From Kutzneria kofuensis (lineage in GTDB: Bacteria; Actinomycetota; Actinomycetes; Mycobacteriales; Pseudonocardiaceae), in contig NZ_JACHIR010000001.1 of assembly GCF_014203355.1 (NCBI RefSeq), positions 7,752,038 through 7,816,037 of the forward strand: a stretch of DNA of 64,000 bases, read 5' to 3'. Every line of letters begins with the position of its first letter. Position 1 is the first letter of the stretch. The translations under genes and the position numbers were made by a program. The notes under the pieces are model-generated. The model searched no databases, had not been told where the DNA came from, and saw nothing but the letters and a program-made list of their open reading frames with translations. Positions 1-64,000 of this stretch are shown piece after piece.

Positions 1-2
1 CG

Positions 3-419
3 GTGATCGTCGTGGAGTCGGGCGACACCGACTTCGCCCTCGCCGGCGGGAACGTGTGCGCGGTCGCCCACCGGCGCGGCGTCGAAGCGTTTGTCCTCGA
101 CGGCGTGATCCGGGACATCGGCGAGATCCGCGCGGACGGCTTCCCGGTGCACGCCCGCGGCGTCGTCCCGATCCCCGGCGTCAAGAAGTCCGTCCAGCCG
201 CTGAACGAGCCGATCACCTGCGGCGGTGTGACCGTCCACTCGGGAGACGTCGTCGTCGCCGACGAGGACGGCATCGTCGTGGTGCCGGCCGCCCGCGCCG
301 ACGAGGTGCTCGACAAGGCGCGGCAGATCCTCGCCCGCGAGGCCGAGGAGACCCTCGACCAGTGGGAGGCCAACCACCGCGCCAAGGTCGACGCGCTGCT
401 CGATCAGGGGAAGTCGTAG
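3..419 (+). CDS. RraA-like / HMG aldolase family protein (5' partial)
   Basis: The 5' end lies outside the window; 138 residues are visible. The protein has the RraA/4-hydroxy-4-methyl-2-oxoglutarate aldolase signature: a GGN stretch near the start of the visible part, then VLDGVIRDIGEI followed by GFPVHARG and a P-x-P segment. In the aldolases this D-G-x-x-R-D region binds the metal and pyruvate enolate. The family includes RNase E inhibitor RraA, class II pyruvate aldolases and mislabelled 'dimethylmenaquinone methyltransferases'. A role in carbon catabolism is more likely than RNA regulation in an actinomycete. Its last 16 bases overlap the end of the convergent gene at 404. Confidence 0.8.
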   Translation: MIVVESGDTDFALAGGNVCAVAHRRGVEAFVLDGVIRDIGEIRADGFPVHARGVVPIPGVKKSVQPLNEPITCGGVTVHSGDVVVADEDGIVVVPAARADEVLDKARQILAREAEETLDQWEANHRAKVDALLDQGKS

Positions 420-895
420 AAGACGCCGTCCGGGTCGGCCTTCGCGGTCTCGGCCCAGTCGGTGAAGTCCATGTTGGCCAGCGTCAGGTTGACGTGCACG
501 CCGGAGGCATGGCGCGGCACGATCCGGAACTGCCGGCCGAACACCGAGCCCTCCTCGTCCAGGAAGTTCGGCTCGTCGTCCAGGTTCACGGCCAGCAGCG
601 GATGGTGCGGCGACCGCATGGTCTCCTCGTCGGCGATGAAGACCACCGACAGGTACTCGTCGATCGAGGCCAGTGTGTCCCGAAGCTGGTCGGCCGACAC
701 GCCGGCCAGCTTCGGGTCGTCCACCGGGTACGTGGTCGACTCGAAGCCCTCGTCGTCCTGGTCCTCTTCGTCGCCCCACGACTCGGCCGCGGCCGCGAGC
801 ACCGCCTGCCACGCCTCGTCGTCCCCGAAATGCGTGCGGATGACGACCTTGTCGTATTCCTCGCGTTCCGCCGCCGCCCTGGCCAAGGAGTCCAT
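404..895 (-). CDS. DUF6924-like hypothetical protein
   Basis: This 163-residue acidic protein begins MDSLARAAAEREEYDKVVIR at the ATG at 895-893. It has no signal peptide or membrane segment. The pattern 'VVIRTHFGDDEAW' near the N-terminus and a C-terminal 'FRIVPRHASGVHVNLTLANMDF' resemble DUF6924, a small actinobacterial domain of unknown function. That assignment is from memory. The central part (about residues 40-60) is very rich in Asp and Glu. The gene stands alone between the RraA-like gene (convergent, 3' overlap) and the end of the polysaccharide operon. No function can be assigned. Confidence 0.75.
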   Translation of the reverse strand: MDSLARAAAEREEYDKVVIRTHFGDDEAWQAVLAAAAESWGDEEDQDDEGFESTTYPVDDPKLAGVSADQLRDTLASIDEYLSVVFIADEETMRSPHHPLLAVNLDDEPNFLDEEGSVFGRQFRIVPRHASGVHVNLTLANMDFTDWAETAKADPDGVFYDFP

Positions 896-912
896 GGGCG
901 GCAGCGTACCGG

Positions 913-2409
913 TCAGCCCGGACCGACCAGCCCGTGGATCGAGTACCGCTCCATGGACAGGTACGGGAACAGCGGCTTCGCGTACGGGCTGGCCGCGAAG
1001 TAGCCCTGCAGCCGGTCGTGGTTCACGGCGTTGTCCACCGCCATCATGATCGCCGTCTGCCCGATGGCCATGAACCGCGGCGCCAGCGTGCCGGTCCGCG
1101 CCTCGACGGCGTCCAGCAGCCCGTACTGGTTGTAGATCAGCGGGAACTTGGCGATCAGCTGCGTGATGTTGGCGAACGCCGGCTCCGGGATGATCGGCAA
1201 CGCCAGGAACGCGGCCGACGGCGTGGTCACGTCGTCCGGCACCTCGCCCTGGTTGATGGCCAGCTCGGTCGCTCCGTAGTTGGTGTACCGCTGGGCGCCC
1301 GTCGGCGAGGTGGCCGCCGACCAGCCCCAGACCGGGGTCCTGGCGCCGAGCTGCCCGTACGCGCCGTGGGCCAGCGCGGTGTTCCGGTTGTTCATGCCGA
1401 GGCTCTGCGGCGCGATCGCCTGCTCCGGCACCACCATCGCCGGCGCGAGCGCCTGGTACAGGCTGCCGTTGAAGGTCGGCACGAACTTGATCCGGTCGTA
1501 GACGTAGTGGCCCTCGAAGATGGTGTACTGCTTGCCGTCCTGGGGATCGGTGTAGGTCCGGTTCAGGCCCTCCGGCACCTGGCGCTGCCGGTGGTCGGCC
1601 GGCGGCGTGCGGGCCAGCCCCCACCACAGCGCGCCCGGCACCTTGCCGCTGCCGATGGCCAGGTAGTCGGCGATGCGCGGCCCGGAGTAGAGGTTGTCGT
1701 ACGTGGAGTCGGAGTAGCCCTGTCCGACCTGGTAGCCGTTGTACAGCACGTTCTCGGTGGCGTTGTACAGGAAGTCCCACCGCATCGCGTCCAGCAGCGC
1801 CTGGAAGCCGCCGGCCAGCGCCGGAAACGCTTGCGCGGCGGTCAGCATGCCCTGGGCCAGCCAACCGTTGTCCACAGTGGACACGTAGCCGTTCTTGATC
1901 GGACGGCCGCGCGGCGACTCGATGGCCTGCCCGGTGGTCGTGCTGTACCAGCGGAACAGGAAGCCGTCGTACTTCGCCAGCTTCTGGATCTGGGCCAGCA
2001 CCGCCGCCGCTTCGGCCTGAGCCTTGTCGGACGTCTCCAGGCCGAGGTCCTTGGCCGCCACGATGGCGGTCAGGTAGTTCCCGATCAGCGACGGGTTGGT
2101 GTACTGCTGGTCGGGCGTCGCCGGCGCGAGCTCGACCGTGTTCGCCGGATCGCCCGCGAGCAGGACGCTGGCCAAGGGCAGGCTCGTCACCGGGTCCACG
2201 CCCGGCCCGGACAACAGCCGCCAGGTTCGGGCGGCGACCTCACGCAGGAACCCGATCTGGCCGTCGGTCAGGTGGGCGGTCGGGTCCACCACGACCGTGT
2301 CGTCCGCGGCGGCCGCCTGCCACTGGTCGGCCTCGACGGGTTCGGTCGTGGCGGCACACGCCGCGGTGAGGGCAACGGCTGCAACGAGCAGGCGATGCAG
2401 TCGGTTCAC
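913..2409 (-). CDS. Glycoamylase-like secreted lipoprotein
   Basis: This 498-residue protein has an N-terminal signal peptide (MNRLHRLLVAAVALTAAC), and the Cys probably acts as a lipobox. The rest resembles the glycoamylase-like alpha/alpha-toroid family (PF10091-type): aromatic-rich segments such as 'DGFLFRWYSTTTGQ', 'STVDNGWLAQGMLTA', and late 'ATELAINQGE' and 'QTAIMMAVDN'. Family members include beta-1,2-glucanases and other exopolysaccharide hydrolases. It is the last gene of the operon; its GTG start overlaps the stop of the glycosyltransferase gene by 4 bases. In that setting it may trim or edit the polymer made by the upstream synthase outside the cell. Substrate unknown. Confidence 0.8.
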   Translation of the reverse strand: MNRLHRLLVAAVALTAACAATTEPVEADQWQAAAADDTVVVDPTAHLTDGQIGFLREVAARTWRLLSGPGVDPVTSLPLASVLLAGDPANTVELAPATPDQQYTNPSLIGNYLTAIVAAKDLGLETSDKAQAEAAAVLAQIQKLAKYDGFLFRWYSTTTGQAIESPRGRPIKNGYVSTVDNGWLAQGMLTAAQAFPALAGGFQALLDAMRWDFLYNATENVLYNGYQVGQGYSDSTYDNLYSGPRIADYLAIGSGKVPGALWWGLARTPPADHRQRQVPEGLNRTYTDPQDGKQYTIFEGHYVYDRIKFVPTFNGSLYQALAPAMVVPEQAIAPQSLGMNNRNTALAHGAYGQLGARTPVWGWSAATSPTGAQRYTNYGATELAINQGEVPDDVTTPSAAFLALPIIPEPAFANITQLIAKFPLIYNQYGLLDAVEARTGTLAPRFMAIGQTAIMMAVDNAVNHDRLQGYFAASPYAKPLFPYLSMERYSIHGLVGPG

Positions 2410-4376
2410 GCGTCTCCATTCGTCAGGTAGCGCGGTGCGAGCACCGGCCAGGTGATGTCCGGATTCGGCGCGACCCGGCGGGCAGGGCGCCACACGGGTC
2501 GGACCGGGCGGGTTCGCAGCAGCAGCAAGGCTTCCACGTTGGCCAGCCGCTTCACGATGACGAAGCCGAGGAACAGCGGCCACCACAGCAGGGACTTCCA
2601 CAGCCGCCGGTAGAACAGCGCGCAGATCGTCACCAGCAGCATCGGCAGCTTGGCCAGCACGAAAAACGCGAGCAGATGGAACAGGTTCTGCCGGTTGTCG
2701 GGTTGCAACACCGCGGCCTGCAAGGCGAACAGGTAGGCGGCGAACTGCATCGGCTGCACCAGCCGCCGCGCTCCCTTGAAGAACTCGGCGAACCAGAACC
2801 GGGGGCCGGCGGAGCCCGCGGCGAACGGCACGAACCGGGCGAAGTTGTAGATGGACCCCTGGCTCCACCGCCGCCGCTGCAACCGCAGCTGGGCCAGGGA
2901 TTCCGGCACGTCCTCGTACGCCCAGACGCGTCGGTCGTAGACGGCCCGGTAGCCGATCCGGGCCAGGCTGCAGGTGAAGTCGATGTCCTCGCCGAGCATG
3001 CCCTCCGGCCAGCCACCGACCTCCAGCGCCGCCGTGCGCCGCACCGCCGTGTAGTTGCCCGGCACGCACGGCTGCATGTCGACCACCGCGTACGCCAGTC
3101 GCGGCAGGCCGAAGCCGGCCGCCAGCTCCAGCGAGCGCATCCGGTCGACCCACGTGCGGAACGGGAACTTCGGCAGCATGAACGCACCCACCAGCCCGAT
3201 CCGCGGATCCGCCTGGAACCAGGGGACGCTGTAGCGGAAGACGTTCGGGTGCAGCTCGCAGTCGGTGTCGTGGCGCACCACGTAGTCCGCGGTGCAGCGG
3301 GTGAGCGCCAGGTTGAGGGCGGTCGCCTTGCCGGTGTGGGAACCGGCGATCACCGTGCCCTGTAAGGCGGTCGCACGCGCCATCGCCTCCTCGGCCAGTC
3401 GTCGGGTGTCGTCGGTGGAGCCGTCGTCGCACAGGATCAGGTGCACCGGGCCGCCGTAGGCCGCCGCGGCCCGGTCGACGCTCTGCACCCAGCGCACGAT
3501 GTTGGTCTCCTCGTTGAACGCCGGCCCGATCACGTCGATCGGCGGCGGGTTCGGCCCCGGCATCGGCAGCCGGCGCCGGCCGACCACCCGCAGGACCGAC
3601 AACATGATGTAGAGACCGAACTTGAGGTAGACGGGAATCGCCAGCAGCAGGAACGTGTACGCCACCGGGTCGTCGCCGATCAGGCTGACCACGTAGGCCG
3701 CGCCGGCGGCGACGAACACCGACACCGCCGCCAGCGACACGATGGTCAGCACGGTGTCGAAGGTGTCGCCGGTGCGTCGGATCGGCACCTGCGTCGGCCG
3801 CGGCAGCAGGTAGGTCGTCAGCGCCAGCCGCATCGCCATCACGTACGCGACGGCGTAGTGCATCAGGATGCTGACCAGCGGGAAAGGCCCCAGTGGCAGG
3901 CGGAACTCGAGGCCGATCACGCCCAGCGCGGTGTCCGCGGTGAGCGACGCGAAGATCGCCAGCGGCGCGTGCAGCAAGATCAGCAGGCGCCGCAACGGAC
4001 TCGCCCGCACGCAGAGCGCGAGCGCGACCGTGAACGCGAGGAAGCTGATCGGGATCACGGGCCGCAGGTGGGACACGTAGTCGGCCACCACGCCCGGCAG
4101 TGGCACGACCGACGTGACCGCGCGGCCGATCGCCCACCGGTACGAAGTGGACAGATCGGGGGAGCGCGCGCTGTTGAGCACGACGCTGCCGCCGAGGCAG
4201 ATCACCACGAACGCGGCGACCCGCCGCAGTGACGGCGGATGCGGCTTGGGCAACCGCACCACATTGCCGACGCCACGGTCGGAGTCGTCGAACCGCCGCC
4301 GCAAGGCGTGCACGACCAGCACCGCGATCAAGGCGACGTTCAGCGCCAGCAGGACGAGCCCGGCCCAGCGGATCAT
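2406..4376 (-). CDS. Membrane GT2 processive glycosyltransferase (polysaccharide synthase)
   Basis: This 656-residue polytopic protein has hydrophobic segments at about residues 3-25, 52-68, 108-123, 130-150, 163-190, 208-232 and 238-262, a cytosolic GT2 domain (about 275-520), and further membrane segments after about 540. GT2 motifs are visible: CDDGSTDDT (about 316-324), HDTD (369-372, the DxD), GEDIDF (462-467) and QRRRW (500-504), the acceptor/product-site motif of cellulose, hyaluronan and PNAG synthases. It should polymerise a nucleotide sugar and export the chain. The ATGA overlap with the adaptor gene and GTGA overlap with the glycoamylase-like gene indicate one transcript. The sugar used is unknown. 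Confidence 0.9.
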   Translation of the reverse strand: MIRWAGLVLLALNVALIAVLVVHALRRRFDDSDRGVGNVVRLPKPHPPSLRRVAAFVVICLGGSVVLNSARSPDLSTSYRWAIGRAVTSVVPLPGVVADYVSHLRPVIPISFLAFTVALALCVRASPLRRLLILLHAPLAIFASLTADTALGVIGLEFRLPLGPFPLVSILMHYAVAYVMAMRLALTTYLLPRPTQVPIRRTGDTFDTVLTIVSLAAVSVFVAAGAAYVVSLIGDDPVAYTFLLLAIPVYLKFGLYIMLSVLRVVGRRRLPMPGPNPPPIDVIGPAFNEETNIVRWVQSVDRAAAAYGGPVHLILCDDGSTDDTRRLAEEAMARATALQGTVIAGSHTGKATALNLALTRCTADYVVRHDTDCELHPNVFRYSVPWFQADPRIGLVGAFMLPKFPFRTWVDRMRSLELAAGFGLPRLAYAVVDMQPCVPGNYTAVRRTAALEVGGWPEGMLGEDIDFTCSLARIGYRAVYDRRVWAYEDVPESLAQLRLQRRRWSQGSIYNFARFVPFAAGSAGPRFWFAEFFKGARRLVQPMQFAAYLFALQAAVLQPDNRQNLFHLLAFFVLAKLPMLLVTICALFYRRLWKSLLWWPLFLGFVIVKRLANVEALLLLRTRPVRPVWRPARRVAPNPDITWPVLAPRYLTNGDA

Positions 4377-5722
4377 GGGAAGACCACGCTGAGGCTCATG
4401 CCGGGAGTGGTCCCTTCGGGCCAGTGCGCCACGGTCAGCCGGACCGCGTACTCCACCGAGCCGGACTGGTCGATCGGCATCGGGATGACCTGGTCAACAG
4501 TGCCGTCCACGGTCCGCCGCAAGGCGTTCACGGTGACACGGGCCGGAGTTCCCTGCTTGAGCCCGGGCATCGCCGCCTCGGCCACCTGCGCGACCGCGTC
4601 GCTCTCCGAGCTGACGAGCGTGATCAGCGGATGTTGGTTGGCGGTGCCGGGATTCGCCGTCGAGTCGGCGCCGGCGGCCGGCGGGAACAGGCTGAACGCC
4701 GGCGCCTGTGCGGGCTGCATGGACTGTGGCCCGGCGAACCCGTGCACGCCGGTGGTGCCGTCGAGTTCGCCGGGCACGCCGCCGACATTGGCGATCACAC
4801 CGTCGATGGGAGAGGTCAGCGTGAGCTGATCGAGGGCGTGCTGCGCCTGGTCGACGTCGGACTGCGCGGACGCCACCGCGGACTGCGCGGACGAGACGTC
4901 CGCGGCCGACGCCGGCTCGCCGGCGGCCGCGCGTTGGTTCCGGGTCAGCGCCAACGTGGACTGCGCCGAGGTGACGGCGTTCGCGGCGGTGTCCCGCAGC
5001 TGGGCCGTGGATGCCTTGGTGTGGACGAGGTTCGCGTTGGCGGTGGCGATGGCCGAGGCGTCCTTGCGGACCTGCGCCTGCAGGTTCGCGCAGAACGTCT
5101 TGTCGGTGTCGGAGCCGTTGGCGCACAAGGTGGACAGCTGCCTGTTGTCGGCGTCGTACGTCGACTGCGCGTCCGTGACGGCTTGCTGCGCCTGGGCGAC
5201 TTCGGCGTCTGCCGTGGCGACTGCGTCGGCGGCGGCTTTCTGCGCACCCGCCAACTGCGAGTTCGCCTTGGCCACCTGAAGATCGAGGTTCTGCTTCGTG
5301 GACTCGGCCAACGCCGGCGACTGCAACGCCGTGAGCTTGGCCTGCGCCGCCGACAGCACCGCCTTCGCGTCGGCGAGGGTCGCCTTGGCCACGGCCTGGT
5401 CCTGCGTGGCCAGCGGCTGCCCCTTCTTGACGTGTTCGCCGGCCCGCACCATCACGTCCTGAATCCGCCCGGTCTGGGTGAAGTCCAGGTTCAGCGTCTG
5501 CTCGGGCTGCACGGCGCCGACGAAGCTGGTTCGGGCCGACACGTCCGCGTAGGTGAAGTAGGCCAGGACCGAGCCCCCGGACAGGATCGCCACCGCGACC
5601 AGAAGTTGACGTACCGACGAGTGCGGGAACTCCTTGCCCTTGGTCGGGTGATGCCCGTCGGGGGAGGGGGTGAGATCGGCTGCCGCGTTCATGCCGCGGA
5701 CCCGGACCTGGCCGCGTGCCAT
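4373..5722 (-). CDS. HlyD-family membrane adaptor subunit
   Basis: This 449-residue protein has a cytosolic N-terminus of about 38 residues, one membrane helix (about 39-57), a half-lipoyl/barrel segment, a very long Ala/Gln-rich coiled-coil hairpin (about 108-330), and a second barrel half ending 'LTLTSPIDGVIANVGG'. This is the membrane fusion protein architecture of HlyD/EmrA. Start: ATG at 5722, which shares one base with the stop of the upstream epimerase gene. No ABC, MFS or RND exporter is encoded nearby. The partner is instead the next gene, a GT2 synthase, which recalls the Alg8-Alg44 pairing in alginate synthesis. A longer frame upstream runs into the epimerase gene and is not the start. 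Confidence 0.88.
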   Translation of the reverse strand: MARGQVRVRGMNAAADLTPSPDGHHPTKGKEFPHSSVRQLLVAVAILSGGSVLAYFTYADVSARTSFVGAVQPEQTLNLDFTQTGRIQDVMVRAGEHVKKGQPLATQDQAVAKATLADAKAVLSAAQAKLTALQSPALAESTKQNLDLQVAKANSQLAGAQKAAADAVATADAEVAQAQQAVTDAQSTYDADNRQLSTLCANGSDTDKTFCANLQAQVRKDASAIATANANLVHTKASTAQLRDTAANAVTSAQSTLALTRNQRAAAGEPASAADVSSAQSAVASAQSDVDQAQHALDQLTLTSPIDGVIANVGGVPGELDGTTGVHGFAGPQSMQPAQAPAFSLFPPAAGADSTANPGTANQHPLITLVSSESDAVAQVAEAAMPGLKQGTPARVTVNALRRTVDGTVDQVIPMPIDQSGSVEYAVRLTVAHWPEGTTPGMSLSVVFP

Positions 5723-6948
5723 CAGTCGACCGTCACCGGCTGCCGCACCGGCAGGTCCGTCAGCAGGTCCTCGGCGACGGCCATGCCCTCGCGCCACACC
5801 GACCGGCAGACGATCTTCGACGGGTCGACGCGGTCGCAGTAGCGGGCCGCGATGTCCGTGCACTCCTCGAGCAGCCCCTCGGACAGGGTGGTCGGCTTCA
5901 GGCCGAGCGCGAGGAACCGGTCGTTGCGCACCACCAGGTCGTTCTCCACCGCCTCCTGCCGTGGATTGGGCAGGTTCGCCACCTCGACACCGGTCATCGC
6001 GCTGACCAGTTCGGCCAGGTCGCGCACCCGGTGCGTCTCGGTGATCTGGTTGAACACGGTGGGCTTGGCGCCGGGCTCCGGCGGGTTGGAAAGCGCTATC
6101 TCTATGCAGCGCACGGTGTCCCGGATGTGGATGAACGCCCGCGTCTGCCCGCCGGTGCCGTGCACGGTCAGCGGGTGGCCGATGGCGGCCTGCATCAGGA
6201 ACCGGTTCAGCACGGTGCCGAAGTCGCCGTCGTAGTCGAAGCGGTTGACCAGCCGCTCGTCGCGGGCGGTCTGCGGGGTCTGCGTGCCCCACACGATGCC
6301 CTGGTGCAGGTCGGTGATCCGCAGCCCGTCGTTGTGCGCGTAGAACGCGAACATGAGCTGGTCCAACGTCTTCGTCAGGTGGTAGACGGAGCCGGGGTTG
6401 GCCGGGTGCAGGATCTCGCGCTCCAGGTCGCCGTCGGGGGTGGGCACCTTGACGGTGAGGTAGCCCTCGGGGATGGGAGCCGAGCCGGACCAGCCGTAGC
6501 CGTACACGCCCATCGTGCCCAGGTGCACCAGCGCGGTCTCGCCGCCGGTCGCGACCAGCGCGGTCAGCAGGTTGTGAGTCGCCCGCACGTTGTTGTCCAC
6601 GGTGTAACGCTTCGAGCCGGTGGACCGCATCGAGTACGGCGCCGCCCGTTGTTCGGCGAAGTGCACCACGGCATCGGGCCGAAGCCTGGTCAACACCGAC
6701 ACCAACCGGTCGTACTCGGTGGCGAGGTCCAGACGGACGAACCCGATGTCCCGTCCGGAAACCTGCCGCCAGACCCGCAACCGCTCGCCGAGCGCCCGGA
6801 CCGGGGTCAGCGACTCGACCTCCAGTTCCAGGTCGATGGCTCGTCTGCTGAGGTTGTCGAGAATGGTCACGTCGTGGCCGTGGTCGGACAGGTGCAGCGC
6901 AGTGGGCCAGCCGCAGAATCCGTCTCCGCCCAGAACAAGTACACGCAT
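5722..6948 (-). CDS. SQD1-type UDP-sulfoquinovose synthase homologue (extended SDR epimerase)
   Basis: This 408-residue extended SDR strongly resembles SQD1: N-terminal GGDGFCGWPTALHLS (residues 7-21), the TMGVYG motif (T145), YHLTK (Y189, H190, K193; SQD1 has YHxxK), 'DLHQGIVWGT', and 'FGTVLNRFLMQAAIGHPLTV' followed by a GGQTR segment. SQD1 joins UDP-glucose and sulfite into UDP-sulfoquinovose using bound NAD. The ATG at 6948 places the nucleotide motif directly at the N-terminus and has AAGGGG about 12 bases upstream. A start at 6990 would add 14 unlikely residues. It is the first gene of the operon and faces the cysH operon, which would make sulfite. Exact product specificity is inferred. 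Confidence 0.87.
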   Translation of the reverse strand: MRVLVLGGDGFCGWPTALHLSDHGHDVTILDNLSRRAIDLELEVESLTPVRALGERLRVWRQVSGRDIGFVRLDLATEYDRLVSVLTRLRPDAVVHFAEQRAAPYSMRSTGSKRYTVDNNVRATHNLLTALVATGGETALVHLGTMGVYGYGWSGSAPIPEGYLTVKVPTPDGDLEREILHPANPGSVYHLTKTLDQLMFAFYAHNDGLRITDLHQGIVWGTQTPQTARDERLVNRFDYDGDFGTVLNRFLMQAAIGHPLTVHGTGGQTRAFIHIRDTVRCIEIALSNPPEPGAKPTVFNQITETHRVRDLAELVSAMTGVEVANLPNPRQEAVENDLVVRNDRFLALGLKPTTLSEGLLEECTDIAARYCDRVDPSKIVCRSVWREGMAVAEDLLTDLPVRQPVTVD

Positions 6949-7071
6949 GCGAGATGCACACCCCTTGGAGTTCTGTTCAGGGACCGCCATGACGCGACGA
7001 GGGCAGGGGGCCGCGCAGGCGGGGAGGACGTCGGCGAGAGAGCTTCAGGGTCCGCCGGCCAGGTGCGAGTT

Positions 7072-7090
7072 ATTAGGAAACCTTCTTAAC
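7072..7090. promoter_or_regulatory. 19-bp palindromic operator, copy 1 (epimerase operon promoter)
   Basis: The site reads ATTAGGAAACCTTCTTAAC, an imperfect palindrome (6 of 8 arm positions pair) of the form GTTAGGAA-N3-TTCYTWAC. It lies 10 bases downstream of the minus-strand -10 box (7106-7101), where a repressor would block transcription start. Matching sites are at 7261 and 12969. The regulator is not identifiable from this window. Confidence 0.6.
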
Positions 7091-7100
7091 TCGGAGTCGG

Positions 7101-7129
7101 AGACTATTCGCATACGTGGACCTCGTCAA
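7101..7129 (-). promoter_or_regulatory. Sigma-70-type promoter of the epimerase-GT operon
   Basis: On the minus strand, TTGACG (7129-7124) and TAGTCT (7106-7101) are separated by exactly 17 bases, which fits the housekeeping sigma factor well. The predicted start site near 7094 leaves a leader of about 145 bases before the ATG at 6948. The operator at 7090-7072 lies just downstream. Confidence 0.6.
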
Positions 7130-7220
7130 GCTTCCGGTCCCCGAGTGCCGCTCGTCTTCGGCCTCGCGTATGGAAACGATTTCAGGGTCTGACCTGGAGA
7201 TGTCACCCCAATGGCGGGGG

Positions 7221-7250
7221 TTGACTGCTCGCGCCGGACGGGCCTACGCT
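7221..7250 (+). promoter_or_regulatory. Sigma-70-type promoter of the cysH operon
   Basis: TTGACT (7221-7226) and TACGCT (7245-7250) are separated by 18 bases. The predicted start near 7257 gives a leader of about 55 bases to the cysH ATG. The operator at 7261-7279 begins 10 bases after the -10 box, the same geometry as on the divergent side. The rest of the 363-base intergenic region (6949-7311) shows no gene. Confidence 0.55.
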
Positions 7251-7260
7251 CCGCCGCACG

Positions 7261-7279
7261 GTAAGGAAAGTTTCCTAAC
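7261..7279. promoter_or_regulatory. 19-bp palindromic operator, copy 2 (cysH operon promoter)
   Basis: The site reads GTAAGGAAAGTTTCCTAAC and is nearly perfectly palindromic: AGGAAA-G-TTTCCT core, flanked by GT and AC. It is the best of the three copies in the window and probably sits over the early transcribed region, as expected for a repressor site. Confidence 0.65.
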
Positions 7280-7311
7280 AAATTGGTCCGCTCCCCTGGA
7301 GGAGGACCCTC

Positions 7312-8010
7312 ATGGACGCTCGCCCGCGCGCCGAACTCCGGCGCATCGCCGACCGGGCCGCCGCCGAACTGCGTGACGCCACCGCCGAGGAGATCCTGAG
7401 GTGGGCCGGAGGCACGTTCGGCGACCGGCTCGCGGTGGCCTCCTCGATGGCCGACACCGTGCTCGTCGACCTGGCCGCCCGCCACGCGCCCGGCGTGCAC
7501 GTGTTGTTCCTGGACACCGGCTACCACTTTCCCGAGACCATCGGCACCCGGGACGCGGTGGCCGCGACATACCCGATCACGCTGGTCACGGTCTCCCCCG
7601 AGCAGACCGTGGCGGAGCAGGACCTCTGGTACGGGCCGGGGCTGTACGCCCGCGACCCCGACAAGTGCTGTGCCCTGCGCAAGATCGCGCCGCTCGACGC
7701 GGCGCTGGAGCACTACGACGCCTGGCTCACCGGCGTGCGCCGGGACGAGTCGCCGACCAGGGCGGACACGCCCGTCATCGGCTGGGACGACCGGCGCGGC
7801 AAGGTGAAGGTCAGCCCGCTCGCCGGGTGGACCGCGGACGACGTGGCGGAATACGCCGTACGGCAGGGAGTTCTGCTGAATCCGCTGCTCGCCGACGGCT
7901 ACCTGTCCGTCGGCTGCCGCCCGTGCACCACCCGGGTCGACCCCGGCGCGGACCCGCGCAGCGGTCGCTGGACCGGCCGCGCGAAGACCGAGTGCGGCCT
8001 GCACCTCTGA
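7312..8010 (+). CDS. cysH: Assimilatory APS reductase, [4Fe-4S] type
   Basis: This 232-residue protein reduces adenylyl sulfate (APS) to sulfite with electrons from thioredoxin. It has the iron-sulfur cysteine pair in DKCCALRK (C119, C120), the second pair in SVGCRPCTT (C202, C205), and the C-terminal catalytic Cys in TECGLHL (C228). The four cluster cysteines mark the APS-specific bacterial type rather than the PAPS-specific enterobacterial type. This fits the absence of an APS kinase gene nearby. The ATG at 7312 follows a strong GGAGGAGG. It is the first gene of a six-gene sulfur operon that faces an SQD1-type gene using sulfite. Confidence 0.95.
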   Translation: MDARPRAELRRIADRAAAELRDATAEEILRWAGGTFGDRLAVASSMADTVLVDLAARHAPGVHVLFLDTGYHFPETIGTRDAVAATYPITLVTVSPEQTVAEQDLWYGPGLYARDPDKCCALRKIAPLDAALEHYDAWLTGVRRDESPTRADTPVIGWDDRRGKVKVSPLAGWTADDVAEYAVRQGVLLNPLLADGYLSVGCRPCTTRVDPGADPRSGRWTGRAKTECGLHL

Positions 8011-8070
8011 GCTGCGACAACCACATTTCCGGCGGAACCGCCGCCCGCCGCGACCGAAAGGGGTTTCGGT

Positions 8071-8988
8071 GTGAGGGCGACGACCCGAGCACGGCACATC
8101 CTCTCGCACCTCGACGCCCTGGAGGCCGAGTCGGTGCACATCCTCCGCGAGGTGGCGGCGGAGTTCGAACGACCGGTGCTGCTGTTCTCCGGCGGCAAGG
8201 ACTCGACGGTCATGCTGCATCTGGCGCGCAAGGCATTCCTGCCGGCGCCGATTCCGTTCCAGTTGTTACATGTGGACACCGGGCACAATTTCCCGGAGAC
8301 GCTGGAATTCCGGGACCGTGCCGTCGCCCGCTTCGGCGTTCGGCTGTTGGTGGCGGACGTCCAGTCCTATATCGACGCCGGCGAACTGCGGGAACGGCCC
8401 GACGGCACGCGCAACCCGCTGCAGACCCTGCCGCTGCTGCGGGCCATCGAGGCCAACCGGTTCGACGCCGTGCTCGGCGGCGGCCGCCGCGACGAGGAGA
8501 AGGCCCGCGCCAAGGAAAGGGTTTTCTCGCTGCGTGACGAGTTCGGGCAGTGGGATCCGCGCCGGCAGCGACCCGAGCTCTGGCGGCTCTACAACGGGCG
8601 GCACCGGCCGGGCGAACACATGCGCGTCTTCCCCCTCTCCAACTGGACCGAGCTGGACGTCTGGGGCTACGTCCGGGCCGAGGGCATCGAGCTGCCCGCC
8701 ATCTACTTCACCCACCGGCGAACGGTCTTCCTGCGCGACGGCATGTGGCTCGCGCCGGGGTCGTGGGGCGAGCCCCAGGCCGGGGAGCCGGTGCAGGAGC
8801 GGATGGTGCGCTACCGCACCGTCGGCGACATGTCCTGCACCGGCGCCGTCGACTCGCCGGCGTCCTCGGTGGACGAGGTGATCGCCGAGATCGCCGCGTC
8901 CCGCGTCACGGAACGGGGTTCCAGCCGCGCGGACGACCGGATGTCCGAGGCCGCCATGGAGGACCGCAAGCGGGAGGGCTACTTCTGA
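8071..8988 (+). CDS. cysD: Sulfate adenylyltransferase subunit 2
   Basis: This 305-residue ATP-pyrophosphatase-fold subunit activates sulfate to APS. The PP-loop SGGKDS is at residues 40-45, followed by 'HVDTGHNFPETLEFRD' and a conserved GGGRRDEEKARAKER segment. The C-terminus 'DRMSEAAMEDRKREGYF' is typical of CysD. The GTG at 8071 has AAAGGGG upstream. It lies 60 bases after cysH, and its stop shares one base with the cysN start, so CysD and CysN should be made in equal amounts as a complex. Confidence 0.95.
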   Translation: MRATTRARHILSHLDALEAESVHILREVAAEFERPVLLFSGGKDSTVMLHLARKAFLPAPIPFQLLHVDTGHNFPETLEFRDRAVARFGVRLLVADVQSYIDAGELRERPDGTRNPLQTLPLLRAIEANRFDAVLGGGRRDEEKARAKERVFSLRDEFGQWDPRRQRPELWRLYNGRHRPGEHMRVFPLSNWTELDVWGYVRAEGIELPAIYFTHRRTVFLRDGMWLAPGSWGEPQAGEPVQERMVRYRTVGDMSCTGAVDSPASSVDEVIAEIAASRVTERGSSRADDRMSEAAMEDRKREGYF

Positions 8989-10250
8989 TGACCACGACCG
9001 AGATCGCCGTCGGCGACCTGCTCCGGCTGGCGACGGCGGGCAGCGTCGACGACGGCAAGTCCACGCTGGTCGGGCGGCTGTTGCACGACACGAGCGCGGT
9101 CATGCCGGACCAGCTGGAGGCGGTCCGCCGGGCGTCCCGCGACCGCGGCCTGGCCGACGCCGACCTGGCGCTGCTCACCGACGGTCTGCGGGCCGAGCGG
9201 GAACAGGGCATCACGATCGACGTGGCGTACCGGTACTTCGCCACGGCCCGGCGGCGGTTCATCCTCGCCGACACACCGGGCCACGTGCAGTACACGAGGA
9301 ACATGGTCACGGGGGCGTCGACCGCCGAGCTGGCGGTGGTCCTGGTGGACGCGCGGCACGGCTTCGTCGAGCAGACCGGTCGGCACACCGTGGTCTCAGC
9401 GCTGCTGCGCGTCCCGCACGTGGCGCTGGCGGTGAACAAGATGGACCTGGTCGGCTACGCCGAGGACCGGTTCGCCGAGATCGCCGGGGAATTCACCGAG
9501 TACGCACGGAAACTCGGCGTGCCGGACGTGGTGGCGATCCCCATGTCCGCGCTGCGCGGGGACAACGTCGTCGAGCCCAGCCCGCACATGACCTGGTACG
9601 CCGGGCCGACGCTGCTGGAACACCTGGAGACCGTGCCGACCGGTGGCGAGCCCGAGGCGACCCGGCTGCCCGTGCAGTACGTGCTCCGGGCGACCGACTT
9701 CCGTGGCTACGCCGGGCAGTTGTCCTCGGGCATGCTCCGCGTGGGTGACCCGGTGGCGGTGTCGCCGGCCGGGCACCGCACCCGTATCACCGGCATCGAG
9801 GTGGGCGGCACGCCGGTGGACGAGGCGTTCGCGCCGCAGTCGGTGGTGGTGCGGCTCGCCGACGCGGTGGACGTGGCCCGCGGCGACCTGATCACGCCGG
9901 TGTCGACCGTGCCGAGCCCGGCCGAGCGGCTGCTGGTCGTCGGCTGCCAACTGGCGTCGCGGCCGCTGCGCGTGGGCGACCGGGTGTTGGTGCGGCATAC
10001 CACAAGGACCGTGCGGGCGGTGGTGGAGGCGATCGACGAGCGGTTGGACGTGCATTCGCTGAGCACCGACAACGCGGCGGACACGTTGTACACCAACGAG
10101 ATCGCGCTGGTGTCGATGCGCACGGCCGAACCGGTCGCCGTCGATCCGTACGAGTACAACCGGCACTGTGGGGCCGTCCTGCTCATCGACGAGGCCAGTG
10201 GCGACACGCTGACGGCCGGAATGGTGGGCGTCCCACCGTGGTGGCCGTGA
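8988..10250 (+). CDS. cysN: Sulfate adenylyltransferase subunit 1 (GTPase)
   Basis: This 420-residue GTPase uses GTP hydrolysis to drive APS formation by CysD. Visible motifs are GSVDDGKST (18-26), the switch 'EREQGITIDVAYRYF', DTPGH (95-99) and NKMD (150-153), followed by EF-Tu-like beta-barrel domains. The length shows no fused APS kinase (CysC) domain. It starts with a TGATG overlap with cysD. With cysH it makes a sulfate to APS to sulfite route. Confidence 0.95.
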   Translation: MTTTEIAVGDLLRLATAGSVDDGKSTLVGRLLHDTSAVMPDQLEAVRRASRDRGLADADLALLTDGLRAEREQGITIDVAYRYFATARRRFILADTPGHVQYTRNMVTGASTAELAVVLVDARHGFVEQTGRHTVVSALLRVPHVALAVNKMDLVGYAEDRFAEIAGEFTEYARKLGVPDVVAIPMSALRGDNVVEPSPHMTWYAGPTLLEHLETVPTGGEPEATRLPVQYVLRATDFRGYAGQLSSGMLRVGDPVAVSPAGHRTRITGIEVGGTPVDEAFAPQSVVVRLADAVDVARGDLITPVSTVPSPAERLLVVGCQLASRPLRVGDRVLVRHTTRTVRAVVEAIDERLDVHSLSTDNAADTLYTNEIALVSMRTAEPVAVDPYEYNRHCGAVLLIDEASGDTLTAGMVGVPPWWP

Positions 10251-11269
10251 GACGGCTGTTGCCGGTCGCCGCCGCGGCACTGCTGCTGGCCGGCTGCACG
10301 GCGGCGGCCACCGAGAACGAGCTGAGACTGGGATACCTGGGCAATCTCACGCATGCGACGGCGATCGTCGGCGTGGCCGGCGGTTTCTTCGCCAAGGCAC
10401 TGGGGGACATCCAACTCACCACGCAGGTGTTCAACGCCGGCCCGGCGGAGATGACCGCGCTGCTCGGCGGCCAGCTCGACGCCGCCTACGTCGGCCCGTC
10501 CTCCGCCTTGAACGGTTACGTCCGCAGCCACGGCCAGGCGCTGAAGATCGTCGCCGGCGCGACCATGGGCGGCGCGGAGCTCGTCGTCCGGCCCTCGATC
10601 ACCGCGGCGGGGCAGCTCAAGGGGAAAACGCTTGCCACGCCCCAACTCGGCAACACCCAGGACGTGGCGCTGCGGTACTGGCTCAGCCAGCACGGCATGA
10701 GGACCACCACCGACGGCGGCGACGTGGCGATTCGCCCGCAGGACAACGCGACCACACTGGACCAGTTCCGCGCCGGCAAGATCGACGGCGCCTGGCTGCC
10801 GGAGCCGTGGGCATCCCGGCTCGTCGTGGCGGCGCAGGCGAAGGTGCTGGTGGACGAGCGTGACCTCTGGCCCGACGGCCGCTTCGCCAGCACGGATCTG
10901 GTGGTGTCGACGACGTTTCTCCGTGACCACCCGCAGGCCGTGCGGCGGCTGATCGACGGAGAACTGGCTGCCAACGACTGGGTCTCCGCCAATGCCGGCG
11001 AGGCCACCAGGACCGTCAACACCGAACTGCGACGGATCAGCGGCGCCGCGCTGACCGACGCCGAGGTCACGCGGGCCTGGGACGAGCAGCAGGTCACCGG
11101 CGATCCGCTGGCGTCGACCGTCGGCGTGCAGGCCGACCACGCCGTGACGGTCGGCCTGATGTCGGCCACCGACCTGCGGGGCATCGTGGACATCGGCCCG
11201 CTGAACGACGCGCTGGCGGCGAAGGGACGGCCGAAGGTGGACGACGCCGGCTTGGGGGACAAGCGATGA
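10247..11269 (+). CDS. Sulfonate/sulfate-type ABC transporter substrate-binding lipoprotein
   Basis: This 340-residue SsuA/TauA/NrtA-family binding protein starts MRRLLPVAAAALLLAGC, a classic lipoprotein signal with lipobox LAGC. GTG codons at 10238, 10241 and 10247 are all possible starts; 10247 is chosen because it gives a 4-base GTGA overlap with cysN and the cleanest signal peptide. The mature protein has 'LGYLGNLTHATAIVGVAGGFF', 'AAYVGPSSALNGY' and 'GAWLPEPWASRL', typical of the aliphatic sulfonate/nitrate/taurine group. Placement after cysHDN suggests uptake of sulfate or an organosulfonate. Confidence 0.88.
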   Translation: MRRLLPVAAAALLLAGCTAAATENELRLGYLGNLTHATAIVGVAGGFFAKALGDIQLTTQVFNAGPAEMTALLGGQLDAAYVGPSSALNGYVRSHGQALKIVAGATMGGAELVVRPSITAAGQLKGKTLATPQLGNTQDVALRYWLSQHGMRTTTDGGDVAIRPQDNATTLDQFRAGKIDGAWLPEPWASRLVVAAQAKVLVDERDLWPDGRFASTDLVVSTTFLRDHPQAVRRLIDGELAANDWVSANAGEATRTVNTELRRISGAALTDAEVTRAWDEQQVTGDPLASTVGVQADHAVTVGLMSATDLRGIVDIGPLNDALAAKGRPKVDDAGLGDKR

Positions 11270-12030
11270 CTCTGATCACCGCTCGATCGACGCGGCAGGC
11301 GGTCGCGCTCGACGGCGTGGGCAAGGCGTTCGACAGCGGGCCGCCGGTGCTGGAGGACATCTCGCTGACGGTGCGGTCCGGTGAATTCGTCTGCCTGCTG
11401 GGCGCTTCCGGCTGCGGCAAGTCCACGCTGCTCAACCTGATCGCCGGCCTGGACACCCCCACCGCGGGCAGCGTGGAGCTGGCCGGCGGGCATGCGGCGC
11501 TGATGTTCCAGGAGTCGGCGCTGTTCCCATGGCTGACGGCGACCCACAACGTGGAGTTGGCATTGCGGCTGCGGGGCGTGCCGCGCAAGGAGAGACAGGT
11601 GGAGGCGCACCGGCTGTTGTCGTTGGTACGCCTGGAACACGCCTGTGACATGCGGGCGCACGAGCTGTCCGGCGGGATGCGGCAACGGGTCGCGCTGGCC
11701 CGGGCCCTGGCCCAGGGCAGCGAGGTGCTGCTGATGGACGAGCCGTTCGCGGCGCTGGACGCGATCACCCGGGACGTGTTGCACGAGGAGCTGATCCGGC
11801 TGTGGCAGCACGCCGGGTTCAGCACGGTCTTCGTCACGCACAACGTGCGCGAGGCGGTCCGGCTGGCGGAGCGGGTCGTGCTGCTCACGTCGCTGCCGGG
11901 ACGGATCGCGCGGGAGTGGACGGTGGACATCCCGCACCCGCGGCGCATCGAGGACGGGGCCGTGGCGCGGCTGTCCCTGGAGATCACCGAACACCTCCGG
12001 GAGGAGATCCGCAGACATGGCCAGACCTGA
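11266..12030 (+). CDS. ABC transporter ATP-binding protein (SsuB/TauB type)
   Basis: This 254-residue ABC ATPase has Walker A GASGCGKST (46-54), Q-loop LMFQESALFPWLT, signature LSGGMRQRVALARAL, Walker B VLLMDEPFAALD and the switch His in VFVTHNVREA. The 'PWLTATHNVELALRLRGV' region is typical of the sulfonate/nitrate/taurine importer ATPases. The ATGA overlap with the binding-protein gene and 14-base overlap with the permease gene show one transporter unit. Confidence 0.93.
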   Translation: MTLITARSTRQAVALDGVGKAFDSGPPVLEDISLTVRSGEFVCLLGASGCGKSTLLNLIAGLDTPTAGSVELAGGHAALMFQESALFPWLTATHNVELALRLRGVPRKERQVEAHRLLSLVRLEHACDMRAHELSGGMRQRVALARALAQGSEVLLMDEPFAALDAITRDVLHEELIRLWQHAGFSTVFVTHNVREAVRLAERVVLLTSLPGRIAREWTVDIPHPRRIEDGAVARLSLEITEHLREEIRRHGQT

Positions 12031-12886
12031 GCACAACGGACTGGCCCGGCTGGAGGCGGGCCTCGACTCGCTGGCCGGCGCCCGCGCCGCGCCACGGCGC
12101 CGACTGCGCCAGCAAGTGCTGCCGCCGGTGGTCGCCATAGCCGTGGTGCTGCTCGGCTGGCAGGGCCTCTACCTGGCCGGCGTGCAACCGGACTGGGTGC
12201 TGCCGGGGCCGGGCGAGGTGTGGCGGTCGCTGGTCACCGCGGCCGGCCGGGGCGAGGTCTGGTCCAGCATCGGGAACAGCCTTTCCCGTGGTGCGATCGG
12301 GTTTCTCGTGTCGGTGGCGATCGGCACGCCGCTGGGGGTCGTGGTCGGCCGCAGCCAGCCGGTGCGCACCGCCGTCGGCCCGATCCTGTCCGGGCTGCAG
12401 AACCTGCCCTCGGTGGCGTGGGTGCCGCCGGCGGTCATCTTCTTCGGTGTCACGCCGGCGACCATCTACACGGTGATCCTGCTCGGCGCCGTGCCGTCCA
12501 TCGCCAACGGCCTGGTGTCCGGGCTGGACCAGGTGCCGCCGCTGTACCTCAAGGTGGGCCGGAACCTGGGTGCGAAAGGCTTTTCTTCGGTGGTGCACGT
12601 GTTGCTGCCGGCGGCGCTGCCCGGGTACGTCGCCGGCCTCAAGCAGGGCTGGGCGTTCGCCTGGCGGTCGCTGATGGCCGCCGAGATCATCGCGACCTCG
12701 GCCTCGCTCGGGCACGGCCTCGGCCAGCTGCTGAAACAGGCCCAGGACACCAATGACATGGCGCTGGCCTTCGGCACCATCGCGCTGGTGCTGGTCGTCG
12801 GCATCGGCGTGAACCAGCTGGTGTTCGCGCCGGTCGAGCGCCATGTGCTGCGGTCACACGGTTTGGCGTCGGGACCTCGGCGCTGA
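12017..12886 (+). CDS. ABC transporter permease (SsuC/TauC type)
   Basis: This 289-residue protein has about six membrane segments, starting with 'VLPPVVAIAVVLLGWQGLYL', and the SsuC-type periplasmic 'VQPDWVLPGPGEVWRSL' sequence. The EAA-like coupling segment 'DQVPPLYLKVGRNLGAKGFSSV' is present. It is the last gene of the cys/transport operon; no sulfite reductase or APS kinase gene follows. It forms the channel for the preceding ATPase and binding protein. Confidence 0.92.
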   Translation: MARPEHNGLARLEAGLDSLAGARAAPRRRLRQQVLPPVVAIAVVLLGWQGLYLAGVQPDWVLPGPGEVWRSLVTAAGRGEVWSSIGNSLSRGAIGFLVSVAIGTPLGVVVGRSQPVRTAVGPILSGLQNLPSVAWVPPAVIFFGVTPATIYTVILLGAVPSIANGLVSGLDQVPPLYLKVGRNLGAKGFSSVVHVLLPAALPGYVAGLKQGWAFAWRSLMAAEIIATSASLGHGLGQLLKQAQDTNDMALAFGTIALVLVVGIGVNQLVFAPVERHVLRSHGLASGPRR

Positions 12887-12968
12887 GTGTCCACTGTGGA
12901 GTGTGTGTGACCGGTTCGGTCAGGCCGGTGACCGGATCCCTCCGTTCGGGCGAACCGAGCCCGAAATT

Positions 12969-12987
12969 GTTAGGAAGGGTTCTTTAC
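12969..12987. promoter_or_regulatory. 19-bp palindromic operator, copy 3 (secreted protein cluster)
   Basis: The site reads GTTAGGAAGGGTTCTTTAC, with 6 of 8 arm positions pairing, and matches the two operators near 7.1-7.3 kb. It lies 82 bases before the ATG at 13070. I do not see a convincing -10/-35 pair 10 bases upstream, so promoter geometry here may differ. Confidence 0.5.
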
Positions 12988-13069
12988 TAAGGCGGTGACG
13001 GGTCGTAAGCTTCGAATCACCGCCGCCTTCGCAGTCCTGGCGCCCTGCCAGTCAGCTACGGAGGCAACC

Positions 13070-13993
13070 ATGAGGAGACGAGCGATCGTCCCCGTCCTGA
13101 CGTCCGGTGTGCTCGCGGTGTTCGCCGTCATCGCCATGGTGCTCGCCGGAGTCGGACCGGCGTCGGCCGCCGCGCCGCACGCGTCCCAGCAGACGTTCCT
13201 GACCTTCTACGGCTGGTGGGACAACACGCCCCCGGGTGGCGACATCGCGCACCCGGTCAAGCACAAGACCGCGGGCGGCGTCGGCACCTTCGACGACCCG
13301 ATCACGTTCGCCACCTCCACCAAGGAGGTGAAGCCGGGCGGCAAGATCTACGTGCCGCGTGTGGGCAAGTACTTCATCATGGAGGACGACTGCGACGAGT
13401 GCAGCTCCGACTGGAACGGCAAGGGCCCCAACGGCGGCCCGAAGCTGGCCCACTTCGACCTGTGGCTCGGCGGCAAGGGCGGCGACCCGTTCAAGGCCAT
13501 CCAGTGCGAGGTCGCGCTCACGCACTACAACAAGGACAACACGCCGACCATGGAACCGGTGATCGTCAACCCCGGCTCGGGCGAGAAGGTCAGCAAGGAC
13601 CCGATCTTCAACACCAGCACCGGCGAGTGCTACGGCGGCGCGACCCCGACGATCACGGTCGGCCCGTACAGGAACCCGGCCTCGGCGGTATGCCTGGACG
13701 CGCCGGCCGGCGCCACCAAGATCGGCGTGAAGTCCTGTGACGGCTCGGCCGAGCAGAACTTCACGTTCGACGGCACCTTCCTGAGCATCCGCAACCTGTG
13801 CGCCGACTCCAAGGGCGGCGACATCGCGCTCAAGAAGTGCACCGGAGGCCCGACGCAGCAGTGGTCGGCCAACCCGAGCGGGACCATCTCCGACATCCAG
13901 ACCGGCAAGAAGTGCTTCCGCGCGACGAAGACCGCGGTGACCGCGGGTAGCTGTTCCGGCTCGGCGGCGCAATGGACCTTCCCCACGGCCTGA
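13070..13993 (+). CDS. Secreted protein with C-terminal ricin-type lectin domain
   Basis: This 307-residue protein has a signal peptide (about residues 1-35, ending near PASAAA). A central Cys-containing domain follows ('TFLTFYGWWDNTPPGGD', 'KIYVPRVGKYFIMEDDCDEC'), which resembles secreted barwin/DPBB-like domains. From about residue 195 a beta-trefoil lectin segment has repeated Cys and Q-x-W-like motifs (AEQNFTF, TQQWSA, AAQWTF). The ATG at 13070 has GGAGG 6 bases upstream and is preferred over an upstream GTG at 12995. It probably binds an extracellular polysaccharide. It may share regulation with the sulfur and polysaccharide operons through the operator at 12969. Confidence 0.8.
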   Translation: MRRRAIVPVLTSGVLAVFAVIAMVLAGVGPASAAAPHASQQTFLTFYGWWDNTPPGGDIAHPVKHKTAGGVGTFDDPITFATSTKEVKPGGKIYVPRVGKYFIMEDDCDECSSDWNGKGPNGGPKLAHFDLWLGGKGGDPFKAIQCEVALTHYNKDNTPTMEPVIVNPGSGEKVSKDPIFNTSTGECYGGATPTITVGPYRNPASAVCLDAPAGATKIGVKSCDGSAEQNFTFDGTFLSIRNLCADSKGGDIALKKCTGGPTQQWSANPSGTISDIQTGKKCFRATKTAVTAGSCSGSAAQWTFPTA

Positions 13994-14031
13994 TCCGTTC
14001 AGGCCAGAAAGCCCAGGCAGGGGCGGGACGT

Positions 14032-14073
14032 CGCCGGCCCCCACGCGCGTCAGGGTGCGCCACGGGGCCGGCG
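14032..14073. terminator. Possible hairpin between secreted protein genes
   Basis: CGCCGGCCCC (14032-14041) pairs perfectly with GGGGCCGGCG (14064-14073) across a 22-base loop. It has no T-run. It may attenuate transcription between the lectin gene and the beta-helix genes. Confidence 0.35.
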
Positions 14074-14156
14074 GCGGACTGGGGCGTCCGTCGCATCGTG
14101 CGCTGCCGCCACACACTGCCGTTCACCGTTTCATCTCTCCCTTCGGAGGAACCCTC

Positions 14157-16082
14157 GTGAACCGAAAGCGGGTCGTCGCGCTCGTGACGGCCACTCTGTG
14201 CGTCGCCGGCGGTCTGGCGTTGTCCCAGGAGGTGGCCACCGGCGCCACCCCGGGCAGCAAGGCGCTGACCAAACTGGACACCTCGGCCGGCAACCGGCGG
14301 GCGCCGATCCCCGGTCTGTACGACTGGAGCAAGGCCGGCTTCCGCGGTGGGCAGGACCTGCCCGGCCCGAGCGCCGTCAATCCCGACGCCAAGTGCCAGA
14401 TCACCGCGGCGCAGCTGGCCAGCACGTACAAGGTGAAGCCGGACGACAACGTCGACGACACCAACGGCATCCAGCAGGCCATCGACAAGCTGCACAAGGA
14501 CTGCTCGCCCAGCGGCAGCTACACCAAGCTGAGCCTGATCACCTTCCCGGCCGGCACGCTCAACGTCACGCACGAGATCCACGTCGACGCCAACTACCTG
14601 ATCCTGCGCGGCGCCGGCACGGACAAGACGAAGTTCGTCTACGCGCCGGACAAGAACACCCAGTACGACGTGTTGACGCCGGACGGCGACCAGTGGGACC
14701 AGAAGAACATGAACTACGAGGACGGCTCCGGCGGCTGGCTGTGGCCGGGCCGCGGCCTGTTCCGCGTGCAGTCCCGCAAGGTCGACCCCAGCTACGCCAG
14801 CGAGTACAAGAGCGCCCCGGCCAACCGCAAGGACATCTTCGAGGGCACGATCAACGTGCACTGGAAGGCCGGCGCCAAGCTGCGGGCCAAGCCGGGTGAC
14901 AAGGGCTTCTCGGCGCGCCAGGGCGACAAGGTCGTGTACCTGGACAACAGCGCCAAGATGACGAACATGAAGGTCGGCGGCTTCATCAACATCCGGGCCG
15001 CGAACTCGATGAAGTTCTACCAGTCGATGAACGCCGTCCCGACCACGTGGCCGTTGCAGAACCTGCACATGCGCCAGCAGTGGTTCACCATCTCGGCGGT
15101 CGACACCAAGAACCACACGGTGACCGTGGACAAGCCGCTGGAGTACGACGTGCCGGTCGACTCCACGTCGGACGGTTCGGCGCCGATCGACGGCAGTGTC
15201 TACGCGTCGAAGGCGTCGCCGATCGTCGACCCGATCGTCGGCGTCGGCTTCGAGGACTTCTCCTACACCCAGGTGGCCCCGCCCGGCGTCACCGAGGCGC
15301 AGGCGAAGGACAACTACGGCAACCTGGCCCCGTCGCTGGCCATGCAGGGCATCGTGTTCAAGTGGGCGGCCAACTCCTGGGTGACCGGCATCCACGCGAT
15401 GATGACCGGGTCGCACCCGATCGTCACCGAGGAGGCCAAGAACCTGCAGATCGTGAACAACGAGCTGGACGGCTCGTGGAACAAGGGCAAGGGCGGCAAC
15501 GGCTACTTCCGCGGCTCCCGCGTGTGGGACTCGCTCTACGCCGGCAACACCACCCGCGACCTGCGCCACTTCACCTTCCAGTGGTCCGCGTCGGGCAACG
15601 TGGCGATCGGCAACGACATCGACTCGGACTTCAACATCCACGGCGGCTACGAGCGCAACAACCTGTTCGAGCTGAACACGAACAACGTGTCCTACGCGCA
15701 CCGGTCCGGCAACTGCACCGCGCACTGCGGTGACGAGGGCAACGACCCGCCGGACGACTCCACCTGGTTCCCGATCTACTGGTCGACCGGCCAGAAGGCG
15801 GTCAAGTGGTCCGGTTCCTCGGGCCCGCGCAACGTCTTCTTCGACAACACGATGACCAAGCAGGTCACCGACGGGGCCGCGTACACGCCGTACTACCCGG
15901 ACCACAGCAAGATCTACCAGTTCGGCTGGGACGGCAAGGCGTTCCACCACCTCGACGTGGGCGGCAAGCCGATCGTGGACTGGGCGCACAACGAGCAGAA
16001 CGACTACACCAAGGGCCACGGCGTCGACGACACCATGACCGACAAGGGTCCGTCGCTGTTCCTGAAGTCGGTGGCGAAGTGA
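14157..16082 (+). CDS. Secreted right-handed beta-helix protein (lyase/hydrolase-like)
   Basis: This 641-residue protein has a signal peptide (about 1-30, 'VALVTATLCVAGGLALSQEVATGA'). The segment 'DDTNGIQQAIDKLHKDC' and later turns such as 'NLQIVNNELDGSW' and 'GNVAIGNDIDSDFNIHGG' indicate a parallel beta-helix of the pectate-lyase type. I recognise the fold but not the exact family. The GTG at 14157 is preceded by CGGAGGAA. Its stop overlaps the next GTG by 4 bases, so it is co-translated with another beta-helix protein. A role in cutting or binding polysaccharide is inferred. Confidence 0.78.
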   Translation: MNRKRVVALVTATLCVAGGLALSQEVATGATPGSKALTKLDTSAGNRRAPIPGLYDWSKAGFRGGQDLPGPSAVNPDAKCQITAAQLASTYKVKPDDNVDDTNGIQQAIDKLHKDCSPSGSYTKLSLITFPAGTLNVTHEIHVDANYLILRGAGTDKTKFVYAPDKNTQYDVLTPDGDQWDQKNMNYEDGSGGWLWPGRGLFRVQSRKVDPSYASEYKSAPANRKDIFEGTINVHWKAGAKLRAKPGDKGFSARQGDKVVYLDNSAKMTNMKVGGFINIRAANSMKFYQSMNAVPTTWPLQNLHMRQQWFTISAVDTKNHTVTVDKPLEYDVPVDSTSDGSAPIDGSVYASKASPIVDPIVGVGFEDFSYTQVAPPGVTEAQAKDNYGNLAPSLAMQGIVFKWAANSWVTGIHAMMTGSHPIVTEEAKNLQIVNNELDGSWNKGKGGNGYFRGSRVWDSLYAGNTTRDLRHFTFQWSASGNVAIGNDIDSDFNIHGGYERNNLFELNTNNVSYAHRSGNCTAHCGDEGNDPPDDSTWFPIYWSTGQKAVKWSGSSGPRNVFFDNTMTKQVTDGAAYTPYYPDHSKIYQFGWDGKAFHHLDVGGKPIVDWAHNEQNDYTKGHGVDDTMTDKGPSLFLKSVAK

Positions 16083-17098
16083 TCCCCGGGATCAAGACGC
16101 TGGCCGCGGCGGCGCTGGTGACGCAGTTCGCCGTGCACCCGGCCGCGTCGACGATCAATGTCGGCAACGCGGCCGAGCTGGTCGCCGCGTTGAAGGCCGC
16201 GAAGCCGGGCGACACCATCAAGTTGGCCGACGGCGACTACGGCGACCAGTTCATCGCCACCACGTCCGGCACGGCGTCCGCGCCGATCACCTTGGTGGGC
16301 AGTGCCAAGGCCGTGCTGCACGACCCGAAGTTCAAGGCGAGCGACACCGACTGCCCGTCCGGTCAGACCGGCTACGGGTTCTGGCTCAAGGGCGCGAGCT
16401 ACTGGAACCTCAAGGGGTTCAGCGTCACGCAGTCCAAGAAGGGCATCGTCCTGGACGGCGCCACGCACGTGACGATCGACGGTGTCACCGTGCACGACAT
16501 CGGCTACGAGGGCGTGCACTTCCGCAAGAGCAGCGCCTACGGTGTGATCAAGAACTCGACCGTGTACAACACGGGTCTCGAGGAGCCGGGCTACGGCGAG
16601 GGTGTGTACATCGGCTCGTCCAACAGCAACTGGCACTGCTACGGCACCAACGGCGGCAAGAGCCCGGATGCCAGCGACTACGTCCAGGTGCTGAACAACA
16701 AGATCGGGCCGAACGTGGCCGCCGAGGGCCTGGACGTCAAGGAGGGCACGCACGACGGTGTGATCGACGGCAACACCCTGGACGGGACCGGCGAGAAGAA
16801 CGAGAACTCGGCCGACTCCACGATGGACATCAAGGGCGACAAGTACAAGATCACCAACAACACCGCCGAGAACGCCTACCTCGACGTGATCCAGACGCAC
16901 AACCTGTGGAAGAAGACCGGTTGTGGCAACACGTTCAGCAACAACACGCTGACCGTGACCAACAAGGACGGCTACGGCATCAACGCCACGAACCAGAGCC
17001 AGTGCGTGTCGTCGAAGTCGCCGAACGTCATCGGCGCGTCCAACAAGAGCACCGGGGGCAAGGGGTTGTCCAAGACCCCGACCACGCCCGGTGTCTAG
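16079..17098 (+). CDS. Secreted parallel beta-helix polysaccharide lyase-like protein (paralogue A)
   Basis: This 339-residue protein has a short signal peptide (MIPGIKTLAAAALVTQFAVH). The N-terminus 'NAAELVAALKAAKPGDTIKL' followed by 'GTASAPITLVG' is the entry to a PL6/PL9-like parallel beta-helix. Helix turns follow ('VTIDGVTVHDIGYEGVHFRK', 'GVIDGNTLDGTGEKN', 'YKITNNTAENAYLDVIQ'). Catalytic residues cannot be assigned safely. The GTG start overlaps the upstream stop by 4 bases. It is a close paralogue of the next gene, with nearly every segment alignable. Confidence 0.8.
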   Translation: MIPGIKTLAAAALVTQFAVHPAASTINVGNAAELVAALKAAKPGDTIKLADGDYGDQFIATTSGTASAPITLVGSAKAVLHDPKFKASDTDCPSGQTGYGFWLKGASYWNLKGFSVTQSKKGIVLDGATHVTIDGVTVHDIGYEGVHFRKSSAYGVIKNSTVYNTGLEEPGYGEGVYIGSSNSNWHCYGTNGGKSPDASDYVQVLNNKIGPNVAAEGLDVKEGTHDGVIDGNTLDGTGEKNENSADSTMDIKGDKYKITNNTAENAYLDVIQTHNLWKKTGCGNTFSNNTLTVTNKDGYGINATNQSQCVSSKSPNVIGASNKSTGGKGLSKTPTTPGV

Positions 17099-17176
17099 GT
17101 GATCCAGGGGCCGTCCCGCATATCAGCCGCTGTGCGGGCCGGCCCCGGCCATCCCTGCCGGAAAGGACCGTTCCCT

Positions 17177-18187
17177 GTGATCAAGACCATCGCGGCGGCC
17201 GCACTGGTGGCGCAGTTCGCCGTGCACCCCGTCGCATCCACGATCAACGTCGGCAACGCGGCCGAGCTGATCGCCGCGCTGAAGGCGGCCAAGCCGGGCG
17301 ACACCATCCAGCTGGCCGACGGCGACTACGGCGACCAGTTCATCGCCACGACCTCGGGCACCGCGTCCGCGCCGATCACCCTGGTGGGCAGCGCGAAGGC
17401 GGTGCTGCACGACCCGAAGTTCAAGCTCGGCGACACCGACTGCCCGTCCGGCCAGACCGGCTACGGCCTCTGGCTGCAGGGCGCGAACTACTGGAACCTC
17501 AAGGGTTTCAGCGTCACCAAGTCCAAGAAGGGCATCGTGCTCGACGGGGCTTCGCACGTGACGATCGACGGGGTGAGCGTGCACGACATCGGGTACGAGG
17601 GTGTGCACTTCCGCAAGAGCAGCTCGTACGGCGTGATCAAGAACTCCACGGTGTACAACACCGGCACCGAGGAGCCGGGTTACGGCGAGGGCGTGTACCT
17701 GGGGTCGGCCAACAGCAACTGGGAGTGCTACGGCGCCAACGGCGGCAAGGATCCAGACGCCAGCAACTACATCCAGGTGCTGAACAACAAGATCGGCCCG
17801 AACGTCGCCGCCGAGGGCATCGACGTCAAGGAGGGCACCCACGACGGCGTGATCGACGGCAACACCCTGGACGGGACCGGCGAGAAGAACCAGCACGACG
17901 CCGACTCCACGATGGACATCAAGGGCGACAAGTACAAGATCACCAACAATGTCGCCAAGAACGCCTATCTCGACGTCATCCAGCTGCACAACGTCTGGGG
18001 CAAGACCGGCTGCGGCAACACGTTCAGCAAGAACACGCTGACCGTGAAGAACAAGAACGGGTACGGGATCAACGCGACCGACCAGAGCCAGTGCGTCTCG
18101 GCGAAGTCGCCGAACATCATCGGCGCCTCCAACAAGAGCACCGGCGGCAAGGGCCTGTCCAAGACCCCGACCACCCCGGGCGTCTGA
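17177..18187 (+). CDS. Secreted parallel beta-helix polysaccharide lyase-like protein (paralogue B)
   Basis: This 336-residue protein is a tandem duplicate of the preceding gene: same signal peptide layout (MIKTIAAAALVAQFAVHPVA), same beta-helix, and identical C-terminal 'NKSTGGKGLSKTPTTPGV'. Differences are scattered substitutions (for example GYGLWLQGANY against GYGFWLKGASY). The start is the GTG at 17177 with GAAAGGA upstream. It is the last gene of the secreted cluster and is followed by a strong hairpin. Substrate unknown; the neighbouring exopolysaccharide operon is a natural candidate source. Confidence 0.8.
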   Translation: MIKTIAAAALVAQFAVHPVASTINVGNAAELIAALKAAKPGDTIQLADGDYGDQFIATTSGTASAPITLVGSAKAVLHDPKFKLGDTDCPSGQTGYGLWLQGANYWNLKGFSVTKSKKGIVLDGASHVTIDGVSVHDIGYEGVHFRKSSSYGVIKNSTVYNTGTEEPGYGEGVYLGSANSNWECYGANGGKDPDASNYIQVLNNKIGPNVAAEGIDVKEGTHDGVIDGNTLDGTGEKNQHDADSTMDIKGDKYKITNNVAKNAYLDVIQLHNVWGKTGCGNTFSKNTLTVKNKNGYGINATDQSQCVSAKSPNIIGASNKSTGGKGLSKTPTTPGV

Positions 18188-18193
18188 GCAGGC

Positions 18194-18220
18194 GGTGGGG
18201 GCCGGTTCCCGGCCCCCACC
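18194..18220 (+). terminator. Terminator of the secreted beta-helix cluster
   Basis: A perfect 12-bp stem, GGTGGGGGCCGG / CCGGCCCCCACC, closes a 3-base loop 6 bases after the stop at 18187. There is no T-run, which is common in actinomycetes. The remaining bases to 18527 contain no supported gene. A minus-strand stretch near 18305-18480 resembles a regulator tail but is broken, and I do not recognise it. Confidence 0.7.
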
Positions 18221-18527
18221 CCGTCAGGCGATCGGCCGGCGCAGGCGGGCGTTGACGGGTCACGGTCACCGCGCCGCTGGTCAGCCCGATGAGCGCCGCG
18301 TCGCTCGGTGCAGGGGAGGGTGTCGTGGTAGACGAATTCGGGTGCTTCCGGGGCGAACTGGATCTCGGGGCTGATCACCGGCGGTGTGGGTGAGCAGGTC
18401 CCTGAGGGCGATGCCGTCGATCAGCATGACGACAGCCGTGGCGGCGATCACCTTGGCGATTCCGTAGGTGCGGAACGGAGAGAGGGACAGATCGGGGGAG
18501 GGACAGGACAGCCGCGAGAGGGTGGAG

Positions 18528-20069
18528 CTACACCAAGATGTGCCGCATCAGCTCGTCGACGATGGCGGGCAGCTCGGCCAGTGAGCCACCCCCGAAGACG
18601 TAGAAGTCGGGGCGGGTGACCACGACCTCCCAGCCCCGGGCCGCGAGGTGGGACGCATACTTGCCCTGAACGTCAACCACGTCGCCGCCGACGTGGACGA
18701 GCTGGGTGCCGATGGCCTTCAGGAACTCCAGCTGCCGAGAGTCCAGGACAGACGCGGGATCGGCCACAGTGGACACGATGGTGAAGCCGGAACCGATGAC
18801 GTCGTCGAAAAGCCCCTCGACGCCGTCACGACGGACCACGGCCTGCAGGCTGAGCTCGCCGGCGCCGGGCTGGGGACGGACGATGCCGGCCAGTGGCGGG
18901 ATCTCGGGCATGGGCATCGCCGTGCCGGTGCGGAAATCCTCGTCCCGACGGGCGGCCTCCGCGGGGTCGAGCACGGACGTCACCTTGCCGGTCTCGATGG
19001 AAAGGCGCGTCCACGCAAGGAGATTCGGCTCCCGCTCCGGCTGGTACGTGTCGAGCAGCGCGGGGGAGGAGACGCCACGCAGCACGAGGTCGAGTTTCCA
19101 CGCGAGGTTGGTGGCGTCGCGAATGCCGGAGCACATGCCCTGCCCCTGGAACGGCGGCATGGTGTGGGCGGCGTCGCCGGCCAGGAAAACCCGACCGTGC
19201 CGCCATTCCCGGGCGATCTTGGCCTCGAACTGCCACACGTGCTGCCGGACGATCGACAGGTCGTCGGAGGTGAGTCCGAGACGGGCCAGCAACTCCCACG
19301 CCACCGCCGGGTCGGACATCTGCTCGGCGGTCTCGCCGGGCAGCAGCCGCCACTCGAAGCGACGGTGCCGCCGGCCCAGCGGCAGCACGGTCGTCGGCCG
19401 CTCGGGATCGCACCACTGACCGGTGTCCAGCTCCAGGTGCACCGGCCGCTTGCGGCGGCAGTCGGCGTTGAGCCACTCCTCGGAGTAGCCGAGGTCGTAG
19501 CGCTCGATGCCCAGCAGCTGCCGGACCAGGCTCCGGCCGCCGTCGGCGGCGATCACGTACCGCCCGCGCAGGACGATCGACTCCTCCGCCCGGGCCGGAC
19601 CGTACGGATCCGCCTCGGACGCGGGCGCAACCGCATGCACCTCAACATGATCGGGCCCCGGCACCACGTCGCGTACCTGAAAGCCGCGCCGCAGCGTCAC
19701 GTTGGGGTCGTCGCACAGGCGGGAATGCAGCGGGTCCTCCATCGTCGGCTGGTACATCATGAAGTCCGACGGATAGCCCGAGATGCCCTCGGACGCCCAC
19801 GGGAACTCGGCCAGCAGCTCGCCCTTGCCGTTGCGCATGGTGTACGTCTCGCAGGCGACGGCGTCCTGTAGGAAGGTCTCGGTGCAGTCCAACAGCTGCA
19901 GCGTCCGCACGACCTCGTGGTCGACGTGCCCGGCGCGGGGCAGGTTGTACAGGTTGGGATGCTTCTCGACGAGGGCGACGGTGTGCCCGAGCCGGCCGAG
20001 CAGCCCGGCCGCGACGAGGCCGACGGGGCCGGCGCCGATGACAACGACGTCGTGCACTTCAGCGGACAC
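18528..20069 (-). CDS. FAD-dependent aromatic-ring-type monooxygenase (MhpA-like)
   Basis: This 513-residue group A flavoprotein monooxygenase has the N-terminal Rossmann motif VVVIGAGPVGLVAAGLLGRLG, the middle 'VIAADGGRSLVRQLLG' (DG motif) and GDAAHTMPPFQGQGMCSGI (FAD ribityl site). The C-terminal thioredoxin-like extension is that of MhpA/PheA-type hydroxylases. It uses NAD(P)H and O2 to hydroxylate a phenol-like or related substrate. The GTG at 20069 has GAGGAG upstream. It is the last gene of a four-gene operon with an SDR, a HisD-like dehydrogenase and a lactonase, consistent with catabolism of an unknown compound. Confidence 0.88.
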   Translation of the reverse strand: MSAEVHDVVVIGAGPVGLVAAGLLGRLGHTVALVEKHPNLYNLPRAGHVDHEVVRTLQLLDCTETFLQDAVACETYTMRNGKGELLAEFPWASEGISGYPSDFMMYQPTMEDPLHSRLCDDPNVTLRRGFQVRDVVPGPDHVEVHAVAPASEADPYGPARAEESIVLRGRYVIAADGGRSLVRQLLGIERYDLGYSEEWLNADCRRKRPVHLELDTGQWCDPERPTTVLPLGRRHRRFEWRLLPGETAEQMSDPAVAWELLARLGLTSDDLSIVRQHVWQFEAKIAREWRHGRVFLAGDAAHTMPPFQGQGMCSGIRDATNLAWKLDLVLRGVSSPALLDTYQPEREPNLLAWTRLSIETGKVTSVLDPAEAARRDEDFRTGTAMPMPEIPPLAGIVRPQPGAGELSLQAVVRRDGVEGLFDDVIGSGFTIVSTVADPASVLDSRQLEFLKAIGTQLVHVGGDVVDVQGKYASHLAARGWEVVVTRPDFYVFGGGSLAELPAIVDELMRHILV

Positions 20070-20082
20070 GGAGTCTCCTCGG

Positions 20083-20826
20083 TCATTGGGCGGTGTACCC
20101 GCCGTCGATCACCAGGCTGGATCCGGTGACGAAGGCCGCGGCGGGATCGGCCAGGAACACGGCGGCGGCCGCGACCTCGGCGACGAGGCCGAGCCGGCCG
20201 AGCGGGATCCGGCGCAGCGTGTCGGCCCGGAACTCCTGGTCGGCGAAGTACGGTGCGGTCAAGGGGGTTTCGACGTAGCCGGGGGCGATGGTGTTGACCC
20301 GGATGCCGTGCGGACCCAGTTCCACCGCCAACGCCTTGGTCATCCCCTCCACGGCGTGCTTGGCGGCGCAGTACACCGACCGGTCGGCCGCGCCGACCTG
20401 TCCCATCTGCGACGACACCGTGATCACCGAGCCGCCGGTGCCGGCGGCGATCATCCGGGCCACCACGGCCTGCGTCAGGAAGTACGTGGACCGCACGTTC
20501 AGGTCGAAGATCGTGTCGAAGGTGTCGGGGGAGACCGCGACGAACGGCATCGGCGCGTTCGTGCCGGCGTTGTTCACCAGCACGTCGACGGGACCGACGC
20601 CATCCAGCACGGCCTCGAACCGGGCCAGATCCAGCACGTCGCACGGCACCGCGACGGCCTCGCCGCCGTGGGAACGGATCTCCTGGGCCGCCGATTCGAT
20701 CTCGGCACCGGTCCGGCTGACCAACACCACCCGGGCTCCGGCCGCGGCCAGCGCCAGCGCGATGCCCCGGCCGAGTCCGCGCCCGGCGCCGGTGACGAGC
20801 GCGGTCTGACCGTCCAAAGTGGTCAC
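20083..20826 (-). CDS. SDR-family oxidoreductase (FabG-like)
   Basis: This 247-residue classical short-chain dehydrogenase has TGAGRGLG (cofactor binding), NNAG, the catalytic Ser in 'VITVSSQMGQ', Y-x3-K in VYCAAKH, and 'IAPGYVETPLT'. The GTG at 20826 overlaps the stop of the HisD-like gene by 4 bases, so translational coupling is likely. It probably oxidises or reduces a hydroxyl group in the same pathway as its neighbours. Substrate cannot be read from sequence. Confidence 0.9.
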   Translation of the reverse strand: MTTLDGQTALVTGAGRGLGRGIALALAAAGARVVLVSRTGAEIESAAQEIRSHGGEAVAVPCDVLDLARFEAVLDGVGPVDVLVNNAGTNAPMPFVAVSPDTFDTIFDLNVRSTYFLTQAVVARMIAAGTGGSVITVSSQMGQVGAADRSVYCAAKHAVEGMTKALAVELGPHGIRVNTIAPGYVETPLTAPYFADQEFRADTLRRIPLGRLGLVAEVAAAAVFLADPAAAFVTGSSLVIDGGYTAQ

Positions 20827-22121
20827 AGCGCCCACTCGGGCAACTCGCCGCGCACGCGGGCCGCGCGGATGTCGCCGGACCGGGCGTGGCCCTCGAAGAA
20901 CTCGGCCCGCGCCGCACGTCCGCACAGCTCACCCAGCTCAGCGCTGGACTGCGCGTTGCGAACCTCCTGGTACGTGACCGTGCGCAGGAACTTGCCCACC
21001 CACAGGCCGCCGGTGTAGCGAGCCGCGCCGCGCGTGGGCAGCGTGTGGTTGGTGCCGATCACCTTGTCCCCGTAGGAAACGCACGTTCCCTCGCCGAGGA
21101 ACAGCGCGCCGTAGTGCCGCATGGAGTCCAGGGCCTGCCGGGGGTTCTCGGTCAGCACCTGGACGTGCTCGGCGGCGAACTCGTCGGCCAGCCCGAACGC
21201 TTCCTCCCGGCTGGAAACCACGTGCACCTGGCCGTGGTCGCGCCACGCCGGCTCGGCGAAGTCGCGGGTCGGCATGCCCGGCAGCAGCCGGTCGACGTGC
21301 TCGATCACCGCTCGGCCGACCGCCTCCGAGGTGGTGATCAGGATGGCCGGCGAGTCGGGGCCGTGCTCGGCCTGGCTGAGGAGGTCGACCGCCACCAGCA
21401 GCGGGTCCGCGGTGTGGTCGGCGACGATGAGGATCTCGGTCGGCCCGGCGAACAGGTCGATGCCGACCTCGCCGAACAGCTGCCGCTTGGCCTCGGCGAC
21501 GTAGGCGTTGCCCGGCCCCGCGAGCATGTCGACCTTGCCGATCGTCTCGGTGCCGACGGCCAGCGCCGCGACCGCCTGCACGCCGCCGAGCAGCAGGATC
21601 TCGTCCGCGCCGGCCAGGTGCATGGCGGCGATGGTGGCGGCCGGGATCTCGCCGCGGATCGGCGGCGTGCAGGCCGTCACGCGCTCGACACCGGCGACTT
21701 TCGCGGTCAGCACGGTCATGTGCGCCGACGCCAGCAGCGGGTAGCGGCCACCGGGCACGTACGCGCCGACGGCGTCGACCGGATTGTGCTTCTGGCCGAG
21801 GAAAACGCCCGGCGCCGTCTCGATTTCGAACTCGTGCATCGAGGCCAGTTGCCGCTCGGCGAAGTGCCGCACGTTGGCCTGCACCGTGCGGATGTCGTCG
21901 ATGGTCTGCGCCGGCACGGTCGCCACGATCCGCTCGATCTCGTCGGCGGTGAGCCGGAACTGCTCCGGCGACCAGTTGTCGAAGCGGGCCGAGTACTCGC
22001 GGACGGCCGCGTTGCCACGCTCGCGGATGTCCGCGATGACCGAGGTGACGGTCGCCGCCACGGCCTCGGAGCCGGCGCGACCCGATGCGCTCGGCACGGC
22101 CTTCTTCAGTTCGTGGGACAT
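20823..22121 (-). CDS. Histidinol dehydrogenase-family enzyme (HisD-like, possibly HpsN-type)
   Basis: This 432-residue protein of the HisD fold has the catalytic Glu-His in LLSQAEHGPDSPA (with Zn-binding Gln and His), 'GPGNAYVAEAKRQLFG', the Asp of 'YGDKVIGTNHTLPT' and a C-terminal His in FEGHA. No other histidine genes are nearby, and it sits with a lactonase, an SDR and a monooxygenase. It is therefore more likely a catabolic paralogue that oxidises an alcohol to an acid in two NAD-dependent steps. The sulfopropanediol dehydrogenase HpsN belongs to this paralogue group, which is a possible role. The ATG at 22121 has GAGGAGG 8 bases upstream. Confidence 0.88.
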   Translation of the reverse strand: MSHELKKAVPSASGRAGSEAVAATVTSVIADIRERGNAAVREYSARFDNWSPEQFRLTADEIERIVATVPAQTIDDIRTVQANVRHFAERQLASMHEFEIETAPGVFLGQKHNPVDAVGAYVPGGRYPLLASAHMTVLTAKVAGVERVTACTPPIRGEIPAATIAAMHLAGADEILLLGGVQAVAALAVGTETIGKVDMLAGPGNAYVAEAKRQLFGEVGIDLFAGPTEILIVADHTADPLLVAVDLLSQAEHGPDSPAILITTSEAVGRAVIEHVDRLLPGMPTRDFAEPAWRDHGQVHVVSSREEAFGLADEFAAEHVQVLTENPRQALDSMRHYGALFLGEGTCVSYGDKVIGTNHTLPTRGAARYTGGLWVGKFLRTVTYQEVRNAQSSAELGELCGRAARAEFFEGHARSGDIRAARVRGELPEWAL

Positions 22122-22182
22122 GGTCGGCTCCTCCTCGGCTGGGGTGGCGCCCGCCATGCTGCCATAGATAGTCGTAAGTTCG

Positions 22183-22971
22183 CTAGAGATTCGAAAGTCG
22201 CTCGACGTAGCCACGACTGCGACCCTCGCGCAGGTCGGCCATGGTCGTCTCGGCCGTGCAGAGGTAGAGCGCGCCGTCGCCAAACGCGCAGGCCACCGCG
22301 ACCCGGCCGCCGGTGTCGATCTCCTCCAGCATCTCGCCGCCGGCCGTGACGTGCACGAACTTGCCGCCCTGGAACAGCGGGATCCACAGTGAACCGTCGG
22401 CGCCCCGGCACAGACCGTCCGGGAACGGCCCCGGCTCCACCAGGGTTCGATCGCGCCGCAGCGTCCCGTCCGGCCGCACCTCGAACACGGAGGTCCGGTT
22501 CGCGGTCGACTCGTTGACCACCAGTTCGTTGCCCGTCAGGACCATGCCGTTCGGGAACCAGACGTCGTGCGCCGCGACCTTCACGCCTTCGGCCGCCGTG
22601 TAGGTGAGGATTCGCCCCGGCCGCGGCTGCTCCAGGCCCAGGCGAAACCCCGTGTCGCCGAACCAGGCGCGGCCGTCCGGCCCCACCACCATGTCGTTGA
22701 GCAGGCCGTCAGTCTCGACATCCGCGACAGGACGCAGCGCCGTGCCGTCCCAGATGGTCAGCTTCCGATCCAGCGCCGTCGCCAGCAGCAGCGTGCCGTC
22801 AGGCAGGAACCCGCTCCCCGCCGGCCGCCCCGACACGTCGCAGACCACTTCCGTCGGACCGACCGTGACCAGCCGAAACGCGTGCACGTCCGAGATCCAC
22901 AGCCGCCCGTCCCGCCACCGTGGCGACTCCGGATACATCAGGTCGTCCGCGACCAGTTCCAGTCTCCTCAT
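22183..22971 (-). CDS. SMP-30/gluconolactonase family protein
   Basis: This 262-residue six-bladed beta-propeller lactonase has the N-terminal 'PESPRWRDGRLWISDV' (metal-binding Glu), LLNDMVVGPDGRAWFGDTG, 'FPNGMVLTGNELVVNEST' (Asn) and 'FPDGLCRGADGSLW' (metal Asp). Such enzymes open sugar or other lactones. The ATG at 22971 is used; a GTG two codons earlier (22977) is also possible. It is the first gene of the catabolic operon. In sulfoquinovose degradation by the sulfo-Entner-Doudoroff route a lactonase of this family is used, but nothing here proves that substrate. Confidence 0.88.
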   Translation of the reverse strand: MRRLELVADDLMYPESPRWRDGRLWISDVHAFRLVTVGPTEVVCDVSGRPAGSGFLPDGTLLLATALDRKLTIWDGTALRPVADVETDGLLNDMVVGPDGRAWFGDTGFRLGLEQPRPGRILTYTAAEGVKVAAHDVWFPNGMVLTGNELVVNESTANRTSVFEVRPDGTLRRDRTLVEPGPFPDGLCRGADGSLWIPLFQGGKFVHVTAGGEMLEEIDTGGRVAVACAFGDGALYLCTAETTMADLREGRSRGYVERLSNL

Positions 22972-23012
22972 GGACACACTGTATTCGAAAGTATGGGAGG
23001 TGCTCGAAAAAA

Positions 23013-23037
23013 GCTCCCGGCAGCGGCTGCCGGGAGC
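23013..23037 (-). terminator. Rho-independent terminator of the alpha/beta hydrolase gene
   Basis: A perfect 10-bp stem (GCTCCCGGCA / TGCCGGGAGC) with a 5-base loop is followed on the minus strand by six T residues (complement of 23012-23007). It lies 28 bases beyond the hydrolase stop at 23065 and insulates the lactonase operon promoter. Confidence 0.85.
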
Positions 23038-23064
23038 GGGGTGGGGAAGGGCGGCTGCGGGGGC

Positions 23065-24084
23065 TCAGAGCCGATCGGCGTCCATGACCGCCTTGGCGAA
23101 GCTCGTCGGGTCCTCCTGCGGCACGTCGTGGCCGATGCCCTTGAGGATCCGGTGGTCGTACTTGCCGGTGAACATCTTCCGGTAGGCGGCGCCGTCGATG
23201 GTGGGGCCGTCGAAGTCGCTGCCGATGGTGATCGTCGGCACGGTGATCGGCGGCGCGGTCTGCAGCTTCTGCTCGACGGCGTCGTACTGCTTCTCGCCGT
23301 CGGCGAGACCCAGCCGCCAGCGGTAGTTGTGGATCACGACCGCCACGTGATCGGGGTTGTCGAACGCCTTGGCGCTCCGCTCGTACGTGGCGTCGTCGAA
23401 CTTCCAGCTCGGCGAGGCGAGCTGCCAGATGAGCTTGTTGAAGTCGTGCCGGTTCTGGGTGTAGCCCTGCACGCCGCGCTCGGTGGCGAAGTAGAACTGG
23501 TACCACCAGCCGCGTTCGGCGGCGGGGGAGAGCGGCTGCTGCTGCGCCTTGAGGTTGGTCACCAGGTATCCGCTGACGAGCACCGCCGCCTTGACCCGCT
23601 CCGGCCACGCCGCGGCGACGCAGCCGGCGGTCCGGCTGCCCCAGTCGTAGCCGGCGAGCACGGCCTTGTCGACGTGCAGGGCATCCATCAGCGCGATCAG
23701 GTCCGAGGCGGTGGCGGCCTGCTGCCCGTTGCGCACGGTGTCGGCGGACAGGAACGTGGTGGTGCCGTAGCCACGCAGGTACGGCACGATGACCCGATAT
23801 CCGGCGGCAGCCAGGATGGGGGCCACGTCCACGTAGCTGAAGATGTCGTACGGCCAGCCGTGCAGCAGGAAGACGACCGGCCCGTTGGCGGGACCGTCCT
23901 CGGCGTAGCCGATGTTCAGCGGACCGGCCTGGATCTGCTTGAGCGACGCGAAAGTCGTGTGGCCGGGCGCGCTGGACGTGGCGGTGGCGGCCGGGGCGGC
24001 GGCCTTCTCCGACGAGCAGGCGGCGAGCGTGCCCGCCGCCATCACACCGGCGACGCCCTGCGCGAACAATCTCCTGCTGATCAA
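23065..24084 (-). CDS. Tat-type lipoprotein alpha/beta hydrolase (epoxide hydrolase-like)
   Basis: The protein is about 339 residues. A TTG at 24084 with AGGAGAG 6 bases upstream gives MISRRLFAQGVAGVMAAGTLAAC, a twin-arginine signal ending in a lipobox. A GTG at 24114 is a weaker alternative. The hydrolase core has the oxyanion HGWPYD, nucleophile elbow GYDWGS (Asp nucleophile) and a late GIGHDVPQEDP with the catalytic His. An Asp nucleophile and HGWP point to epoxide hydrolase or haloalkane dehalogenase-like chemistry outside the cell. It stands alone with its own terminator. Confidence 0.83.
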   Translation of the reverse strand: MISRRLFAQGVAGVMAAGTLAACSSEKAAAPAATATSSAPGHTTFASLKQIQAGPLNIGYAEDGPANGPVVFLLHGWPYDIFSYVDVAPILAAAGYRVIVPYLRGYGTTTFLSADTVRNGQQAATASDLIALMDALHVDKAVLAGYDWGSRTAGCVAAAWPERVKAAVLVSGYLVTNLKAQQQPLSPAAERGWWYQFYFATERGVQGYTQNRHDFNKLIWQLASPSWKFDDATYERSAKAFDNPDHVAVVIHNYRWRLGLADGEKQYDAVEQKLQTAPPITVPTITIGSDFDGPTIDGAAYRKMFTGKYDHRILKGIGHDVPQEDPTSFAKAVMDADRL

Positions 24085-24180
24085 CGGAACTCTCCTGACG
24101 GGAACGGCGATCACTGCGCTGCCGACGCTAGTGATCGGCTCCCGTCGGCGGCGACCGTCAGATGACGTAGCGGGCGTACG

Positions 24181-26862
24181 TCATGGACCGAGGACCTCTC
24201 GGAGCTCGGTGCGTGAGCTGATCCCGAGCTTGGGGAAGATGCGGTGCAGGTGCGTGCTGACAGTTCGGTGGGACAGATAAAGTTGCTGCCCGATCTCCCG
24301 GTTCGTCAAGCCCTCGGCGGCAAGTCGCGCGATGTTCAGCTCGTGGGGTGTCAGCTCCCCGAACGCGTCGGTGTGCCGGTCCGGACTCACTTCGCCGGCG
24401 GCCCGCAGCTCGCGGCGGGCCCGTTCCGCCCACGCCGTCACACCCAGCGCCTCGAACGTCTCGCGGGCGGCCCGCAGCTGCGGGCGGGAATCGGCGGGAC
24501 GTCGTTGTCGCCGCAGCCATTCCCCGTACGCGAGCTGGGTTCGGCCGCGTTCCAGCGGCCACGTCTCCGCGTCCAACGCGGCCCGGAACAGCTTCTCCGC
24601 CTCGTTGTCCGGGGCGAGCACGGCCCGCGCGTGCCGAAGTCCACTGTGGAGTGCGGGCAATGGCGACGACGCGGCGTACATCTCGTATTCCCGCACGAGT
24701 GGTTCGACGGCGCCGCGCTGGTCGCAGCGCACCGCCGCCTCGGTCAGCTCGGCGATCGTGTAGCAGCGCAAGGCAACCTGGTACGCGGGATCGGTGGGAT
24801 CGTTGAGCCGCATGAGGTTCCCGAACGCGTCCGCGTGCCGGCCCTCGCCCAGCGCCGCGATCCCCCGGGCCAGCTGGACCGTCGCCAGCACCGGCCGGGC
24901 GCCGGCCGAAAGTCCGATGCTTTCCGCTTGCGCCGCAAGGTCTTCACACTGCGGGTAGTCCCCGCGCAGCGCGGCGATCTCCGACTGCGTGGCCAGCGTC
25001 AGGCCGTGGATGTACGGCTGCGAGGTCTCGATCGCCAGGCGCTGGCCCTCCTCCGCGGCGGCCGTCGCCGTCGCGAGATCGCCCAACCGGACGGAACTCC
25101 ACGCCTGCACGCCCAGGGCCCGCGCGAGGAACGCCAGCCGTCCCTGCGCCCGCAGGCCCGGCTGGGCGCCGGCGGAGAAGCGGGCCGCCAGGTCGAACGC
25201 GCCGACCAGCATCGACGCGCTGCCCAGGAAGCGGTCGACGAGCGCGTCCCGGCCCACCTGGCGGGCCAGGTCGCCGAGGTCGGCCAGCACGGACTCGCCG
25301 CGTTCGAACGGCGTGACGTACGCGTTGATCGCCACCAGCCGGGGATCGTGCCGGTCGATCGGCATCCGGTCGGCGGCCCTGGTCAGCCGGCAGCGGTCGG
25401 CCGGGCCCGGCTCGACCCAGAAGCAGCGCATCGCCGCGCCCCACAGGATGTTCATCGCCAGGTCGAGCCGGCCGTCATCGAGGACGCTGACCGCCAGGTC
25501 GGCGAGGTCGCCCGGGCCGGAGACGTCGTCGCGCAGGCCGTCGTCGAAGTTCGTCGGCAGCCAGCGGACCACCGCGCGCTGGTTCGCCGTCAGGTCCAGG
25601 GTCGCGGCCTCGGCCAGCAGGCGGTCGACCCGCTGCCGGTCGCCCGTCTCGACCGCGAAGTTGGCCGCCAGCAACAACCTTTCCGCCCGCTTGCTCGGCG
25701 ACCCGCTCAGCCGGGCCGACCGTTCCAGCGATGCCACCGTCGCGTCGATGCCACCGCGGCGCTCCGTGCGTTCGGCCGATCGTTCGAGCTCGGTGGCGAC
25801 GGCCTCGTCCGGTCCGGTTGTCGCCGCGGCTCGATGCCAGATCCGGCGGTCAAACTCGTTGATCGTGTCGGCGAGGGCCTTGTGCGCCGCTTGCCGCGCT
25901 TGGGGTTCCGCATCCTTGACGATGGCCGAGCGCAGCAACGGGTGGCGGAACGTCAACTCGTCGTGGGCGACCGTGATCAGCCCCCCGTCGATGGCCGGAC
26001 CCAGCGCCGCCAAGTCCGCCTTCGCCGCGTCCAACGCCTCGCCGAGCGCATTCGTGTCGTTCACCGCCGCGGTCAGCAGGAACTGTTGCGTCTCCGGCGG
26101 CAGCTTCCGCACCCGGCCCGCGAACGTCTGCTCCACGCTCGTCGTCGGAGGCGCATCGTCTCGGGACAGTTCCCGCAACGCCAGCGGATTGCCTGCCGCG
26201 GCCGTCAACACCCGTTCCCGTTTCGCCGGCGACAACCCTTTCAGCAATTCCGCCGCCGCCTCATTCGACAGCGGTTGCGGGCGCATTGTCGGCAGGTTCG
26301 CCGTGGTCAATCGGGAAGGCTCGCCGTCCCGAACGGCCGCCACCAGCGCGATCGGCTCCGATTCCAGCCGGCGGGCCACGAAGGCCAGCACGTCCTGGCT
26401 GTTGGGGTCCAGCCAATGCGCGTCGTCCACGATCAGCAGCAGCGGCTGGTCGGCCGCCGCCTCCGCGAGCAGGTTCAGCACCGCCATGCCCACCAGGTAG
26501 ATCTCCGGCCGGGGGCCGTCCGCCAACCCCAGCGCCGTGCGCAGTCCCTCCCGCTGTGTCGCCGGCAGGCCGTCGATCGCCTTACGCAGCGGGAACAACA
26601 ACTGGTGCAGGCCCGCATAGGGCAGGTGGTGCTCCGCCTCCACCCCCACCGCCGTCAACACCCGGAGCCCCGGCGCCTCGATCTCCGCCAGCAACGCCGA
26701 CTTCCCGATGCCCGCCTCGCCGCGGATCACCAGCGCCCCGCCCCGGTCCCGGATGCCACCGACCAGCTCGGCCAGCCGCGCGCGTTCCGACTCCCGCTCC
26801 CACAGCGCCACGAACTCTCCCTCAGCGGTTTTCCCTGCTTGCAGGCTAGGCCAGAGCGCCAT
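24181..26862 (-). CDS. LuxR-family ATPase transcriptional regulator (LAL type)
   Basis: This regulator of about 893 residues has an N-terminal AAA ATPase (Walker A GEAGIGKSALL near residue 48; Walker B 'LLLIVDDAHWLDP'), a long helical TPR-like middle, and a C-terminal LuxR HTH ('LTPHELNIARLAAEGLTNRE' onward). The start is uncertain: ATG at 26862 gives MALWPSLQAG; ATG at 26880 or an internal GTG are possible. Large LuxR regulators usually activate nearby operons; candidate neighbours are the hydrolase and the divergent lipoprotein gene. Confidence 0.87.
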   Translation of the reverse strand: MALWPSLQAGKTAEGEFVALWERESERARLAELVGGIRDRGGALVIRGEAGIGKSALLAEIEAPGLRVLTAVGVEAEHHLPYAGLHQLLFPLRKAIDGLPATQREGLRTALGLADGPRPEIYLVGMAVLNLLAEAAADQPLLLIVDDAHWLDPNSQDVLAFVARRLESEPIALVAAVRDGEPSRLTTANLPTMRPQPLSNEAAAELLKGLSPAKRERVLTAAAGNPLALRELSRDDAPPTTSVEQTFAGRVRKLPPETQQFLLTAAVNDTNALGEALDAAKADLAALGPAIDGGLITVAHDELTFRHPLLRSAIVKDAEPQARQAAHKALADTINEFDRRIWHRAAATTGPDEAVATELERSAERTERRGGIDATVASLERSARLSGSPSKRAERLLLAANFAVETGDRQRVDRLLAEAATLDLTANQRAVVRWLPTNFDDGLRDDVSGPGDLADLAVSVLDDGRLDLAMNILWGAAMRCFWVEPGPADRCRLTRAADRMPIDRHDPRLVAINAYVTPFERGESVLADLGDLARQVGRDALVDRFLGSASMLVGAFDLAARFSAGAQPGLRAQGRLAFLARALGVQAWSSVRLGDLATATAAAEEGQRLAIETSQPYIHGLTLATQSEIAALRGDYPQCEDLAAQAESIGLSAGARPVLATVQLARGIAALGEGRHADAFGNLMRLNDPTDPAYQVALRCYTIAELTEAAVRCDQRGAVEPLVREYEMYAASSPLPALHSGLRHARAVLAPDNEAEKLFRAALDAETWPLERGRTQLAYGEWLRRQRRPADSRPQLRAARETFEALGVTAWAERARRELRAAGEVSPDRHTDAFGELTPHELNIARLAAEGLTNREIGQQLYLSHRTVSTHLHRIFPKLGISSRTELREVLGP

Positions 26863-26956
26863 GAGACGCCGACCGGGCATTGCGGAGGTAACGGACCGGT
26901 GCGGCCGCCGATAGTCCCGGCCGTACGCTTCCGGAACCGCAGGCAAGGGGGCCGCC

Positions 26957-27526
26957 GTGGAATTGCGAACGGGTGCGAGAACCGTGGCCGCGGTGGCGCT
27001 GATCACCGTTTTGTCCGGCTGCGGTGCTGCCGGGAATGTGGCGGTGCCGCGGACCACCACTCCGTCCGCGACGACCACGACCACGCCGCCGCCGACGACA
27101 ACGACCACGGTTGCGATGGCCACGATCCCGAACGACCTGGTCGGGAAGTCGGCGAAGGACGTCCAGGCGGAGCTGAACAGTCTCGGCTTCTGGGATGTGA
27201 ACGTGTACGGGCCGGACGGCAGCCCGGTTGTCCTCACCGACGCGTGGCATGTGGTGTCGGTCGACGGCGTCGGCACGAATGCCCCGACCACCTCCCGGAT
27301 CACCGTCCGAGCGGAGCCGAACCCGACGACAACCGTTGCCCCGCCGCCACCTCCGCAGACGACCGAGCAGGCCCCGCCGCCCGCCTACACGCCGCCCGCC
27401 CCCGTCGAGGTGTACTACAAGAACTGCGCGGCGGCCCGCGCCGCCGGCGCCGCGCCGCTCTACCGGGGCCAGCCCGGCTATCGGGCCGCGCTCGACCGGG
27501 ACAACGACGGCATCGCGTGTGAATAA
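26957..27526 (+). CDS. Lipoprotein with PASTA-like and excalibur domains
   Basis: This 189-residue lipoprotein has a signal with lipobox LSGC, a Thr/Pro linker, and a PASTA-like segment ('IPNDLVGKSAKDVQAELNSL'). A second Pro-rich linker and a C-terminal excalibur domain follow ('YYKNCAAARAAGAAPLYRGQ' then DRDNDGIACE), which has the D-x-D-x-D-G calcium-binding loop and a conserved Cys pair. It should be anchored outside the membrane and may contact cell-wall material. The start is the GTG at 26957 after AAGGGGG. It is divergent from the LuxR-type regulator. Confidence 0.85.
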   Translation: MELRTGARTVAAVALITVLSGCGAAGNVAVPRTTTPSATTTTTPPPTTTTTVAMATIPNDLVGKSAKDVQAELNSLGFWDVNVYGPDGSPVVLTDAWHVVSVDGVGTNAPTTSRITVRAEPNPTTTVAPPPPPQTTEQAPPPAYTPPAPVEVYYKNCAAARAAGAAPLYRGQPGYRAALDRDNDGIACE

Positions 27527-27537
27527 AAACACTATGG

Positions 27538-27555
27538 CTTCAGTGACAACTGAAG
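27538..27555 (+). terminator. Small hairpin after the excalibur lipoprotein gene
   Basis: CTTCAGT-GACA-ACTGAAG forms a 7-bp stem 12 bases after the stop and follows an A-rich stretch. It may terminate transcription or lie in the leader of the PPK2 gene. Confidence 0.3.
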
Positions 27556-27617
27556 TCCATCCGCTGGTAACCCGGTGTTCCTTGTTTCCGGCCGTGACCC
27601 GCAGGTATGCCTGAGCC

Positions 27618-28535
27618 GTGATCCAGCAATCGCCAGAGGTGCTCGCCCGGTTCCCGGAACTCCAGCACGACGACATGGTGGTGGAGTACGAGGACGGCGA
27701 CGACCCGATCCTGCTCCGCGCCGACGGTTCGGTGGTCGACACCTGGCGGGAGAACTACCCGTACGCCGACCGCATGAGCCGGGAGGAGTACGACCTGGTC
27801 AAGCGGCTGCTGCAGATCGAGCTGCTGAAGATGCAGTACTGGATCAAGGACACGGGCCGGCGCATGGTCGTCCTGTGCGAGGGCCGGGACGCGGCCGGCA
27901 AGGGCGGCACGATCAAGCGCTTCACCGAGCACCTCAACCCCCGCGGGGCGCGGGTGGTGGCGCTGGACAAGCCGACGGAGCGCGAGCAGGGCCAGTGGTA
28001 CTTCCAGCGCTACGTTCCCCACCTGCCGACGGGCGGCGAGATCGTGCTGTTCGACCGCTCCTGGTACAACCGGGCCGGCGTCGAGCGCGTGATGGGCTAC
28101 TGCACGGACGAGCAGTACAACCGGTTCCTGAGCCAGGCGCCGACGTTCGAGCGCATGCTCGTGGACGACGGCGTGACCCTGGTGAAGCTGTGGTTCTCCG
28201 TCTCCCAGGCCGAGCAGCGCACCCGCTTCCTGATCCGCCAGGTCGACCCCGTCCGCCAGTGGAAGCTCAGCCCGAACGACGTCGAGTCGCTGGACCGCTG
28301 GGACGCGTACACGGCGGCGAAGGTGGCGATGTTCCGCGCCACCGACACCGAGTACGCGCCGTGGACGGTGGTGAAGAGCAACGACAAGAAGCGCGCCCGC
28401 GTGGAGGCGATGCGCCACGTGCTCTCACTCGTCGACTACGAGGACAAGGACCACGAGGTCGTCGGCAAGCCCGACCCGAACGTGGTGGGCGCGGCGTCCA
28501 CCCTGCTCGAGACGGGCGAGGACGACCACCGCTAA
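27618..28535 (+). CDS. ppk2: Polyphosphate kinase 2 family protein
   Basis: This 305-residue PPK2 has Walker A EGRDAAGKGGTIKRFTEHLN, the lid 'ERGQWYFQRY'-type segment (TEREQGQWYFQRYVPHLP), Walker B-like 'EIVLFDRSWYNRAGVERVMG' and a C-terminal 'APWTVVKSNDKKRAR'. It transfers phosphate between polyphosphate and nucleotides (class I-like layout). The start is the GTG at 27618. Its stop overlaps the convergent cyclophilin gene by 4 bases. It stands alone. Confidence 0.94.
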   Translation: MIQQSPEVLARFPELQHDDMVVEYEDGDDPILLRADGSVVDTWRENYPYADRMSREEYDLVKRLLQIELLKMQYWIKDTGRRMVVLCEGRDAAGKGGTIKRFTEHLNPRGARVVALDKPTEREQGQWYFQRYVPHLPTGGEIVLFDRSWYNRAGVERVMGYCTDEQYNRFLSQAPTFERMLVDDGVTLVKLWFSVSQAEQRTRFLIRQVDPVRQWKLSPNDVESLDRWDAYTAAKVAMFRATDTEYAPWTVVKSNDKKRARVEAMRHVLSLVDYEDKDHEVVGKPDPNVVGAASTLLETGEDDHR

Positions 28536-29194
28536 CCGAGGGTGCCGCGCAGGATCCTGACGGGCTGGGCCGGTGCGCCGTCCAGCGGGCCGCGGTCGCT
28601 GGGGATGATCCCGGCGGCCACGATCCGGTCCAGCACGTCCATGCCCCGGACCACGGTGCCCATCACCGAGTAGTTCGTCGGAATGTGGGCGAACGAGTGC
28701 ACGATGAACCACTCGCTGCCGTTGGTGCCGGGACCCTGGTTGCCCATGGCGATGGTGCCCCGCCCGTAGGTCTCGGTGCCGTCGGTCTCGTCGGGGAACT
28801 TGTAGCCGGGACCGCCCTTCTCCACCTCGTAGATGTCGCCGCACTGCAGCACGCCCAGCCGCTCGCTGTTGGTCAGCCGCCAGCACTGGCTGTGGTCGTA
28901 GAACCGCTGCGCCACCAGGCTGATCAGGTTCTGCACGGCGCACGGCGCGGCGCCGGCGCGGTTGAGCCGCACGGTCACGGGCCCGTAGTTGAACCGGAAC
29001 GTCACGTCGACGGTGCCGATGGTCGGCGCGATCGGCAGCGGCCGCAGCACCGGCCGCGCGGCCGGGTTCTCCGGCGTCGGCGTGAACGTGCAGTGGGTGA
29101 TCGGGAAAGTGGATGCGGACGCCGTCGGGGCGGAAACACACAGCGCGCCAAGGACAAGCACCGATCCGAGCAATGCCGCGATACGTGACTTCAT
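28532..29194 (-). CDS. Secreted cyclophilin-type peptidyl-prolyl isomerase
   Basis: This 220-residue protein has a signal peptide (MKSRIAALLGSVLVLGALCVSAPTASA in two parts: basic start, hydrophobic core, ASA cleavage) and a cyclophilin domain: 'FYDHSQCWRLTNSERLGVLQ', 'GRGTIAMGNQGPGTNGSEWF', 'YSVMGTVVRGMDVLDRI'. It would speed proline isomerisation in exported proteins. The ATG at 29194 is preferred; a TTG at 29203 is possible. It is divergent from the P450 gene, with the two start regions overlapping or nearly so. Confidence 0.9.
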   Translation of the reverse strand: MKSRIAALLGSVLVLGALCVSAPTASASTFPITHCTFTPTPENPAARPVLRPLPIAPTIGTVDVTFRFNYGPVTVRLNRAGAAPCAVQNLISLVAQRFYDHSQCWRLTNSERLGVLQCGDIYEVEKGGPGYKFPDETDGTETYGRGTIAMGNQGPGTNGSEWFIVHSFAHIPTNYSVMGTVVRGMDVLDRIVAAGIIPSDRGPLDGAPAQPVRILRGTLG

Positions 29195-29213
29195 GGCTGG
29201 CAAGCTATCTCAC

Positions 29214-30425
29214 GTGACGTCAACTCGCCCTGCCGAAGTGCCGGCCTTCCCGACCGACCGGCCCGACTCCTGCCCCTTCGACCCCGACGAGGTCTACACC
29301 CGGCTGCGTGCCGACGAACCCGTGACCGCGGTGCGTTGCCCCGCGGGCGTGGACGCGTGGCTGGTCAGCCGGTACGCGGACATCCGTGCGGTGCTCACGG
29401 ATCCGCGGCTGAGCTCCCGTGCCGCCAGCTCGATGCACATGCTGCCGATCGCCGACCTGTCCCGCGACCCGTCGCCGGGTGCGATCATCCAGGCCGACGG
29501 CGAGGAGCACGCGCGGCTGCGGCGTCTGTTGATCGGCGAGTTCACGGTGCGGCGGATGGAGGCGCTGCGGCCGTACATCCAGAAGATCACCGACGAGCAC
29601 ATCGACGCGATGCTTCAGGGACCGGGCGCCGACCTGGTGCAGGACTTCGCGCTGCCGATCCCGTCGCTGGTGATCTGCGAGATGCTCGGCGTGCCCTACG
29701 ACGACCGCGTGCAGTTCCAGCACGACAGCGAGGTCCTGATCGGCTTCGAGGCGGACGAGGCCGCTCGCCGCGCCGCCGGCGACCGGCTGTGGGGCTACCT
29801 CGGCGAGTTGATCGGGCAGCGGCTGGCCGAGCCGCGGGACGACCTGCTGAGCCGGCTGATCGCGCGGGCGAACGAGACCGACCGGCCGCTGACCCCGCAG
29901 GAGCTGGCCACGCTCGGCGTGACGCTGCTGGTCGCCGGGCACGAGACGACCGCTAACATGATCGCGCTGAGTACGTTGGTGCTGCTGGAGAATTCCGAGC
30001 AGCTGGCCGTGTTGCAGGCCGCGCCGGAGAACGCCGGCCCGGCCGTCGAGGAGCTGCTGCGCTACCTGTCGGTGATCCAGTTCGGGCTTTTCCGGTACGC
30101 CACCCAGGACGTGGAGGTCGGTGGCACACAGGTGCGGGCGGGGGAGTGGCTGGTCGCCGCGATCTCCTCGGGCAACAGGGACGAGAACGTGTACCCCGAC
30201 CCGGACACCGTTGATCTCGGCCGCCAGGCCCGTACGCACCTGGCGTTCGGCTTCGGCGCGCACCAGTGCATCGGCCAGCAGCTGGCGCGGATCGAGATGC
30301 AGGTCGCGCTGACCACGCTGCTGCGACGGATTCCGGGGCTGCGCCTGGCGATGCCGCTGCCGCAGTCGGAGTTCAAGCGCAACGATCTCGTCTACGGGGT
30401 GCGGAGCCTGCCGGTGACGTGGTGA
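29214..30425 (+). CDS. Cytochrome P450 (first of three)
   Basis: This 403-residue bacterial P450 has the I-helix AGHETTAN, the K-helix ExxR in EELLRYLS, and the heme loop FGFGAHQCIGQQLAR with the axial Cys. It needs a ferredoxin and reductase; the ferredoxin gene at 37522 could serve it. Starts: the GTG at 29214 gives MTSTRPAEVPAF, typical of this family; an in-frame ATG at 29193 would add seven residues. A hairpin follows the stop. The substrate is unknown. Confidence 0.92.
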   Translation: MTSTRPAEVPAFPTDRPDSCPFDPDEVYTRLRADEPVTAVRCPAGVDAWLVSRYADIRAVLTDPRLSSRAASSMHMLPIADLSRDPSPGAIIQADGEEHARLRRLLIGEFTVRRMEALRPYIQKITDEHIDAMLQGPGADLVQDFALPIPSLVICEMLGVPYDDRVQFQHDSEVLIGFEADEAARRAAGDRLWGYLGELIGQRLAEPRDDLLSRLIARANETDRPLTPQELATLGVTLLVAGHETTANMIALSTLVLLENSEQLAVLQAAPENAGPAVEELLRYLSVIQFGLFRYATQDVEVGGTQVRAGEWLVAAISSGNRDENVYPDPDTVDLGRQARTHLAFGFGAHQCIGQQLARIEMQVALTTLLRRIPGLRLAMPLPQSEFKRNDLVYGVRSLPVTW

Positions 30426-30430
30426 GAGAA

Positions 30431-30454
30431 GAGGCCGGGCGAGAGCCCGGCCTC
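30431..30454. terminator. Bidirectional terminator between P450 and DUF6194-like genes
   Basis: A perfect 10-bp stem GAGGCCGGGC / GCCCGGCCTC closes a GAGA tetraloop, 5 bases after the P450 stop and 5 bases before the convergent gene's stop. Confidence 0.75.
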
Positions 30455-30459
30455 ATCGT

Positions 30460-30876
30460 TCACCGGCGGTTGCCGTGCTTGCGGGCGGCGAACTCGTAGG
30501 CGTCCGCGATCAGCTTGAGCACGGTGTCGGCGGTGCGTTCGCCCGGGTTGATCACGCACACCCAGTGCTGGCCGGCGTAGACCGGGTGCGGCAGCAACGT
30601 GTCCCGCGGCGTGTAGTCGTCCACTGTGGACGCTGCGAACAGTTCGGCGTAACCGGCCTTGGTCAGCCCGATGTTCACCCGGTACGCGCCGTCCCGGTCG
30701 AGCTCGGAGTCCCGCTCGTAGTGGTCGCCCGTGACGATCGTGACGAACGGGAGCTGCCGCTCTGGCGGCAGGTCGCCGTCGGGGTCGTAGAGGAAGAAGG
30801 AGTCGCCCGCGTGCTCCGCGACGCGCACGCCGGCGTAGGTGTCAGTGATGTGCCGGATCAGTTCGTCGATTTCCAC
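30460..30876 (-). CDS. DUF6194-like small protein (YjbR-like fold)
   Basis: This 138-residue soluble protein has 'MEIDELIRHITDTYAGVRVA' at the start, 'PFVTIVTGDHYERDSELDRD' in the middle and 'HPVYAGQHWVCVINPGERT' near the end. It matches my memory of DUF6194, small actinobacterial proteins related to the MmcQ/YjbR fold that may bind DNA or ligands. No function is established. It is convergent with the P450 gene. Confidence 0.75.
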   Translation of the reverse strand: MEIDELIRHITDTYAGVRVAEHAGDSFFLYDPDGDLPPERQLPFVTIVTGDHYERDSELDRDGAYRVNIGLTKAGYAELFAASTVDDYTPRDTLLPHPVYAGQHWVCVINPGERTADTVLKLIADAYEFAARKHGNRR

Positions 30877-30957
30877 CCTTCAAGTGTGTCATTGAACTCC
30901 TTTGAGAGGCTTTTCTCGCGTCTTGCTGGTGGCTGAGGTCGAAACCCTCAAATGCGG

Positions 30958-31524
30958 TTACCAGACGCCCGGGATCAGTCGGTTCGTCTCCCGCATGTAG
31001 GCGGCGTAGTCCTCGCCGAGACCGCCCAGCAGCATCCGCTCCTCGACCCGGATCCGGTACAGCACGCCCGCGATCATCAGCAGTTCGAACACCACCGCCG
31101 AGGCGTAGTTGCCGAACAGCAGCGCGATGCCGAGCATGCCCACCAGCAGACCGGTGTACGACGGGTGCCGCAGCACCCGGTACGGGCCGGTGCGAACCAC
31201 GCGGTGGTCCTCCTGGATGTGCACCACCGCGCGGAAATACCGGCCCAGGCTCGCGATGGACCACAGCCGGAACCCGCCGCCCAGCACGATCAGCAGCACG
31301 ATCGCCAGCAGCCAGCCCGGCTGGCGGGACGGGAAGTCCAGCGCCGGCAGCGCCCGGCGGAGCAGCCCGCCCAGCACCACCGCCAGCAGCGCGGCGATGA
31401 GAATGCCGCCGTAGCTGCCCCACTCCCGGGTCTTGGTCCGTTCGCTGCGCAGCCGCTGCGTCAGCTGCAGACCCGTCTCGCCGAGCGCCCACAGCGCCAC
31501 GGCAATCCACATCACGGCCATCAT
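30958..31524 (-). CDS. Isoprenylcysteine carboxylmethyltransferase-family membrane protein
   Basis: This 188-residue membrane protein has four to five hydrophobic segments and the ICMT/PEMT C-terminal signature: 'VVRTGPYRVLRHPSYTGLLV' (SAM-binding R-H-P-x-Y) and 'VEERMLLGGLGEDYAAYM'. Bacterial members methylate small molecules or lipids or have unknown roles. The ATG at 31524 is chosen because the longer frame upstream lacks a sensible start. Upstream lies a decayed GyrI-like gene on the opposite strand. Confidence 0.83.
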   Translation of the reverse strand: MMAVMWIAVALWALGETGLQLTQRLRSERTKTREWGSYGGILIAALLAVVLGGLLRRALPALDFPSRQPGWLLAIVLLIVLGGGFRLWSIASLGRYFRAVVHIQEDHRVVRTGPYRVLRHPSYTGLLVGMLGIALLFGNYASAVVFELLMIAGVLYRIRVEERMLLGGLGEDYAAYMRETNRLIPGVW

Positions 31525-31558
31525 TCCGCCACGGTAGAACCGCTCCTGGCATGGGCGC

Positions 31559-31821
31559 ATGGCCCACGCCGTGACCACGACCTGGCGCGAGTTTCCGGCG
31601 CTGCGGAAGCCGATGCTGGACGAGGTGTGGGACTGCCTGCGGGCCGCCGGCATCTAACGCGGGTGTCGCAACGCACGCCTCGCGTCGAGGTCGGCCTCGA
31701 GCTGCGGCGGCCGTGCCCGCTCGCCGGCCGCGTCGTGTCCTCTTCGCTGCCGGCCGGCCGGGTTGCTCGGACAGTCCACTGTGGATCGTACGCCAAGCTC
31801 GGTGCGGCGCATGACGCCGTG
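31559..31821 (+). pseudogene. GyrI-like effector-binding protein, frameshifted and truncated
   Basis: Positions 31559-31657 encode MAHAVTTTWREFPALRKPML and DEVWDCLRAAGI before a stop. From about 31677 another frame continues the same family pattern: RVEVGLELRRP, SLPAGRVARTVHCGSYAKLG and AAHDAV. Together they resemble the GyrI-like/AraC effector-binding domain. A frameshift or deletion separates the two parts, and the coding similarity ends at 31821, precisely where palindromic element A begins. It is not expected to make a working protein. Confidence 0.6.
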
Positions 31822-31943
31822 AACCCCCGCGAGTCACGCTCTGGGGCACCCCGAATGTAGGTTTCGCGCATATCTGAGCCCCGAGTCTCAGTTCTGCTCG
31901 ATTCTTACATTCGGTGTGTCTGAGAGCGTGACTCGCCGGGGTT
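31822..31943. repeat. Dispersed palindromic element, copy A
   Basis: A 40-base left arm (31822-31861) and right arm (31904-31943) are inverted repeats with 34 of 40 positions pairing. The arms start AACCCCSGCGAGTCACGCT and end near CCGAATGTA. The loop (about 42 bases) carries a small CTGAG/CTCAG hairpin. A related element lies at 62842-62925. It abuts the truncated end of a GyrI-like pseudogene. It encodes no protein and has no transposase. Confidence 0.75.
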
Positions 31944-31961
31944 GTGAGCCGCGACGCAGTG

Positions 31962-32023
31962 TTTGACATGAAGTCAAGTCAGGACGCATGCTTGAACCCT
32001 CAACTGACGTGAAGTCAAGTCAA
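31962..32023. promoter_or_regulatory. Two tandem TGACNTGAAGTCAAGTCA operator-like repeats
   Basis: Direct repeats TTGACATGAAGTCAAGTCA (31963-31981) and CTGACGTGAAGTCAAGTCA (32004-32022) differ at two bases and are 41 bases apart. Each contains a small TTGAC/GTCAA-type inverted repeat. They lie just upstream of the azoreductase ATG at 32041. The convergent TetR gene at 32687-33316 is the natural candidate regulator. Confidence 0.55.
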
Positions 32024-32040
32024 CTCAGGGGTGAACCAGC

Positions 32041-32682
32041 ATGCCGCACCTGTTGCACATCGACTCGAGCATCAAGGGGGACGAGTCGGTCAGCCGGAAG
32101 CTGACGGCGCGGGCCGTCGCGGCCTGGCGGGCGGCCCATCCGGACGGCACCGTCACCTACCGTGACCTCGGCAAGAACCCGGTGCCGCACCTGGACGACA
32201 ACGGCGGCACGGCCCGTCAGACGCCGGTCGACCAGCACACGCCGGCCCAGGCCGAGTCCTGGCAGCTCAGCGAGCGGCTGATCGCCGAGGTCCGCGAGGC
32301 CGACGCCATCGTGCTCGGCCTGCCGCTCTACAACTACGGCGCGCCGAGCAGCGTCAAGGCGTGGGTGGACCACCTGCTCGCGCCGGGCCTGTCCTACGAC
32401 CCGAGCACCGGGACCGGGCTGCTGGAGGGCCGGGACCTGATCGTCATCGGCAGCCGCGGCGGCGGTTACGGCCCGGGCACGCCCCGCCACGGCTGGGACC
32501 ACGTCACGCCCTGGCTGCCGCACGCCCTGGCGGCGACCGGGCTGGAGCCGCGGTTCATCACCGCCGAGCTGACCCTGGCCTCGGTGGTGCCGGCGATGGC
32601 GGAGCTGATCCCGCTGGCCGAGAAGAGCCTGGCCGAGGCCGAGAAGGAGATCGACGCCCTGTGGGCGACGCTGCCGGTCTGA
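32041..32682 (+). CDS. FMN-dependent NADH-azoreductase-type flavodoxin-fold protein
   Basis: This 213-residue AzoR/NAD(P)H quinone reductase family protein has 'HLLHIDSSIKGDESVSRKLT' (FMN phosphate site), 'PLYNYGAPSSVKAWVDHLL' (FMN isoalloxazine contact) and 'VIGSRGGGYGPGTPRHG'. It would reduce quinones or azo compounds by two electrons with NADH. The ATG at 32041 is 18 bases after the second operator-like repeat. Regulation by the adjacent TetR in response to an electrophile or quinone is plausible. Confidence 0.88.
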   Translation: MPHLLHIDSSIKGDESVSRKLTARAVAAWRAAHPDGTVTYRDLGKNPVPHLDDNGGTARQTPVDQHTPAQAESWQLSERLIAEVREADAIVLGLPLYNYGAPSSVKAWVDHLLAPGLSYDPSTGTGLLEGRDLIVIGSRGGGYGPGTPRHGWDHVTPWLPHALAATGLEPRFITAELTLASVVPAMAELIPLAEKSLAEAEKEIDALWATLPV

Positions 32683-32686
32683 CCGG

Positions 32687-33316
32687 TCAGCCGGCCGGCT
32701 TGAGCTCCTGGACGGCGGCGGACACCTGGTCGTCGCCGGTGCAGACGGAGCCCAGGATCGCCAGCACGGCGCCGTAGGCCAGCGCGACGAGGTGGTCGAG
32801 GTCCATGTCGAGGCCGTGCGACAGCCAGTCCATGGTCATCTCGTCGACCGCGCCCATGCTGCCGCGCATGGCGATCCGCAGCACCGGGTCCGGCTCGCCG
32901 GTGACGCCGAGCAGCTTGCGCAGGAAGCACACGCCGGACCGCCGGGTCTGCTCCACCAGCTCGTCGACCTCGGGGTCCTGGCCGCCGGAGCGCATGATCG
33001 CCATGGACGTGTGGACGTGGTCGCGGCGGTACTCGATCTGCCGCCGCACCACGCCGCGCAGCCAGCGCGGGTTGGTGTCCTCGCCGGGACCGCGGTCGTG
33101 CAGCGCCTCGATCTCCGTCTGCATCTGACGCAGCACTTCCAAATACAGGCCGCGCTTGTCCTTGAAGTGGTAGAAGAGCAGCCCGTGCGCGACACCCGCC
33201 TCCTTGGCGATGTCGCTGATGTAGATCTCGTCGTACGGCTTGCGGGCGAACATCTCCGAGGCGACCGCGACCAATGCCGCGCGGCGCTGGCCGCGCACCG
33301 GTGTCGTCGCGCTCAT
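32687..33316 (-). CDS. TetR-family regulator
   Basis: This 209-residue protein has an N-terminal TetR HTH: 'RAALVAVASEMFARKPYDEI', 'ISDIAKEAGVAHGLLFYHFK'. The C-terminal ligand domain is not assignable. It is convergent with the azoreductase gene (4 bases between stops), which carries two operator-like repeats upstream. No palindromes of that type are seen before its own start. Confidence 0.92.
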   Translation of the reverse strand: MSATTPVRGQRRAALVAVASEMFARKPYDEIYISDIAKEAGVAHGLLFYHFKDKRGLYLEVLRQMQTEIEALHDRGPGEDTNPRWLRGVVRRQIEYRRDHVHTSMAIMRSGGQDPEVDELVEQTRRSGVCFLRKLLGVTGEPDPVLRIAMRGSMGAVDEMTMDWLSHGLDMDLDHLVALAYGAVLAILGSVCTGDDQVSAAVQELKPAG

Positions 33317-33408
33317 GGCGCCAGAATACCGTCCGCCCGGGCAACGGGCGGGGACCGCGACCGCGGCCAGGTCTCGCCGGAACCGTCCGGAGCGGGCAGA
33401 CTTTCCCC

Positions 33409-34287
33409 ATGCATTCCGCCGGACTTGTGCTGCATCCCCAGCGGGACTCGGCCGACGCCGTGTCCGCGGTGCTCGGCTGGGCGGCCAAGCGGGACATCGA
33501 GATCCTCGGCATCACCGGCGAGATCGGCCGGTTGGACTGCGCCGCGATCCCGGTCTCGCCCGACGAGCTCGGTCGCCGCGCCGACCTCGTCGTCAGCCTC
33601 GGCGGCGACGGCACCATGCTGCGGGCCATGCGCATCGCCGACGGGCAGCGGGCGCCGGTGCTCGGCGTCAACCTGGGCAAGCTCGGGTTCCTGGCCGAGG
33701 TCGACGTGCCCGATCTGCCGGACGCGCTGACCGCCATCGACGACCACGAGTTCAGCATCGAGCCCCGATTGGCCGTCGACGCCGTCCTGGGCGACCGCAC
33801 TGTCACCGCCTTCAACGACGTCGCCGTCGTGCGCGTCCCCGGCGACGGCAGCGCCGTGGTGGCCGTCCGCGTCGCCGGACAGCCCTTCGTCAGCTACTCC
33901 GCCGACGCCGTCATCGTCGCGACGCCAACCGGTTCGACCGCGTACAGCTTCTCCGCCGGTGGCCCCATCACCAGCCCCTCCGTCGAGGCCCTGCTGGTGA
34001 CGCCCGCCGCGCCGCACTCCGCGTGGAGCCGGGGCGTCGTGCTCTCCGTGCACGACACCGTGGAGTTGGACATCCTCCCCACCAGCGGTCGCCTCGCCGT
34101 CGAGGTCGACGGCGAAGTCGCCGGCTACGTCGGTCCCGGCGACCGCATCGACCTTCGTGCCCGCCCCGGCGCCGCCCGGGTCGTCCGCCTCGGCCGCACC
34201 ACCTTCTACCAGCGGGCCCGCCGCAAGCTGCGGCTCACCGACTCCGCCGAGATCCCCGTGTCCTGGCCGGACGGGGTGGGCATCTAG
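33409..34287 (+). CDS. nadK: NAD kinase
   Basis: This 292-residue NAD kinase-family protein has the GGDGTMLRA motif (about residues 65-73), 'VLGVNLGKLGFLAEVDVPDL', NDVAV in place of the common NE-x-V, 'DAVIVATPTGSTAYSFSAGG' and 'LPTSGRLAVEVDGEVAGYVG'. It phosphorylates NAD to NADP. Actinomycetes often have more than one copy, so it may be an accessory paralogue. The ATG at 33409 is used. It is monocistronic and convergent with the GNAT gene (4-base overlap). Confidence 0.9.
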   Translation: MHSAGLVLHPQRDSADAVSAVLGWAAKRDIEILGITGEIGRLDCAAIPVSPDELGRRADLVVSLGGDGTMLRAMRIADGQRAPVLGVNLGKLGFLAEVDVPDLPDALTAIDDHEFSIEPRLAVDAVLGDRTVTAFNDVAVVRVPGDGSAVVAVRVAGQPFVSYSADAVIVATPTGSTAYSFSAGGPITSPSVEALLVTPAAPHSAWSRGVVLSVHDTVELDILPTSGRLAVEVDGEVAGYVGPGDRIDLRARPGAARVVRLGRTTFYQRARRKLRLTDSAEIPVSWPDGVGI

Positions 34288-34781
34288 AGCGGCCGCCCGA
34301 CGATCACCAGGTCCTTCCGCTCGCCGTCCAGGTCGGCCACCGCCGGCAGCCGGCCCCACTCCTCGAACCCGTGCGAGCGGAACAGCCGCAGGCTCGGCTC
34401 GTTGCTGGCGAAGATCGTCGTCGCCAGCGTCCGCGCGCCGAGCCTCGGCGCATACGCGATCGCCGCCGTCAACAGGTCCCGCCCCTGTCCCCGGCCGCGG
34501 TGCCCCGGGTGCAGGTAGATCGCCAGGTCGAGGGTGACGTCGTAGCCGCGCCGGCCGTTGAGGAACGGCTCGAACGACAGGTATCCGGTGACCGTGCCCG
34601 GATCGTCCGGGTGGTAGCCGACCCAGGTCGGGTGCCGGGCCTCCGCCAGCCACTCCCGCCGGGACTCGACGGTGATCGGATCGAGGTCGGCGGTGCTGGT
34701 CCTGCTCAGCACCGCCGCGTTGTAGATGTCCACGATGGCCGGCAGATCCGCCGGCGTGGCCGTCCGGTGTAGATATGTCAC
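34284..34781 (-). CDS. GNAT acetyltransferase (phosphinothricin acetyltransferase-like)
   Basis: This protein of about 165 residues has the GNAT fold: 'TATPADLPAIVDIYNAAVLS', 'LDLAIYLHPGHRGRGQGRDL' (acetyl-CoA R/Q-x-x-G-x-G/A site) and 'LFRSHGFEEWGRLP'. The N-terminal pattern is that of PAT/Bar-type N-acetyltransferases, which modify phosphinothricin or other amino compounds. The start is uncertain: GTG at 34781 matches family length; ATG at 34835 and GTG at 34844 add about 20 residues. Confidence 0.85.
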   Translation of the reverse strand: MTYLHRTATPADLPAIVDIYNAAVLSRTSTADLDPITVESRREWLAEARHPTWVGYHPDDPGTVTGYLSFEPFLNGRRGYDVTLDLAIYLHPGHRGRGQGRDLLTAAIAYAPRLGARTLATTIFASNEPSLRLFRSHGFEEWGRLPAVADLDGERKDLVIVGRPL

Positions 34782-34890
34782 GGCAGCACCACCACCAGAC
34801 TCGTCCTCCACTTCGGCCAGCAGTTGCGACGCCATACGCGGCACGGAGTTGGCTCAGGACAGCCGTTGTATCCCAGATGTGGGACAGCCG

Positions 34891-35556
34891 TCACGCGGTC
34901 GATGAAGTGGTTCCCGCGTCGATGACGAGCATGTGCCGGGCGCCGCGCTGGAACCGGTACGGCACCTCCCGCAACTCGTTGGCGGGCAACGAGGAGCGCA
35001 ACCGGTCGAGGAACTCCACGGGCTCGCCGCTGCCCTGCAGCACCAGTGGGAAGATCCGCACCTCGCGGCGGGCGACGCGAACCAGCTCGGCGATCGCGCG
35101 GTGATGCCACTGCTCGTCGAGCTGATTCGCCCATGTGAAAAGGAGATGTGAGCACAGCGCCAGCTCCACGCTGTCGGCGGCCAGCGGCAGATCCGGCAGC
35201 GACGCGGCGACGTAGCGGCCCGGGCGAGCACGAAGATCCGCCAGGAACGACTCGGCGGCGTCCAGGCGCATGGCGGCACGTCGCTCCGTGGTGCCGTACC
35301 ACTCCCATTCGAAACGGTCCCGGTTGGCGTCGATCATCCGGTCGCCGTCGCGCAGGCCGGCGCGCACGAGCCTCGCCATCTCGTCGTACCCCAACGCATA
35401 CGCCGGGTCGACGGCGATCGCGTCGGGGACGTCGGCGGCGAAGCCGGATCCGCCGGCGCAGCAGTCCAGGACCCGGCCGGTCAGGTCGGCGGGGGAGAGG
35501 TCGAACATCGCCCGGTACTCCGCGGCCGATCGGGACGTCACAAGCACACCGGCCAT
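34891..35556 (-). CDS. Class I SAM-dependent methyltransferase-like protein
   Basis: This protein of about 221 residues has the SAM motif I 'GRVLDCCAGGSGFAADVPDA' followed by 'AIAVDPAYALGYDEMARLV', an acidic 'SLPDLPLAADSVELALCSHL' and 'HRAIAELVRVARREVRIFPL'. The substrate is unknown. The ATG at 35556 gives a natural N-terminus (MAGVLVTSRSAAEYRAMF); the ATG at 35616 is possible and would start beside the palindrome at 35618. It is divergent from the P450 operon and may share its operator. Confidence 0.82.
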   Translation of the reverse strand: MAGVLVTSRSAAEYRAMFDLSPADLTGRVLDCCAGGSGFAADVPDAIAVDPAYALGYDEMARLVRAGLRDGDRMIDANRDRFEWEWYGTTERRAAMRLDAAESFLADLRARPGRYVAASLPDLPLAADSVELALCSHLLFTWANQLDEQWHHRAIAELVRVARREVRIFPLVLQGSGEPVEFLDRLRSSLPANELREVPYRFQRGARHMLVIDAGTTSSTA

Positions 35557-35617
35557 TCTGGCGAGCTCGGCCCGGCAGCGTCCGGCGCTTTCCCGTCCGC
35601 ACACCTCCCTACTCATG

Positions 35618-35641
35618 TTTAAGTCAGTCGCTTGACTTAAA
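35618..35641. promoter_or_regulatory. TetR-type palindromic operator upstream of the P450 operon
   Basis: TTTAAGTCA (35618-35626) and TGACTTAAA (35633-35641) are perfect inverted 9-mers separated by 6 bases. The site lies between the methyltransferase gene and the P450 gene starting at 35668. The TetR encoded in this operon (36881-37513) is the likely binder. Confidence 0.7.
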
Positions 35642-35667
35642 TCGTCCTGAGGGCTTCACTGGGTCGC

Positions 35668-36870
35668 GTGGACAACCTGAGCTACCCCCTGCCGCGGCCC
35701 GCGGCGCTCGAACCGCCCGTCGAGTGGGCCGAGCTGCGGCAACGCTGCCCGGTCGCGCGGGTGCGGATGCCGAGCGGCGACGAGGCGACGCTGCTCACCC
35801 GGTACGCCGACGTGCGGCAGATCCTGTCCGACACCCGGTTCGGCCGGCTGCTCGACGCCCCGGACGCCGCCCGGCTCTCGGACACCGACTCCGGCGGCGT
35901 GTTCAACAGCGAGATGGCCACCGTGCTGCCGCAGACCGGCCCCGCGCACGAGCGCTGGCGGCGCATGATCAGCAAGTGGTTCACCGCCAAGCGGATGACC
36001 GCGCTGCGCCCCGGCATCGAGGCGATGGCCAACCAGCTGATCGACGAGATGACGGCCAAGGGCCAGCCGGCCGACCTGAAGGCCGACCTGGCCTTCCCGC
36101 TGCCGGTGTGGGTGATCTGCGACCTGCTCGGCGTGCCCGAGTCCGACCGCGACCGGTTCGCGCACTGGTCGGACAGCCTGCTCAACCTGACCCGGTACAC
36201 GCAGCAGGAGATGGAGACCGCCCAGCGCGAGTTCGCCGCGTACATGGCGGCCCACATCGCGGCCCGCCGAGCGGAGCCGGGCGACGACCTGCTCAGCGAA
36301 CTGGTGATCGCCACCGACGCGGAGGGGCGCGGCCTGTCCGACGCCGAACTGGTCGCGACCGGGCAGGGCCTGCTGATCGCCGGGCACGAGACGACGGCGA
36401 ACATGATCGCCAAGATGACCGGCATGCTGCTGGCCGACCGCCGCCGCTGGGAGCGGCTGCTGGCGGACCGGTCGCTGGTGCGCACGGCCGTCGAGGAGGC
36501 GCTGCGCTTCGACGCCAACCTCGGCTTCGGCATGGTTCGCTACGTCGACCAGGACGTCGAGGTCGGCGACGACAGGATCACCGCCGGCACGACGGTCGTC
36601 TGCGACATGGCGGCGGCCAACCGTGACGAGACGGAGTTCGCCGACGCCGCCGAGATGGACCTGGCCCGCACCCCCAACCCGCACCTGACGTTCGGCGCCG
36701 GCCCGCACTCGTGCCTCGGCCAGTCGCTGGCCCGCACCGAGCTGCAGACCGTGCTCGGGGTGCTGTTGGACCGGGTCCCCTCGCTGGAGCTGGCGGTGCC
36801 GGCGGAAGATCTCCAGCGAGTGGAAGGTCTGGTCGTCGGCGGGCTGAGCGCGCTGCCGGTGCGGTGGTAA
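35668..36870 (+). CDS. Cytochrome P450 (second of three)
   Basis: This 400-residue P450 has the I-helix IAGHETTANMIAK, ExxR in EEALRFD, and the heme loop FGAGPHSCLGQSLAR. It is the first gene of an operon with a TetR, a ferredoxin and another P450, and is preceded by a strong palindrome. The GTG at 35668 is the only sensible start. It is likely to hydroxylate a small hydrophobic molecule that the TetR also senses. Confidence 0.93.
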   Translation: MDNLSYPLPRPAALEPPVEWAELRQRCPVARVRMPSGDEATLLTRYADVRQILSDTRFGRLLDAPDAARLSDTDSGGVFNSEMATVLPQTGPAHERWRRMISKWFTAKRMTALRPGIEAMANQLIDEMTAKGQPADLKADLAFPLPVWVICDLLGVPESDRDRFAHWSDSLLNLTRYTQQEMETAQREFAAYMAAHIAARRAEPGDDLLSELVIATDAEGRGLSDAELVATGQGLLIAGHETTANMIAKMTGMLLADRRRWERLLADRSLVRTAVEEALRFDANLGFGMVRYVDQDVEVGDDRITAGTTVVCDMAAANRDETEFADAAEMDLARTPNPHLTFGAGPHSCLGQSLARTELQTVLGVLLDRVPSLELAVPAEDLQRVEGLVVGGLSALPVRW

Positions 36871-36880
36871 GGAGATGATC

Positions 36881-37513
36881 ATGGCCGGTGGCGCGGTGCG
36901 GACCGAGCGGGCGCAGGCGACCCGGGACGCCATCCTGGCGGCCGCGGAACGACTGTTCGCCGAGCACGGCGTGATCACCGTGTCCAACCGGCAGATCAGC
37001 GAGGCCGCGGGGCAGGGCAACAACGCCGCCGTCGGCTACCACTTCGGCACCAAGGCGGACCTGGTGCGCGCCATCGTGCACAAGCACAGCGCCGAGATGG
37101 AACGGCTGCGCGAGGCGATGGTGGCCGAGGCGGCCGACTCCATCGACCTGCGCGTGTGGGTCGCCTGCCTGGTCCGCCCGGCCACCCAGCACCTGGCCGA
37201 ACTCGGCAGTCCCAGCTGGTACGGCCGGTTCGCCGCCCAGGTGATGGCCGATCCCGAGCTGCGCACCGTGATCGTCGACGAGGCGCTGAGCTCACCCAGC
37301 CTGCAGGCCGTGCTCGACGGCATCAACCGCTGCCTGCCCGAGCTGCCGGCCCCGATCCGGGCCGAGCGGGACGACATGGCGCGGCACCTGATCGTGCAGA
37401 TGACGGCGGAGCGCGAACGCGCGCTCGCCGAGAACCGACCCACGCCCCGGTCCAGCTGGCACGACGCCGCGACCGGGCTGATCGACGCGATCGTGGGCAT
37501 CATGCGTGCTTGA
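36881..37513 (+). CDS. TetR-family regulator of the P450 operon
   Basis: This 210-residue TetR has the HTH 'TRDAILAAAERLFAEHGVIT', 'ISEAAGQGNNAAVGYHFGTK'. The C-terminal region resembles the PsrA/CrtR-like TetR_C group. The ATG at 36881 has AAGGAG 6 bases upstream; an ATG at 36875 is too close to the same ribosome site. Being encoded inside the operon, it probably autoregulates through the palindrome at 35618. Confidence 0.92.
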   Translation: MAGGAVRTERAQATRDAILAAAERLFAEHGVITVSNRQISEAAGQGNNAAVGYHFGTKADLVRAIVHKHSAEMERLREAMVAEAADSIDLRVWVACLVRPATQHLAELGSPSWYGRFAAQVMADPELRTVIVDEALSSPSLQAVLDGINRCLPELPAPIRAERDDMARHLIVQMTAERERALAENRPTPRSSWHDAATGLIDAIVGIMRA

Positions 37514-37521
37514 GGAGAACC

Positions 37522-37716
37522 GTGAAGATCGTTGTGGACCAGGACAAGTGTTGCGGCGCCGGGAGCTGCGTGCTGCTCGCGCCGGACGTGTTCGACCAGC
37601 GGGACGACGACGGCATCGTCGTGCTGCTCGACGCGGAGCCGGCTGCTGAACTGCACGGTGCGGTTCAGGAGGCCGTCAACGTGTGCCCCGCCGGGGCGAT
37701 CCGGGTGACGTCATGA
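37522..37716 (+). CDS. [3Fe-4S]-type ferredoxin
   Basis: This 64-residue ferredoxin has 'VDQDKCCGAGSCVLLAPDVF' and the C-terminal VCPAGAI; the third cysteine precedes Pro, as in P450-linked 3Fe-4S ferredoxins. The GTG at 37522 has GAGGAG upstream. Its stop overlaps the next P450 start (ATGA), so it should supply electrons to that enzyme and perhaps to the other P450s in the window. Confidence 0.92.
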   Translation: MKIVVDQDKCCGAGSCVLLAPDVFDQRDDDGIVVLLDAEPAAELHGAVQEAVNVCPAGAIRVTS

Positions 37717-38909
37717 CCGTGCTGCCCGAGTTTCCGTTGCCGCGGGCCGCCGACTGCCCGTTCGACCCGCCGCCGGCGTTGCGGGAGATGCAGCAGGAGG
37801 GACCGCTGGCCCGGGTGCGGCTGGCCGACGGCAGCACGCCGTGGCTGGTCACCCGCTACGCCGACCAGCGCGCCGTGCTCGCCGATCCCCGGGTGAGCGC
37901 CGACGTCGACCGTCCCGGCTACCCGCTCGGTGCCCCGCGCCAGCCCGGCGGCACCAAGATCGGCTTCATCCTGATGGACGACCCCGAGCACGCCCGGCTG
38001 CGCCGCATGGTCACCGGTTCGTTCGCGGTCAAGCGGGTCGAGGCGATGCGGCCGGCCGTGCAGCGCATCGTGGACGACCTGATCGACCAGTTGCTGGCCG
38101 GCCCCCGGCCGGTCGACCTCGTCGAGGCGTTCGCGCTTCCCGTGCCGTCACTGGTGATCTGCGACCTGCTCGGCGTGCCGTACACCGACCACGACTTCTT
38201 CCAGCAGAACAGCAAGACCATCATCCGCCGGTCGGCCGGCCCGGCGGAGCGGATGGCCGCCGGCCGGGCACTCAACGAGTACCTGGACGACCTGATGGGC
38301 CGCAAGCTCGTCGAGCCCGCCGACGACCTGCTGTCCCAGCTGGCCGGCCGCGTGCACGCGGGTGAGCTCACCCGCCAGGACGCCGCCCAGATCGGCGTGC
38401 TGCTGCTCATCGCCGGGCACGAGACCACCGCCAACATGATCGCGCTGGGCACCCTCGCCCTGCTCGAACACCCCTCGCAGCTGGCCGTGCTCCGCGACTC
38501 CGACGACCCCGCGCTGGTGGCCTCCGCCGTCGAGGAGTTGTTGCGCTACCTGCACATCACCCACAACGGCCGGCGCCGCGTGGCCATCGAGGACCTGGAG
38601 GTCGGCGGCCAGCTCATCCGGGCCGGCGAGGGCATCATCGTCGCCAACGACATCGGCAACCGCGATCCCGCCGCGTTCGACGACCCGGACCGCCTCGACC
38701 TGACCCGCAGCGCCCGCCACCACGTCGCCTTCGGCTTCGGCGTGCACCAGTGCCTCGGGCAGCCGCTGGCCCGGATGGAGCTGCAGGTCGTGTACGGCAC
38801 GCTGTACCGGCGGATCCCCACCCTGCGCCTCGCCGCCGACCTGGACCAGATCTCGTTCAAGCACGACGGCTCGGTCTACGGCGTGTACGAGCTGCCGGTC
38901 ACGTTCTGA
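37713..38909 (+). CDS. Cytochrome P450 (third of three)
   Basis: This 398-residue P450 has the I-helix IAGHETTANMIALG, ExxR in EELLRYLH, and heme loop FGFGVHQCLGQPLAR. It is more like the P450 at 29214 than its operon mate at 35668 (shared 'GHETTANMIAL', 'GNRD', 'FKHDGSVYGV'-type end). The ATGA overlap with the ferredoxin gene signals coupled expression. Its 3' end overlaps the convergent nitroreductase gene by 11 bases. Confidence 0.93.
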   Translation: MTVLPEFPLPRAADCPFDPPPALREMQQEGPLARVRLADGSTPWLVTRYADQRAVLADPRVSADVDRPGYPLGAPRQPGGTKIGFILMDDPEHARLRRMVTGSFAVKRVEAMRPAVQRIVDDLIDQLLAGPRPVDLVEAFALPVPSLVICDLLGVPYTDHDFFQQNSKTIIRRSAGPAERMAAGRALNEYLDDLMGRKLVEPADDLLSQLAGRVHAGELTRQDAAQIGVLLLIAGHETTANMIALGTLALLEHPSQLAVLRDSDDPALVASAVEELLRYLHITHNGRRRVAIEDLEVGGQLIRAGEGIIVANDIGNRDPAAFDDPDRLDLTRSARHHVAFGFGVHQCLGQPLARMELQVVYGTLYRRIPTLRLAADLDQISFKHDGSVYGVYELPVTF

Positions 38910-39582
38910 CCACCACCAGCGCTTCGGCGAGCGGCTTGCGGCGCAGGTCCGGCACCTCGCAGTCGTCGGCCGGATAGCCGACCGGGAACAGGATGTACGG
39001 CCGCTCGGTCGCCGGGCGGCCGAACAGCTCGGTCAGGAACGCCATCGGGTTCGGCGTGTGCGTCAGCGTCGCCAGGCCCATCTCGTGCAGCGCGGCGATG
39101 AACAGCCCGCACGCGATCCCGACGCTCTCGTTGACGTAGTAGTTCTTGCGCAGCGATCCGTCCGGCCGTGGCGTGCTCTTCTGCGCGAACGCCACCACCA
39201 GCCACGCAGCGCTTTCCAGGAACTCCTTGTGCTCGTCGGTCTCCAGCCTGCCCAGCGCCGCGTGCCACTCCGGGGCGTCGCGCTCGTGGTAGAAGCGGCG
39301 TTCCTCCTCCTCGGCCGCGGCCCGGACCTGACGTTTGAGCACCGGATCATCCGTCGCCGCGAACGTCCACGGCTGGAAGTGAGCCCCGCTCGGCGCGGTG
39401 TTCGCCGCCTGCACGGCGAGCTCGATCGCCCGCTGCGGCACCGGATCGGGCGAGAACCACCGCACCGAGCGTCGCTCGTCCAGTCGGCGGTAGAAGTCCT
39501 CGCCCCGCCGCAGCGCGTCGTCCGTCGACGGCCGGGCGGGGCGGTAGGGCAGGAAGGGATGCTCATGGCGGCGGTCGGGCAT
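38899..39582 (-). CDS. Nitroreductase-family protein (iodotyrosine deiodinase-like)
   Basis: This 227-residue FMN-dependent nitroreductase-fold protein has 'LDERRSVRWFSPDPVPQRAI' (FMN phosphate Arg-Ser-x-Arg), 'AANTAPSGAHFQPWTFAATD' and a C-terminal 'LFPVGYPADDCEVPDLRRKP'. The pattern is close to the IYD/BluB-like subgroup, which reduces aromatic halides or nitro groups. The substrate is unknown. It lies between the P450 operon and nadE on the minus strand; no clear operon. Confidence 0.86.
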   Translation of the reverse strand: MPDRRHEHPFLPYRPARPSTDDALRRGEDFYRRLDERRSVRWFSPDPVPQRAIELAVQAANTAPSGAHFQPWTFAATDDPVLKRQVRAAAEEEERRFYHERDAPEWHAALGRLETDEHKEFLESAAWLVVAFAQKSTPRPDGSLRKNYYVNESVGIACGLFIAALHEMGLATLTHTPNPMAFLTELFGRPATERPYILFPVGYPADDCEVPDLRRKPLAEALVVVRT

Positions 39583-39615
39583 GTCCTCGACCCTGGCACG
39601 CCGCCACTCAGCGGT

Positions 39616-40455
39616 CTACCGCCACCAGTCGTCGAACGGGGTGACCGGCACGGTGCGCTTGTGCCGGGTCGCCAGAAACACCGACTCCACCCGCGACGCC
39701 AGCTCCGGCGTGACGTCGACGCCCTCCAGGTAGTCGTCGATCTCGCTGTACTTCAGGCCCAGGGCCACCTCGTCGGGCAGCGCCGGCCGCTCGTCCTCGA
39801 GGTCGGCGGTCGGCACCTTCTCCCACACGCTCGGCGGTGCGCCCAGCTCCTGCAGCAGCGCCGCGCCCTGGCGCTTGGTCAGCCCCGTCAGCGGGGTGAT
39901 GTCGACGCCGCCGTCGCCGTACTTGGTGAAGAAGCCCGTCACCGCCTCGGCCGCGTGGTCCGTGCCCACCACCAGCAGGTTCAGCTGGCCGGCGATCGAG
40001 TACTGGATCACCATGCGCTCGCGGGCCTTGATGTTGCCCCGCACGAAGTCGCGCAGTTTCGGCTCCTCGCCCAGCAGGTCTCGCAACCCGTGTGCCGACT
40101 CGGCGCTGACCGCGTCCGCACTCGGCTTGACGTTCACCACGATCGACCGGTCGGGCTGGATGAACCGCAGCGCGATCTGCGCGTCCTCCTCGTCGGCTTG
40201 CACCCCGTACGGCAGCCGGACCGCCACGAACGTCGCCTCGTGCCCCTCGGCCCGCAGCTCCTCCGCCGCGAGCTGGCACAGCTTGCCCGTCAACGTGCTG
40301 TCCTGCCCGCCGCTGATGCCGAGCACGAAGCCCTTGGCGGGCGTCGACCGCAGGTAGTCCTTGAGGAAATCGACCCGCTGCCGAACCTCGACCTTGGGCT
40401 CGATGGTCGGCTTGACACCCAGTTCGGCGAGGATCTGCTCCCGTAGGTTCACCAT
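39616..40455 (-). CDS. nadE: NH3-dependent NAD+ synthetase
   Basis: This 279-residue NadE has the PP-loop [14 protein letters not shown], '[20 protein letters not shown]', '[20 protein letters not shown]' and '[20 protein letters not shown]'. It converts nicotinate adenine dinucleotide to NAD using ammonia and has no glutaminase domain. Start ATG 40455. It is monocistronic and convergent with no neighbour; NAD kinase is encoded 5 kb upstream. Confidence 0.95.
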
Positions 40456-40464
40456 TCCCGCACT

Positions 40465-41346
40465 CTACCGATCCAGTGGCAGCTTGAGCGGCAGGGACGG
40501 CAGCGGAGGCAGGGCGGTCGGCAGCTGCTTCAGGAGATCGTCGACGACGGTGTCCACATGCGTCACGACGTCGTGCGCCGGCAGCAGATGAGTAGTGGTG
40601 ACGGGCGGCGGCGTGGACGCGGTCGCCGTCGTCGTTGTTGTTGTGACAGTGGTGGTTGTCGCCGTGGTGGTGACGACGGGCGGGGGCACAGTCGCGGTGG
40701 TGGTGGGCGTGGTGGTCATCGCCACGGGGGATTCGGCGTGGGGGAGCGACTGGTGCGGCGCCGGGGACGCCGGCAGGAGCATCACGGCAGCGACCGGGGC
40801 GGCGACGGCGGCGCAGGTGAGCGGGGCGGCGAGGCGTTGCAGCGCCCGGGCGCAGCAGACGCCGACCGGGAGGACGACGGCGATCCGCAGCTTGCGGAGC
40901 CGGCGGCGGGCACGGGTGAGGTGGGACTCGACGGCACGGGCGGTCAGCCCGAGCGACTGCGCGACCTCGGCCTCGGACATGCCGTCGCCGATGGCGGCGC
41001 AGACCTGGCGGGTGGTGGGCGGCAGGTCGGCGATGGACCGGACCAACCAGCGGGCGAGGTCACGATCGGCCACGAGATCGGCAGGATCGACGGGGGCGAT
41101 GGCCGTCGGCTCCCGCTGGCCGGCGACGCGCTCCCGGGACCGGCGCCGGACCTGGTCGATCAGCCGCCGCCGCGACACGGTGGCGACCCAGCCGGCGGGC
41201 GCCCGCACGGACTCGGGATCGTCCACCTCGAGCAGCTCGACCAGCGCCTCGTGCACGCAGTCCTCGGCCTCCTCGACGGTGGCCCCGGCGGCCAGGCACA
41301 GGCGCAGCGCATGGGCGCGAACGGCGCCGTACTCGTCGACGGTCAT
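40465..41346 (-). CDS. ECF-like sigma factor with C-terminal membrane and Thr-rich domains
   Basis: This 293-residue protein has sigma region 2 (about residues 10-70, 'APAGWVATVSRRRLIDQVRR') and region 4 (about 105-150, 'LPPTTRQVCAAIGDGMSEAE' and LGLTARAVESHLTRARRRLR). A hydrophobic stretch follows (about 154-193), then a Thr/Pro-rich tail and a short amphipathic end. The tail suggests membrane anchoring with a Thr-rich outer part, unlike ordinary soluble ECF factors. No separate anti-sigma gene is nearby. Start ATG 41346. It is divergent from the LuxR-type regulator at 41479. Confidence 0.85.
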   Translation of the reverse strand: MTVDEYGAVRAHALRLCLAAGATVEEAEDCVHEALVELLEVDDPESVRAPAGWVATVSRRRLIDQVRRRSRERVAGQREPTAIAPVDPADLVADRDLARWLVRSIADLPPTTRQVCAAIGDGMSEAEVAQSLGLTARAVESHLTRARRRLRKLRIAVVLPVGVCCARALQRLAAPLTCAAVAAPVAAVMLLPASPAPHQSLPHAESPVAMTTTPTTTATVPPPVVTTTATTTTVTTTTTTATASTPPPVTTTHLLPAHDVVTHVDTVVDDLLKQLPTALPPLPSLPLKLPLDR

Positions 41347-41478
41347 GGCCCTCCCTCGATCGATCCGGAAGCTAACACGGCCGACGCTCCGGAACCGCCC
41401 AGTGACCGAATGCCATCTCTTTTGCGGGTGGAGCGCTTCCCGTACGACCCCTCTGTGGACGGTGGAGGGAGCACTGGG

Positions 41479-43962
41479 GTGCGGGTGAGACAGGCGTGTG
41501 TGGGCCGCGACGCGGAGCTGGCGGTCTGTCGGGAAGCGCTTTCCGAGGCGCCGGCGGTGGTGTGCGTCGAGGCCGGCCCCCGAATGGGGCGGACGACGCT
41601 GCTCAAGGCGTGTGCGGAGGTCGCCGCCGAGCTGGGCTTCACGGTGCTCGCGGCGCAGGGCTCGGCGGTCGAGCGCGACTTCGCGTACGAACTCGCGGCG
41701 CAGCTGTTCGAGCCGGTGGCGGGCGCGGTGATGGATCGCATCGCCAGCGACGATGACCCCAAGGCGCTCCAGGCGGCGCTGCGGGAGTTGTATCGCGAAG
41801 TGCGTGAACTGGCTGCGCGGACGCCGGTTCTCATCGCCGTGGACAACCTCGATCTCGCTGACGACGATTCGCTCCGGTTGCTGGACTACCTGCGCCGACG
41901 GCTGGCGGACCTCCCGATCGTGATGATCGTGACGGCCTTGCCGGGACGGCTGGGGGAGTTCGCCCGAGACGCCCGTCGCATCACGTTGGGCCGCCTCGAC
42001 GAGCGGGCGGTGCGTGCGCTGGTTTCTGAGGACGCCGGCCTCGTCCACCGGGCGACCGGCGGGCATCCGTGGCTGGTGGCGGAGTTGTTGCGCTGCGAGA
42101 GCGCATCGGTCGGCGAGCTGTGCCGGGAGCCGTCGCCGGAGCTGACGTCGGCGATCGTTGCGGTGCTCGGGCCGGAACTGGTGGCCGTCGGGCGGGCGGT
42201 GGAGATCCTCGGCACCGCCGACATCGGGCTGGTCGCATCAGTGGCCGACGTCGATCACGACACCGCGAGCCGAGGGCTGGTTGAGTACGGAACCATTGGC
42301 GTGCCTTTGGTTACGGCGGTGTTGACCACGGGGATTCCGTCGGAGATGCGCCTGCGGGCGGCGCGGGCGTTGTATCGGCGACGGGCGGAATTCGTCGATC
42401 ATCTGCTGGCAACGGACCCGATCGGCGACGAGTGGACCTGCCGGATGCTGCGGGAGCACGCGGCGACCGCGATGAGCGACGGCGATCCGGAGCGGGCGGC
42501 GGAGTGCCTGCGGCGGCTGCTGGCGGAACCACTGTCCGATGAGGACCGTTGGCGGGCGTTGGCCCAGCTGGGCGAGGCCGAGGTGCACACCGATCCCGCT
42601 GCGGCGCTGGAACATCTGACGCAGGCCGGCGGTGGCGCGACCTTGGCGTATGAACTGGCGGAGCGCGGGCAGCTGGTCGAGGCGGCCCGGGTGCTGGCCG
42701 ACGTGGACGACGATTTGGTGCCGTTGTCGATCGGCGTCGAGCACGCGGGCGTCGTGGACGAGATGCCGGCGCTGCCGGAGAATCCGCGCCGGCAACGGTT
42801 CTGGCATGCGATCGCGGCCGCTTCCCATGCGCTGGAAGGTGATCGCCTGCGGGCGGCGGCAGCGCTGAAGCGCGCGGCCGGGCGGAACCTCGCCGTGACG
42901 GCTGGTTCGGATCTGGTGGATCGCCGGGTGCTGATGCACGTCGTGACGGCATTGTCCATGATGGACGATTTCGACGAGGCGGAGCGGTTGTGCGACAACG
43001 CCGTCACCGCGGTCTCCGGCCGGGTCAGGCCGGCGCTGTTCCGGCTGGTGCACGGGCTGCGCACCGAGGTGGCGCTCCGGAGGGGAGATCTCCGCGAGGC
43101 ACGGCGATTGACGCTCGCGCAACACGATCCGCATGTCACCGCTCTGGCGCCGATGATCGGCGCCCTGATCGACGTCAACGAGCCGCAGGCGGCGGCAGTC
43201 GTGTTGAGCGCCCAGGGTCTGGACGGCGAGGTTCCCGGCTCGGCCCGGTTCGACGCCGTGCTGTTCCAACGTGGGCGACTCCGCGCGGCCGACGGCGACA
43301 AGGTTCGCGCCGTGCACGATCTGTTGGAATGCGGCCGCCGGCTGGAGCAGCGGGGGGTACTGAACCCGGCGGTCTGCCCGTGGCGGTCGACGGCGGCATT
43401 GTTGTTGGCGGAGTTGGGAGATCGCGGCCGGGCGGTGGCGCTGGTCGAGCGGGAACTGCACCTCGCGCGGCGCTGGGGCTCGGCGTCGACCGTCGGTGTC
43501 GCGCTGCGCGGCGCCGGCGTGGTGACCGGCGACGCCGAGCTGCTCGCGGAGGCCGTCGACGTTCTGCGGGAATCGCCGGCACGACTGGAATACGGGCGGG
43601 CGCTCGCGGATCGGGGACAGTGCCTGCGGGAATCGGGCGATGAGTTGTCGGCGCGATCGGTGCTGCGGATGGCGCACGACATGGCGATGCGCTGCGGTTC
43701 GGTGGCGCTGATGGAACGGGCCGGCCGGGAATTGCGGCAGGCAGGGGGACGCCGCAGATTCGCGCTGACCGATCCGGCGCTGTTGACCGAACGGGAATCG
43801 TTCGTCGCGCGGCGGGCGGCGGCCGGCCGGACCAACAAGGAAATCGCCGGTGAATTGTACGTCACGACGCGAAGCGTCGAATTCGCGCTGACCAGCGTGT
43901 ACCGGAAACTCGGCGTGTCCGGCCGGCGCGAGCTGCGGAGCGCGCTGGGGTTGGGGAATTGA
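41479..43962 (+). CDS. LuxR-family large regulator with altered P-loop
   Basis: The 827-residue protein starts at the GTG 41479 (GGAGGGAG 8 bases upstream), giving MRVRQACVGRDAELAV, the usual start for this family. The ATPase-like domain has 'EAGPRMGRTTLLKACAEV', in which the Walker A Lys is replaced by Arg, and a Walker B-like 'VLIAVDNLDLADDDS'. A TPR-like middle and a C-terminal LuxR HTH follow ('LTERESFVARRAAAGRTNKE'). The altered P-loop suggests weak or no ATP hydrolysis. It is divergent from the sigma factor gene. Confidence 0.87.
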   Translation: MRVRQACVGRDAELAVCREALSEAPAVVCVEAGPRMGRTTLLKACAEVAAELGFTVLAAQGSAVERDFAYELAAQLFEPVAGAVMDRIASDDDPKALQAALRELYREVRELAARTPVLIAVDNLDLADDDSLRLLDYLRRRLADLPIVMIVTALPGRLGEFARDARRITLGRLDERAVRALVSEDAGLVHRATGGHPWLVAELLRCESASVGELCREPSPELTSAIVAVLGPELVAVGRAVEILGTADIGLVASVADVDHDTASRGLVEYGTIGVPLVTAVLTTGIPSEMRLRAARALYRRRAEFVDHLLATDPIGDEWTCRMLREHAATAMSDGDPERAAECLRRLLAEPLSDEDRWRALAQLGEAEVHTDPAAALEHLTQAGGGATLAYELAERGQLVEAARVLADVDDDLVPLSIGVEHAGVVDEMPALPENPRRQRFWHAIAAASHALEGDRLRAAAALKRAAGRNLAVTAGSDLVDRRVLMHVVTALSMMDDFDEAERLCDNAVTAVSGRVRPALFRLVHGLRTEVALRRGDLREARRLTLAQHDPHVTALAPMIGALIDVNEPQAAAVVLSAQGLDGEVPGSARFDAVLFQRGRLRAADGDKVRAVHDLLECGRRLEQRGVLNPAVCPWRSTAALLLAELGDRGRAVALVERELHLARRWGSASTVGVALRGAGVVTGDAELLAEAVDVLRESPARLEYGRALADRGQCLRESGDELSARSVLRMAHDMAMRCGSVALMERAGRELRQAGGRRRFALTDPALLTERESFVARRAAAGRTNKEIAGELYVTTRSVEFALTSVYRKLGVSGRRELRSALGLGN

Positions 43963-43987
43963 CCCCAGCGCGCCCGCGCCGAACCAC

Positions 43988-44308
43988 TCAGCCCACGATC
44001 ACCAGGTCGGCGACCAGCGAGCCGCCGACCTGGTGGCCCTTCACCGTGACCAGCGCGTCGAGGTTCAGGCTGCCCTCGATCTTGGTGGCGCTCGTCAGCG
44101 TGACCTTCACATCGGCGCTCGCGCTGGTCTTCACGCTGATGATCTTGCCGACGACCGCGGACAGCGTGCCGGAGACGGACACCTCGGCCGATGCCGACGC
44201 GACCGGGACGGCGGGCGCGGCCGACGCCACCGCGGTGCCGCCGAGCAGGGCCCCGGCGGCCGCGGTCGCGACGACAGCAGCGGCGATACGACGGTGCAGA
44301 GCGTTCAT
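43988..44308 (-). CDS. Small secreted protein of unknown function
   Basis: This 106-residue protein has a clear signal peptide (MNALHRRIAAAVVATAAAGA onward, cleavage near ASA). A short beta-rich mature part made of 'SGTLSAVVGKIISVKTSASA' and 'TSATKIEGSLNLDALVTVKG' segments resembles DUF5666-like OB-type repeats. No function is known. It is convergent with the LuxR-type gene. The 276 bases between it and the AhpD-like gene hold both promoters and no other gene that I see. Confidence 0.75.
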   Translation of the reverse strand: MNALHRRIAAAVVATAAAGALLGGTAVASAAPAVPVASASAEVSVSGTLSAVVGKIISVKTSASADVKVTLTSATKIEGSLNLDALVTVKGHQVGGSLVADLVIVG

Positions 44309-44584
44309 CGTTCTCTCCTATTATCGCGTTTCCGGTCGGAATTCGTTTCCGCCGTCGGGAGAAAGTCTTCCGGCCTTTGTGGACGATCGGAAGGTTCTCG
44401 GGACTCTTCTAGGAAGTTCCCCCAGTCGGCTACGGGCGGTGCGGGGTGAACCGAATCAAGCCGTTTGCCGACGGGAACGCATACGGGTGGATGTGGCCGC
44501 CGTCACACCGTTGCCTGTCACGTTCGCCGGGGCCGGCTCGTCAGGAAGGTGACAGAGCAAGAACCGCTGAGAAGGAGCAGGAAC

Positions 44585-45040
44585 ATGGCTGCGCGCATGA
44601 CCAACCCCGCCAAGGTGCTGCCCGACACCACCACCGCGGTGCAGTCCCTTTTCAAGGCCATCTACCAGGGCGGCGTGCCCAAGGCCACGCTGGATCTCGT
44701 GCACCTTCGGGCCAGCCAGATCAACGGCTGCGGCTACTGCGTCGACTCCGGCGTCACCCACGCCCAGCAGGCCGGCGAGAGCGTCGACCGGCTGCTGCGC
44801 GTCGTGTCGTGGCGGGAGAGCGACGTCTTCACCGACGCCGAGCGGGCCGCGCTGGCGCTGACCGAGGCCGCCACCCGCATGGCCGACCAGCCCGAGGCCG
44901 TGTCCGACGCCGTGTGGGACGACGCCGCCGACCACTACGACGAGAAGGGCCTGGCCGCGCTCATCCTGATGATCGCCACCACGAACTTCTTCAACCGCAT
45001 CAACGTCACCATCAAGCAGCCGGCCGGCGAGCAGTTCTGA
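44585..45040 (+). CDS. AhpD/carboxymuconolactone decarboxylase-family protein
   Basis: This 151-residue AhpD-like protein has the redox motif GCGYCVDSGVTHAQ (C-x-x-C with downstream His) and 'WRESDVFTDAERAALALTEA', typical of peroxidase-linked AhpD proteins. It may reduce peroxides or act in antioxidant relays. The ATG at 44585 has AAGGAG 9 bases upstream. Its last codons are partly duplicated in the downstream region (45073-45123). Confidence 0.9.
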   Translation: MAARMTNPAKVLPDTTTAVQSLFKAIYQGGVPKATLDLVHLRASQINGCGYCVDSGVTHAQQAGESVDRLLRVVSWRESDVFTDAERAALALTEAATRMADQPEAVSDAVWDDAADHYDEKGLAALILMIATTNFFNRINVTIKQPAGEQF

Positions 45041-45123
45041 GCCGGGGGGCGGAGGAAGTAGGGGCAAGCGGTCGGCGAGTACTTCTGAGCCGGGGACGGA
45101 GGAAGGAGGGGGAGGGGCAGGCG
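45025..45123. repeat. Tandem duplication of the AhpD-like gene's 3' end
   Basis: Copy 1 (45025-45071) spans the last codons, stop and downstream bases; copy 2 (45073-45123) repeats the same order: CGGCGAG, (T)TTCTGAGCCGGGG, CGGAGGAAG, GGGGCA, GCGG, with small indels. It looks like local slippage or unequal recombination. Confidence 0.6.
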
Positions 45124-45125
45124 GC

Positions 45126-45156
45126 CGGCCGCCGATCTCCCGCCACTCGGCGGCCG
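45126..45156 (+). terminator. Hairpin downstream of the AhpD-like gene
   Basis: A perfect 10-bp stem CGGCCGCCGA / TCGGCGGCCG encloses an 11-base loop. It has no T-run and probably ends the AhpD-like transcript before NDH-2. Confidence 0.55.
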
Positions 45157-45296
45157 TGGCTCCCGAGGGCGTTGGTGGACAGGGGCTTCCGGTTGCCGAT
45201 CGCCAGGGGTGCTCGCATGCTGGGCGGGCCGGGTTTTCCCGCGGTGGGGCCGGGTAGCCCGGTGCCGTTGTCGACCTCGAAGTCGGGTGAGGGATT

Positions 45297-46589
45297 GTGG
45301 GCACAGCGAACCGGATCGTGATCGTCGGCGGGGGCTTCGCCGGGTTTCACGCGGCGAAAGCGCTCGAGCGGGCGGCGCCGCCGGGGACGGAGCTGGTGCT
45401 GGTCAACAAGACGGACTACTTCCACTACCTGCCGCTGCTGCCGCAGGTGGCGGCGGCGTCGCTGGATCCACGCCGGGTGGCGGTGTCGCTGACGAAAACG
45501 CTGCCGGGGGTGCGGCTGGCGCTGGGAACGGCGGACAAGCTGGCGGTGGACCGGCGTGAGGTGACGTACACGGATCCCGAGGGTGGCTCGCATGTCGTGG
45601 GCTACGACCGGTTGATACTGGCGGCGGGCAGCGTGAACAAGCTGCTGCCGATCCCCGGAGTCGGAGCCCACGCGCACGGCTTCCGGAGCATCGGGGAGGC
45701 GTTGTACCTCCGGGATCACGTGATCCGGCAGATCGAGTTGGCGGGTGCGACGGACGACCCGGGGCTGCGAGCGGCCCGCTGCACGTTCGTGGTGGTCGGG
45801 GCCGGCTACACGGGCACGGAGGTGGCGGCGCAGGGGCCACCGTTCACGGCGGCGGTGGCGCGGCACAACAAGGCGCTGCGCGGGCAGAAGATCCGGTGGC
45901 TGCTGCTGGACGTGGCGCCGAAGGTGTTGCCGGAGCTGGACCCGAGACTGTCGCGTGCGGCGGACGAATTGCTCCGCAAGCGTGGGGTCGAGGTGCTGAC
46001 GGGAACCTCCGTGGAGGAGGCGACCGCGGAGGGCGTGCGGCTGACCAACGGGGAGTTCGTGCCGACGCGCACGTTGGTGTGGTGCGTCGGCGTGCGGCCG
46101 GATCCGTTGACGGATGCGACCGGGTTGCCGACGGAACGAGGCCGGATCATCGTCGACGCCACGCTGGCGGTGCCGGGGCACCCGGAGATCTTCGCGTGCG
46201 GGGACTGCGCGGCGGTGCCGGACCTGACCCGGCCGGGCGAGCTGACGGCGATGACGGCGCAGCACGCGATGCGGCAGGGCAAGCTCGCCGGGAAGAACGT
46301 CGCGGCGTCGCTCGGGCACGGGCGGATGGCGCAGTACAAGCACCACGACCTCGGTTTCGTGGTCGACCTCGGTGGGTTGGACGCGGCGGCGAACCCGCTG
46401 GGGGTGGCGCTGTCCGGGCTGCCCGCGGCGCTGGTGACGCGTGGATATCACCTGATGGCGATGCCCGGCAATCGGGTGCGGACGCTGATCGACTGGGCGG
46501 TGGACGCCGTGTTCGGTCGTCAGACCGTGCAGTTGGGTCTGGTCAGGGGCGATGACGTGCCGCTGGACACGGACCGGCCGGCGTCGTAG
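45297..46589 (+). CDS. ndh: Type II NADH dehydrogenase-like FAD oxidoreductase
   Basis: This 430-residue protein has two Rossmann motifs: 'IVIVGGGFAGFHAAKALERA' near the N-terminus (FAD) and 'FVVVGAGYTGTEVAAQ' (NADH). 'HPEIFACGDCAAVPDL' and a C-terminal 'RVRTLIDWAVDAVFGRQTV' amphipathic end for membrane attachment also fit NDH-2. It passes electrons from NADH to menaquinone without pumping protons. Start GTG 45297. It may be an accessory copy. It stands alone on the + strand. Confidence 0.88.
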   Translation: MGTANRIVIVGGGFAGFHAAKALERAAPPGTELVLVNKTDYFHYLPLLPQVAAASLDPRRVAVSLTKTLPGVRLALGTADKLAVDRREVTYTDPEGGSHVVGYDRLILAAGSVNKLLPIPGVGAHAHGFRSIGEALYLRDHVIRQIELAGATDDPGLRAARCTFVVVGAGYTGTEVAAQGPPFTAAVARHNKALRGQKIRWLLLDVAPKVLPELDPRLSRAADELLRKRGVEVLTGTSVEEATAEGVRLTNGEFVPTRTLVWCVGVRPDPLTDATGLPTERGRIIVDATLAVPGHPEIFACGDCAAVPDLTRPGELTAMTAQHAMRQGKLAGKNVAASLGHGRMAQYKHHDLGFVVDLGGLDAAANPLGVALSGLPAALVTRGYHLMAMPGNRVRTLIDWAVDAVFGRQTVQLGLVRGDDVPLDTDRPAS

Positions 46590-46607
46590 CGCAGGTGGGT
46601 CGGCCGG

Positions 46608-47468
46608 TCAGTGGACTTGGCCGCCCAGCCAGAGGCCGGTGGGGGTCAGGCGGAGGGTGATCCGGGACGGCTTGCCCATGGCGCGGCCCTGGCGGACGTG
46701 GACGGGGCGGTCGGGGTTGATCAGGTGGTTGTCGAGGAGGCCGTAGGCGAGGGCGGCGGCGGCGATGCCGGTCGCCGCGTCTTCGGGGTAGCCGGAGGAG
46801 CGGGGGAACTGGCGGGCGTCGAACGTTTGGGTTGCGGGGTCCGACGGGGCGTAGGGGTAGAGACCGGTGGAGCCCAGTTGGTCGCAAAGTTCTGGTATGC
46901 GGGAGAAATCCGGGGTCAGTGCGTCGAGGATTGCCTGGCTGGCCAGGGGGATGAGGGTTTTGACGCGGGAGGTGCTCGCGTTCTGGACGGGGTGGGCGGC
47001 CAGGTCTTGTTCGGTGATGCCCAGGACTTCCAGGACGTCGGTGGGTGGCGCGGGGGTGACTGTGGCCGGGGGCTGGGTGATTTCTACTGCGGCGTCGGCG
47101 ATTCGTGCTTGAACGGGGCCGGAGGGGGTGCTGATCGTCAGGCGTGTCCTGGTGAGGCGGTTCAGCCGGTGGAGGGTGTGGACCGCGCCTACGGTGGCGT
47201 GGCCGCACATGGGCATCTCGTGATTGGGGACCCAGAAGCGGAGAGCGAAGTCGAAGGGGGCAGCGGCGGGGAGGATGAAAGCGGACTCGTGGCCGTAGGT
47301 TTTGGCGATCTCTTGCATTTCGGCGTCGGACATGGTGTCCGCGTCGACGACGATGGGGGCGGGATTGCCGCCGGAGGGGCCGTCGGGAAAGACGTGGACC
47401 AGGTGGATGGTGGGGGACAGGGCGGGTACCGCCTTTCCGGTGTGGGGCAGCCGCAGCGTTTCCTGCAC
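46608..47468 (-). CDS. PhzF-family isomerase-like protein
   Basis: This 286-residue PhzF/diaminopimelate-epimerase-fold protein has 'VHVFPDGPSGGNPAPIVVDA', 'GHESAFILP' (catalytic Glu), 'PMCGHATVGAVHTLHRL' and a C-terminal 'SSGYPEDAATGIAAAALAYG' (the D-x-A-T-G region). No other phenazine genes are nearby, so it is a stand-alone family member of unknown substrate. The GTG at 47468 is used. It is convergent with NDH-2; directly upstream is the remnant end of an SDR gene on the other strand. Confidence 0.87.
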   Translation of the reverse strand: MQETLRLPHTGKAVPALSPTIHLVHVFPDGPSGGNPAPIVVDADTMSDAEMQEIAKTYGHESAFILPAAAPFDFALRFWVPNHEMPMCGHATVGAVHTLHRLNRLTRTRLTISTPSGPVQARIADAAVEITQPPATVTPAPPTDVLEVLGITEQDLAAHPVQNASTSRVKTLIPLASQAILDALTPDFSRIPELCDQLGSTGLYPYAPSDPATQTFDARQFPRSSGYPEDAATGIAAAALAYGLLDNHLINPDRPVHVRQGRAMGKPSRITLRLTPTGLWLGGQVH

Positions 47469-47502
47469 GAACGCGTCCGTGAACGGTAGCTGCGACGGGT
47501 CG

Positions 47503-47577
47503 TCGCTGCTCGCCGACCACGCTTCCTTCGTGACGGGCCAGGCGCTTGCGGTCGGCGGCGGGGTGGTGGCGCAGTAG
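47503..47577 (+). pseudogene. 3' remnant of an SDR (FabG-like) gene
   Basis: Only about the last 24 codons survive: LLADHASFVTGQALAVGGGV followed by VAQ and a stop, which is the classic SDR C-terminus. The upstream part is missing and the PhzF gene begins on the opposite strand instead. This marks a deletion or rearrangement junction. Confidence 0.6.
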
Positions 47578-47606
47578 GGATCCAGGTGGCGGCCTGGGTC
47601 TCGGGT

Positions 47607-49142
47607 CTACTGCGCCGGCGTCAGCGCGAACAGCTGGTTGGCGCCGGCGCCGCACTGCCACTGCTGGAGTCGCGTGTTGTCCTCGCTGGAGCCGTTGGTC
47701 ACGTCCAGGCAGGCGTTGCTGTGCTGGGCGACCAGCGCGAACGCGCCGTTGCCCTGGTCGACTGGCTTCCACTGCTGGTTGGTGCCGCCGCCGTAGGTCC
47801 ACAGCTGCACGGGCGTGCCGTTGGCGACCGCGCCGGGACCGCCGGTGACGTCAAGGCCGAGCGCGGGGGCGTGGCGGTTGAGAACACGGTAGAAGCCGTT
47901 GGCGGTGGGGATGAACTGCCACTGCTGGTTGTCCTTGTGGGCCCCGCAGGTCCACTCCACCACCGGCGTGCCGTTCTTCCGGCCGCCGCCGGCGGCGTCG
48001 ATGCACTTGCCGGTGCTGGTGTTGCTGATCGTGTACCAGACTCCGGCCTCGATGGTGGTCACCGCGGCCGTCGTGGTCGTGGTGGTTGTTGTTGTCGTGG
48101 TGGTCGTCGTGGTCGTGGTCGGCGCGAGCAGTGTGGTCGGGGTGGGGGCCTTGCTCGTGGTCGCCGCATCGGTGCGCGGGCCGCCGCCGAACGCCAGCAG
48201 CACGCCGGCCAGGGCCGTGACGAAGACCGTGAACACGATGGCGGCGCCGACGATTGTGGCGGTCTTCCGGCGCGCCTCCGGCGTCTCCACGCTCGGCGGC
48301 GGCGTGCCCGGGGTCGGCGGCTCGCTGACCGTGCGGGCCGCCTCCGCTCGGCGGCGGGCGATCATGTCCTGCACCGCAGGCGGCCAGACGGCGGCTCGCG
48401 GGCCGATGGCCTCCACGATCTGCGCCGGCGTGGGCCGCTGCGACGGGTCCTTGGCCAGGCAGGGGCCGACGATCCAGCGCAGCGTGTCCGGAACCGCGCC
48501 GAGATCCGGCTCCATGTGCATCACGTTGGCCAGCGTCTGCTGCGGCGACGGGGCGGCGAACGGGCTCTTGCCCGTCGCCGCCGTGTACAGCACCGTGCCG
48601 TAGGCGAACACGTCGCCGGCCCAAGTCCACGGCTGGCCCGCCGCCTGCTCCGGCGCCAGGAACCCCGGCGATCCGGCCAGGCCCGGGCCGTGCGTAATGC
48701 CGAAGTCGATCACTTTCGGGCCGTCGTCGGCGAGCAGCACGTTGACCGGGTTGAGGTTGCGGTGCAGCAGGCCGACGGCGTGGATCTCGGCCAGCGCCGC
48801 CGCGATGCCCGACGCCAGCACCAGCACCGATTCCGCCGGCAGCCGACCCGCCTGCCGTAGCGACGGTCCGGCCACGAAGGCCGTCGCCAGCCACGGCACC
48901 GGCGCGTCGAGGTCGCCGTCCAGGATCGGCGCCGTGCTGGGGCCCGCCACCTGACGAGCCGTCGTCACCTCGCGCCGGAATCCCTCGTCACGCACCAGTT
49001 GCGGCTGCAGCAGCCGCAACGCCACCAGCCGGCCGTCCGGGCCCATGCCCAGCAGCACCCGACCCGTTCTACCCCGCCCCAACAGGGCGATGGTCCGGTA
49101 CTGGCCCACCGCCACCGGGTCGGACGTCCCTAACGGCCTCAC
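47607..49142 (-). CDS. Transmembrane Ser/Thr pseudokinase with extracellular ricin-type lectin domain
   Basis: The 511-residue protein starts at the GTG 49142 (GGAGGAG 6 bases upstream). The kinase-like domain (about 1-265) has Gly loop GRGRTG, but the VAIK Lys is Arg (R43), the catalytic loop reads HRNLNPVN (127-134; the proton-accepting Asp is Asn), and DFG is intact (146-148). A membrane helix (about 295-318), a run of 18 Thr (342-359) and a three-repeat ricin beta-trefoil (about 365-511, NQQW motifs) follow. It is probably inactive as a kinase and may sense glycans outside and signal by binding inside. Confidence 0.86.
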   Translation of the reverse strand: MRPLGTSDPVAVGQYRTIALLGRGRTGRVLLGMGPDGRLVALRLLQPQLVRDEGFRREVTTARQVAGPSTAPILDGDLDAPVPWLATAFVAGPSLRQAGRLPAESVLVLASGIAAALAEIHAVGLLHRNLNPVNVLLADDGPKVIDFGITHGPGLAGSPGFLAPEQAAGQPWTWAGDVFAYGTVLYTAATGKSPFAAPSPQQTLANVMHMEPDLGAVPDTLRWIVGPCLAKDPSQRPTPAQIVEAIGPRAAVWPPAVQDMIARRRAEAARTVSEPPTPGTPPPSVETPEARRKTATIVGAAIVFTVFVTALAGVLLAFGGGPRTDAATTSKAPTPTTLLAPTTTTTTTTTTTTTTTTTAAVTTIEAGVWYTISNTSTGKCIDAAGGGRKNGTPVVEWTCGAHKDNQQWQFIPTANGFYRVLNRHAPALGLDVTGGPGAVANGTPVQLWTYGGGTNQQWKPVDQGNGAFALVAQHSNACLDVTNGSSEDNTRLQQWQCGAGANQLFALTPAQ

Positions 49143-49196
49143 ACCACGCTCCTCCGTCAACTTTCGGGGACAGAGGTTAGCGCTCCGGGCAACGGC

Positions 49197-49475
49197 TCAC
49201 TGCGGCGTCGGGCTCGCGGTCTCCTCCGGCAGGCGTGGCGTGTGCTTGGCCAGCCAGCCGGCAACGAAGGTGAGTCCGCCGACGACGGCGCCGCTGACCA
49301 GGGCGGTCGCCCAGCCGGGAACGCCGTTGGGGAACACGTACTTGGCCAGCAGGTCCATCGCGAAGCTGGTGACGAGCGCGGTGGTGCTGGCCGCCTTCAC
49401 CTTGGTCTCCACGGCGTGGAAGGCGCCGATCTCGGCCTTCCGCGCCTGCCGGGAGAAGAAGCGCTTGAGATCCAT
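49197..49475 (-). CDS. Small membrane protein of unknown function
   Basis: This 92-residue protein starts MDLKRFFSRQARKAEIGAFH, with two hydrophobic segments (about 30-48 and 55-76) and a Pro/Glu-rich end. It recalls small holin-like or phage-type membrane proteins but I cannot assign a family. The ATG at 49475 has GAGGGG upstream. It lies between the pseudokinase gene and the DUF2848 gene on the minus strand, with separate spacing. Confidence 0.65.
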   Translation of the reverse strand: MDLKRFFSRQARKAEIGAFHAVETKVKAASTTALVTSFAMDLLAKYVFPNGVPGWATALVSGAVVGGLTFVAGWLAKHTPRLPEETASPTPQ

Positions 49476-49564
49476 CTCGGCAGTCCCCTCAGAGTCGTCG
49501 AGTCGACGATGATGATGGGCCACCTGCCGGGATATGGGTACGCCGGATGCCCGAACGGACGCAC

Positions 49565-50248
49565 TTACGCGACCGGTTCCGGCAGTCGCTCGACGGTGTA
49601 CTGGCAGCGGATGACGGCGCCGGTGGCGGGGTCGCCGAGTTCGACCCGCCAGGCGGAAGCGAACTGGTCGACGCCGGGGTGCATGGGGATGGTGCCGGAC
49701 AGCAGCACGGTGCCAGGGGCGAGAAGGTTCCGCCGGCGCAGCACGTCGAGCCAGTACTGCGGGGTGAGGAGCTCGGCGAGGGTGCCGCGCTGGATCTCGG
49801 TCCACGAGGCGCCGTCGCCGACCCAGGCGGTGAGCGTCAGCGAGTCGAGGCGGTCGGCGACGGCGGAGAGCCGCCACGCCTGCCGCCCGACGACGTCCGG
49901 CGCGGCCTGCTTGCTCCAGGCGACGCCGTGCACCTCGAGGTCCCGGTCGGTGTGGTCGCAGGCGACGGTGAGCAGCACGTCGTCATCGGTGACGATCATG
50001 GCCCACTCGGCCTCGCCGGAGGTGTGGCCGTGCTGCGCGGGCACGGTGTCGGCCTGGCTGACGAGGTACGGCGCGACGGGGTAGAGGCACGGCGTGGTCG
50101 AGGGCGCGGGCACGCCGAGCTCGGCCAGCTCGGCGACGTGCGCGGCGACGTCGTCCTGGCTGCGGCCGGCGTAGCCGCCGTTCAGCGCGGACCGCACGTC
50201 CACCGTGACTTTCCGGCCGTCGACCAGCTCGAACGTCAACTCGCTCAC
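49565..50248 (-). CDS. DUF2848-family protein
   Basis: The 227-residue protein starts MSELTFELVDGRKVTVDVRS, with 'APSTTPCLYPVAPYLVSQAD' and a C-terminal 'GTVLLSGTIPMHPGVDQFAS'. It matches DUF2848, a family related to fumarylacetoacetate hydrolase folds and found in catabolic operons. The GTG at 50248 has GGGAGG upstream. It is divergent from an MHS-family transporter gene 45 bases away, suggesting uptake and breakdown of an organic acid. Confidence 0.8.
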   Translation of the reverse strand: MSELTFELVDGRKVTVDVRSALNGGYAGRSQDDVAAHVAELAELGVPAPSTTPCLYPVAPYLVSQADTVPAQHGHTSGEAEWAMIVTDDDVLLTVACDHTDRDLEVHGVAWSKQAAPDVVGRQAWRLSAVADRLDSLTLTAWVGDGASWTEIQRGTLAELLTPQYWLDVLRRRNLLAPGTVLLSGTIPMHPGVDQFASAWRVELGDPATGAVIRCQYTVERLPEPVA

Positions 50249-50272
50249 GTCGCCTCCCTTGTGCATGCACCT

Positions 50273-50280
50273 TGTATACA
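50273..50280. promoter_or_regulatory. GntR-like operator core TGTATACA
   Basis: A perfect 8-bp palindrome, TGTATACA, lies in the 45-bp divergent spacer between the DUF2848 and transporter genes. Sites of this type bind GntR/FadR-subfamily repressors. No GntR gene is in the window. Confidence 0.45.
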
Positions 50281-50293
50281 TAGAATATGCCAC

Positions 50294-51571
50294 ATGGCTG
50301 ACACGGCGGTGGACCGAAGGGCGCTGTGGCGCGCGTTCGCGGCGAGCCTGTCCGGGACCTCCCTGGAGTGGTACGACTTCGCGGCGTACTCGGTCGCCGC
50401 CGCGACCATCTTCGGCACGCTGTTCTTCCCCGGCGGCGACCCGCTGACCGCCACCATGCTGGCCTTCTCCACCTACGCCGTCGGCTACGTGGCCCGGCCG
50501 GTCGGCGGCCTGGTATTCGGCCGGTTGGGCGATGTCATCGGGCGCAAACGGGTGCTGGTCGGCACATTGCTGCTGACGGGCTTCGCCACCGTCCTCATCG
50601 GAGTGTTGCCGACCTACGCCGACATCGGCGGCACGGCGGCGATCCTCTTGGTGTGCCTGCGATTCGCTCAGGGAGTGGGCATCGGCGGCGAGTGGGGCGG
50701 CGCGGTGCTGCTGTCCAGCGAGTTCGGCGAGCCGGAGCGACGCGGCTTCTGGGCCTCGGCCGCGCAGGTCGGGCCGCCCGTGGGCAACCTGCTGGCCAAC
50801 GGGGTGCTGGCGATCCTCGGCGTCGCGTTGACGGAGCGGCAGTTCGAGTCGTGGGGCTGGCGGGTGGCGTTTCTGTTGTCCGCCTTGCTGATCGCGTTCG
50901 GGTTGTGGATCCGCGTGCGGCTGGAGGAGACGCCGATCTTCCGGGAACTCGCCGCCCGCGACGAGCGGCCGAGCGCGCCGGTCACGGAACTGTTCCGCCA
51001 CGAGTGGCGGGGCCTGCTCGCCGCCGTGCTGGTCCGGGTCTGCCCGGACGTCCACTACGCGCTGTTCACGGTGTTCGTGCTGACGTACATCCAGCAGCTG
51101 GGCATGCCCCGGGCGGTCGGCATGGCCGCGGTGCTGGTCGGTTCCGCGCTGCAGGTGGTGGCGATCCCCGCGTTCGGGGCACTGTCGGACCGGATCAACC
51201 GCCGCAAGGTGTACCTGGTGGCCACGATCGCCGCGGCGGTGTGGCCGCTGGTGTTCTTTCCTTCCATCGCCGGGAAATCCGTGCCGGCGGTGTTCCTCGG
51301 CGTCATCGTGGCGCTGGTGATCCACTCCGCGATGTACGGCCCGCAGGGCGCGTTCGTCGCCGAGCAGTTCTCGGTGCGGCTGCGCTACACCGGCAGCTCG
51401 CTGGCGTACACCCTCGCCGGCGTGGTCGGCGGCGCGCTCGCCCCGCTGCTGTTCACCGCCCTGCTCGCGTGGACCGGGAGCTGGCCGGCGCTGGCCGCGT
51501 ACGTCGCCGTCACGGCCGTGGTCACGATCATCGGGCTGGCCGTCGGGCGGAACCCATTACCTGACGCGTAA
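50294..51571 (+). CDS. MFS transporter, metabolite:H+ symporter type
   Basis: This 425-residue transporter has 12 hydrophobic segments. 'GTSLEWYDFAAYSVAAATIF' and 'GRLGDVIGRKRVLVGTLLLT' (the G-D-x-x-G-R-K loop) plus 'RFAQGVGIGGEWGGAVLLSS' mark the shikimate/proline-betaine (MHS) subgroup of organic-acid or osmolyte symporters. Start ATG 50294. It shares a divergent promoter with the DUF2848 gene. Confidence 0.9.
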   Translation: MADTAVDRRALWRAFAASLSGTSLEWYDFAAYSVAAATIFGTLFFPGGDPLTATMLAFSTYAVGYVARPVGGLVFGRLGDVIGRKRVLVGTLLLTGFATVLIGVLPTYADIGGTAAILLVCLRFAQGVGIGGEWGGAVLLSSEFGEPERRGFWASAAQVGPPVGNLLANGVLAILGVALTERQFESWGWRVAFLLSALLIAFGLWIRVRLEETPIFRELAARDERPSAPVTELFRHEWRGLLAAVLVRVCPDVHYALFTVFVLTYIQQLGMPRAVGMAAVLVGSALQVVAIPAFGALSDRINRRKVYLVATIAAAVWPLVFFPSIAGKSVPAVFLGVIVALVIHSAMYGPQGAFVAEQFSVRLRYTGSSLAYTLAGVVGGALAPLLFTALLAWTGSWPALAAYVAVTAVVTIIGLAVGRNPLPDA

Positions 51572-51636
51572 TCGCCAAACCTCCCGTCCCCCAGCAGGAT
51601 TGCTCTCGTCACCGAGAGAAACCCGAGGGGGACGAG

Positions 51637-52455
51637 ATGCCTCACCTGAACGCCAACGGCACCCAGCTCTTCTACCGCGACTGGGGCGCCGGCCGGCCGG
51701 TCGTGTTCGTCACGAGCTGGGCGCTGAGCAGCATCATGTGGCAGTACCAGATGCAGCACCTGGCCGAGAACGGGTTCCGCGCCATCGGCTACGACCGGCG
51801 CGGGCACGGCCGGTCGGACGACCCCGGCACGGGCTACGACTTCGACACGCTGGCCGACGACCTGGCCGCCCTGATCGAGCACCTCGACCTCACCGAGGTC
51901 ACGCTCGTCGGACACTCGATGGGCGGCGGCGAGATCGTGCGCTACCTGACCCGGCACGGCGAGGGCCGCGTCGCCAAGATCGTGCTGGTCGGCTCGACCG
52001 TGCCGTGCCTGCGCCAGCTGCCCGACAACCCCAACGGCGTGCCGGTGGCGGCGAGCGAGCAGCTGCTGGCCCGGATGCGGACCGACCTCGGCGGCTGGAT
52101 CGACGAGAACGCGGCGCCGTTCTTCGGCGACGGCCTGCCCGGCTGCGAGCTGCCGCAGGCCACCAAGGACTGGGCCATCCGGGACTGCATGGGCGTCAGC
52201 CTGAACGCCGCGATCGCCTGCACGGCGACGAACATGGCCGCCGACTTCCGGCCCGAGCTGGCCAAGATCACCGTGCCGGCGCTGGTCGTGCACGGCGACC
52301 ACGACGCCTCGGCCCCGCTCGACCTGTGCGGCCGGACCACCGCGGAGTTGATCGCCGACGCCGAGCTGAGGGTGTACACCGACGCGGCGCACGCCCTGTA
52401 CCTCACGCACACCGAGCGCCTCAACAGCGACCTGCTGGAGTTCGCCCGGAAATGA
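51637..52455 (+). CDS. Alpha/beta hydrolase (non-heme haloperoxidase-like)
   Basis: This 272-residue hydrolase has an N-terminal 'NANGTQLFYRDWGAGRPVVF', 'GYDRRGHGRSDDP', nucleophile elbow GHSMGGGE (catalytic Ser), the late Asp in 'LVVHGDHDASAP' and His in 'YTDAAHALYLTH'. It resembles perhydrolase/haloperoxidase-type esterases. The ATG at 51637 has GAGGGGG upstream. It is monocistronic. Confidence 0.9.
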   Translation: MPHLNANGTQLFYRDWGAGRPVVFVTSWALSSIMWQYQMQHLAENGFRAIGYDRRGHGRSDDPGTGYDFDTLADDLAALIEHLDLTEVTLVGHSMGGGEIVRYLTRHGEGRVAKIVLVGSTVPCLRQLPDNPNGVPVAASEQLLARMRTDLGGWIDENAAPFFGDGLPGCELPQATKDWAIRDCMGVSLNAAIACTATNMAADFRPELAKITVPALVVHGDHDASAPLDLCGRTTAELIADAELRVYTDAAHALYLTHTERLNSDLLEFARK

Positions 52456-52510
52456 GCGGCGCCCCGAGGAGAAATCGGGCCCTCTTGACATGTCCTGGAC
52501 AATGAAAAAT

Positions 52511-52544
52511 CGGCGTGCCTCCACGAAGACGTGGAAGACCGCCG
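52511..52544 (+). promoter_or_regulatory. Two-tier hairpin in the leader of the HelR-like gene
   Basis: CGGCG (52511-52515) pairs with CGCCG (52540-52544), and inside it TCCACG (52520-52525) pairs with CGTGGA (52530-52535) around an AAGA loop. A TTGACA (52485-52490) lies upstream but has no clear -10. The structure may regulate the ATPase gene or end the preceding transcript. The known rifamycin-associated element is not seen. Confidence 0.35.
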
Positions 52545-52578
52545 AATGTAATTTCAGTTTAGGCACTGTGAGGGGCTC

Positions 52579-54756
52579 GTGTCAACTCAGGGGTACGAGG
52601 ACGAATTGCGGTCCGAGAGGGAGTACGTGGCCGGCCTCTACGGGCGGCTGGATGCCGAGCGCGCGCGGGTGAAGGCCCGGCACCGGGCGGCGCTGCGGGG
52701 GACCGGCGGCACGCCGCTGGAACGGGACGACGAGGTGCGGTCGCTCGGCCGGGAGGCCAAACGGCTGGACGTGGCCGACAACGGGCTGTGTTTCGGTCGA
52801 TTGGACACCCTTTCGGGCGACCGCCTGTACATCGGCCGGATCGGTTTGTTCGACGAGCAGGACGATTACCGCCCGGTGCTCATGGACTGGCGGGCCCCGG
52901 CGTCGCGGCCGTTCTACACCGCCACCGGCGCGAATCCGGAGGACATGCGTCGCCGCCGCCAGTTCCACACCCGCGGGCGCCAGGTGGTCGAGTTCACCGA
53001 CGAGGTGCTCGGCCGCCCCGGGGACGACGAGCGCGGTGACGCGGCCCTGCTCGCGGCGGTCAACGCGCCGCGCGGCGAGGGCATGCGGGACATCGTCGCG
53101 ACCATCCAGGCCGAGCAGGACGAGATCATCCGCCTCGACCACCCGGGAGTGCTGGTGATCGAGGGTGGCCCCGGCACCGGCAAGACCGTGGTGGCGCTGC
53201 ACCGCGTCGCGTACCTGCTCTACACGCAGCGGGAGCGGATGGAGCGGCACGGGGTGCTGGTGGTCGGCCCCAACCCGGCGTTCCTGAACCACATCAGCCG
53301 CGTCCTGCCGTCGCTGGGCGAGTCCGACGTGGTGTTCGTGACCCCCGGCGACTACGTGCCCGGCCTGCACGTCACGGCCGAGGACACGCCGGAGGCCGCG
53401 CGGCTCAAGGGCTCCCTCAAGATCCTGGACGTGCTCAGGGCGGCGGTCGCCGACCGGCAGCGGCTGCCCGAGGAGCCGATCCCGATCGAGCTGTCCGGCA
53501 TCACCGTGCGGATCGACGTGCCGACCGTGGAGTGGGCCATCGAGGAGGCGCGCGCCAGCGACCGGCCGCACAACGAGGCCCGCGAGGTGTTCACCGAGAT
53601 CGTCACGTACGTGCTGACCGAGCGGGCGATCGGCCGGCTGTGCAAGGGCTGGCTGACCCCCGACGACAAGGAGGAGTGGGAGAGCCAGCGGGCGCACCTG
53701 TGCAAGCAGCTCGCCGAGGACGACCGGTTCGCCGCCGCGCTCGACGAGCTCTGGCCCACGCTGACCCCGCAGACCCTGCTCGCGCCGCTGTACGAGTCCC
53801 CGGAGCGGCTGCGGGCGGCCGGCGCGGACCCGGCGCTGTTCCGCGCCGACGGGGCCGCGTGGACGGTGTCGGACGTGCCGCTGCTGGACGAGCTCGTCGA
53901 CCTGCTGGGCCGGGACAAGGCCGCCGACCGGGCGGCCGAGCTGGCCGCGGCGCGGGAGCGGCGGGAGGCGGCCGAGTACGCCGAGGGCGTGATGGGGATG
54001 CTGGAGCTGGACCGGGAGGAGATCGACGACGAGTTCTCGCTGCTGGCCCGGGACGTGGTCAACTCCGTGCAGCTGGCCGAGCGCCAGGGCGAGCGCGACA
54101 CCCGGGACCTGGCCGAGCGGGCCGCCGAGGACCGGGACTGGACCTACCGGCACGTGGTGGTGGACGAGGCCCAGGAACTGTCCGAAATGGACTGGCGGGT
54201 GCTGATGCGGCGCTGCCCCAACCGGTCGTTCACGATCGTCGGCGACCTCGCGCAGCGCCGGTCGGTGGCGGGGGCGCGGTCGTGGGGCGCGGTGCTGACG
54301 CCGTACGCGGCCGACCGCTGGGTCTACCGGTCGCTGACCGTCAACTACCGGACACCGGCGGAGATCATGGCCGTCGCCGCCGCGCTGCTGGCCGAGTTCG
54401 CGCCGGGTGTGACGCCGCCGGAGTCGGTCCGCGCATCCGGCGTGCGACCGTGGTCCCGGAAGGTCACCGCGGACGAACTTCCCGCCGCCATCGAGGAATT
54501 CGTCCGGGACGAGGCCGGCCGCGAGGGCACCGGCGTCGTCATCGGGCCGCCCGGCGTGCCGGGTGCGGTGCCGCCGTCGGAGACCAAGGGCCTGGAGTTC
54601 GACGCCGTGCTGGTCGTGGACCCGGACAAGATCCTCGAGGACGGCCCGCGTGGGGCGGCCGAGCTGTACGTCGCCCTGACCCGGGCCACGCAGCGGTTGG
54701 GAGTCCTGCACCGGGGAGCGCTGCCGAAGGCGCTGTCGGACCTCGTCGAACGGTAG
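52579..54756 (+). CDS. helR: HelD/HelR-like RNA polymerase-associated ATPase
   Basis: This 725-residue superfamily-1 helicase-like ATPase has an N-terminal coiled coil (about 1-70), Walker A 'EGGPGTGKTVVALHRVAYLL' (about residues 195-214), a large insertion, motif II 'HVVVDEAQELSEMDWRVLMR', motif III GDLAQRRS and late motifs 'TVNYRTPAEIMAVAAALLAE' and ETKGLEFDAV. Actinobacterial HelD/HelR removes stalled or rifamycin-bound RNA polymerase from DNA. The HelR assignment over generic HelD is tentative. The GTG at 52579 is used. Confidence 0.87.
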   Translation: MSTQGYEDELRSEREYVAGLYGRLDAERARVKARHRAALRGTGGTPLERDDEVRSLGREAKRLDVADNGLCFGRLDTLSGDRLYIGRIGLFDEQDDYRPVLMDWRAPASRPFYTATGANPEDMRRRRQFHTRGRQVVEFTDEVLGRPGDDERGDAALLAAVNAPRGEGMRDIVATIQAEQDEIIRLDHPGVLVIEGGPGTGKTVVALHRVAYLLYTQRERMERHGVLVVGPNPAFLNHISRVLPSLGESDVVFVTPGDYVPGLHVTAEDTPEAARLKGSLKILDVLRAAVADRQRLPEEPIPIELSGITVRIDVPTVEWAIEEARASDRPHNEAREVFTEIVTYVLTERAIGRLCKGWLTPDDKEEWESQRAHLCKQLAEDDRFAAALDELWPTLTPQTLLAPLYESPERLRAAGADPALFRADGAAWTVSDVPLLDELVDLLGRDKAADRAAELAAARERREAAEYAEGVMGMLELDREEIDDEFSLLARDVVNSVQLAERQGERDTRDLAERAAEDRDWTYRHVVVDEAQELSEMDWRVLMRRCPNRSFTIVGDLAQRRSVAGARSWGAVLTPYAADRWVYRSLTVNYRTPAEIMAVAAALLAEFAPGVTPPESVRASGVRPWSRKVTADELPAAIEEFVRDEAGREGTGVVIGPPGVPGAVPPSETKGLEFDAVLVVDPDKILEDGPRGAAELYVALTRATQRLGVLHRGALPKALSDLVER

Positions 54757-54777
54757 AACCGGGCGGAAAGTCAGACA

Positions 54778-54803
54778 GGCTCGGCGCACAGATTCGCCGA
54801 GCC
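54778..54803 (+). terminator. Terminator after the HelR-like gene
   Basis: A perfect 9-bp stem GGCTCGGCG / CGCCGAGCC with an 8-base loop is followed by a pyrimidine-rich stretch (cgtcttcccctcttcggtttt). It lies 22 bases after the stop. Confidence 0.7.
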
Positions 54804-54910
54804 CGTCTTCCCCTCTTCGGTTTTCTCTCCCCCCGTGGGCGTTTCCCGGTTCCGTCTCCCCCGCGAACCGCTCTCCGTCCCCTCCCAACGATGCGACATA
54901 CTCGCTGCCG

Positions 54911-56038
54911 ATGGTGTCGGGTGAACACCCCACAAGGGGCTCGGTCGAGGGACAGCTGACGCGCGCCGCGCTGCGCATCCTGGCGGTGGCGCGGCTGGTG
55001 GTCGCGCTGGTCGGGGGCCTGTTGGGGGTCATGTCGGCGCCCGCGGGGCACGAGTTGCGCACCGCCGTGATCGTGATCACCGTCTCGGTGTGGAGCCTGC
55101 TGTACGCGAGATGGTTGTGGCAAGGGCCGCCGCCGGGGCTGGCCTGGGCGGACGTGGCCGTGCTCGGGGCGACGGGGCTGCTCCAGCCCTGGACGGTGCC
55201 GCCGGAGTCGGTGGGCAACGGCCAGGGCTGGGTGATCACGCTGGTGTCGGTGGCGGTCGTGTTCCACCAGTGGCACACGAAGCCGGTGCCGGGGCTGGCG
55301 TCGTCGCTGATGGCGACGGCGGCGTTCCTGGTCGGGGCGTGGTGGACCACCCCGGAGATGTGGGTCGGCGCGGCGGCGATCGGCGCGTTCACCCCCGTGC
55401 AGGCGATCCTGTCGCGGGTGCTGGTCACCCTGCTGGTGCAAGCGGCGCGTGCTGCCGACGCGCAGGAAGCCCGGGCGGAAGCCGCGCGGCGCGAGGCGGC
55501 CGTGGCGGAGGCCGTCCGTGCGGACGAACGGGCGCACGTCGCGATGCTGCACGACACGGCGGCCACGACGTTGCTGATGGTGGGGCTGGGTGAGGTGGGC
55601 TCGCATCAGCAGTGGGTACGGGAGCAGGCGCGGCGAGACCTGGCGGCGCTGGCCGGCGAGACGGAGGTCGCCGAGGGCGACGCGCTGCCGGCCCTGCTGG
55701 AGGTGATCAACGCCAGCCGGGTGCGGGTCGACCTGACCGCGCCGGACGCGTTGCCGGTGTCGCCGGAGATCGCGACGGCCGTCCGGGGCGCATTGCGGGA
55801 GGCGCTGAACAACGTGGCCCGGCACTCCGGTGAGACGACGGCGACGGTGACCGTCGCGGACGGATCGGTGGTGATTGCCGACCGTGGCACCGGTTTCCGG
55901 CCCGAGAACGTTTCCGATCGGCGGCGTGGCGTGGCGAACTCGATCGTCGAGCGGCTGGCCGCGGCCGGGGGCCGGGCCGTGATCACGTCCGCGCCGGGCG
56001 AGGGCACCACCGTGCGGCTGGAGTGGGACCGTGGCTGA
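54911..56038 (+). CDS. Sensor histidine kinase
   Basis: This 375-residue kinase has an N-terminal set of about five membrane helices (about 20-170), a coiled linker (EAARREAAVAEAVRADER), an H-box 'AHVAMLHDTAATTLLMVGLG' with likely phospho-His, an N-box 'ALREALNNVARHSGETTATV' and G-box 'IADRGTGFRPENVSDRRRGV' and 'SAPGEGTTVRLEW'. It belongs to the HisKA_3-like (NarL-coupled) group. It is the first gene of a three-gene operon ending in a LuxR-type response regulator. Confidence 0.88.
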   Translation: MVSGEHPTRGSVEGQLTRAALRILAVARLVVALVGGLLGVMSAPAGHELRTAVIVITVSVWSLLYARWLWQGPPPGLAWADVAVLGATGLLQPWTVPPESVGNGQGWVITLVSVAVVFHQWHTKPVPGLASSLMATAAFLVGAWWTTPEMWVGAAAIGAFTPVQAILSRVLVTLLVQAARAADAQEARAEAARREAAVAEAVRADERAHVAMLHDTAATTLLMVGLGEVGSHQQWVREQARRDLAALAGETEVAEGDALPALLEVINASRVRVDLTAPDALPVSPEIATAVRGALREALNNVARHSGETTATVTVADGSVVIADRGTGFRPENVSDRRRGVANSIVERLAAAGGRAVITSAPGEGTTVRLEWDRG

Positions 56039-57128
56039 CGCCCGCGCCACCATGGCGCGTCTGCGAGGACGGCTCAGGATCGCGATCCTGATCATCGCCG
56101 GCGTCGACCTCCTGGCCCTCGACCTGCCGGCGCTGCTCACGCACCTGGACGTCTACCTGGTCGTCTGGCCGGTCGTCGCCGGCTATCTCACGCTGATCGC
56201 GGTGCTGGCGACCGAAGGCGTGCTGATCATGCGTGGCTGGTCCTGGGGCGGCTGGCGGTGGCCGGTGCTCGGGCTGACGCTGGCGGTTTCCGTGCTGGTC
56301 AACGCCCTGCTACCGGTCGCCGAGGTGCCCGGCTACGCGAACTGGGCGATCGACGGCATCGGCTGGGTGGCCGTCGTGCTGCTGTTCGACCAGCACCTGG
56401 CGGTGCTGCTGGCCGCGCTCGCCGCGCACTTCGCGACCAACTTCGTGCACCTCGGGCTCGGCGACGACTTCACCCCGCTGGCGCTGATCAACGTCGGCAC
56501 CGACGTCGTGACGATCGGCGCGTTCCAGGTCACCGCCGGCGCCGCGACCTGGATGCTCCGGTACGCCGCGACCAGCGCCGCCCGGGCGACCGAGGCCGAG
56601 GAGGCCGTGCGGGAGGCCGAGATGATCGCGGCCCGGCTGCACGAGGACCGCCGCCGGCGCTCGCACGACCTCGACGCCGAGGTCCGGCCGCTGCTCACCG
56701 GGCTGGCCGACGGCGAGCTCGACCCGACCGCCGACCAGACCCGGCGCGAGTGCGCGATCGCGGCCGCACGGATGCGGCGGCTGTTCGCCGAGGGCGACGA
56801 CGTCGACGACCGGCTGCTGCACGAGCTCAAGGCGTGCGTGGACGTCGCCGAGCGGCGCGGGGTGCTGGTCGACCTGGCGACCCAGGGGAGCTGGCCCGGC
56901 CTGCCGCGCGAGGTGCGGCGGGGGCTGACCGAGGCGCCGGTGCGGGTCCTGAGCACCGCACGCAACTGGGCGCGGGTTACGGTTCTGGGCACCGATTCTT
57001 CAGTGTCGGTCAGCGTGGTCGCCGACGGCGACGCGGCGGGCATCCCGGCCGAGGCCGACGGCGCTGTGATGATCACCACCGTGGAGGACGAGGACCGCCT
57101 GTGGGTGAAAGCGACGTGGCAGAGCTGA
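56031..57128 (+). CDS. Histidine-kinase-like membrane protein lacking a clear ATPase domain
   Basis: This 365-residue protein has four to five membrane helices (about 17-165) and a coiled linker (ATEAEEAVREAEMIAARLHE) with the H-box-like 'RRRRSHDLDAEVRPLLTGLA'. The C-terminal part has no N-box Asn or G-box and reads 'LTEAPVRVLSTARNWARVTV', a degenerate remnant. It overlaps the true kinase gene by 8 bases and the regulator gene by about 13. It may act as a sensing partner or modulator of the kinase. Confidence 0.75.
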   Translation: MADARATMARLRGRLRIAILIIAGVDLLALDLPALLTHLDVYLVVWPVVAGYLTLIAVLATEGVLIMRGWSWGGWRWPVLGLTLAVSVLVNALLPVAEVPGYANWAIDGIGWVAVVLLFDQHLAVLLAALAAHFATNFVHLGLGDDFTPLALINVGTDVVTIGAFQVTAGAATWMLRYAATSAARATEAEEAVREAEMIAARLHEDRRRRSHDLDAEVRPLLTGLADGELDPTADQTRRECAIAAARMRRLFAEGDDVDDRLLHELKACVDVAERRGVLVDLATQGSWPGLPREVRRGLTEAPVRVLSTARNWARVTVLGTDSSVSVSVVADGDAAGIPAEADGAVMITTVEDEDRLWVKATWQS

Positions 57129-57769
57129 TTACCGCCGTGATCATCGACGACCACCCGGCGATCACGGCGGGCGTGCGGGCGTGGTGCGCCGCCGCGACAC
57201 CGCCGGTGCGGTTGATCGACGCCGACGGCAAGATCGGCCGCGCCTGGACCGAGCCCGGCGCGTCGGCGCAGGTGGTGATCTTCGACCTGCAGTTGGGCGG
57301 GCCGCCGGCGTTCCGCGAGCTGGAGCGGCTGGTCGACGCCGGCCGGCAGGTGATCGTCTACTCCCAGCGCTCCGACCGCGACACCGTGCTCACCTGCCTC
57401 GACCTCGGCGTCTTCACGTACCTCACCAAGGCCGAGGGGCCGGATCACCTCATCCCGGCCATCCGGGCCGGCGCCGAGAACCTGCCCTACACGTCGCCGT
57501 CGCTGGGCGGCGCGATCAGCACCGACCGCCGCCCCAGCCGGCCTCAGCTGTCCGAACGCGAGATGGAGACGCTGGTCGCGTGGTTCGAGTCCGACTCGAA
57601 GCGGCTGGTCGCCGGCAAGCTCGGCGTCTCCATCAAGACCGTCGAGACCTACATCGACCGGGTGCGGATCAAGTACGCCAACACCGGACGGCCGGCGCGG
57701 ACCAAGGCCGCGCTGGTGGAGCGGGCGATCCAGGACGGCCTGATCGCCATGGAGGACCTCACCGGCTAG
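57116..57769 (+). CDS. LuxR-family response regulator
   Basis: This 217-residue regulator has a receiver domain ('AVIIDDHPAITAGVRAWCAA', phospho-Asp in 'VVIFDLQLGGP', Ser in 'VIVYSQRSDRD', Lys in TYLTKAEG) and a C-terminal HTH ('LSEREMETLVAWFESDSKRL', then VAGKLGVSIKTVETYIDRVR). The first helix is a bit unusual for NarL. The GTG at 57116 is chosen; GTG 57101 is possible. It should be phosphorylated by the kinase encoded at 54911. Confidence 0.85.
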   Translation: MAELITAVIIDDHPAITAGVRAWCAAATPPVRLIDADGKIGRAWTEPGASAQVVIFDLQLGGPPAFRELERLVDAGRQVIVYSQRSDRDTVLTCLDLGVFTYLTKAEGPDHLIPAIRAGAENLPYTSPSLGGAISTDRRPSRPQLSEREMETLVAWFESDSKRLVAGKLGVSIKTVETYIDRVRIKYANTGRPARTKAALVERAIQDGLIAMEDLTG

Positions 57770-57773
57770 ACCC

Positions 57774-58154
57774 TCACCGGGCGACCCGGCGGCGCGGCAG
57801 CGCCTTCGCCACCTTCGCGAACGGCAGCCCGTCGGCCAGCTCCTCCGGCGCGCTCAACCGCCACGCCTCGTACACCAGCTCCGCGAGCTCGTCGGCGTCG
57901 ATGCCGTCGAGGTAGACCACGACCCAGCCGAAGCCGCCCGAGGTGTACTGCTCCTCGAACACCTCGGGGCGTTCCGACACCAGCGCCTGCTGCTCGGTGA
58001 TCGTCTGCTTCAGGCCGACGGTCTCGGTCCGCGGCCAGTAGTAGCCGAACCGCTTGCCCCGCACGCTGAACGACGTCCAGTCGTGCGCCTGCGAGCTCTC
58101 CACCTCGGCGAGCGCGTTCACGACCCGGTGGAACACGGCGCTGCTGACTCCCAT
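57774..58154 (-). CDS. MmcQ/YjbR-family protein
   Basis: This 126-residue protein has 'SSAVFHRVVNALAEVESSQA', 'SFSVRGKRFGYYWPRTETVG' and a C-terminal 'GFGWVVVYLDGIDADELAEL' followed by VYEAWRLSAP, typical of YjbR-like small proteins with a CyaY-like fold; some bind DNA or nucleotides. Start ATG 58154. It is convergent with the response regulator gene (4 bases apart). Confidence 0.85.
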   Translation of the reverse strand: MGVSSAVFHRVVNALAEVESSQAHDWTSFSVRGKRFGYYWPRTETVGLKQTITEQQALVSERPEVFEEQYTSGGFGWVVVYLDGIDADELAELVYEAWRLSAPEELADGLPFAKVAKALPRRRVAR

Positions 58155-58286
58155 TCGCCGGAGTCTACGCAGGGGGTCTGACACATCGCCGCCGCGACGA
58201 TGCCCTTGTGGGCAACGTACCGTCACGGCTCGCGTGCAGTGCGTAAGGTGGTGGTACCGCCGTCGCATCCGTTGGGGGACAACACC

Positions 58287-59660
58287 ATGTCGGCAGCAGA
58301 CGTCTTCAACCGGCTCAGTGACCCGAATCCGCCGACGGACACGCCCGTCCTGTTCGGCCGAGCCGTGGTGATGGGCGGCAGCGTGGCCGGGCTGATGGCG
58401 GCCCGGGTGCTCGCCGACCACGCCGAGCAGGTGATCGTCGTCGAGCGGGACGACCCCGGCACGAGCACCGCGCCGCGTCCCGGCGTGCCGCAGAGCAGCC
58501 AGATCCACGCGCTATTGCCCAGCGGCCTCATCCAGCTGGAGCGGTTCTTCCCCGGGTTCACCGAGCAGGCGGTCGCCGCGGGCGCGCGCCCGCAGCCGCC
58601 GTCGACCATCCGCCGCTACGTGGACGGCCAACTGCGGGCCAGCGACTTCGACACCGCGATGCTCGGCGGCAGCCGGCCGTTCATCGAGGCCCGCATCCGC
58701 GAGCACACGCTCGCCCGGCCCAACGTGAAGACGATCGTCGGGCGGGCCACCGGCGTGGAGTTCGACGGCGAGGCCGCGACGGGCGTGCGGGTCGAGGCCG
58801 ACGGCGCGGAAACCGTGGAGCGCGCCGACTTCGTGGTGGATGCGATGGGCCGCTCCAGCCGGCTGAGCGACTGGCTGGAACAGGCCGGCTGGCAGCGGCC
58901 GCCGATGCAGCGCATGACCGTGGACCTGAACTACGCCTGCGCGGTCTTCCGGCGTGACGACGAGCCGGACCACACCATCGTGCTCAGCGTCCGCTCGCCG
59001 CAGCTGTCGCCGGACGTGTCCGGCGCCGCGGTCTGCCAGATCGAGGAGAACCGGTGGCTGGTGCTGGTGGCCGGCTACGCCGAACACCGGCCCGCCCAGA
59101 CCACCGAGGACCTGATCCGGTTCTGTCGCACCGAACTCTCGGACGAGTTCGTCCACGCCGTCGCCAACGAGGTCGTCGACGACGTGCGCACGTATCGGCA
59201 TCCCGACAGCCGGCGCCGCGACTTCCACCGGCTCAGGCGGATGCCCGCGCGGCTGGTCGCCGTCGGCGACGCCGTCGCCTCGTTCAACCCCATCTACGGG
59301 CAGGGCATGACGTCCGGGACGCTGCACGCCTCGTGCCTCTCGGATTTCCTGCGCTCCCGGCCGGATCTGTCCCGGCCGGCGCGGGGATTCTTCGCGTTGC
59401 AGAAGGTGGTAGTGGACGCAGCGTGGTCCACGTCGACCGGGGCCGACCTGCAGCTGCCGCACGTCGACGGGCCGTATCCGCGCTTCTACCGGATCCGCCG
59501 CTGGCTGGACAACCAGGTGGCCGCCGCGACGCTGCACGATGCCGCCATGAACCGCCTGTTCGACGAGGTCACCTTCATGCTCAGGCACCCTCGTGAGCTG
59601 ACCAGGCCGAGCGTGCGGCTGCGGGCGATCCTGCTGAACCGAAGGGCCAAGAAGGGGTGA
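58287..59660 (+). CDS. FAD-dependent oxidoreductase (geranylgeranyl reductase/epoxidase-like)
   Basis: This 457-residue flavoprotein has the N-terminal 'AVVMGGSVAGLMAARVLADH' (variant GxGxxG), 'FVVDAMGRSSRLSDWLEQAG' (DG motif) and the FAD loop 'AVGDAVASFNPIYGQGMTSG'. It resembles the group A monooxygenase/ggr-like subgroup found in actinomycete secondary metabolism. The ATG at 58287 has GGGGGAC upstream. It is followed by a GNAT gene with a 4-base overlap, so the two are co-translated. Confidence 0.87.
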   Translation: MSAADVFNRLSDPNPPTDTPVLFGRAVVMGGSVAGLMAARVLADHAEQVIVVERDDPGTSTAPRPGVPQSSQIHALLPSGLIQLERFFPGFTEQAVAAGARPQPPSTIRRYVDGQLRASDFDTAMLGGSRPFIEARIREHTLARPNVKTIVGRATGVEFDGEAATGVRVEADGAETVERADFVVDAMGRSSRLSDWLEQAGWQRPPMQRMTVDLNYACAVFRRDDEPDHTIVLSVRSPQLSPDVSGAAVCQIEENRWLVLVAGYAEHRPAQTTEDLIRFCRTELSDEFVHAVANEVVDDVRTYRHPDSRRRDFHRLRRMPARLVAVGDAVASFNPIYGQGMTSGTLHASCLSDFLRSRPDLSRPARGFFALQKVVVDAAWSTSTGADLQLPHVDGPYPRFYRIRRWLDNQVAAATLHDAAMNRLFDEVTFMLRHPRELTRPSVRLRAILLNRRAKKG

Positions 59661-60364
59661 CGCTGGAATCGTTGCTGGCCGCCCACCTGGCGTACCTGCT
59701 GAGCTGGGATCCGGACCGGCCCGAGGATTCGGATCTGGCCATGTACCGCAGCGGCGTGCCGCACTGGACGCTGAACGGCGTCGTCCGGGTTCGTGATCAC
59801 GACCTCGACGACGCCGTTGCCGAGGCTTCCTCGCATTTCGCCGGGTTGCCGTGGCTGTGGTGGGTCGGGCCGGACAGCGATGCCTCTGTCGCGGACGGCC
59901 TGCTGGCGCGCGGCGGCACGGAGTTGGCGCGGCTGCCGGTGATGACCATTGCCCTGGATACGTTCGTGGTTCCTGATGGTGTGTCGGTCGCCGAGGACGT
60001 CGCCGAGTTCGTCACCGCGTATGCGGCCGTGTCGGAGATCCGGCCGGAGGGGGTTCCCGTTGCCGTCGAACGGGAGCTTTCGCTTGACGTGCTTCGATTC
60101 GCCGCCCGGGTGGACGGGCGTATCGTCGGCACCGCCGAGGCGTGGATCAGCCATGACGTGGTGACCGTGTACTTCGTCGGCACCCAGCCCGGATTCCGTC
60201 GCCAGGGCATCGGCACCGCCGTCACCGCCGCGGCGTTGGCCGCCGGGCGCGAGCGCGGGTGCCGGCTCGGGGCGTTGACGTCGAGCGCGATGGGGGAGCC
60301 CGTGTACCGGCGGATGGGCTTCGAGACCGTCGCCGAGATGCGGCTGTTTTCCCTCAGCGCTTAG
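59657..60364 (+). CDS. GNAT-family acetyltransferase
   Basis: The 235-residue protein has an N-terminal part of about 110 residues of unclear function and a C-terminal GNAT domain: 'DVVTVYFVGTQPGFRRQGIG' (acetyl-CoA Q/R-x-x-G-x-G) and 'PVYRRMGFETVAEM'. The GTG at 59657 overlaps the oxidoreductase stop. It is convergent with the nucleotidyltransferase gene (4-base overlap). The acetyl acceptor is unknown. Confidence 0.87.
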   Translation: MTLESLLAAHLAYLLSWDPDRPEDSDLAMYRSGVPHWTLNGVVRVRDHDLDDAVAEASSHFAGLPWLWWVGPDSDASVADGLLARGGTELARLPVMTIALDTFVVPDGVSVAEDVAEFVTAYAAVSEIRPEGVPVAVERELSLDVLRFAARVDGRIVGTAEAWISHDVVTVYFVGTQPGFRRQGIGTAVTAAALAAGRERGCRLGALTSSAMGEPVYRRMGFETVAEMRLFSLSA

Positions 60365-61002
60365 AGATCCTCGAGCCAGCGGTGTTCCGGGTAGATGTGG
60401 GCGATGAGCTCCGCGAGGGTGGTGCGCTGCGCTTTCGTCAACTGGGGGACCGTTCCGTCGAAATCGGTTTGGTCCTTCGGACGGGCGTGCTTGGCCTTGA
60501 ACAGCAGGACCAGTTCCGGTGTCAGGTAGGGGACGCCGTCGTCGGTGTGGCGGATGATGTCGTTGTAGGGCAGGCGGATCGTCTCGTCGTGCCGGCAGAT
60601 CCAGGTGTCGCCGTCATGCGGTTCGCGGAACACGTCGAGCAGGTAGTTCTCGGTCTGCGGATCCCGCAGCCAGGTCTGGTGTGTGGCCGCAAGTACGGCT
60701 TTGTCGGCGTTCTCCCAGATCCGGCCGCTGCTCACCGCGTCGAAGGCGTAGCCGGGGAAGCGGTCGCGGACCTCCGGGAAGTCGGCCGCCGGAACGGCGA
60801 TCTCGATGTCCCCGTGCGCTCGGGTCTGCCTGCCCCGGAACAGATCCAGCGCCCAGCCCGCCGCCACACACCAGGGCGTGGCGATGCCCGCCAGCCTCCC
60901 CGCGACCTCGGTCGGCGTCCAGCTGGCCGCCCACCTCGCCTCAAGGGCATCGATCTCCGCCGGTGACAGTTCGATGCCCCCGGCGGGCAGTTGCTCGCTC
61001 AC
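60361..61002 (-). CDS. Aminoglycoside-2''-adenylyltransferase-like nucleotidyltransferase
   Basis: This 213-residue protein has 'WCVAAGWALDLFRGRQTRAH' and GDIEIAV (the D-x-D/E metal-binding pair after a GW motif), then 'GRIWENADKAVLAATHQTWL' and 'YLTPELVLLFKAKHARPKDQ'. This pattern fits the AAD_A/ANT(2'')-like nucleotidyltransferases, which adenylate small molecules including aminoglycosides. Activity on an antibiotic is not shown. The GTG at 61002 is used. It lies next to the decayed amidohydrolase. Confidence 0.82.
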   Translation of the reverse strand: MSEQLPAGGIELSPAEIDALEARWAASWTPTEVAGRLAGIATPWCVAAGWALDLFRGRQTRAHGDIEIAVPAADFPEVRDRFPGYAFDAVSSGRIWENADKAVLAATHQTWLRDPQTENYLLDVFREPHDGDTWICRHDETIRLPYNDIIRHTDDGVPYLTPELVLLFKAKHARPKDQTDFDGTVPQLTKAQRTTLAELIAHIYPEHRWLEDL

Positions 61003-61042
61003 CGGAGGAATCTACCGGCGGAGCCGACCGCTTTCCGCCGAA

Positions 61043-61479
61043 TCACATGCCGAGGCGGAATTCGCGGACGGGCGTTGTCGCGGCCGATCTTGCGGCGGTC
61101 GGTTTCGCTGATGGCGGCCGAGTCGAACCAGGTGGCGGCGTGGTCGACGTTCTCGAACGGCCAGTCGGTGGAGAACAGGATGCGATCCGAGCCGATGGTC
61201 ATGATCGCCGACAACAGGGTCCGGGTGGTGAAGTTGCCGGAGGTGGTGATCAGGAAGTTCGCCAGGAAGTAGTCGGCGACGTCCCGTTTCGCCCGGTAAC
61301 CGGAGGCACGCCGGCCGTGCCAGGCGTTGTGGTTGTCGAGCCGCCACAGGCCGTAGGGCAGGTTCTCGCCGAGGTGTCCGAGCACGATCCGCACGCCGGG
61401 ATGGGCGTCGAATGTCGAGGAGTGGGGGCTGGTCGATTCGGGTGAGTCGGCGCGGAGGCGGCGGACATCCAGCCAGGGG
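61043..61479 (-). pseudogene. Amidohydrolase (resorcylate/hydroxybenzoate decarboxylase-like), truncated and frameshifted
   Basis: The readable core 'FDAHPGVRIVLGHLGENLPY', 'SGNFTTRTLLSAIMTIGSDR' and 'ILFSTDWPFENVDHAATWFD' is the C-terminal half of an amidohydrolase-2 decarboxylase. The metal Asp in STDWP is kept. The N-terminal half is missing, and near the end (KIGRDNAR) a one-base shift moves the natural ending REFRLGM-stop (61043-61045) out of frame. Hence a pseudogene. Confidence 0.65.
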
Positions 61480-61620
61480 TGGCCGAGAGCGCACCCCGTG
61501 CGCGTCTGCTCGGCGCGGCCGATCACCCAACCATTCCCACAAGCAAATGTCGCAAGCGCTCCGTACTTGACTCCCGGCGCCACATGCGGAGCGCATGTGG
61601 CAGAAGTGGGGGGCGCGGTT

Positions 61621-61800
61621 CTACTCGTCGTGAGGATGGTGGCGGGGGCGGCGGCGGGGTTTGCTGGTCGCCATGTCGGCGGCGGCGGCGATCTGGGTCA
61701 GGCTCATCGGACCGCGACCCCGCTCGATCGCCCCGAGCACGGTCATCGCGATCTCGACGGACTGGATGCCCTGGCGATCGTCCTCGCGCTTCTGGTCACG
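61621..61800 (-). pseudogene. IclR-type regulator remnant (N-terminal HTH only)
   Basis: The minus strand reads QGIQSVEIAMTVLGAIERGR then GPMSLTQIAAAADMATSK, the hallmark start of IclR regulators; it then turns into PRRRPRHHPHDE and a stop in a GC-rich stretch. No start codon precedes it in frame and the ligand domain is absent. It was probably the regulator of the amidohydrolase next to it. Between them (61579-61601) is a perfect 10-bp inverted repeat, GCCACATGCG-gag-CGCATGTGGC. Confidence 0.6.
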
Positions 61801-61844
61801 TCGTCACTGTATTTGCTGGATTTCCACTGTGGAGGGAACTGCCG

Positions 61845-62486
61845 ATGGATCCGAACAACCAGGTCGTGCGGCTCATCGGCCAGGGCATGCAAGCCGACGG
61901 GGAGGGCCGCGCCGACGACGCGCGGGCCCTGTTCGAGCAGGCCTGGGACGCGGCCACCGACGACTACGAGGCATGCCTGGCGGCGCACTACCTCGCCCGC
62001 AGCCAGCAGACGCCGGAAGAGGTGTTGCAGTGGAACAAGGTGTGCCTGGAGCGGGCCGACAAGTCCGGTGACGAGCGGGTGCGTGCCTTCTACGCCTCGA
62101 TGCACCTGAGCCTGGCCCGCGCGCACACCAATGTCGACGACGCCGACCAGGCCCGTGAACACTACAAGCTCGCCGCCGACAGCCTGCAGCACGTGCCGGC
62201 CGGCCCCCACCACGAGGCGGCCCGCTTCGCCATCGCCAGGGGACTGGACTCGACGTCCAAGTCCGCGGCGCTCGCGGAGCTGCTGGGCAAGCTGTCGGCC
62301 CGGGGCGACCTGCTCGCGCTGGGCCTGCTGCTGCCGGCCTACCTCCGCGACCTGGGCACGGCCGAGGACCGGACGGCGCTGCTGATGGCCCTGCAGACGG
62401 TCCGCGTCGACCGGCACCTGCCCGAGGACGAGCAGGAGATCCTGGCCCGCGCGGTGGCCGAGGTGACGGAGTCCGCGAAGGGCTGA
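61845..62486 (+). CDS. TPR-like helical repeat protein of unknown function
   Basis: This 213-residue soluble protein is made of helical pairs: 'GEGRADDARALFEQAWDAAT', 'YEACLAAHYLARSQQTPEEV', 'SLARAHTNVDDADQAREHYK'. The spacing fits tetratricopeptide-like repeats, which usually hold protein partners. No catalytic motif is seen. The ATG at 61845 has GGAGGG 8 bases upstream. A strong terminator follows. Confidence 0.78.
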   Translation: MDPNNQVVRLIGQGMQADGEGRADDARALFEQAWDAATDDYEACLAAHYLARSQQTPEEVLQWNKVCLERADKSGDERVRAFYASMHLSLARAHTNVDDADQAREHYKLAADSLQHVPAGPHHEAARFAIARGLDSTSKSAALAELLGKLSARGDLLALGLLLPAYLRDLGTAEDRTALLMALQTVRVDRHLPEDEQEILARAVAEVTESAKG

Positions 62487-62493
62487 CCGACCG

Positions 62494-62526
62494 CCGGCGG
62501 ATCTCCCACACGCCGAGATCCGCCGG
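62494..62526 (+). terminator. Strong terminator after the TPR-like gene
   Basis: A perfect 12-bp stem CCGGCGGATCTC / GAGATCCGCCGG with a 9-base loop lies 8 bases after the stop. Confidence 0.8.
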
Positions 62527-62587
62527 TGTCGGCTTTGCGACGTGTCGTGGTTCTGACACGGGCCGATCGGTGACAAACCGCCCGCGG

Positions 62588-62905
62588 ATGCAGCATCGTT
62601 TCCTCCGACGAGCAGTGCTCGCGATGGGATTGACCCTGGCGTTGGCGGTGCCGGCCACGGAGGCCCGGGCCCCGCAGTGGTTGTCGATGGGGCCGAACGC
62701 CAGCGGCGGATTTCTCGCCTTCACGCCGGCAGCGCCGTCGAGACTCTACGTCCTGCCGGACGGGGCCCGCGCCGTTTTCCGCAGCGACGACCACGGCATC
62801 ACCTGGGCGCCGCCGACCCCGTTGCCGTCCCAAGACGTGAGACCCCGGCGAGTCCCGCTCAGCGGCACACCGAAAGTACGAAACCGTTTCACGCATTCGG
62901 TGTGA
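62588..62905 (+). pseudogene. Truncated secreted BNR/sialidase-like protein, cut by palindromic element B
   Basis: From the ATG at 62588 there is a signal peptide (MQHRFLRRAVLAMGLTLALA), then 'LSMGPNASGGFLAFTPAAPS' and 'AVFRSDDHGITWAPPTPLPS', the first blade of a BNR-repeat (sialidase/xyloglucanase-like) protein. The sequence ends about residue 84, where element B begins at 62842; the frame then reads through the repeat arm to a stop at 62903-62905. The rest of the propeller is missing. Confidence 0.65.
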
Positions 62906-62925
62906 CTGTAAGCGGGACTCGCCGG
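62842..62925. repeat. Dispersed palindromic element, copy B
   Basis: The left arm ACCCCGGCGAGTCCCGCT (62842-62859) and right arm AGCGGGACTCGCCGGGG (62911-62927 region) pair almost perfectly, with inner CACACCGAA / TTCGGTGTG. The arms match copy A at 31822-31943. It lies between a truncated BNR-like gene and the 3' end of a discoidin gene and encodes nothing. Confidence 0.75.
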
Positions 62926-62932
62926 GGGAGAG

Positions 62933-64000
62933 CTACCTGGCGCCGTACACCGCCAGCTCGCTGATGGCCATCTGGCCGCCGGTCTGGCCGCCGTCGTCCG
63001 GCCGGTCGGCGACCACCTTCACGTAGCGGGCCGTCACGGGCTGGTCCAGCTGCACGCCGGTGATGCCGCCGGCGCTGTCCACCCGGCGCGCGACCGTCCA
63101 GAACGTCGACCCGTCCAGCGAGACGTCGATGTGGAACCGGGTGGCGAACTTGTCGGTCGGCATCAGCAGCGACACCACGTCGATCGACTGCGCCTTCTGC
63201 AGATCCACCTGGTACGACCAGCGGAACCGTTGCGTGGCCTGGGTCCACGTGTTCGGGTTGCCGTCGTCACCGAGGGCGGGCGTGGAGTTCGGCTGCATCA
63301 GGGCCTGCGTGCCGTCGATGAAGAACGCCTGCGCCGGGCGGTTCAACGCGGCGTTGTCGGGCCCCGCGCAGGCGGCGAACGCACCGATCTCGCTGATCGC
63401 CATCTGGTCGCCGCGCTGGCCCCAGTCGTCCGGCTTCTCGGCGACGATCCGCAGGTAGCGGGCAGTCACCGGGGTGGCGAAGTCGACCGGGACCGTGCCC
63501 CAGCCGCTGCCGTGCACGCTGCCGACGGTCGTCCACGCGGTGCCGTCGGTGGAGGCGTCGACGTGGAAGTCGGTGGCGAAGTGCGGCTGCGGCATGCCGA
63601 CCGTGACGTAGCCGAGGGTCTGGGCCTGCTGCAGGTCGACGACGAGCTGCCACCTGAACTGCCCGCTGGCCTGGATGTAGGTGGCGGGGTTTCCGTCCGT
63701 GGCATAGGAAAGCTGCGACTCCGGCTGCAGCTGCGCGGTGCTGCCGTCGAGGAACTGGGCCTGCACCGGCTTGCCGGCGGCGAGGTTGTCCGGCGCGTGG
63801 CCGGCCGGCGGGGTGATCAGCGACCTGTACTGCGGCTCGATGCCCGCGTTGGCGAGCAGCGACGCCGGCACGCCGGTGCCGTCGAAGGACACCTTGGCGT
63901 TGTTGGACAGCACGAGGTCGGTGGGGTCACCGGCCGGCCAGTCCGGCGTGTTCTCCTCGTAGTAGTTGTCGGTGAAGACGAAGTCGCCGTAGGGGTTGTT
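62933..64000 (-). CDS. Secreted beta-helix protein with two discoidin (F5/8 type C) domains (5' partial)
   Basis: The frame stays open to the window edge, so the N-terminus is missing. The visible start ('NNPYGDFVFTDNYYEENTPD', 'GIEPQYRSLI') looks like the end of a right-handed beta-helix glycosidase or lyase. Two F5/8C domains follow: NLAAGKPVQAQFLDGSTAQL to MAISEIGAFAAC, and NAALNRPAQAFFIDGTQALM to MAISELAVYGAR, each with 'FRWxxxVDLQxAQ'. The domains should bind carbohydrates outside the cell. Its 3' end lies 6 bases beyond element B. Confidence 0.82.
   Translation of the reverse strand, partial: NNPYGDFVFTDNYYEENTPDWPAGDPTDLVLSNNAKVSFDGTGVPASLLANAGIEPQYRSLITPPAGHAPDNLAAGKPVQAQFLDGSTAQLQPESQLSYATDGNPATYIQASGQFRWQLVVDLQQAQTLGYVTVGMPQPHFATDFHVDASTDGTAWTTVGSVHGSGWGTVPVDFATPVTARYLRIVAEKPDDWGQRGDQMAISEIGAFAACAGPDNAALNRPAQAFFIDGTQALMQPNSTPALGDDGNPNTWTQATQRFRWSYQVDLQKAQSIDVVSLLMPTDKFATRFHIDVSLDGSTFWTVARRVDSAGGITGVQLDQPVTARYVKVVADRPDDGGQTGGQMAISELAVYGAR

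Follow-up and report, generated by a model that had tools for sequence, protein, structure and literature searches.

Sulfoquinovose synthesis is mostly discussed with respect to the lipids of phototrophs, and to our knowledge this sugar has so far been known chiefly as a constituent of lipids in plants and cyanobacteria and of some proteins in archaea. Among the synthase-dependent exopolysaccharide systems are those for alginate (Alg8-Alg44) and cellulose (BcsAB). Two papers count sulfoquinovose among the organosulfur compounds that are most plentiful in nature (PMC11659671, PMC12890257). For Sulfolobus, the accessible portion of a study of its exopolysaccharide gives mannose, glucose and ribose as the main sugars and mentions sulfoquinovose solely for protein glycans (PMC9549778). 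Among the literature matches listed, none dealt with a sulfoquinovose polysaccharide from bacteria or with SQD, the gene for the UDP-sulfoquinovose synthase, in actinobacterial glycan loci. What we describe here in Kutzneria kofuensis is probably a recurring and apparently undescribed sulfoquinovose-glycan locus.

The locus comprises ten genes of the window (the whole stretch of 64,000 nucleotides that was analysed), which are arranged in two facing operons. All are intact and in the order that a first-pass annotation of this DNA had claimed, and in both operons adjacent genes overlap or have at most 60 bp between them. The minus-strand operon was found as annotated, with an SQD1/SqdB-type UDP-sulfoquinovose synthase homologue (5722..6990; 422 amino acids as an ORF, the likely start being the ATG at 6948, where its homologues begin), a HlyD/membrane-fusion-like adaptor (4373..5692; PF13437 at 5.6e-08, above cut-off; one N-terminal hydrophobic segment predicted by hydropathy), a membrane glycosyltransferase of the GT2 polysaccharide-synthase type with 656 amino acids (2406..4376; PF13641 at 4.4e-22) and an exported glycoamylase (PF10091)/DUF3131 protein, a putative lipoprotein (913..2409; PF10091 at 3.3e-14 and DUF3131 at 1e-05, both above cut-off). 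The same is true for the plus-strand operon, described as cysH-cysD-cysN-ABC importer. It encodes CysH, an assimilatory APS-type reductase with CC...CRPC...ECGLH (7312..8010; PF01507 at 3.8e-43), the sulfate adenylyltransferase subunit CysD (8071..8988; TIGR02039 at 453 bits, above cut-off) and the GTPase subunit CysN (8985..10250, 421 amino acids; TIGR02034 at 506 bits, above cut-off), followed by an SsuA-family substrate-binding protein (10238..11269; TIGR01728 at 162.1 bits, below its cut-off of 163.5), an ABC transporter ATPase of the taurine/nitrate/sulfonate type (11266..12030; PF00005 at 6.7e-32, best NCBIfam model NF008421, below cut-off) and a SaoP/TauC/SsuC-like permease (12017..12886; PF00528 at 5e-18, every NCBIfam match below cut-off).

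Sequence comparison supports the prediction that the Kutzneria SQD gene encodes a UDP-sulfoquinovose synthase. Its product matches Arabidopsis SQD1 (1i24) with 328 bits (E 7.8e-97, phmmer) and retains GGDGFCG, HFAEQR, LGTM and YHLTK; in the alignment to SQD1, GGDGFCG is the Rossmann GxxGxxG motif, and T159, Y203 and K207 are the SDR triad. Across 114 loci, which were picked by similarity, Y and K of the triad are conserved in all and T in 112, and the equivalents of Agl3 Y182, H183 and K186 are identical in 114/114, own included. According to the accessible part of the work on Agl3, His95, Arg101, Met145, Tyr182 and Lys186 are essential in this enzyme, and an alanine mutant of Glu147 is strongly impaired (PMC4388408). 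The Kutzneria synthase keeps all five essential residues (H110, R115, M160, Y203 and K207, mapped via SQD1) and has Val at the position of Glu147, as do all 89 loci with at least 60% identity, Glu being present in 25 of the 25 below 60%. With 309 bits, the protein stays under the 575-bit cut-off of NCBIfam NF041015 and hence is not filed under this model, whose cut-off is also missed by the L123 and L106 proteins (454 and 324 bits). In each of the four picocyanobacterial assemblies compared, among them two MAGs, the Val subclade provides the only SQD homologue found, and we therefore do not take Glu147 as defining. These homologues are 66% identical to the Kutzneria synthase, and each adjoins a GT4 that is presumably SqdX-like, a protein with no family call above cut-off in the NCBIfam scan. 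The division of the synthase family by Glu versus Val bears on the mechanism of the sulfonation step.

With respect to the sulfite supply, CysH scores 254 bits with PRK02090 (cut-off 154) and 218 bits with the APS_reductase model TIGR02055, just below its 235. The cluster cysteines C119-C120 and C202-C205 plus the ECGLH tail are present, and we take CC...CxxC with an ECG[LI]H tail to be the signature of assimilatory APS reductases. No APS-kinase domain was found in the window CysN with Pfam or NCBIfam. The first-pass annotation had stated that the window contains neither a sulfite reductase nor an APS kinase and that the sulfate pathway stops at sulfite. The former is correct, since the genome matches to NIR_SIR (PF01077; C1:2.07 Mb and 3.07 Mb only) and to APS kinase (PF01583; 8.52 Mb only) all lie outside 7.752-7.816 Mb. 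The latter holds in the window; as a statement about the organism it is ruled out by the NIR_SIR gene at C1:2.07 Mb and by a CysD-CysNC pair at 8.52 Mb. A second cys operon at C1:2.07 Mb has the six genes in window order, 49-74% identical, and is headed by a NIR_SIR gene, which the window copy lacks. The best NCBIfam models for that gene are nitrite-reductase types, none above cut-off; as the other NIR_SIR gene of the genome is NirB, above cut-off, the gene at C1:2.07 Mb is the likely sulfite reductase. In a tblastn search of the SQD loci (E<=1e-8), it had no match except one in L066 at 28%. That the paralogous cys operon has a sulfite-reductase-type gene and the window copy has none makes the link to sulfite stronger than the window alone would suggest.

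All six window cys proteins are nearer to the SQD-linked operon of Kitasatospora than to their own paralogues. For CysD the margin is narrow (75.3% to Kitasatospora versus 73.6% to the own paralogue), in Kutzneria 744 the CysD identities are reversed (74.3 vs 73.9), and in a CysD tree of seven sequences the path from the window copy is 0.46 to its own paralogue and 0.50 to Kitasatospora. The Catenulispora cysD groups with the housekeeping type instead (98/98, seven sequences). Furthermore, a Nocardioides MAG (L103) carries an APS-reductase-type domain (CysH) and the synthase in a single ORF of 702 amino acids. The comparison thus supports sulfite supply as a function linked to SQD.

The two operons also have candidate regulatory sites in common. 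A palindromic operator-like site of 17 bp, TTAGGAAACCTTCTTAA, is located at 7073..7089 for the SQD operon, and another of 17 bp, TAAGGAAAGTTTCCTAA, at 7262..7278 for the cys operon; exactly two copies of this palindrome exist in the 64 kb, and none was obtained in 100 shuffles. Each is preceded, at a distance of 11 bp, by a promoter-like -10 box, the spacing being equal in the two operons: the SQD operon has TTGACG-17-TAGTCT (7101..7129, minus strand) and the cys operon TTGACT-18-TACGCT (7221..7250, plus strand). These promoter candidates are the sole matches of a loose -35/-10 pattern on their respective strands of the intergenic region. The palindromes are kept in most relatives, and the pair recurs in Catenulispora; no copy was found in the Kitasatospora intergenic region, and the palindrome is absent from loci L166 and L167. 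The two operons are apparently co-regulated; with the paired palindromes as a handle, the coupling of sulfite to the sugar lends itself to a simple expression experiment.

For the GT2, the best NCBIfam model is PgaC_IcaA (102 of 422 bits). Its motifs D318, D370xD372, GED462-464 and Q500xxRW504 are invariant across four homologues, and hydropathy gives six hydrophobic segments N-terminal of the catalytic domain and two C-terminal of it. A search of the PDB with the GT2 profile retrieved 6yv7 (1.6e-26) ahead of BcsA (2.9e-17); 6yv7, titled Glycosyl transferase family 2, is presumably a non-polymerising archaeal enzyme. The AlphaFold model of the GT2 (pLDDT 44.9, from four sequences) is too poor to judge a channel, and that of the glycoamylase-like protein, at a pLDDT of 32.2 from two sequences, is likewise too poor for use. 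By itself, the GT2 sequence would fit a polymerase and a single-step lipid transferase alike. The glycoamylase-like protein has a lipobox that is imperfect by eye and partial PDB matches to the GT36 protein 8wy1 and to cyclic beta-1,2-glucan synthases. The HlyD-like partner is above the Pfam cut-off in Kutzneria, Kitasatospora, L085 and genomes G583 and G664, and below it in G176 and G682, both of which are backed by BLAST; HlyD-like relatives also occur near GT2 in other members of the phylum. The middle gene of G1003 has no Pfam family, and the HlyD profile did not match it (hhalign). A Pfam search of the ten locus proteins found no PilZ domain at E<=0.001, and for this reason the locus is not filed as an Alg44/BcsA-type system.

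The possibility that the gene adjacency is confined to this strain, which the first-pass annotation had raised against its own proposal, is ruled out by the loci of the genus and by a wider genome scan. Within Kutzneria, SQD is present in five of seven genomes (own included), and in this locus in all five. The A1 GT2 profile at E<=1e-60 matched in at least 6 of 690 genomes (4/296 plus 2/394), a survey in which three or four candidates were scored per genome and which may miss further matches. All six contain SQD, within 3 kb of the GT2 in four (G000, G176, G682 and G1003) and elsewhere in the genome, away from the GT2, in G583 and G664; G000 and G176 are themselves members of the profile, and of the remaining four genomes two are linked. 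The linkage is seen with both deep SQD clades, and beyond the genus the association usually includes a HlyD-like gene. In the SQD of G1003, Thr replaces the Met that is essential in Agl3. In the genome scan, 77 of 80 SQD loci were without a full-scoring GT2 of the family of the Kutzneria GT2, three had one (L034, L035, L085), and HlyD was found in four; 5 kb on both sides was available in 47 of the 80, and four picocyanobacterial GT2 matches at 70-73 bits were left out of the full-scoring count. It follows that most relatives use UDP-sulfoquinovose otherwise, or that the partner is out of range. The co-occurrence of the four-gene operon with cys genes, for which a survey had been suggested, was found in the genus Kutzneria, to which the glycoamylase-like gene is confined among the loci compared. 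Cys genes beside SQD-HlyD-GT2 are restricted to Kutzneria and Kitasatospora, and Catenulispora has cys genes with SQD and, where the contig ends, an incomplete HlyD. Two further candidates were rejected as support. The GT2 of G402, a weaker match found with the Kutzneria GT2 as lone query, is unlinked to SQD (which is on other contigs) and has an integrase, a transposase and a TIR-nSTAND-WD40 gene as neighbours; the cys genes of L088 are 5 kb from SQD, and TerC, SGNH, PhyH and HD-domain genes intervene.

From the gene identities, the reductase-less cys paralogue, the paired palindromes and the recurring SQD-GT2 linkage, all of which come from sequence and comparison, we infer a pathway with its enzyme activities, GT2 donor, polymer, export and regulator. 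The plus operon would import sulfate or sulfonate, CysDN would activate sulfate to APS, CysH would reduce APS to sulfite, and the SQD1/SqdB-type enzyme would form UDP-sulfoquinovose from UDP-glucose and sulfite. The membrane GT2 may polymerise sulfoquinovose or transfer it across the membrane, alone or with another sugar, the HlyD-like protein may carry or bridge the product through the cell wall, and in Kutzneria the exported glycoamylase-like protein may trim it. One regulator would govern both operons via the paired palindromes, so that sulfite would be produced at the same time as the molecule that accepts it. We give even chances to the locus being a sulfoquinovose-glycan module in which the sulfite operon and the SQD-GT2-HlyD operon act together. 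A more specific version, an actinobacterial sulfonated exopolysaccharide or wall glycan made from UDP-sulfoquinovose via a dedicated GT2-HlyD pair, with a private sulfite operon in Kutzneria and Kitasatospora and the same regulator in Kutzneria, is put forward tentatively, at slightly less than even chances. The interpretation in the first-pass annotation is partly borne out: the synthase identity, the linked sulfite supply and the SQD-GT2 association beyond the genus are supported, and UDP-sulfoquinovose as the GT2 donor, a polymer as the product and its extracellular location are putative. If true, a sulfoquinovose glycan of soil bacteria would be an added polysaccharide sink and source in the sulfur cycle and a C-S-bonded counterpart of sulfated polysaccharides, with its negative charge on a carbon-sulfur bond and not on a sulfate ester, and the transferase set would be directly testable.

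The main rival to the glycan reading is a sulfoquinovosyl lipid. The GT2 would then transfer sulfoquinovose in a single step to give either a membrane lipid or an oligosaccharide linked to lipid, which the HlyD-like protein would move or anchor; the pathway would be of the sulfolipid type, but with an unrelated transferase. This is in line with SQDG as the known use of UDP-sulfoquinovose in bacteria and with the rank of 6yv7 before BcsA. However, a GT2 with QxxRW that is flanked by hydrophobic segments and has a HlyD partner shows the layout of a polymer synthase, the known SQDG transferases are GT4 enzymes (SqdX/SQD2) or SqdD, and the Kutzneria operon includes an exported glycan-active protein; we regard the lipid as unlikely, if well worth considering. 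We find it improbable that SQD feeds an ordinary sulfolipid via a GT4 elsewhere, the GT2-HlyD polymer being unrelated, made from another nucleotide sugar and connected merely by a common transcript. Of the sulfolipid glycosyltransferases, which the first-pass annotation had stated to be absent, the SqdX-like GT4 type is indeed missing from the window (10 genome matches at E<=1e-10, none of them in the window), and the best match, part of a tandem GT4 pair at C1:4.66 Mb (34% over 2-375 of 378, E 1.4e-60), is not linked to SQD. It shares its best NCBIfam model with the picocyanobacterial protein at nearly equal scores (157 and 159 of 480 bits), such that the family scan does not separate the two, and the absence of such a GT2 from most SQD loci also speaks for this explanation, whereas the recurrence of SQD-GT2 linkage in several lineages and two SQD clades speaks against it.

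The window cys operon could also be a second general copy for sulfate assimilation that adjoins SQD by accident, given that CysD is encoded three times and CysH twice in the genome, copies that could back up one another, and that Kitasatospora is without the common palindrome. This we consider quite improbable in view of the palindromes common to the cys and SQD operons and absent from L166 and L167, the linkage in Kutzneria, Kitasatospora and, with a different cysD lineage, Catenulispora, the in-frame CysH-SQD ORF of L103, and the lack of a sulfite reductase in the window copy. Least probable, to a degree that we give it very little weight, is that the Val subclade makes another 6-modified UDP-sugar instead of UDP-sulfoquinovose. 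The strict partition of Val and Glu at 60% identity and the missed NCBIfam cut-off would agree with this, but picocyanobacteria make SQDG, and their sole SQD homologue found belongs to the Val subclade and lies beside an SqdX-like GT4; furthermore, the Glu-bearing L123 homologue, which adjoins an SqdX-like gene, is likewise under the cut-off.

Compared with known systems, the Kutzneria locus shares the synthase family and sulfite as co-substrate with the SQD1/SqdB plus SQD2/SqdX pathway of plants and cyanobacteria, but has no linked SqdX-like GT4; its transferase is a multi-TM GT2 with a HlyD-like partner, and a cys operon adjoins. The Agl3 N-glycan pathway of Sulfolobus, as far as covered by the accessible part of the source, is a case of UDP-sulfoquinovose outside membrane lipids, and its essential His, Arg, Met, Tyr and Lys are also found in Kutzneria (PMC4388408), where, in contrast to Agl3, Val takes the place of Glu147 and the linked transferase is a GT2 with HlyD. 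As in Alg8-Alg44 and BcsAB, the Kutzneria GT2 has D, DxD, ED and QxxRW with hydrophobic segments on both sides, and there are a fusion-type (Alg44-like) accessory protein and an exported glycan-active enzyme; unlike in these systems, there is no PilZ by Pfam, the host is a monoderm, and the donor would be sulfonated. Finally, the actinobacterial SiR-CysH-CysD-CysN-ABC importer operon, as represented by the copy at C1:2.07 Mb of the same genome, has six genes in common with the window, in the same order, whereas the window copy, without a sulfite reductase at its head, carries the palindrome that it shares with the SQD operon.

The pair of divergent operons proposed in the first-pass annotation is present as stated, according to gene and domain checks of the window. 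One operon encodes the SQD1-type UDP-sulfoquinovose synthase homologue (SQD; P0001), an HlyD-like protein, a GT2 membrane glycosyltransferase (P0003) and a glycoamylase/DUF3131 protein; the other is cysH-cysD-cysN-SBP-ABC ATPase-permease. The adjacency extends beyond this strain. The SQD gene occurs in five of the seven Kutzneria genomes examined (our 10.4-Mb genome and G001-G006), being absent from G003 and G004, and all four SQD-bearing relatives (G002 represented by locus L034) carry SQD-HlyD-GT2-glycoamylase together with cysHDN-ABC at 79-96% identity. In Kutzneria sp. 744 the SQD is 95% identical and the locus wholly syntenic. Just downstream of the glycoamylase-like gene lies a gene for a DUF6924 protein (404-916, minus strand), possibly on the same transcript. 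Beside the cys operon, at 12995-18187, one gene encodes a Ricin-B-lectin protein and three encode proteins of pectate-lyase-like or right-handed beta-helix type, the first beta-helix match being under the cut-off; synteny of the first two genes extends to all four Kutzneria relatives compared, and L034 alone gave matches to the last two.

P0001 matches Arabidopsis SQD1 with 328 bits and falls below the cut-off of the NCBIfam model. It retains the set of residues reported as essential in Agl3, the Sulfolobus UDP-sulfoquinovose synthase (PMC4388408). Across 114 SQD loci picked by similarity, our own included, three residues of HFxEQ (His, Glu, Gln) and four of SxYHxxK (S, Y, H, K) are invariant; the Arg is kept in 113, and LGTM has its Thr in 112 and its Met likewise in 112. 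The family tree (55 rows) splits into two deep clades (support 100/100), one with LGTMGEYG, containing Arabidopsis and distant actinobacterial copies, the other with LGTMGVYGYG, containing P0001. At the position of Agl3 Glu147, all 25 loci below 60% identity have Glu and all 89 at or above 60% have Val. It is unlikely that the Val clade is a dead branch, because in none of the four Synechococcus/Cyanobium assemblies examined (two of them MAGs) does an SQD homologue other than the Val-clade one reach E<=1e-30, and in each of the four that gene is adjoined by a GT4 that we take to be SqdX-like; this GT4 had no family-library match over the cut-off. Picocyanobacteria make SQDG. We regard P0001, with good confidence, as a UDP-sulfoquinovose synthase. 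Elsewhere in the family, a distant homologue on a long branch (L174:8957-10120) has Pro in place of the Arg reported as essential for Agl3, and perhaps has another activity. Genome G176 carries two very similar SQD genes (L169, L170), adjacent tree tips, one of them beside HlyD-GT2. Salinisphaera hydrothermalis (G757; L207, L095) has two Val-clade SQD genes, one of which (L095) has an SqdX-like GT4 at a distance of 1.4 kb.

P0003 has matches at E<=1e-25 in 15 of 396 phylum genomes, own included, and the only long matches besides its own are in G176 (33%, residues 10-640) and G402 (29%, 118-641). In G176, SQD, HlyD-like and GT2 genes follow in order at close spacing, and the SQD belongs to the other clade. 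The distant GT2 of G402 (in L171:3981-10213) has genes for an integrase and a TIR-nSTAND1-WD40 protein as neighbours, which points to a mobile or defence setting. A four-sequence GT2 profile, scanned with only three or four candidates scored per genome, matched at E<=1e-60 in 4/296 genomes of the class of G176 and 2/394 of our own. An SQD lies less than 3 kb from the GT2 in G000 (our genome), G176, G682 and G1003, and elsewhere in the genome in G583 and G664; G000 and G176 are themselves profile members, and two of the other four are linked. Since SQD is common (99/396 phylum genomes), mere co-occurrence means little; chance alone is unlikely to bring the two genes within 3 kb of each other when genomes measure 2-10 Mb. 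Layouts vary: in Kitasatospora, HlyD follows SQD and the GT2 is 6 kb off, beyond the cys operon; in L085, SQD and GT2 are 4.5 kb apart; in G682, HlyD is in opposite orientation; in G1003, the gene between SQD and GT2 is not HlyD-like. At this G1003 locus (L210:5164-13207) the intervening gene, closely spaced with SQD and GT2, encodes a 598-aa protein that has no match in Pfam, and a gene for a SulP-family sulfate permease is located nearby. The G1003 SQD carries Thr where nearly all others have the catalytic Met. From the SQD side the link is rare: among the 80 top SQD loci, a full-scoring GT2 occurs in three (L034, L035, L085) and HlyD in four, one at a contig end (L039). Among 30 SQD loci from relatives, GT2/HlyD is confined to our own and three Kutzneria; both are absent near SQD in five relatives with about 65% SQD identity and in 21 of 22 with 45-51% (G017 being outside the comparison), one of which (L123) has an SqdX-like neighbour.

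The two operons may be under shared regulation. Between them lie both matches, at up to three mismatches in 64 kb, of a 17-bp palindrome, TTAGGAAANTTTCCTAA, which matched in 0/100 shuffled sequences; each copy starts 11 bp past the -10 of the sole loose promoter-pattern match on its strand. The palindrome was first spotted by eye in this same region and then counted, so that the count is not blind; independent support for this candidate site is its conservation. In 178 loci (2.37 Mb, several overlapping) it occurs in 11: our own in three overlapping copies (L114, L177, L178), the four Kutzneria relatives (both sites in L034, L115 and L117, one in L116), Catenulispora (both sites, L039 and L188, same contig), and, as single matches that lack such a setting, L173 and L174. 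That survey did not find it in our genome's other cys modules (L166, L167) or in Kitasatospora L035.

A cys operon also flanks the SQD gene in Kitasatospora MAP5-34, and by identity all six window cys proteins are closer to that operon than to their own paralogues at C1:2.07 Mb: CysH 63% versus 58%, CysD 75% versus 74%, CysN 64% versus 58%, SBP 61% versus 50%, ABC ATPase 72% versus 63% and permease 70% versus 53%. CysD is the weak case: in a small tree of seven sequences the path from the window protein to its own paralogue is slightly the shorter one, and with the Kutzneria 744 CysD the order of identities is reversed (Kitasatospora 73.9%, paralogue 74.3%). In Catenulispora rubra, SQD likewise faces cysDN, and because its cysD clusters with the housekeeping type of Kutzneria (98/98; seven sequences), the SQD-cys link probably had more than one origin. 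A Nocardioides MAG (L103:4311-6419) has a single 702-aa open frame in which an APS-reductase-type (APS/PAPS-reductase) domain (PF01507) spans residues 41-214 and a Val-clade SQD domain spans 294-581; an ATG and a possible ribosome site stand at the junction. The frame is a fusion or else two tightly coupled genes, and a stop codon may have been missed in the MAG. A sulfotransferase-family gene follows at 7180-7953.

The gap claimed for the window's cys module, which has neither sulfite reductase nor APS kinase, was borne out. In its CysH the cysteines follow the APS-reductase pattern; therefore no kinase would be needed. Our genome holds three sulfate modules (window, C1:2.07 Mb and 8.52 Mb). 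At 2.07 Mb a NIR_SIR gene precedes CysH-CysD-CysN-SBP-ABC-permease in the window's gene order; in a separate comparison these six were 58, 74, 56, 49, 59 and 52% identical to their window counterparts. The best NCBIfam matches of the NIR_SIR gene are ferredoxin-nitrite-reductase types, none over cut-off. We take it to be the likely sulfite reductase because it stands before cysH and the one other NIR_SIR gene in the genome scores as NirB, over the NCBIfam cut-off. A similar sulfite-reductase arrangement is known from mycobacteria. At 8.52 Mb, CysD is beside a CysNC with an APS-kinase domain that scores over the cut-off.

Every component of the locus is a member of a known family. Among the literature matches listed, drawn from a collection with few subscription journals, no paper had the combination of a sulfoquinovose synthase with GT2-HlyD and a private operon for sulfite. 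P0003 has the motifs of polymer synthases, with hydrophobic segments flanking the catalytic domain on both sides. Together with the HlyD-like and glycoamylase-like features this would fit polymer synthesis, and none of it proves a polymer. The exported glycoamylase/DUF3131 protein is similar to portions of cyclic beta-1,2-glucan synthases and putative glucoamylases, and the HlyD-like protein resembles Alg44 but lacks a PilZ domain.
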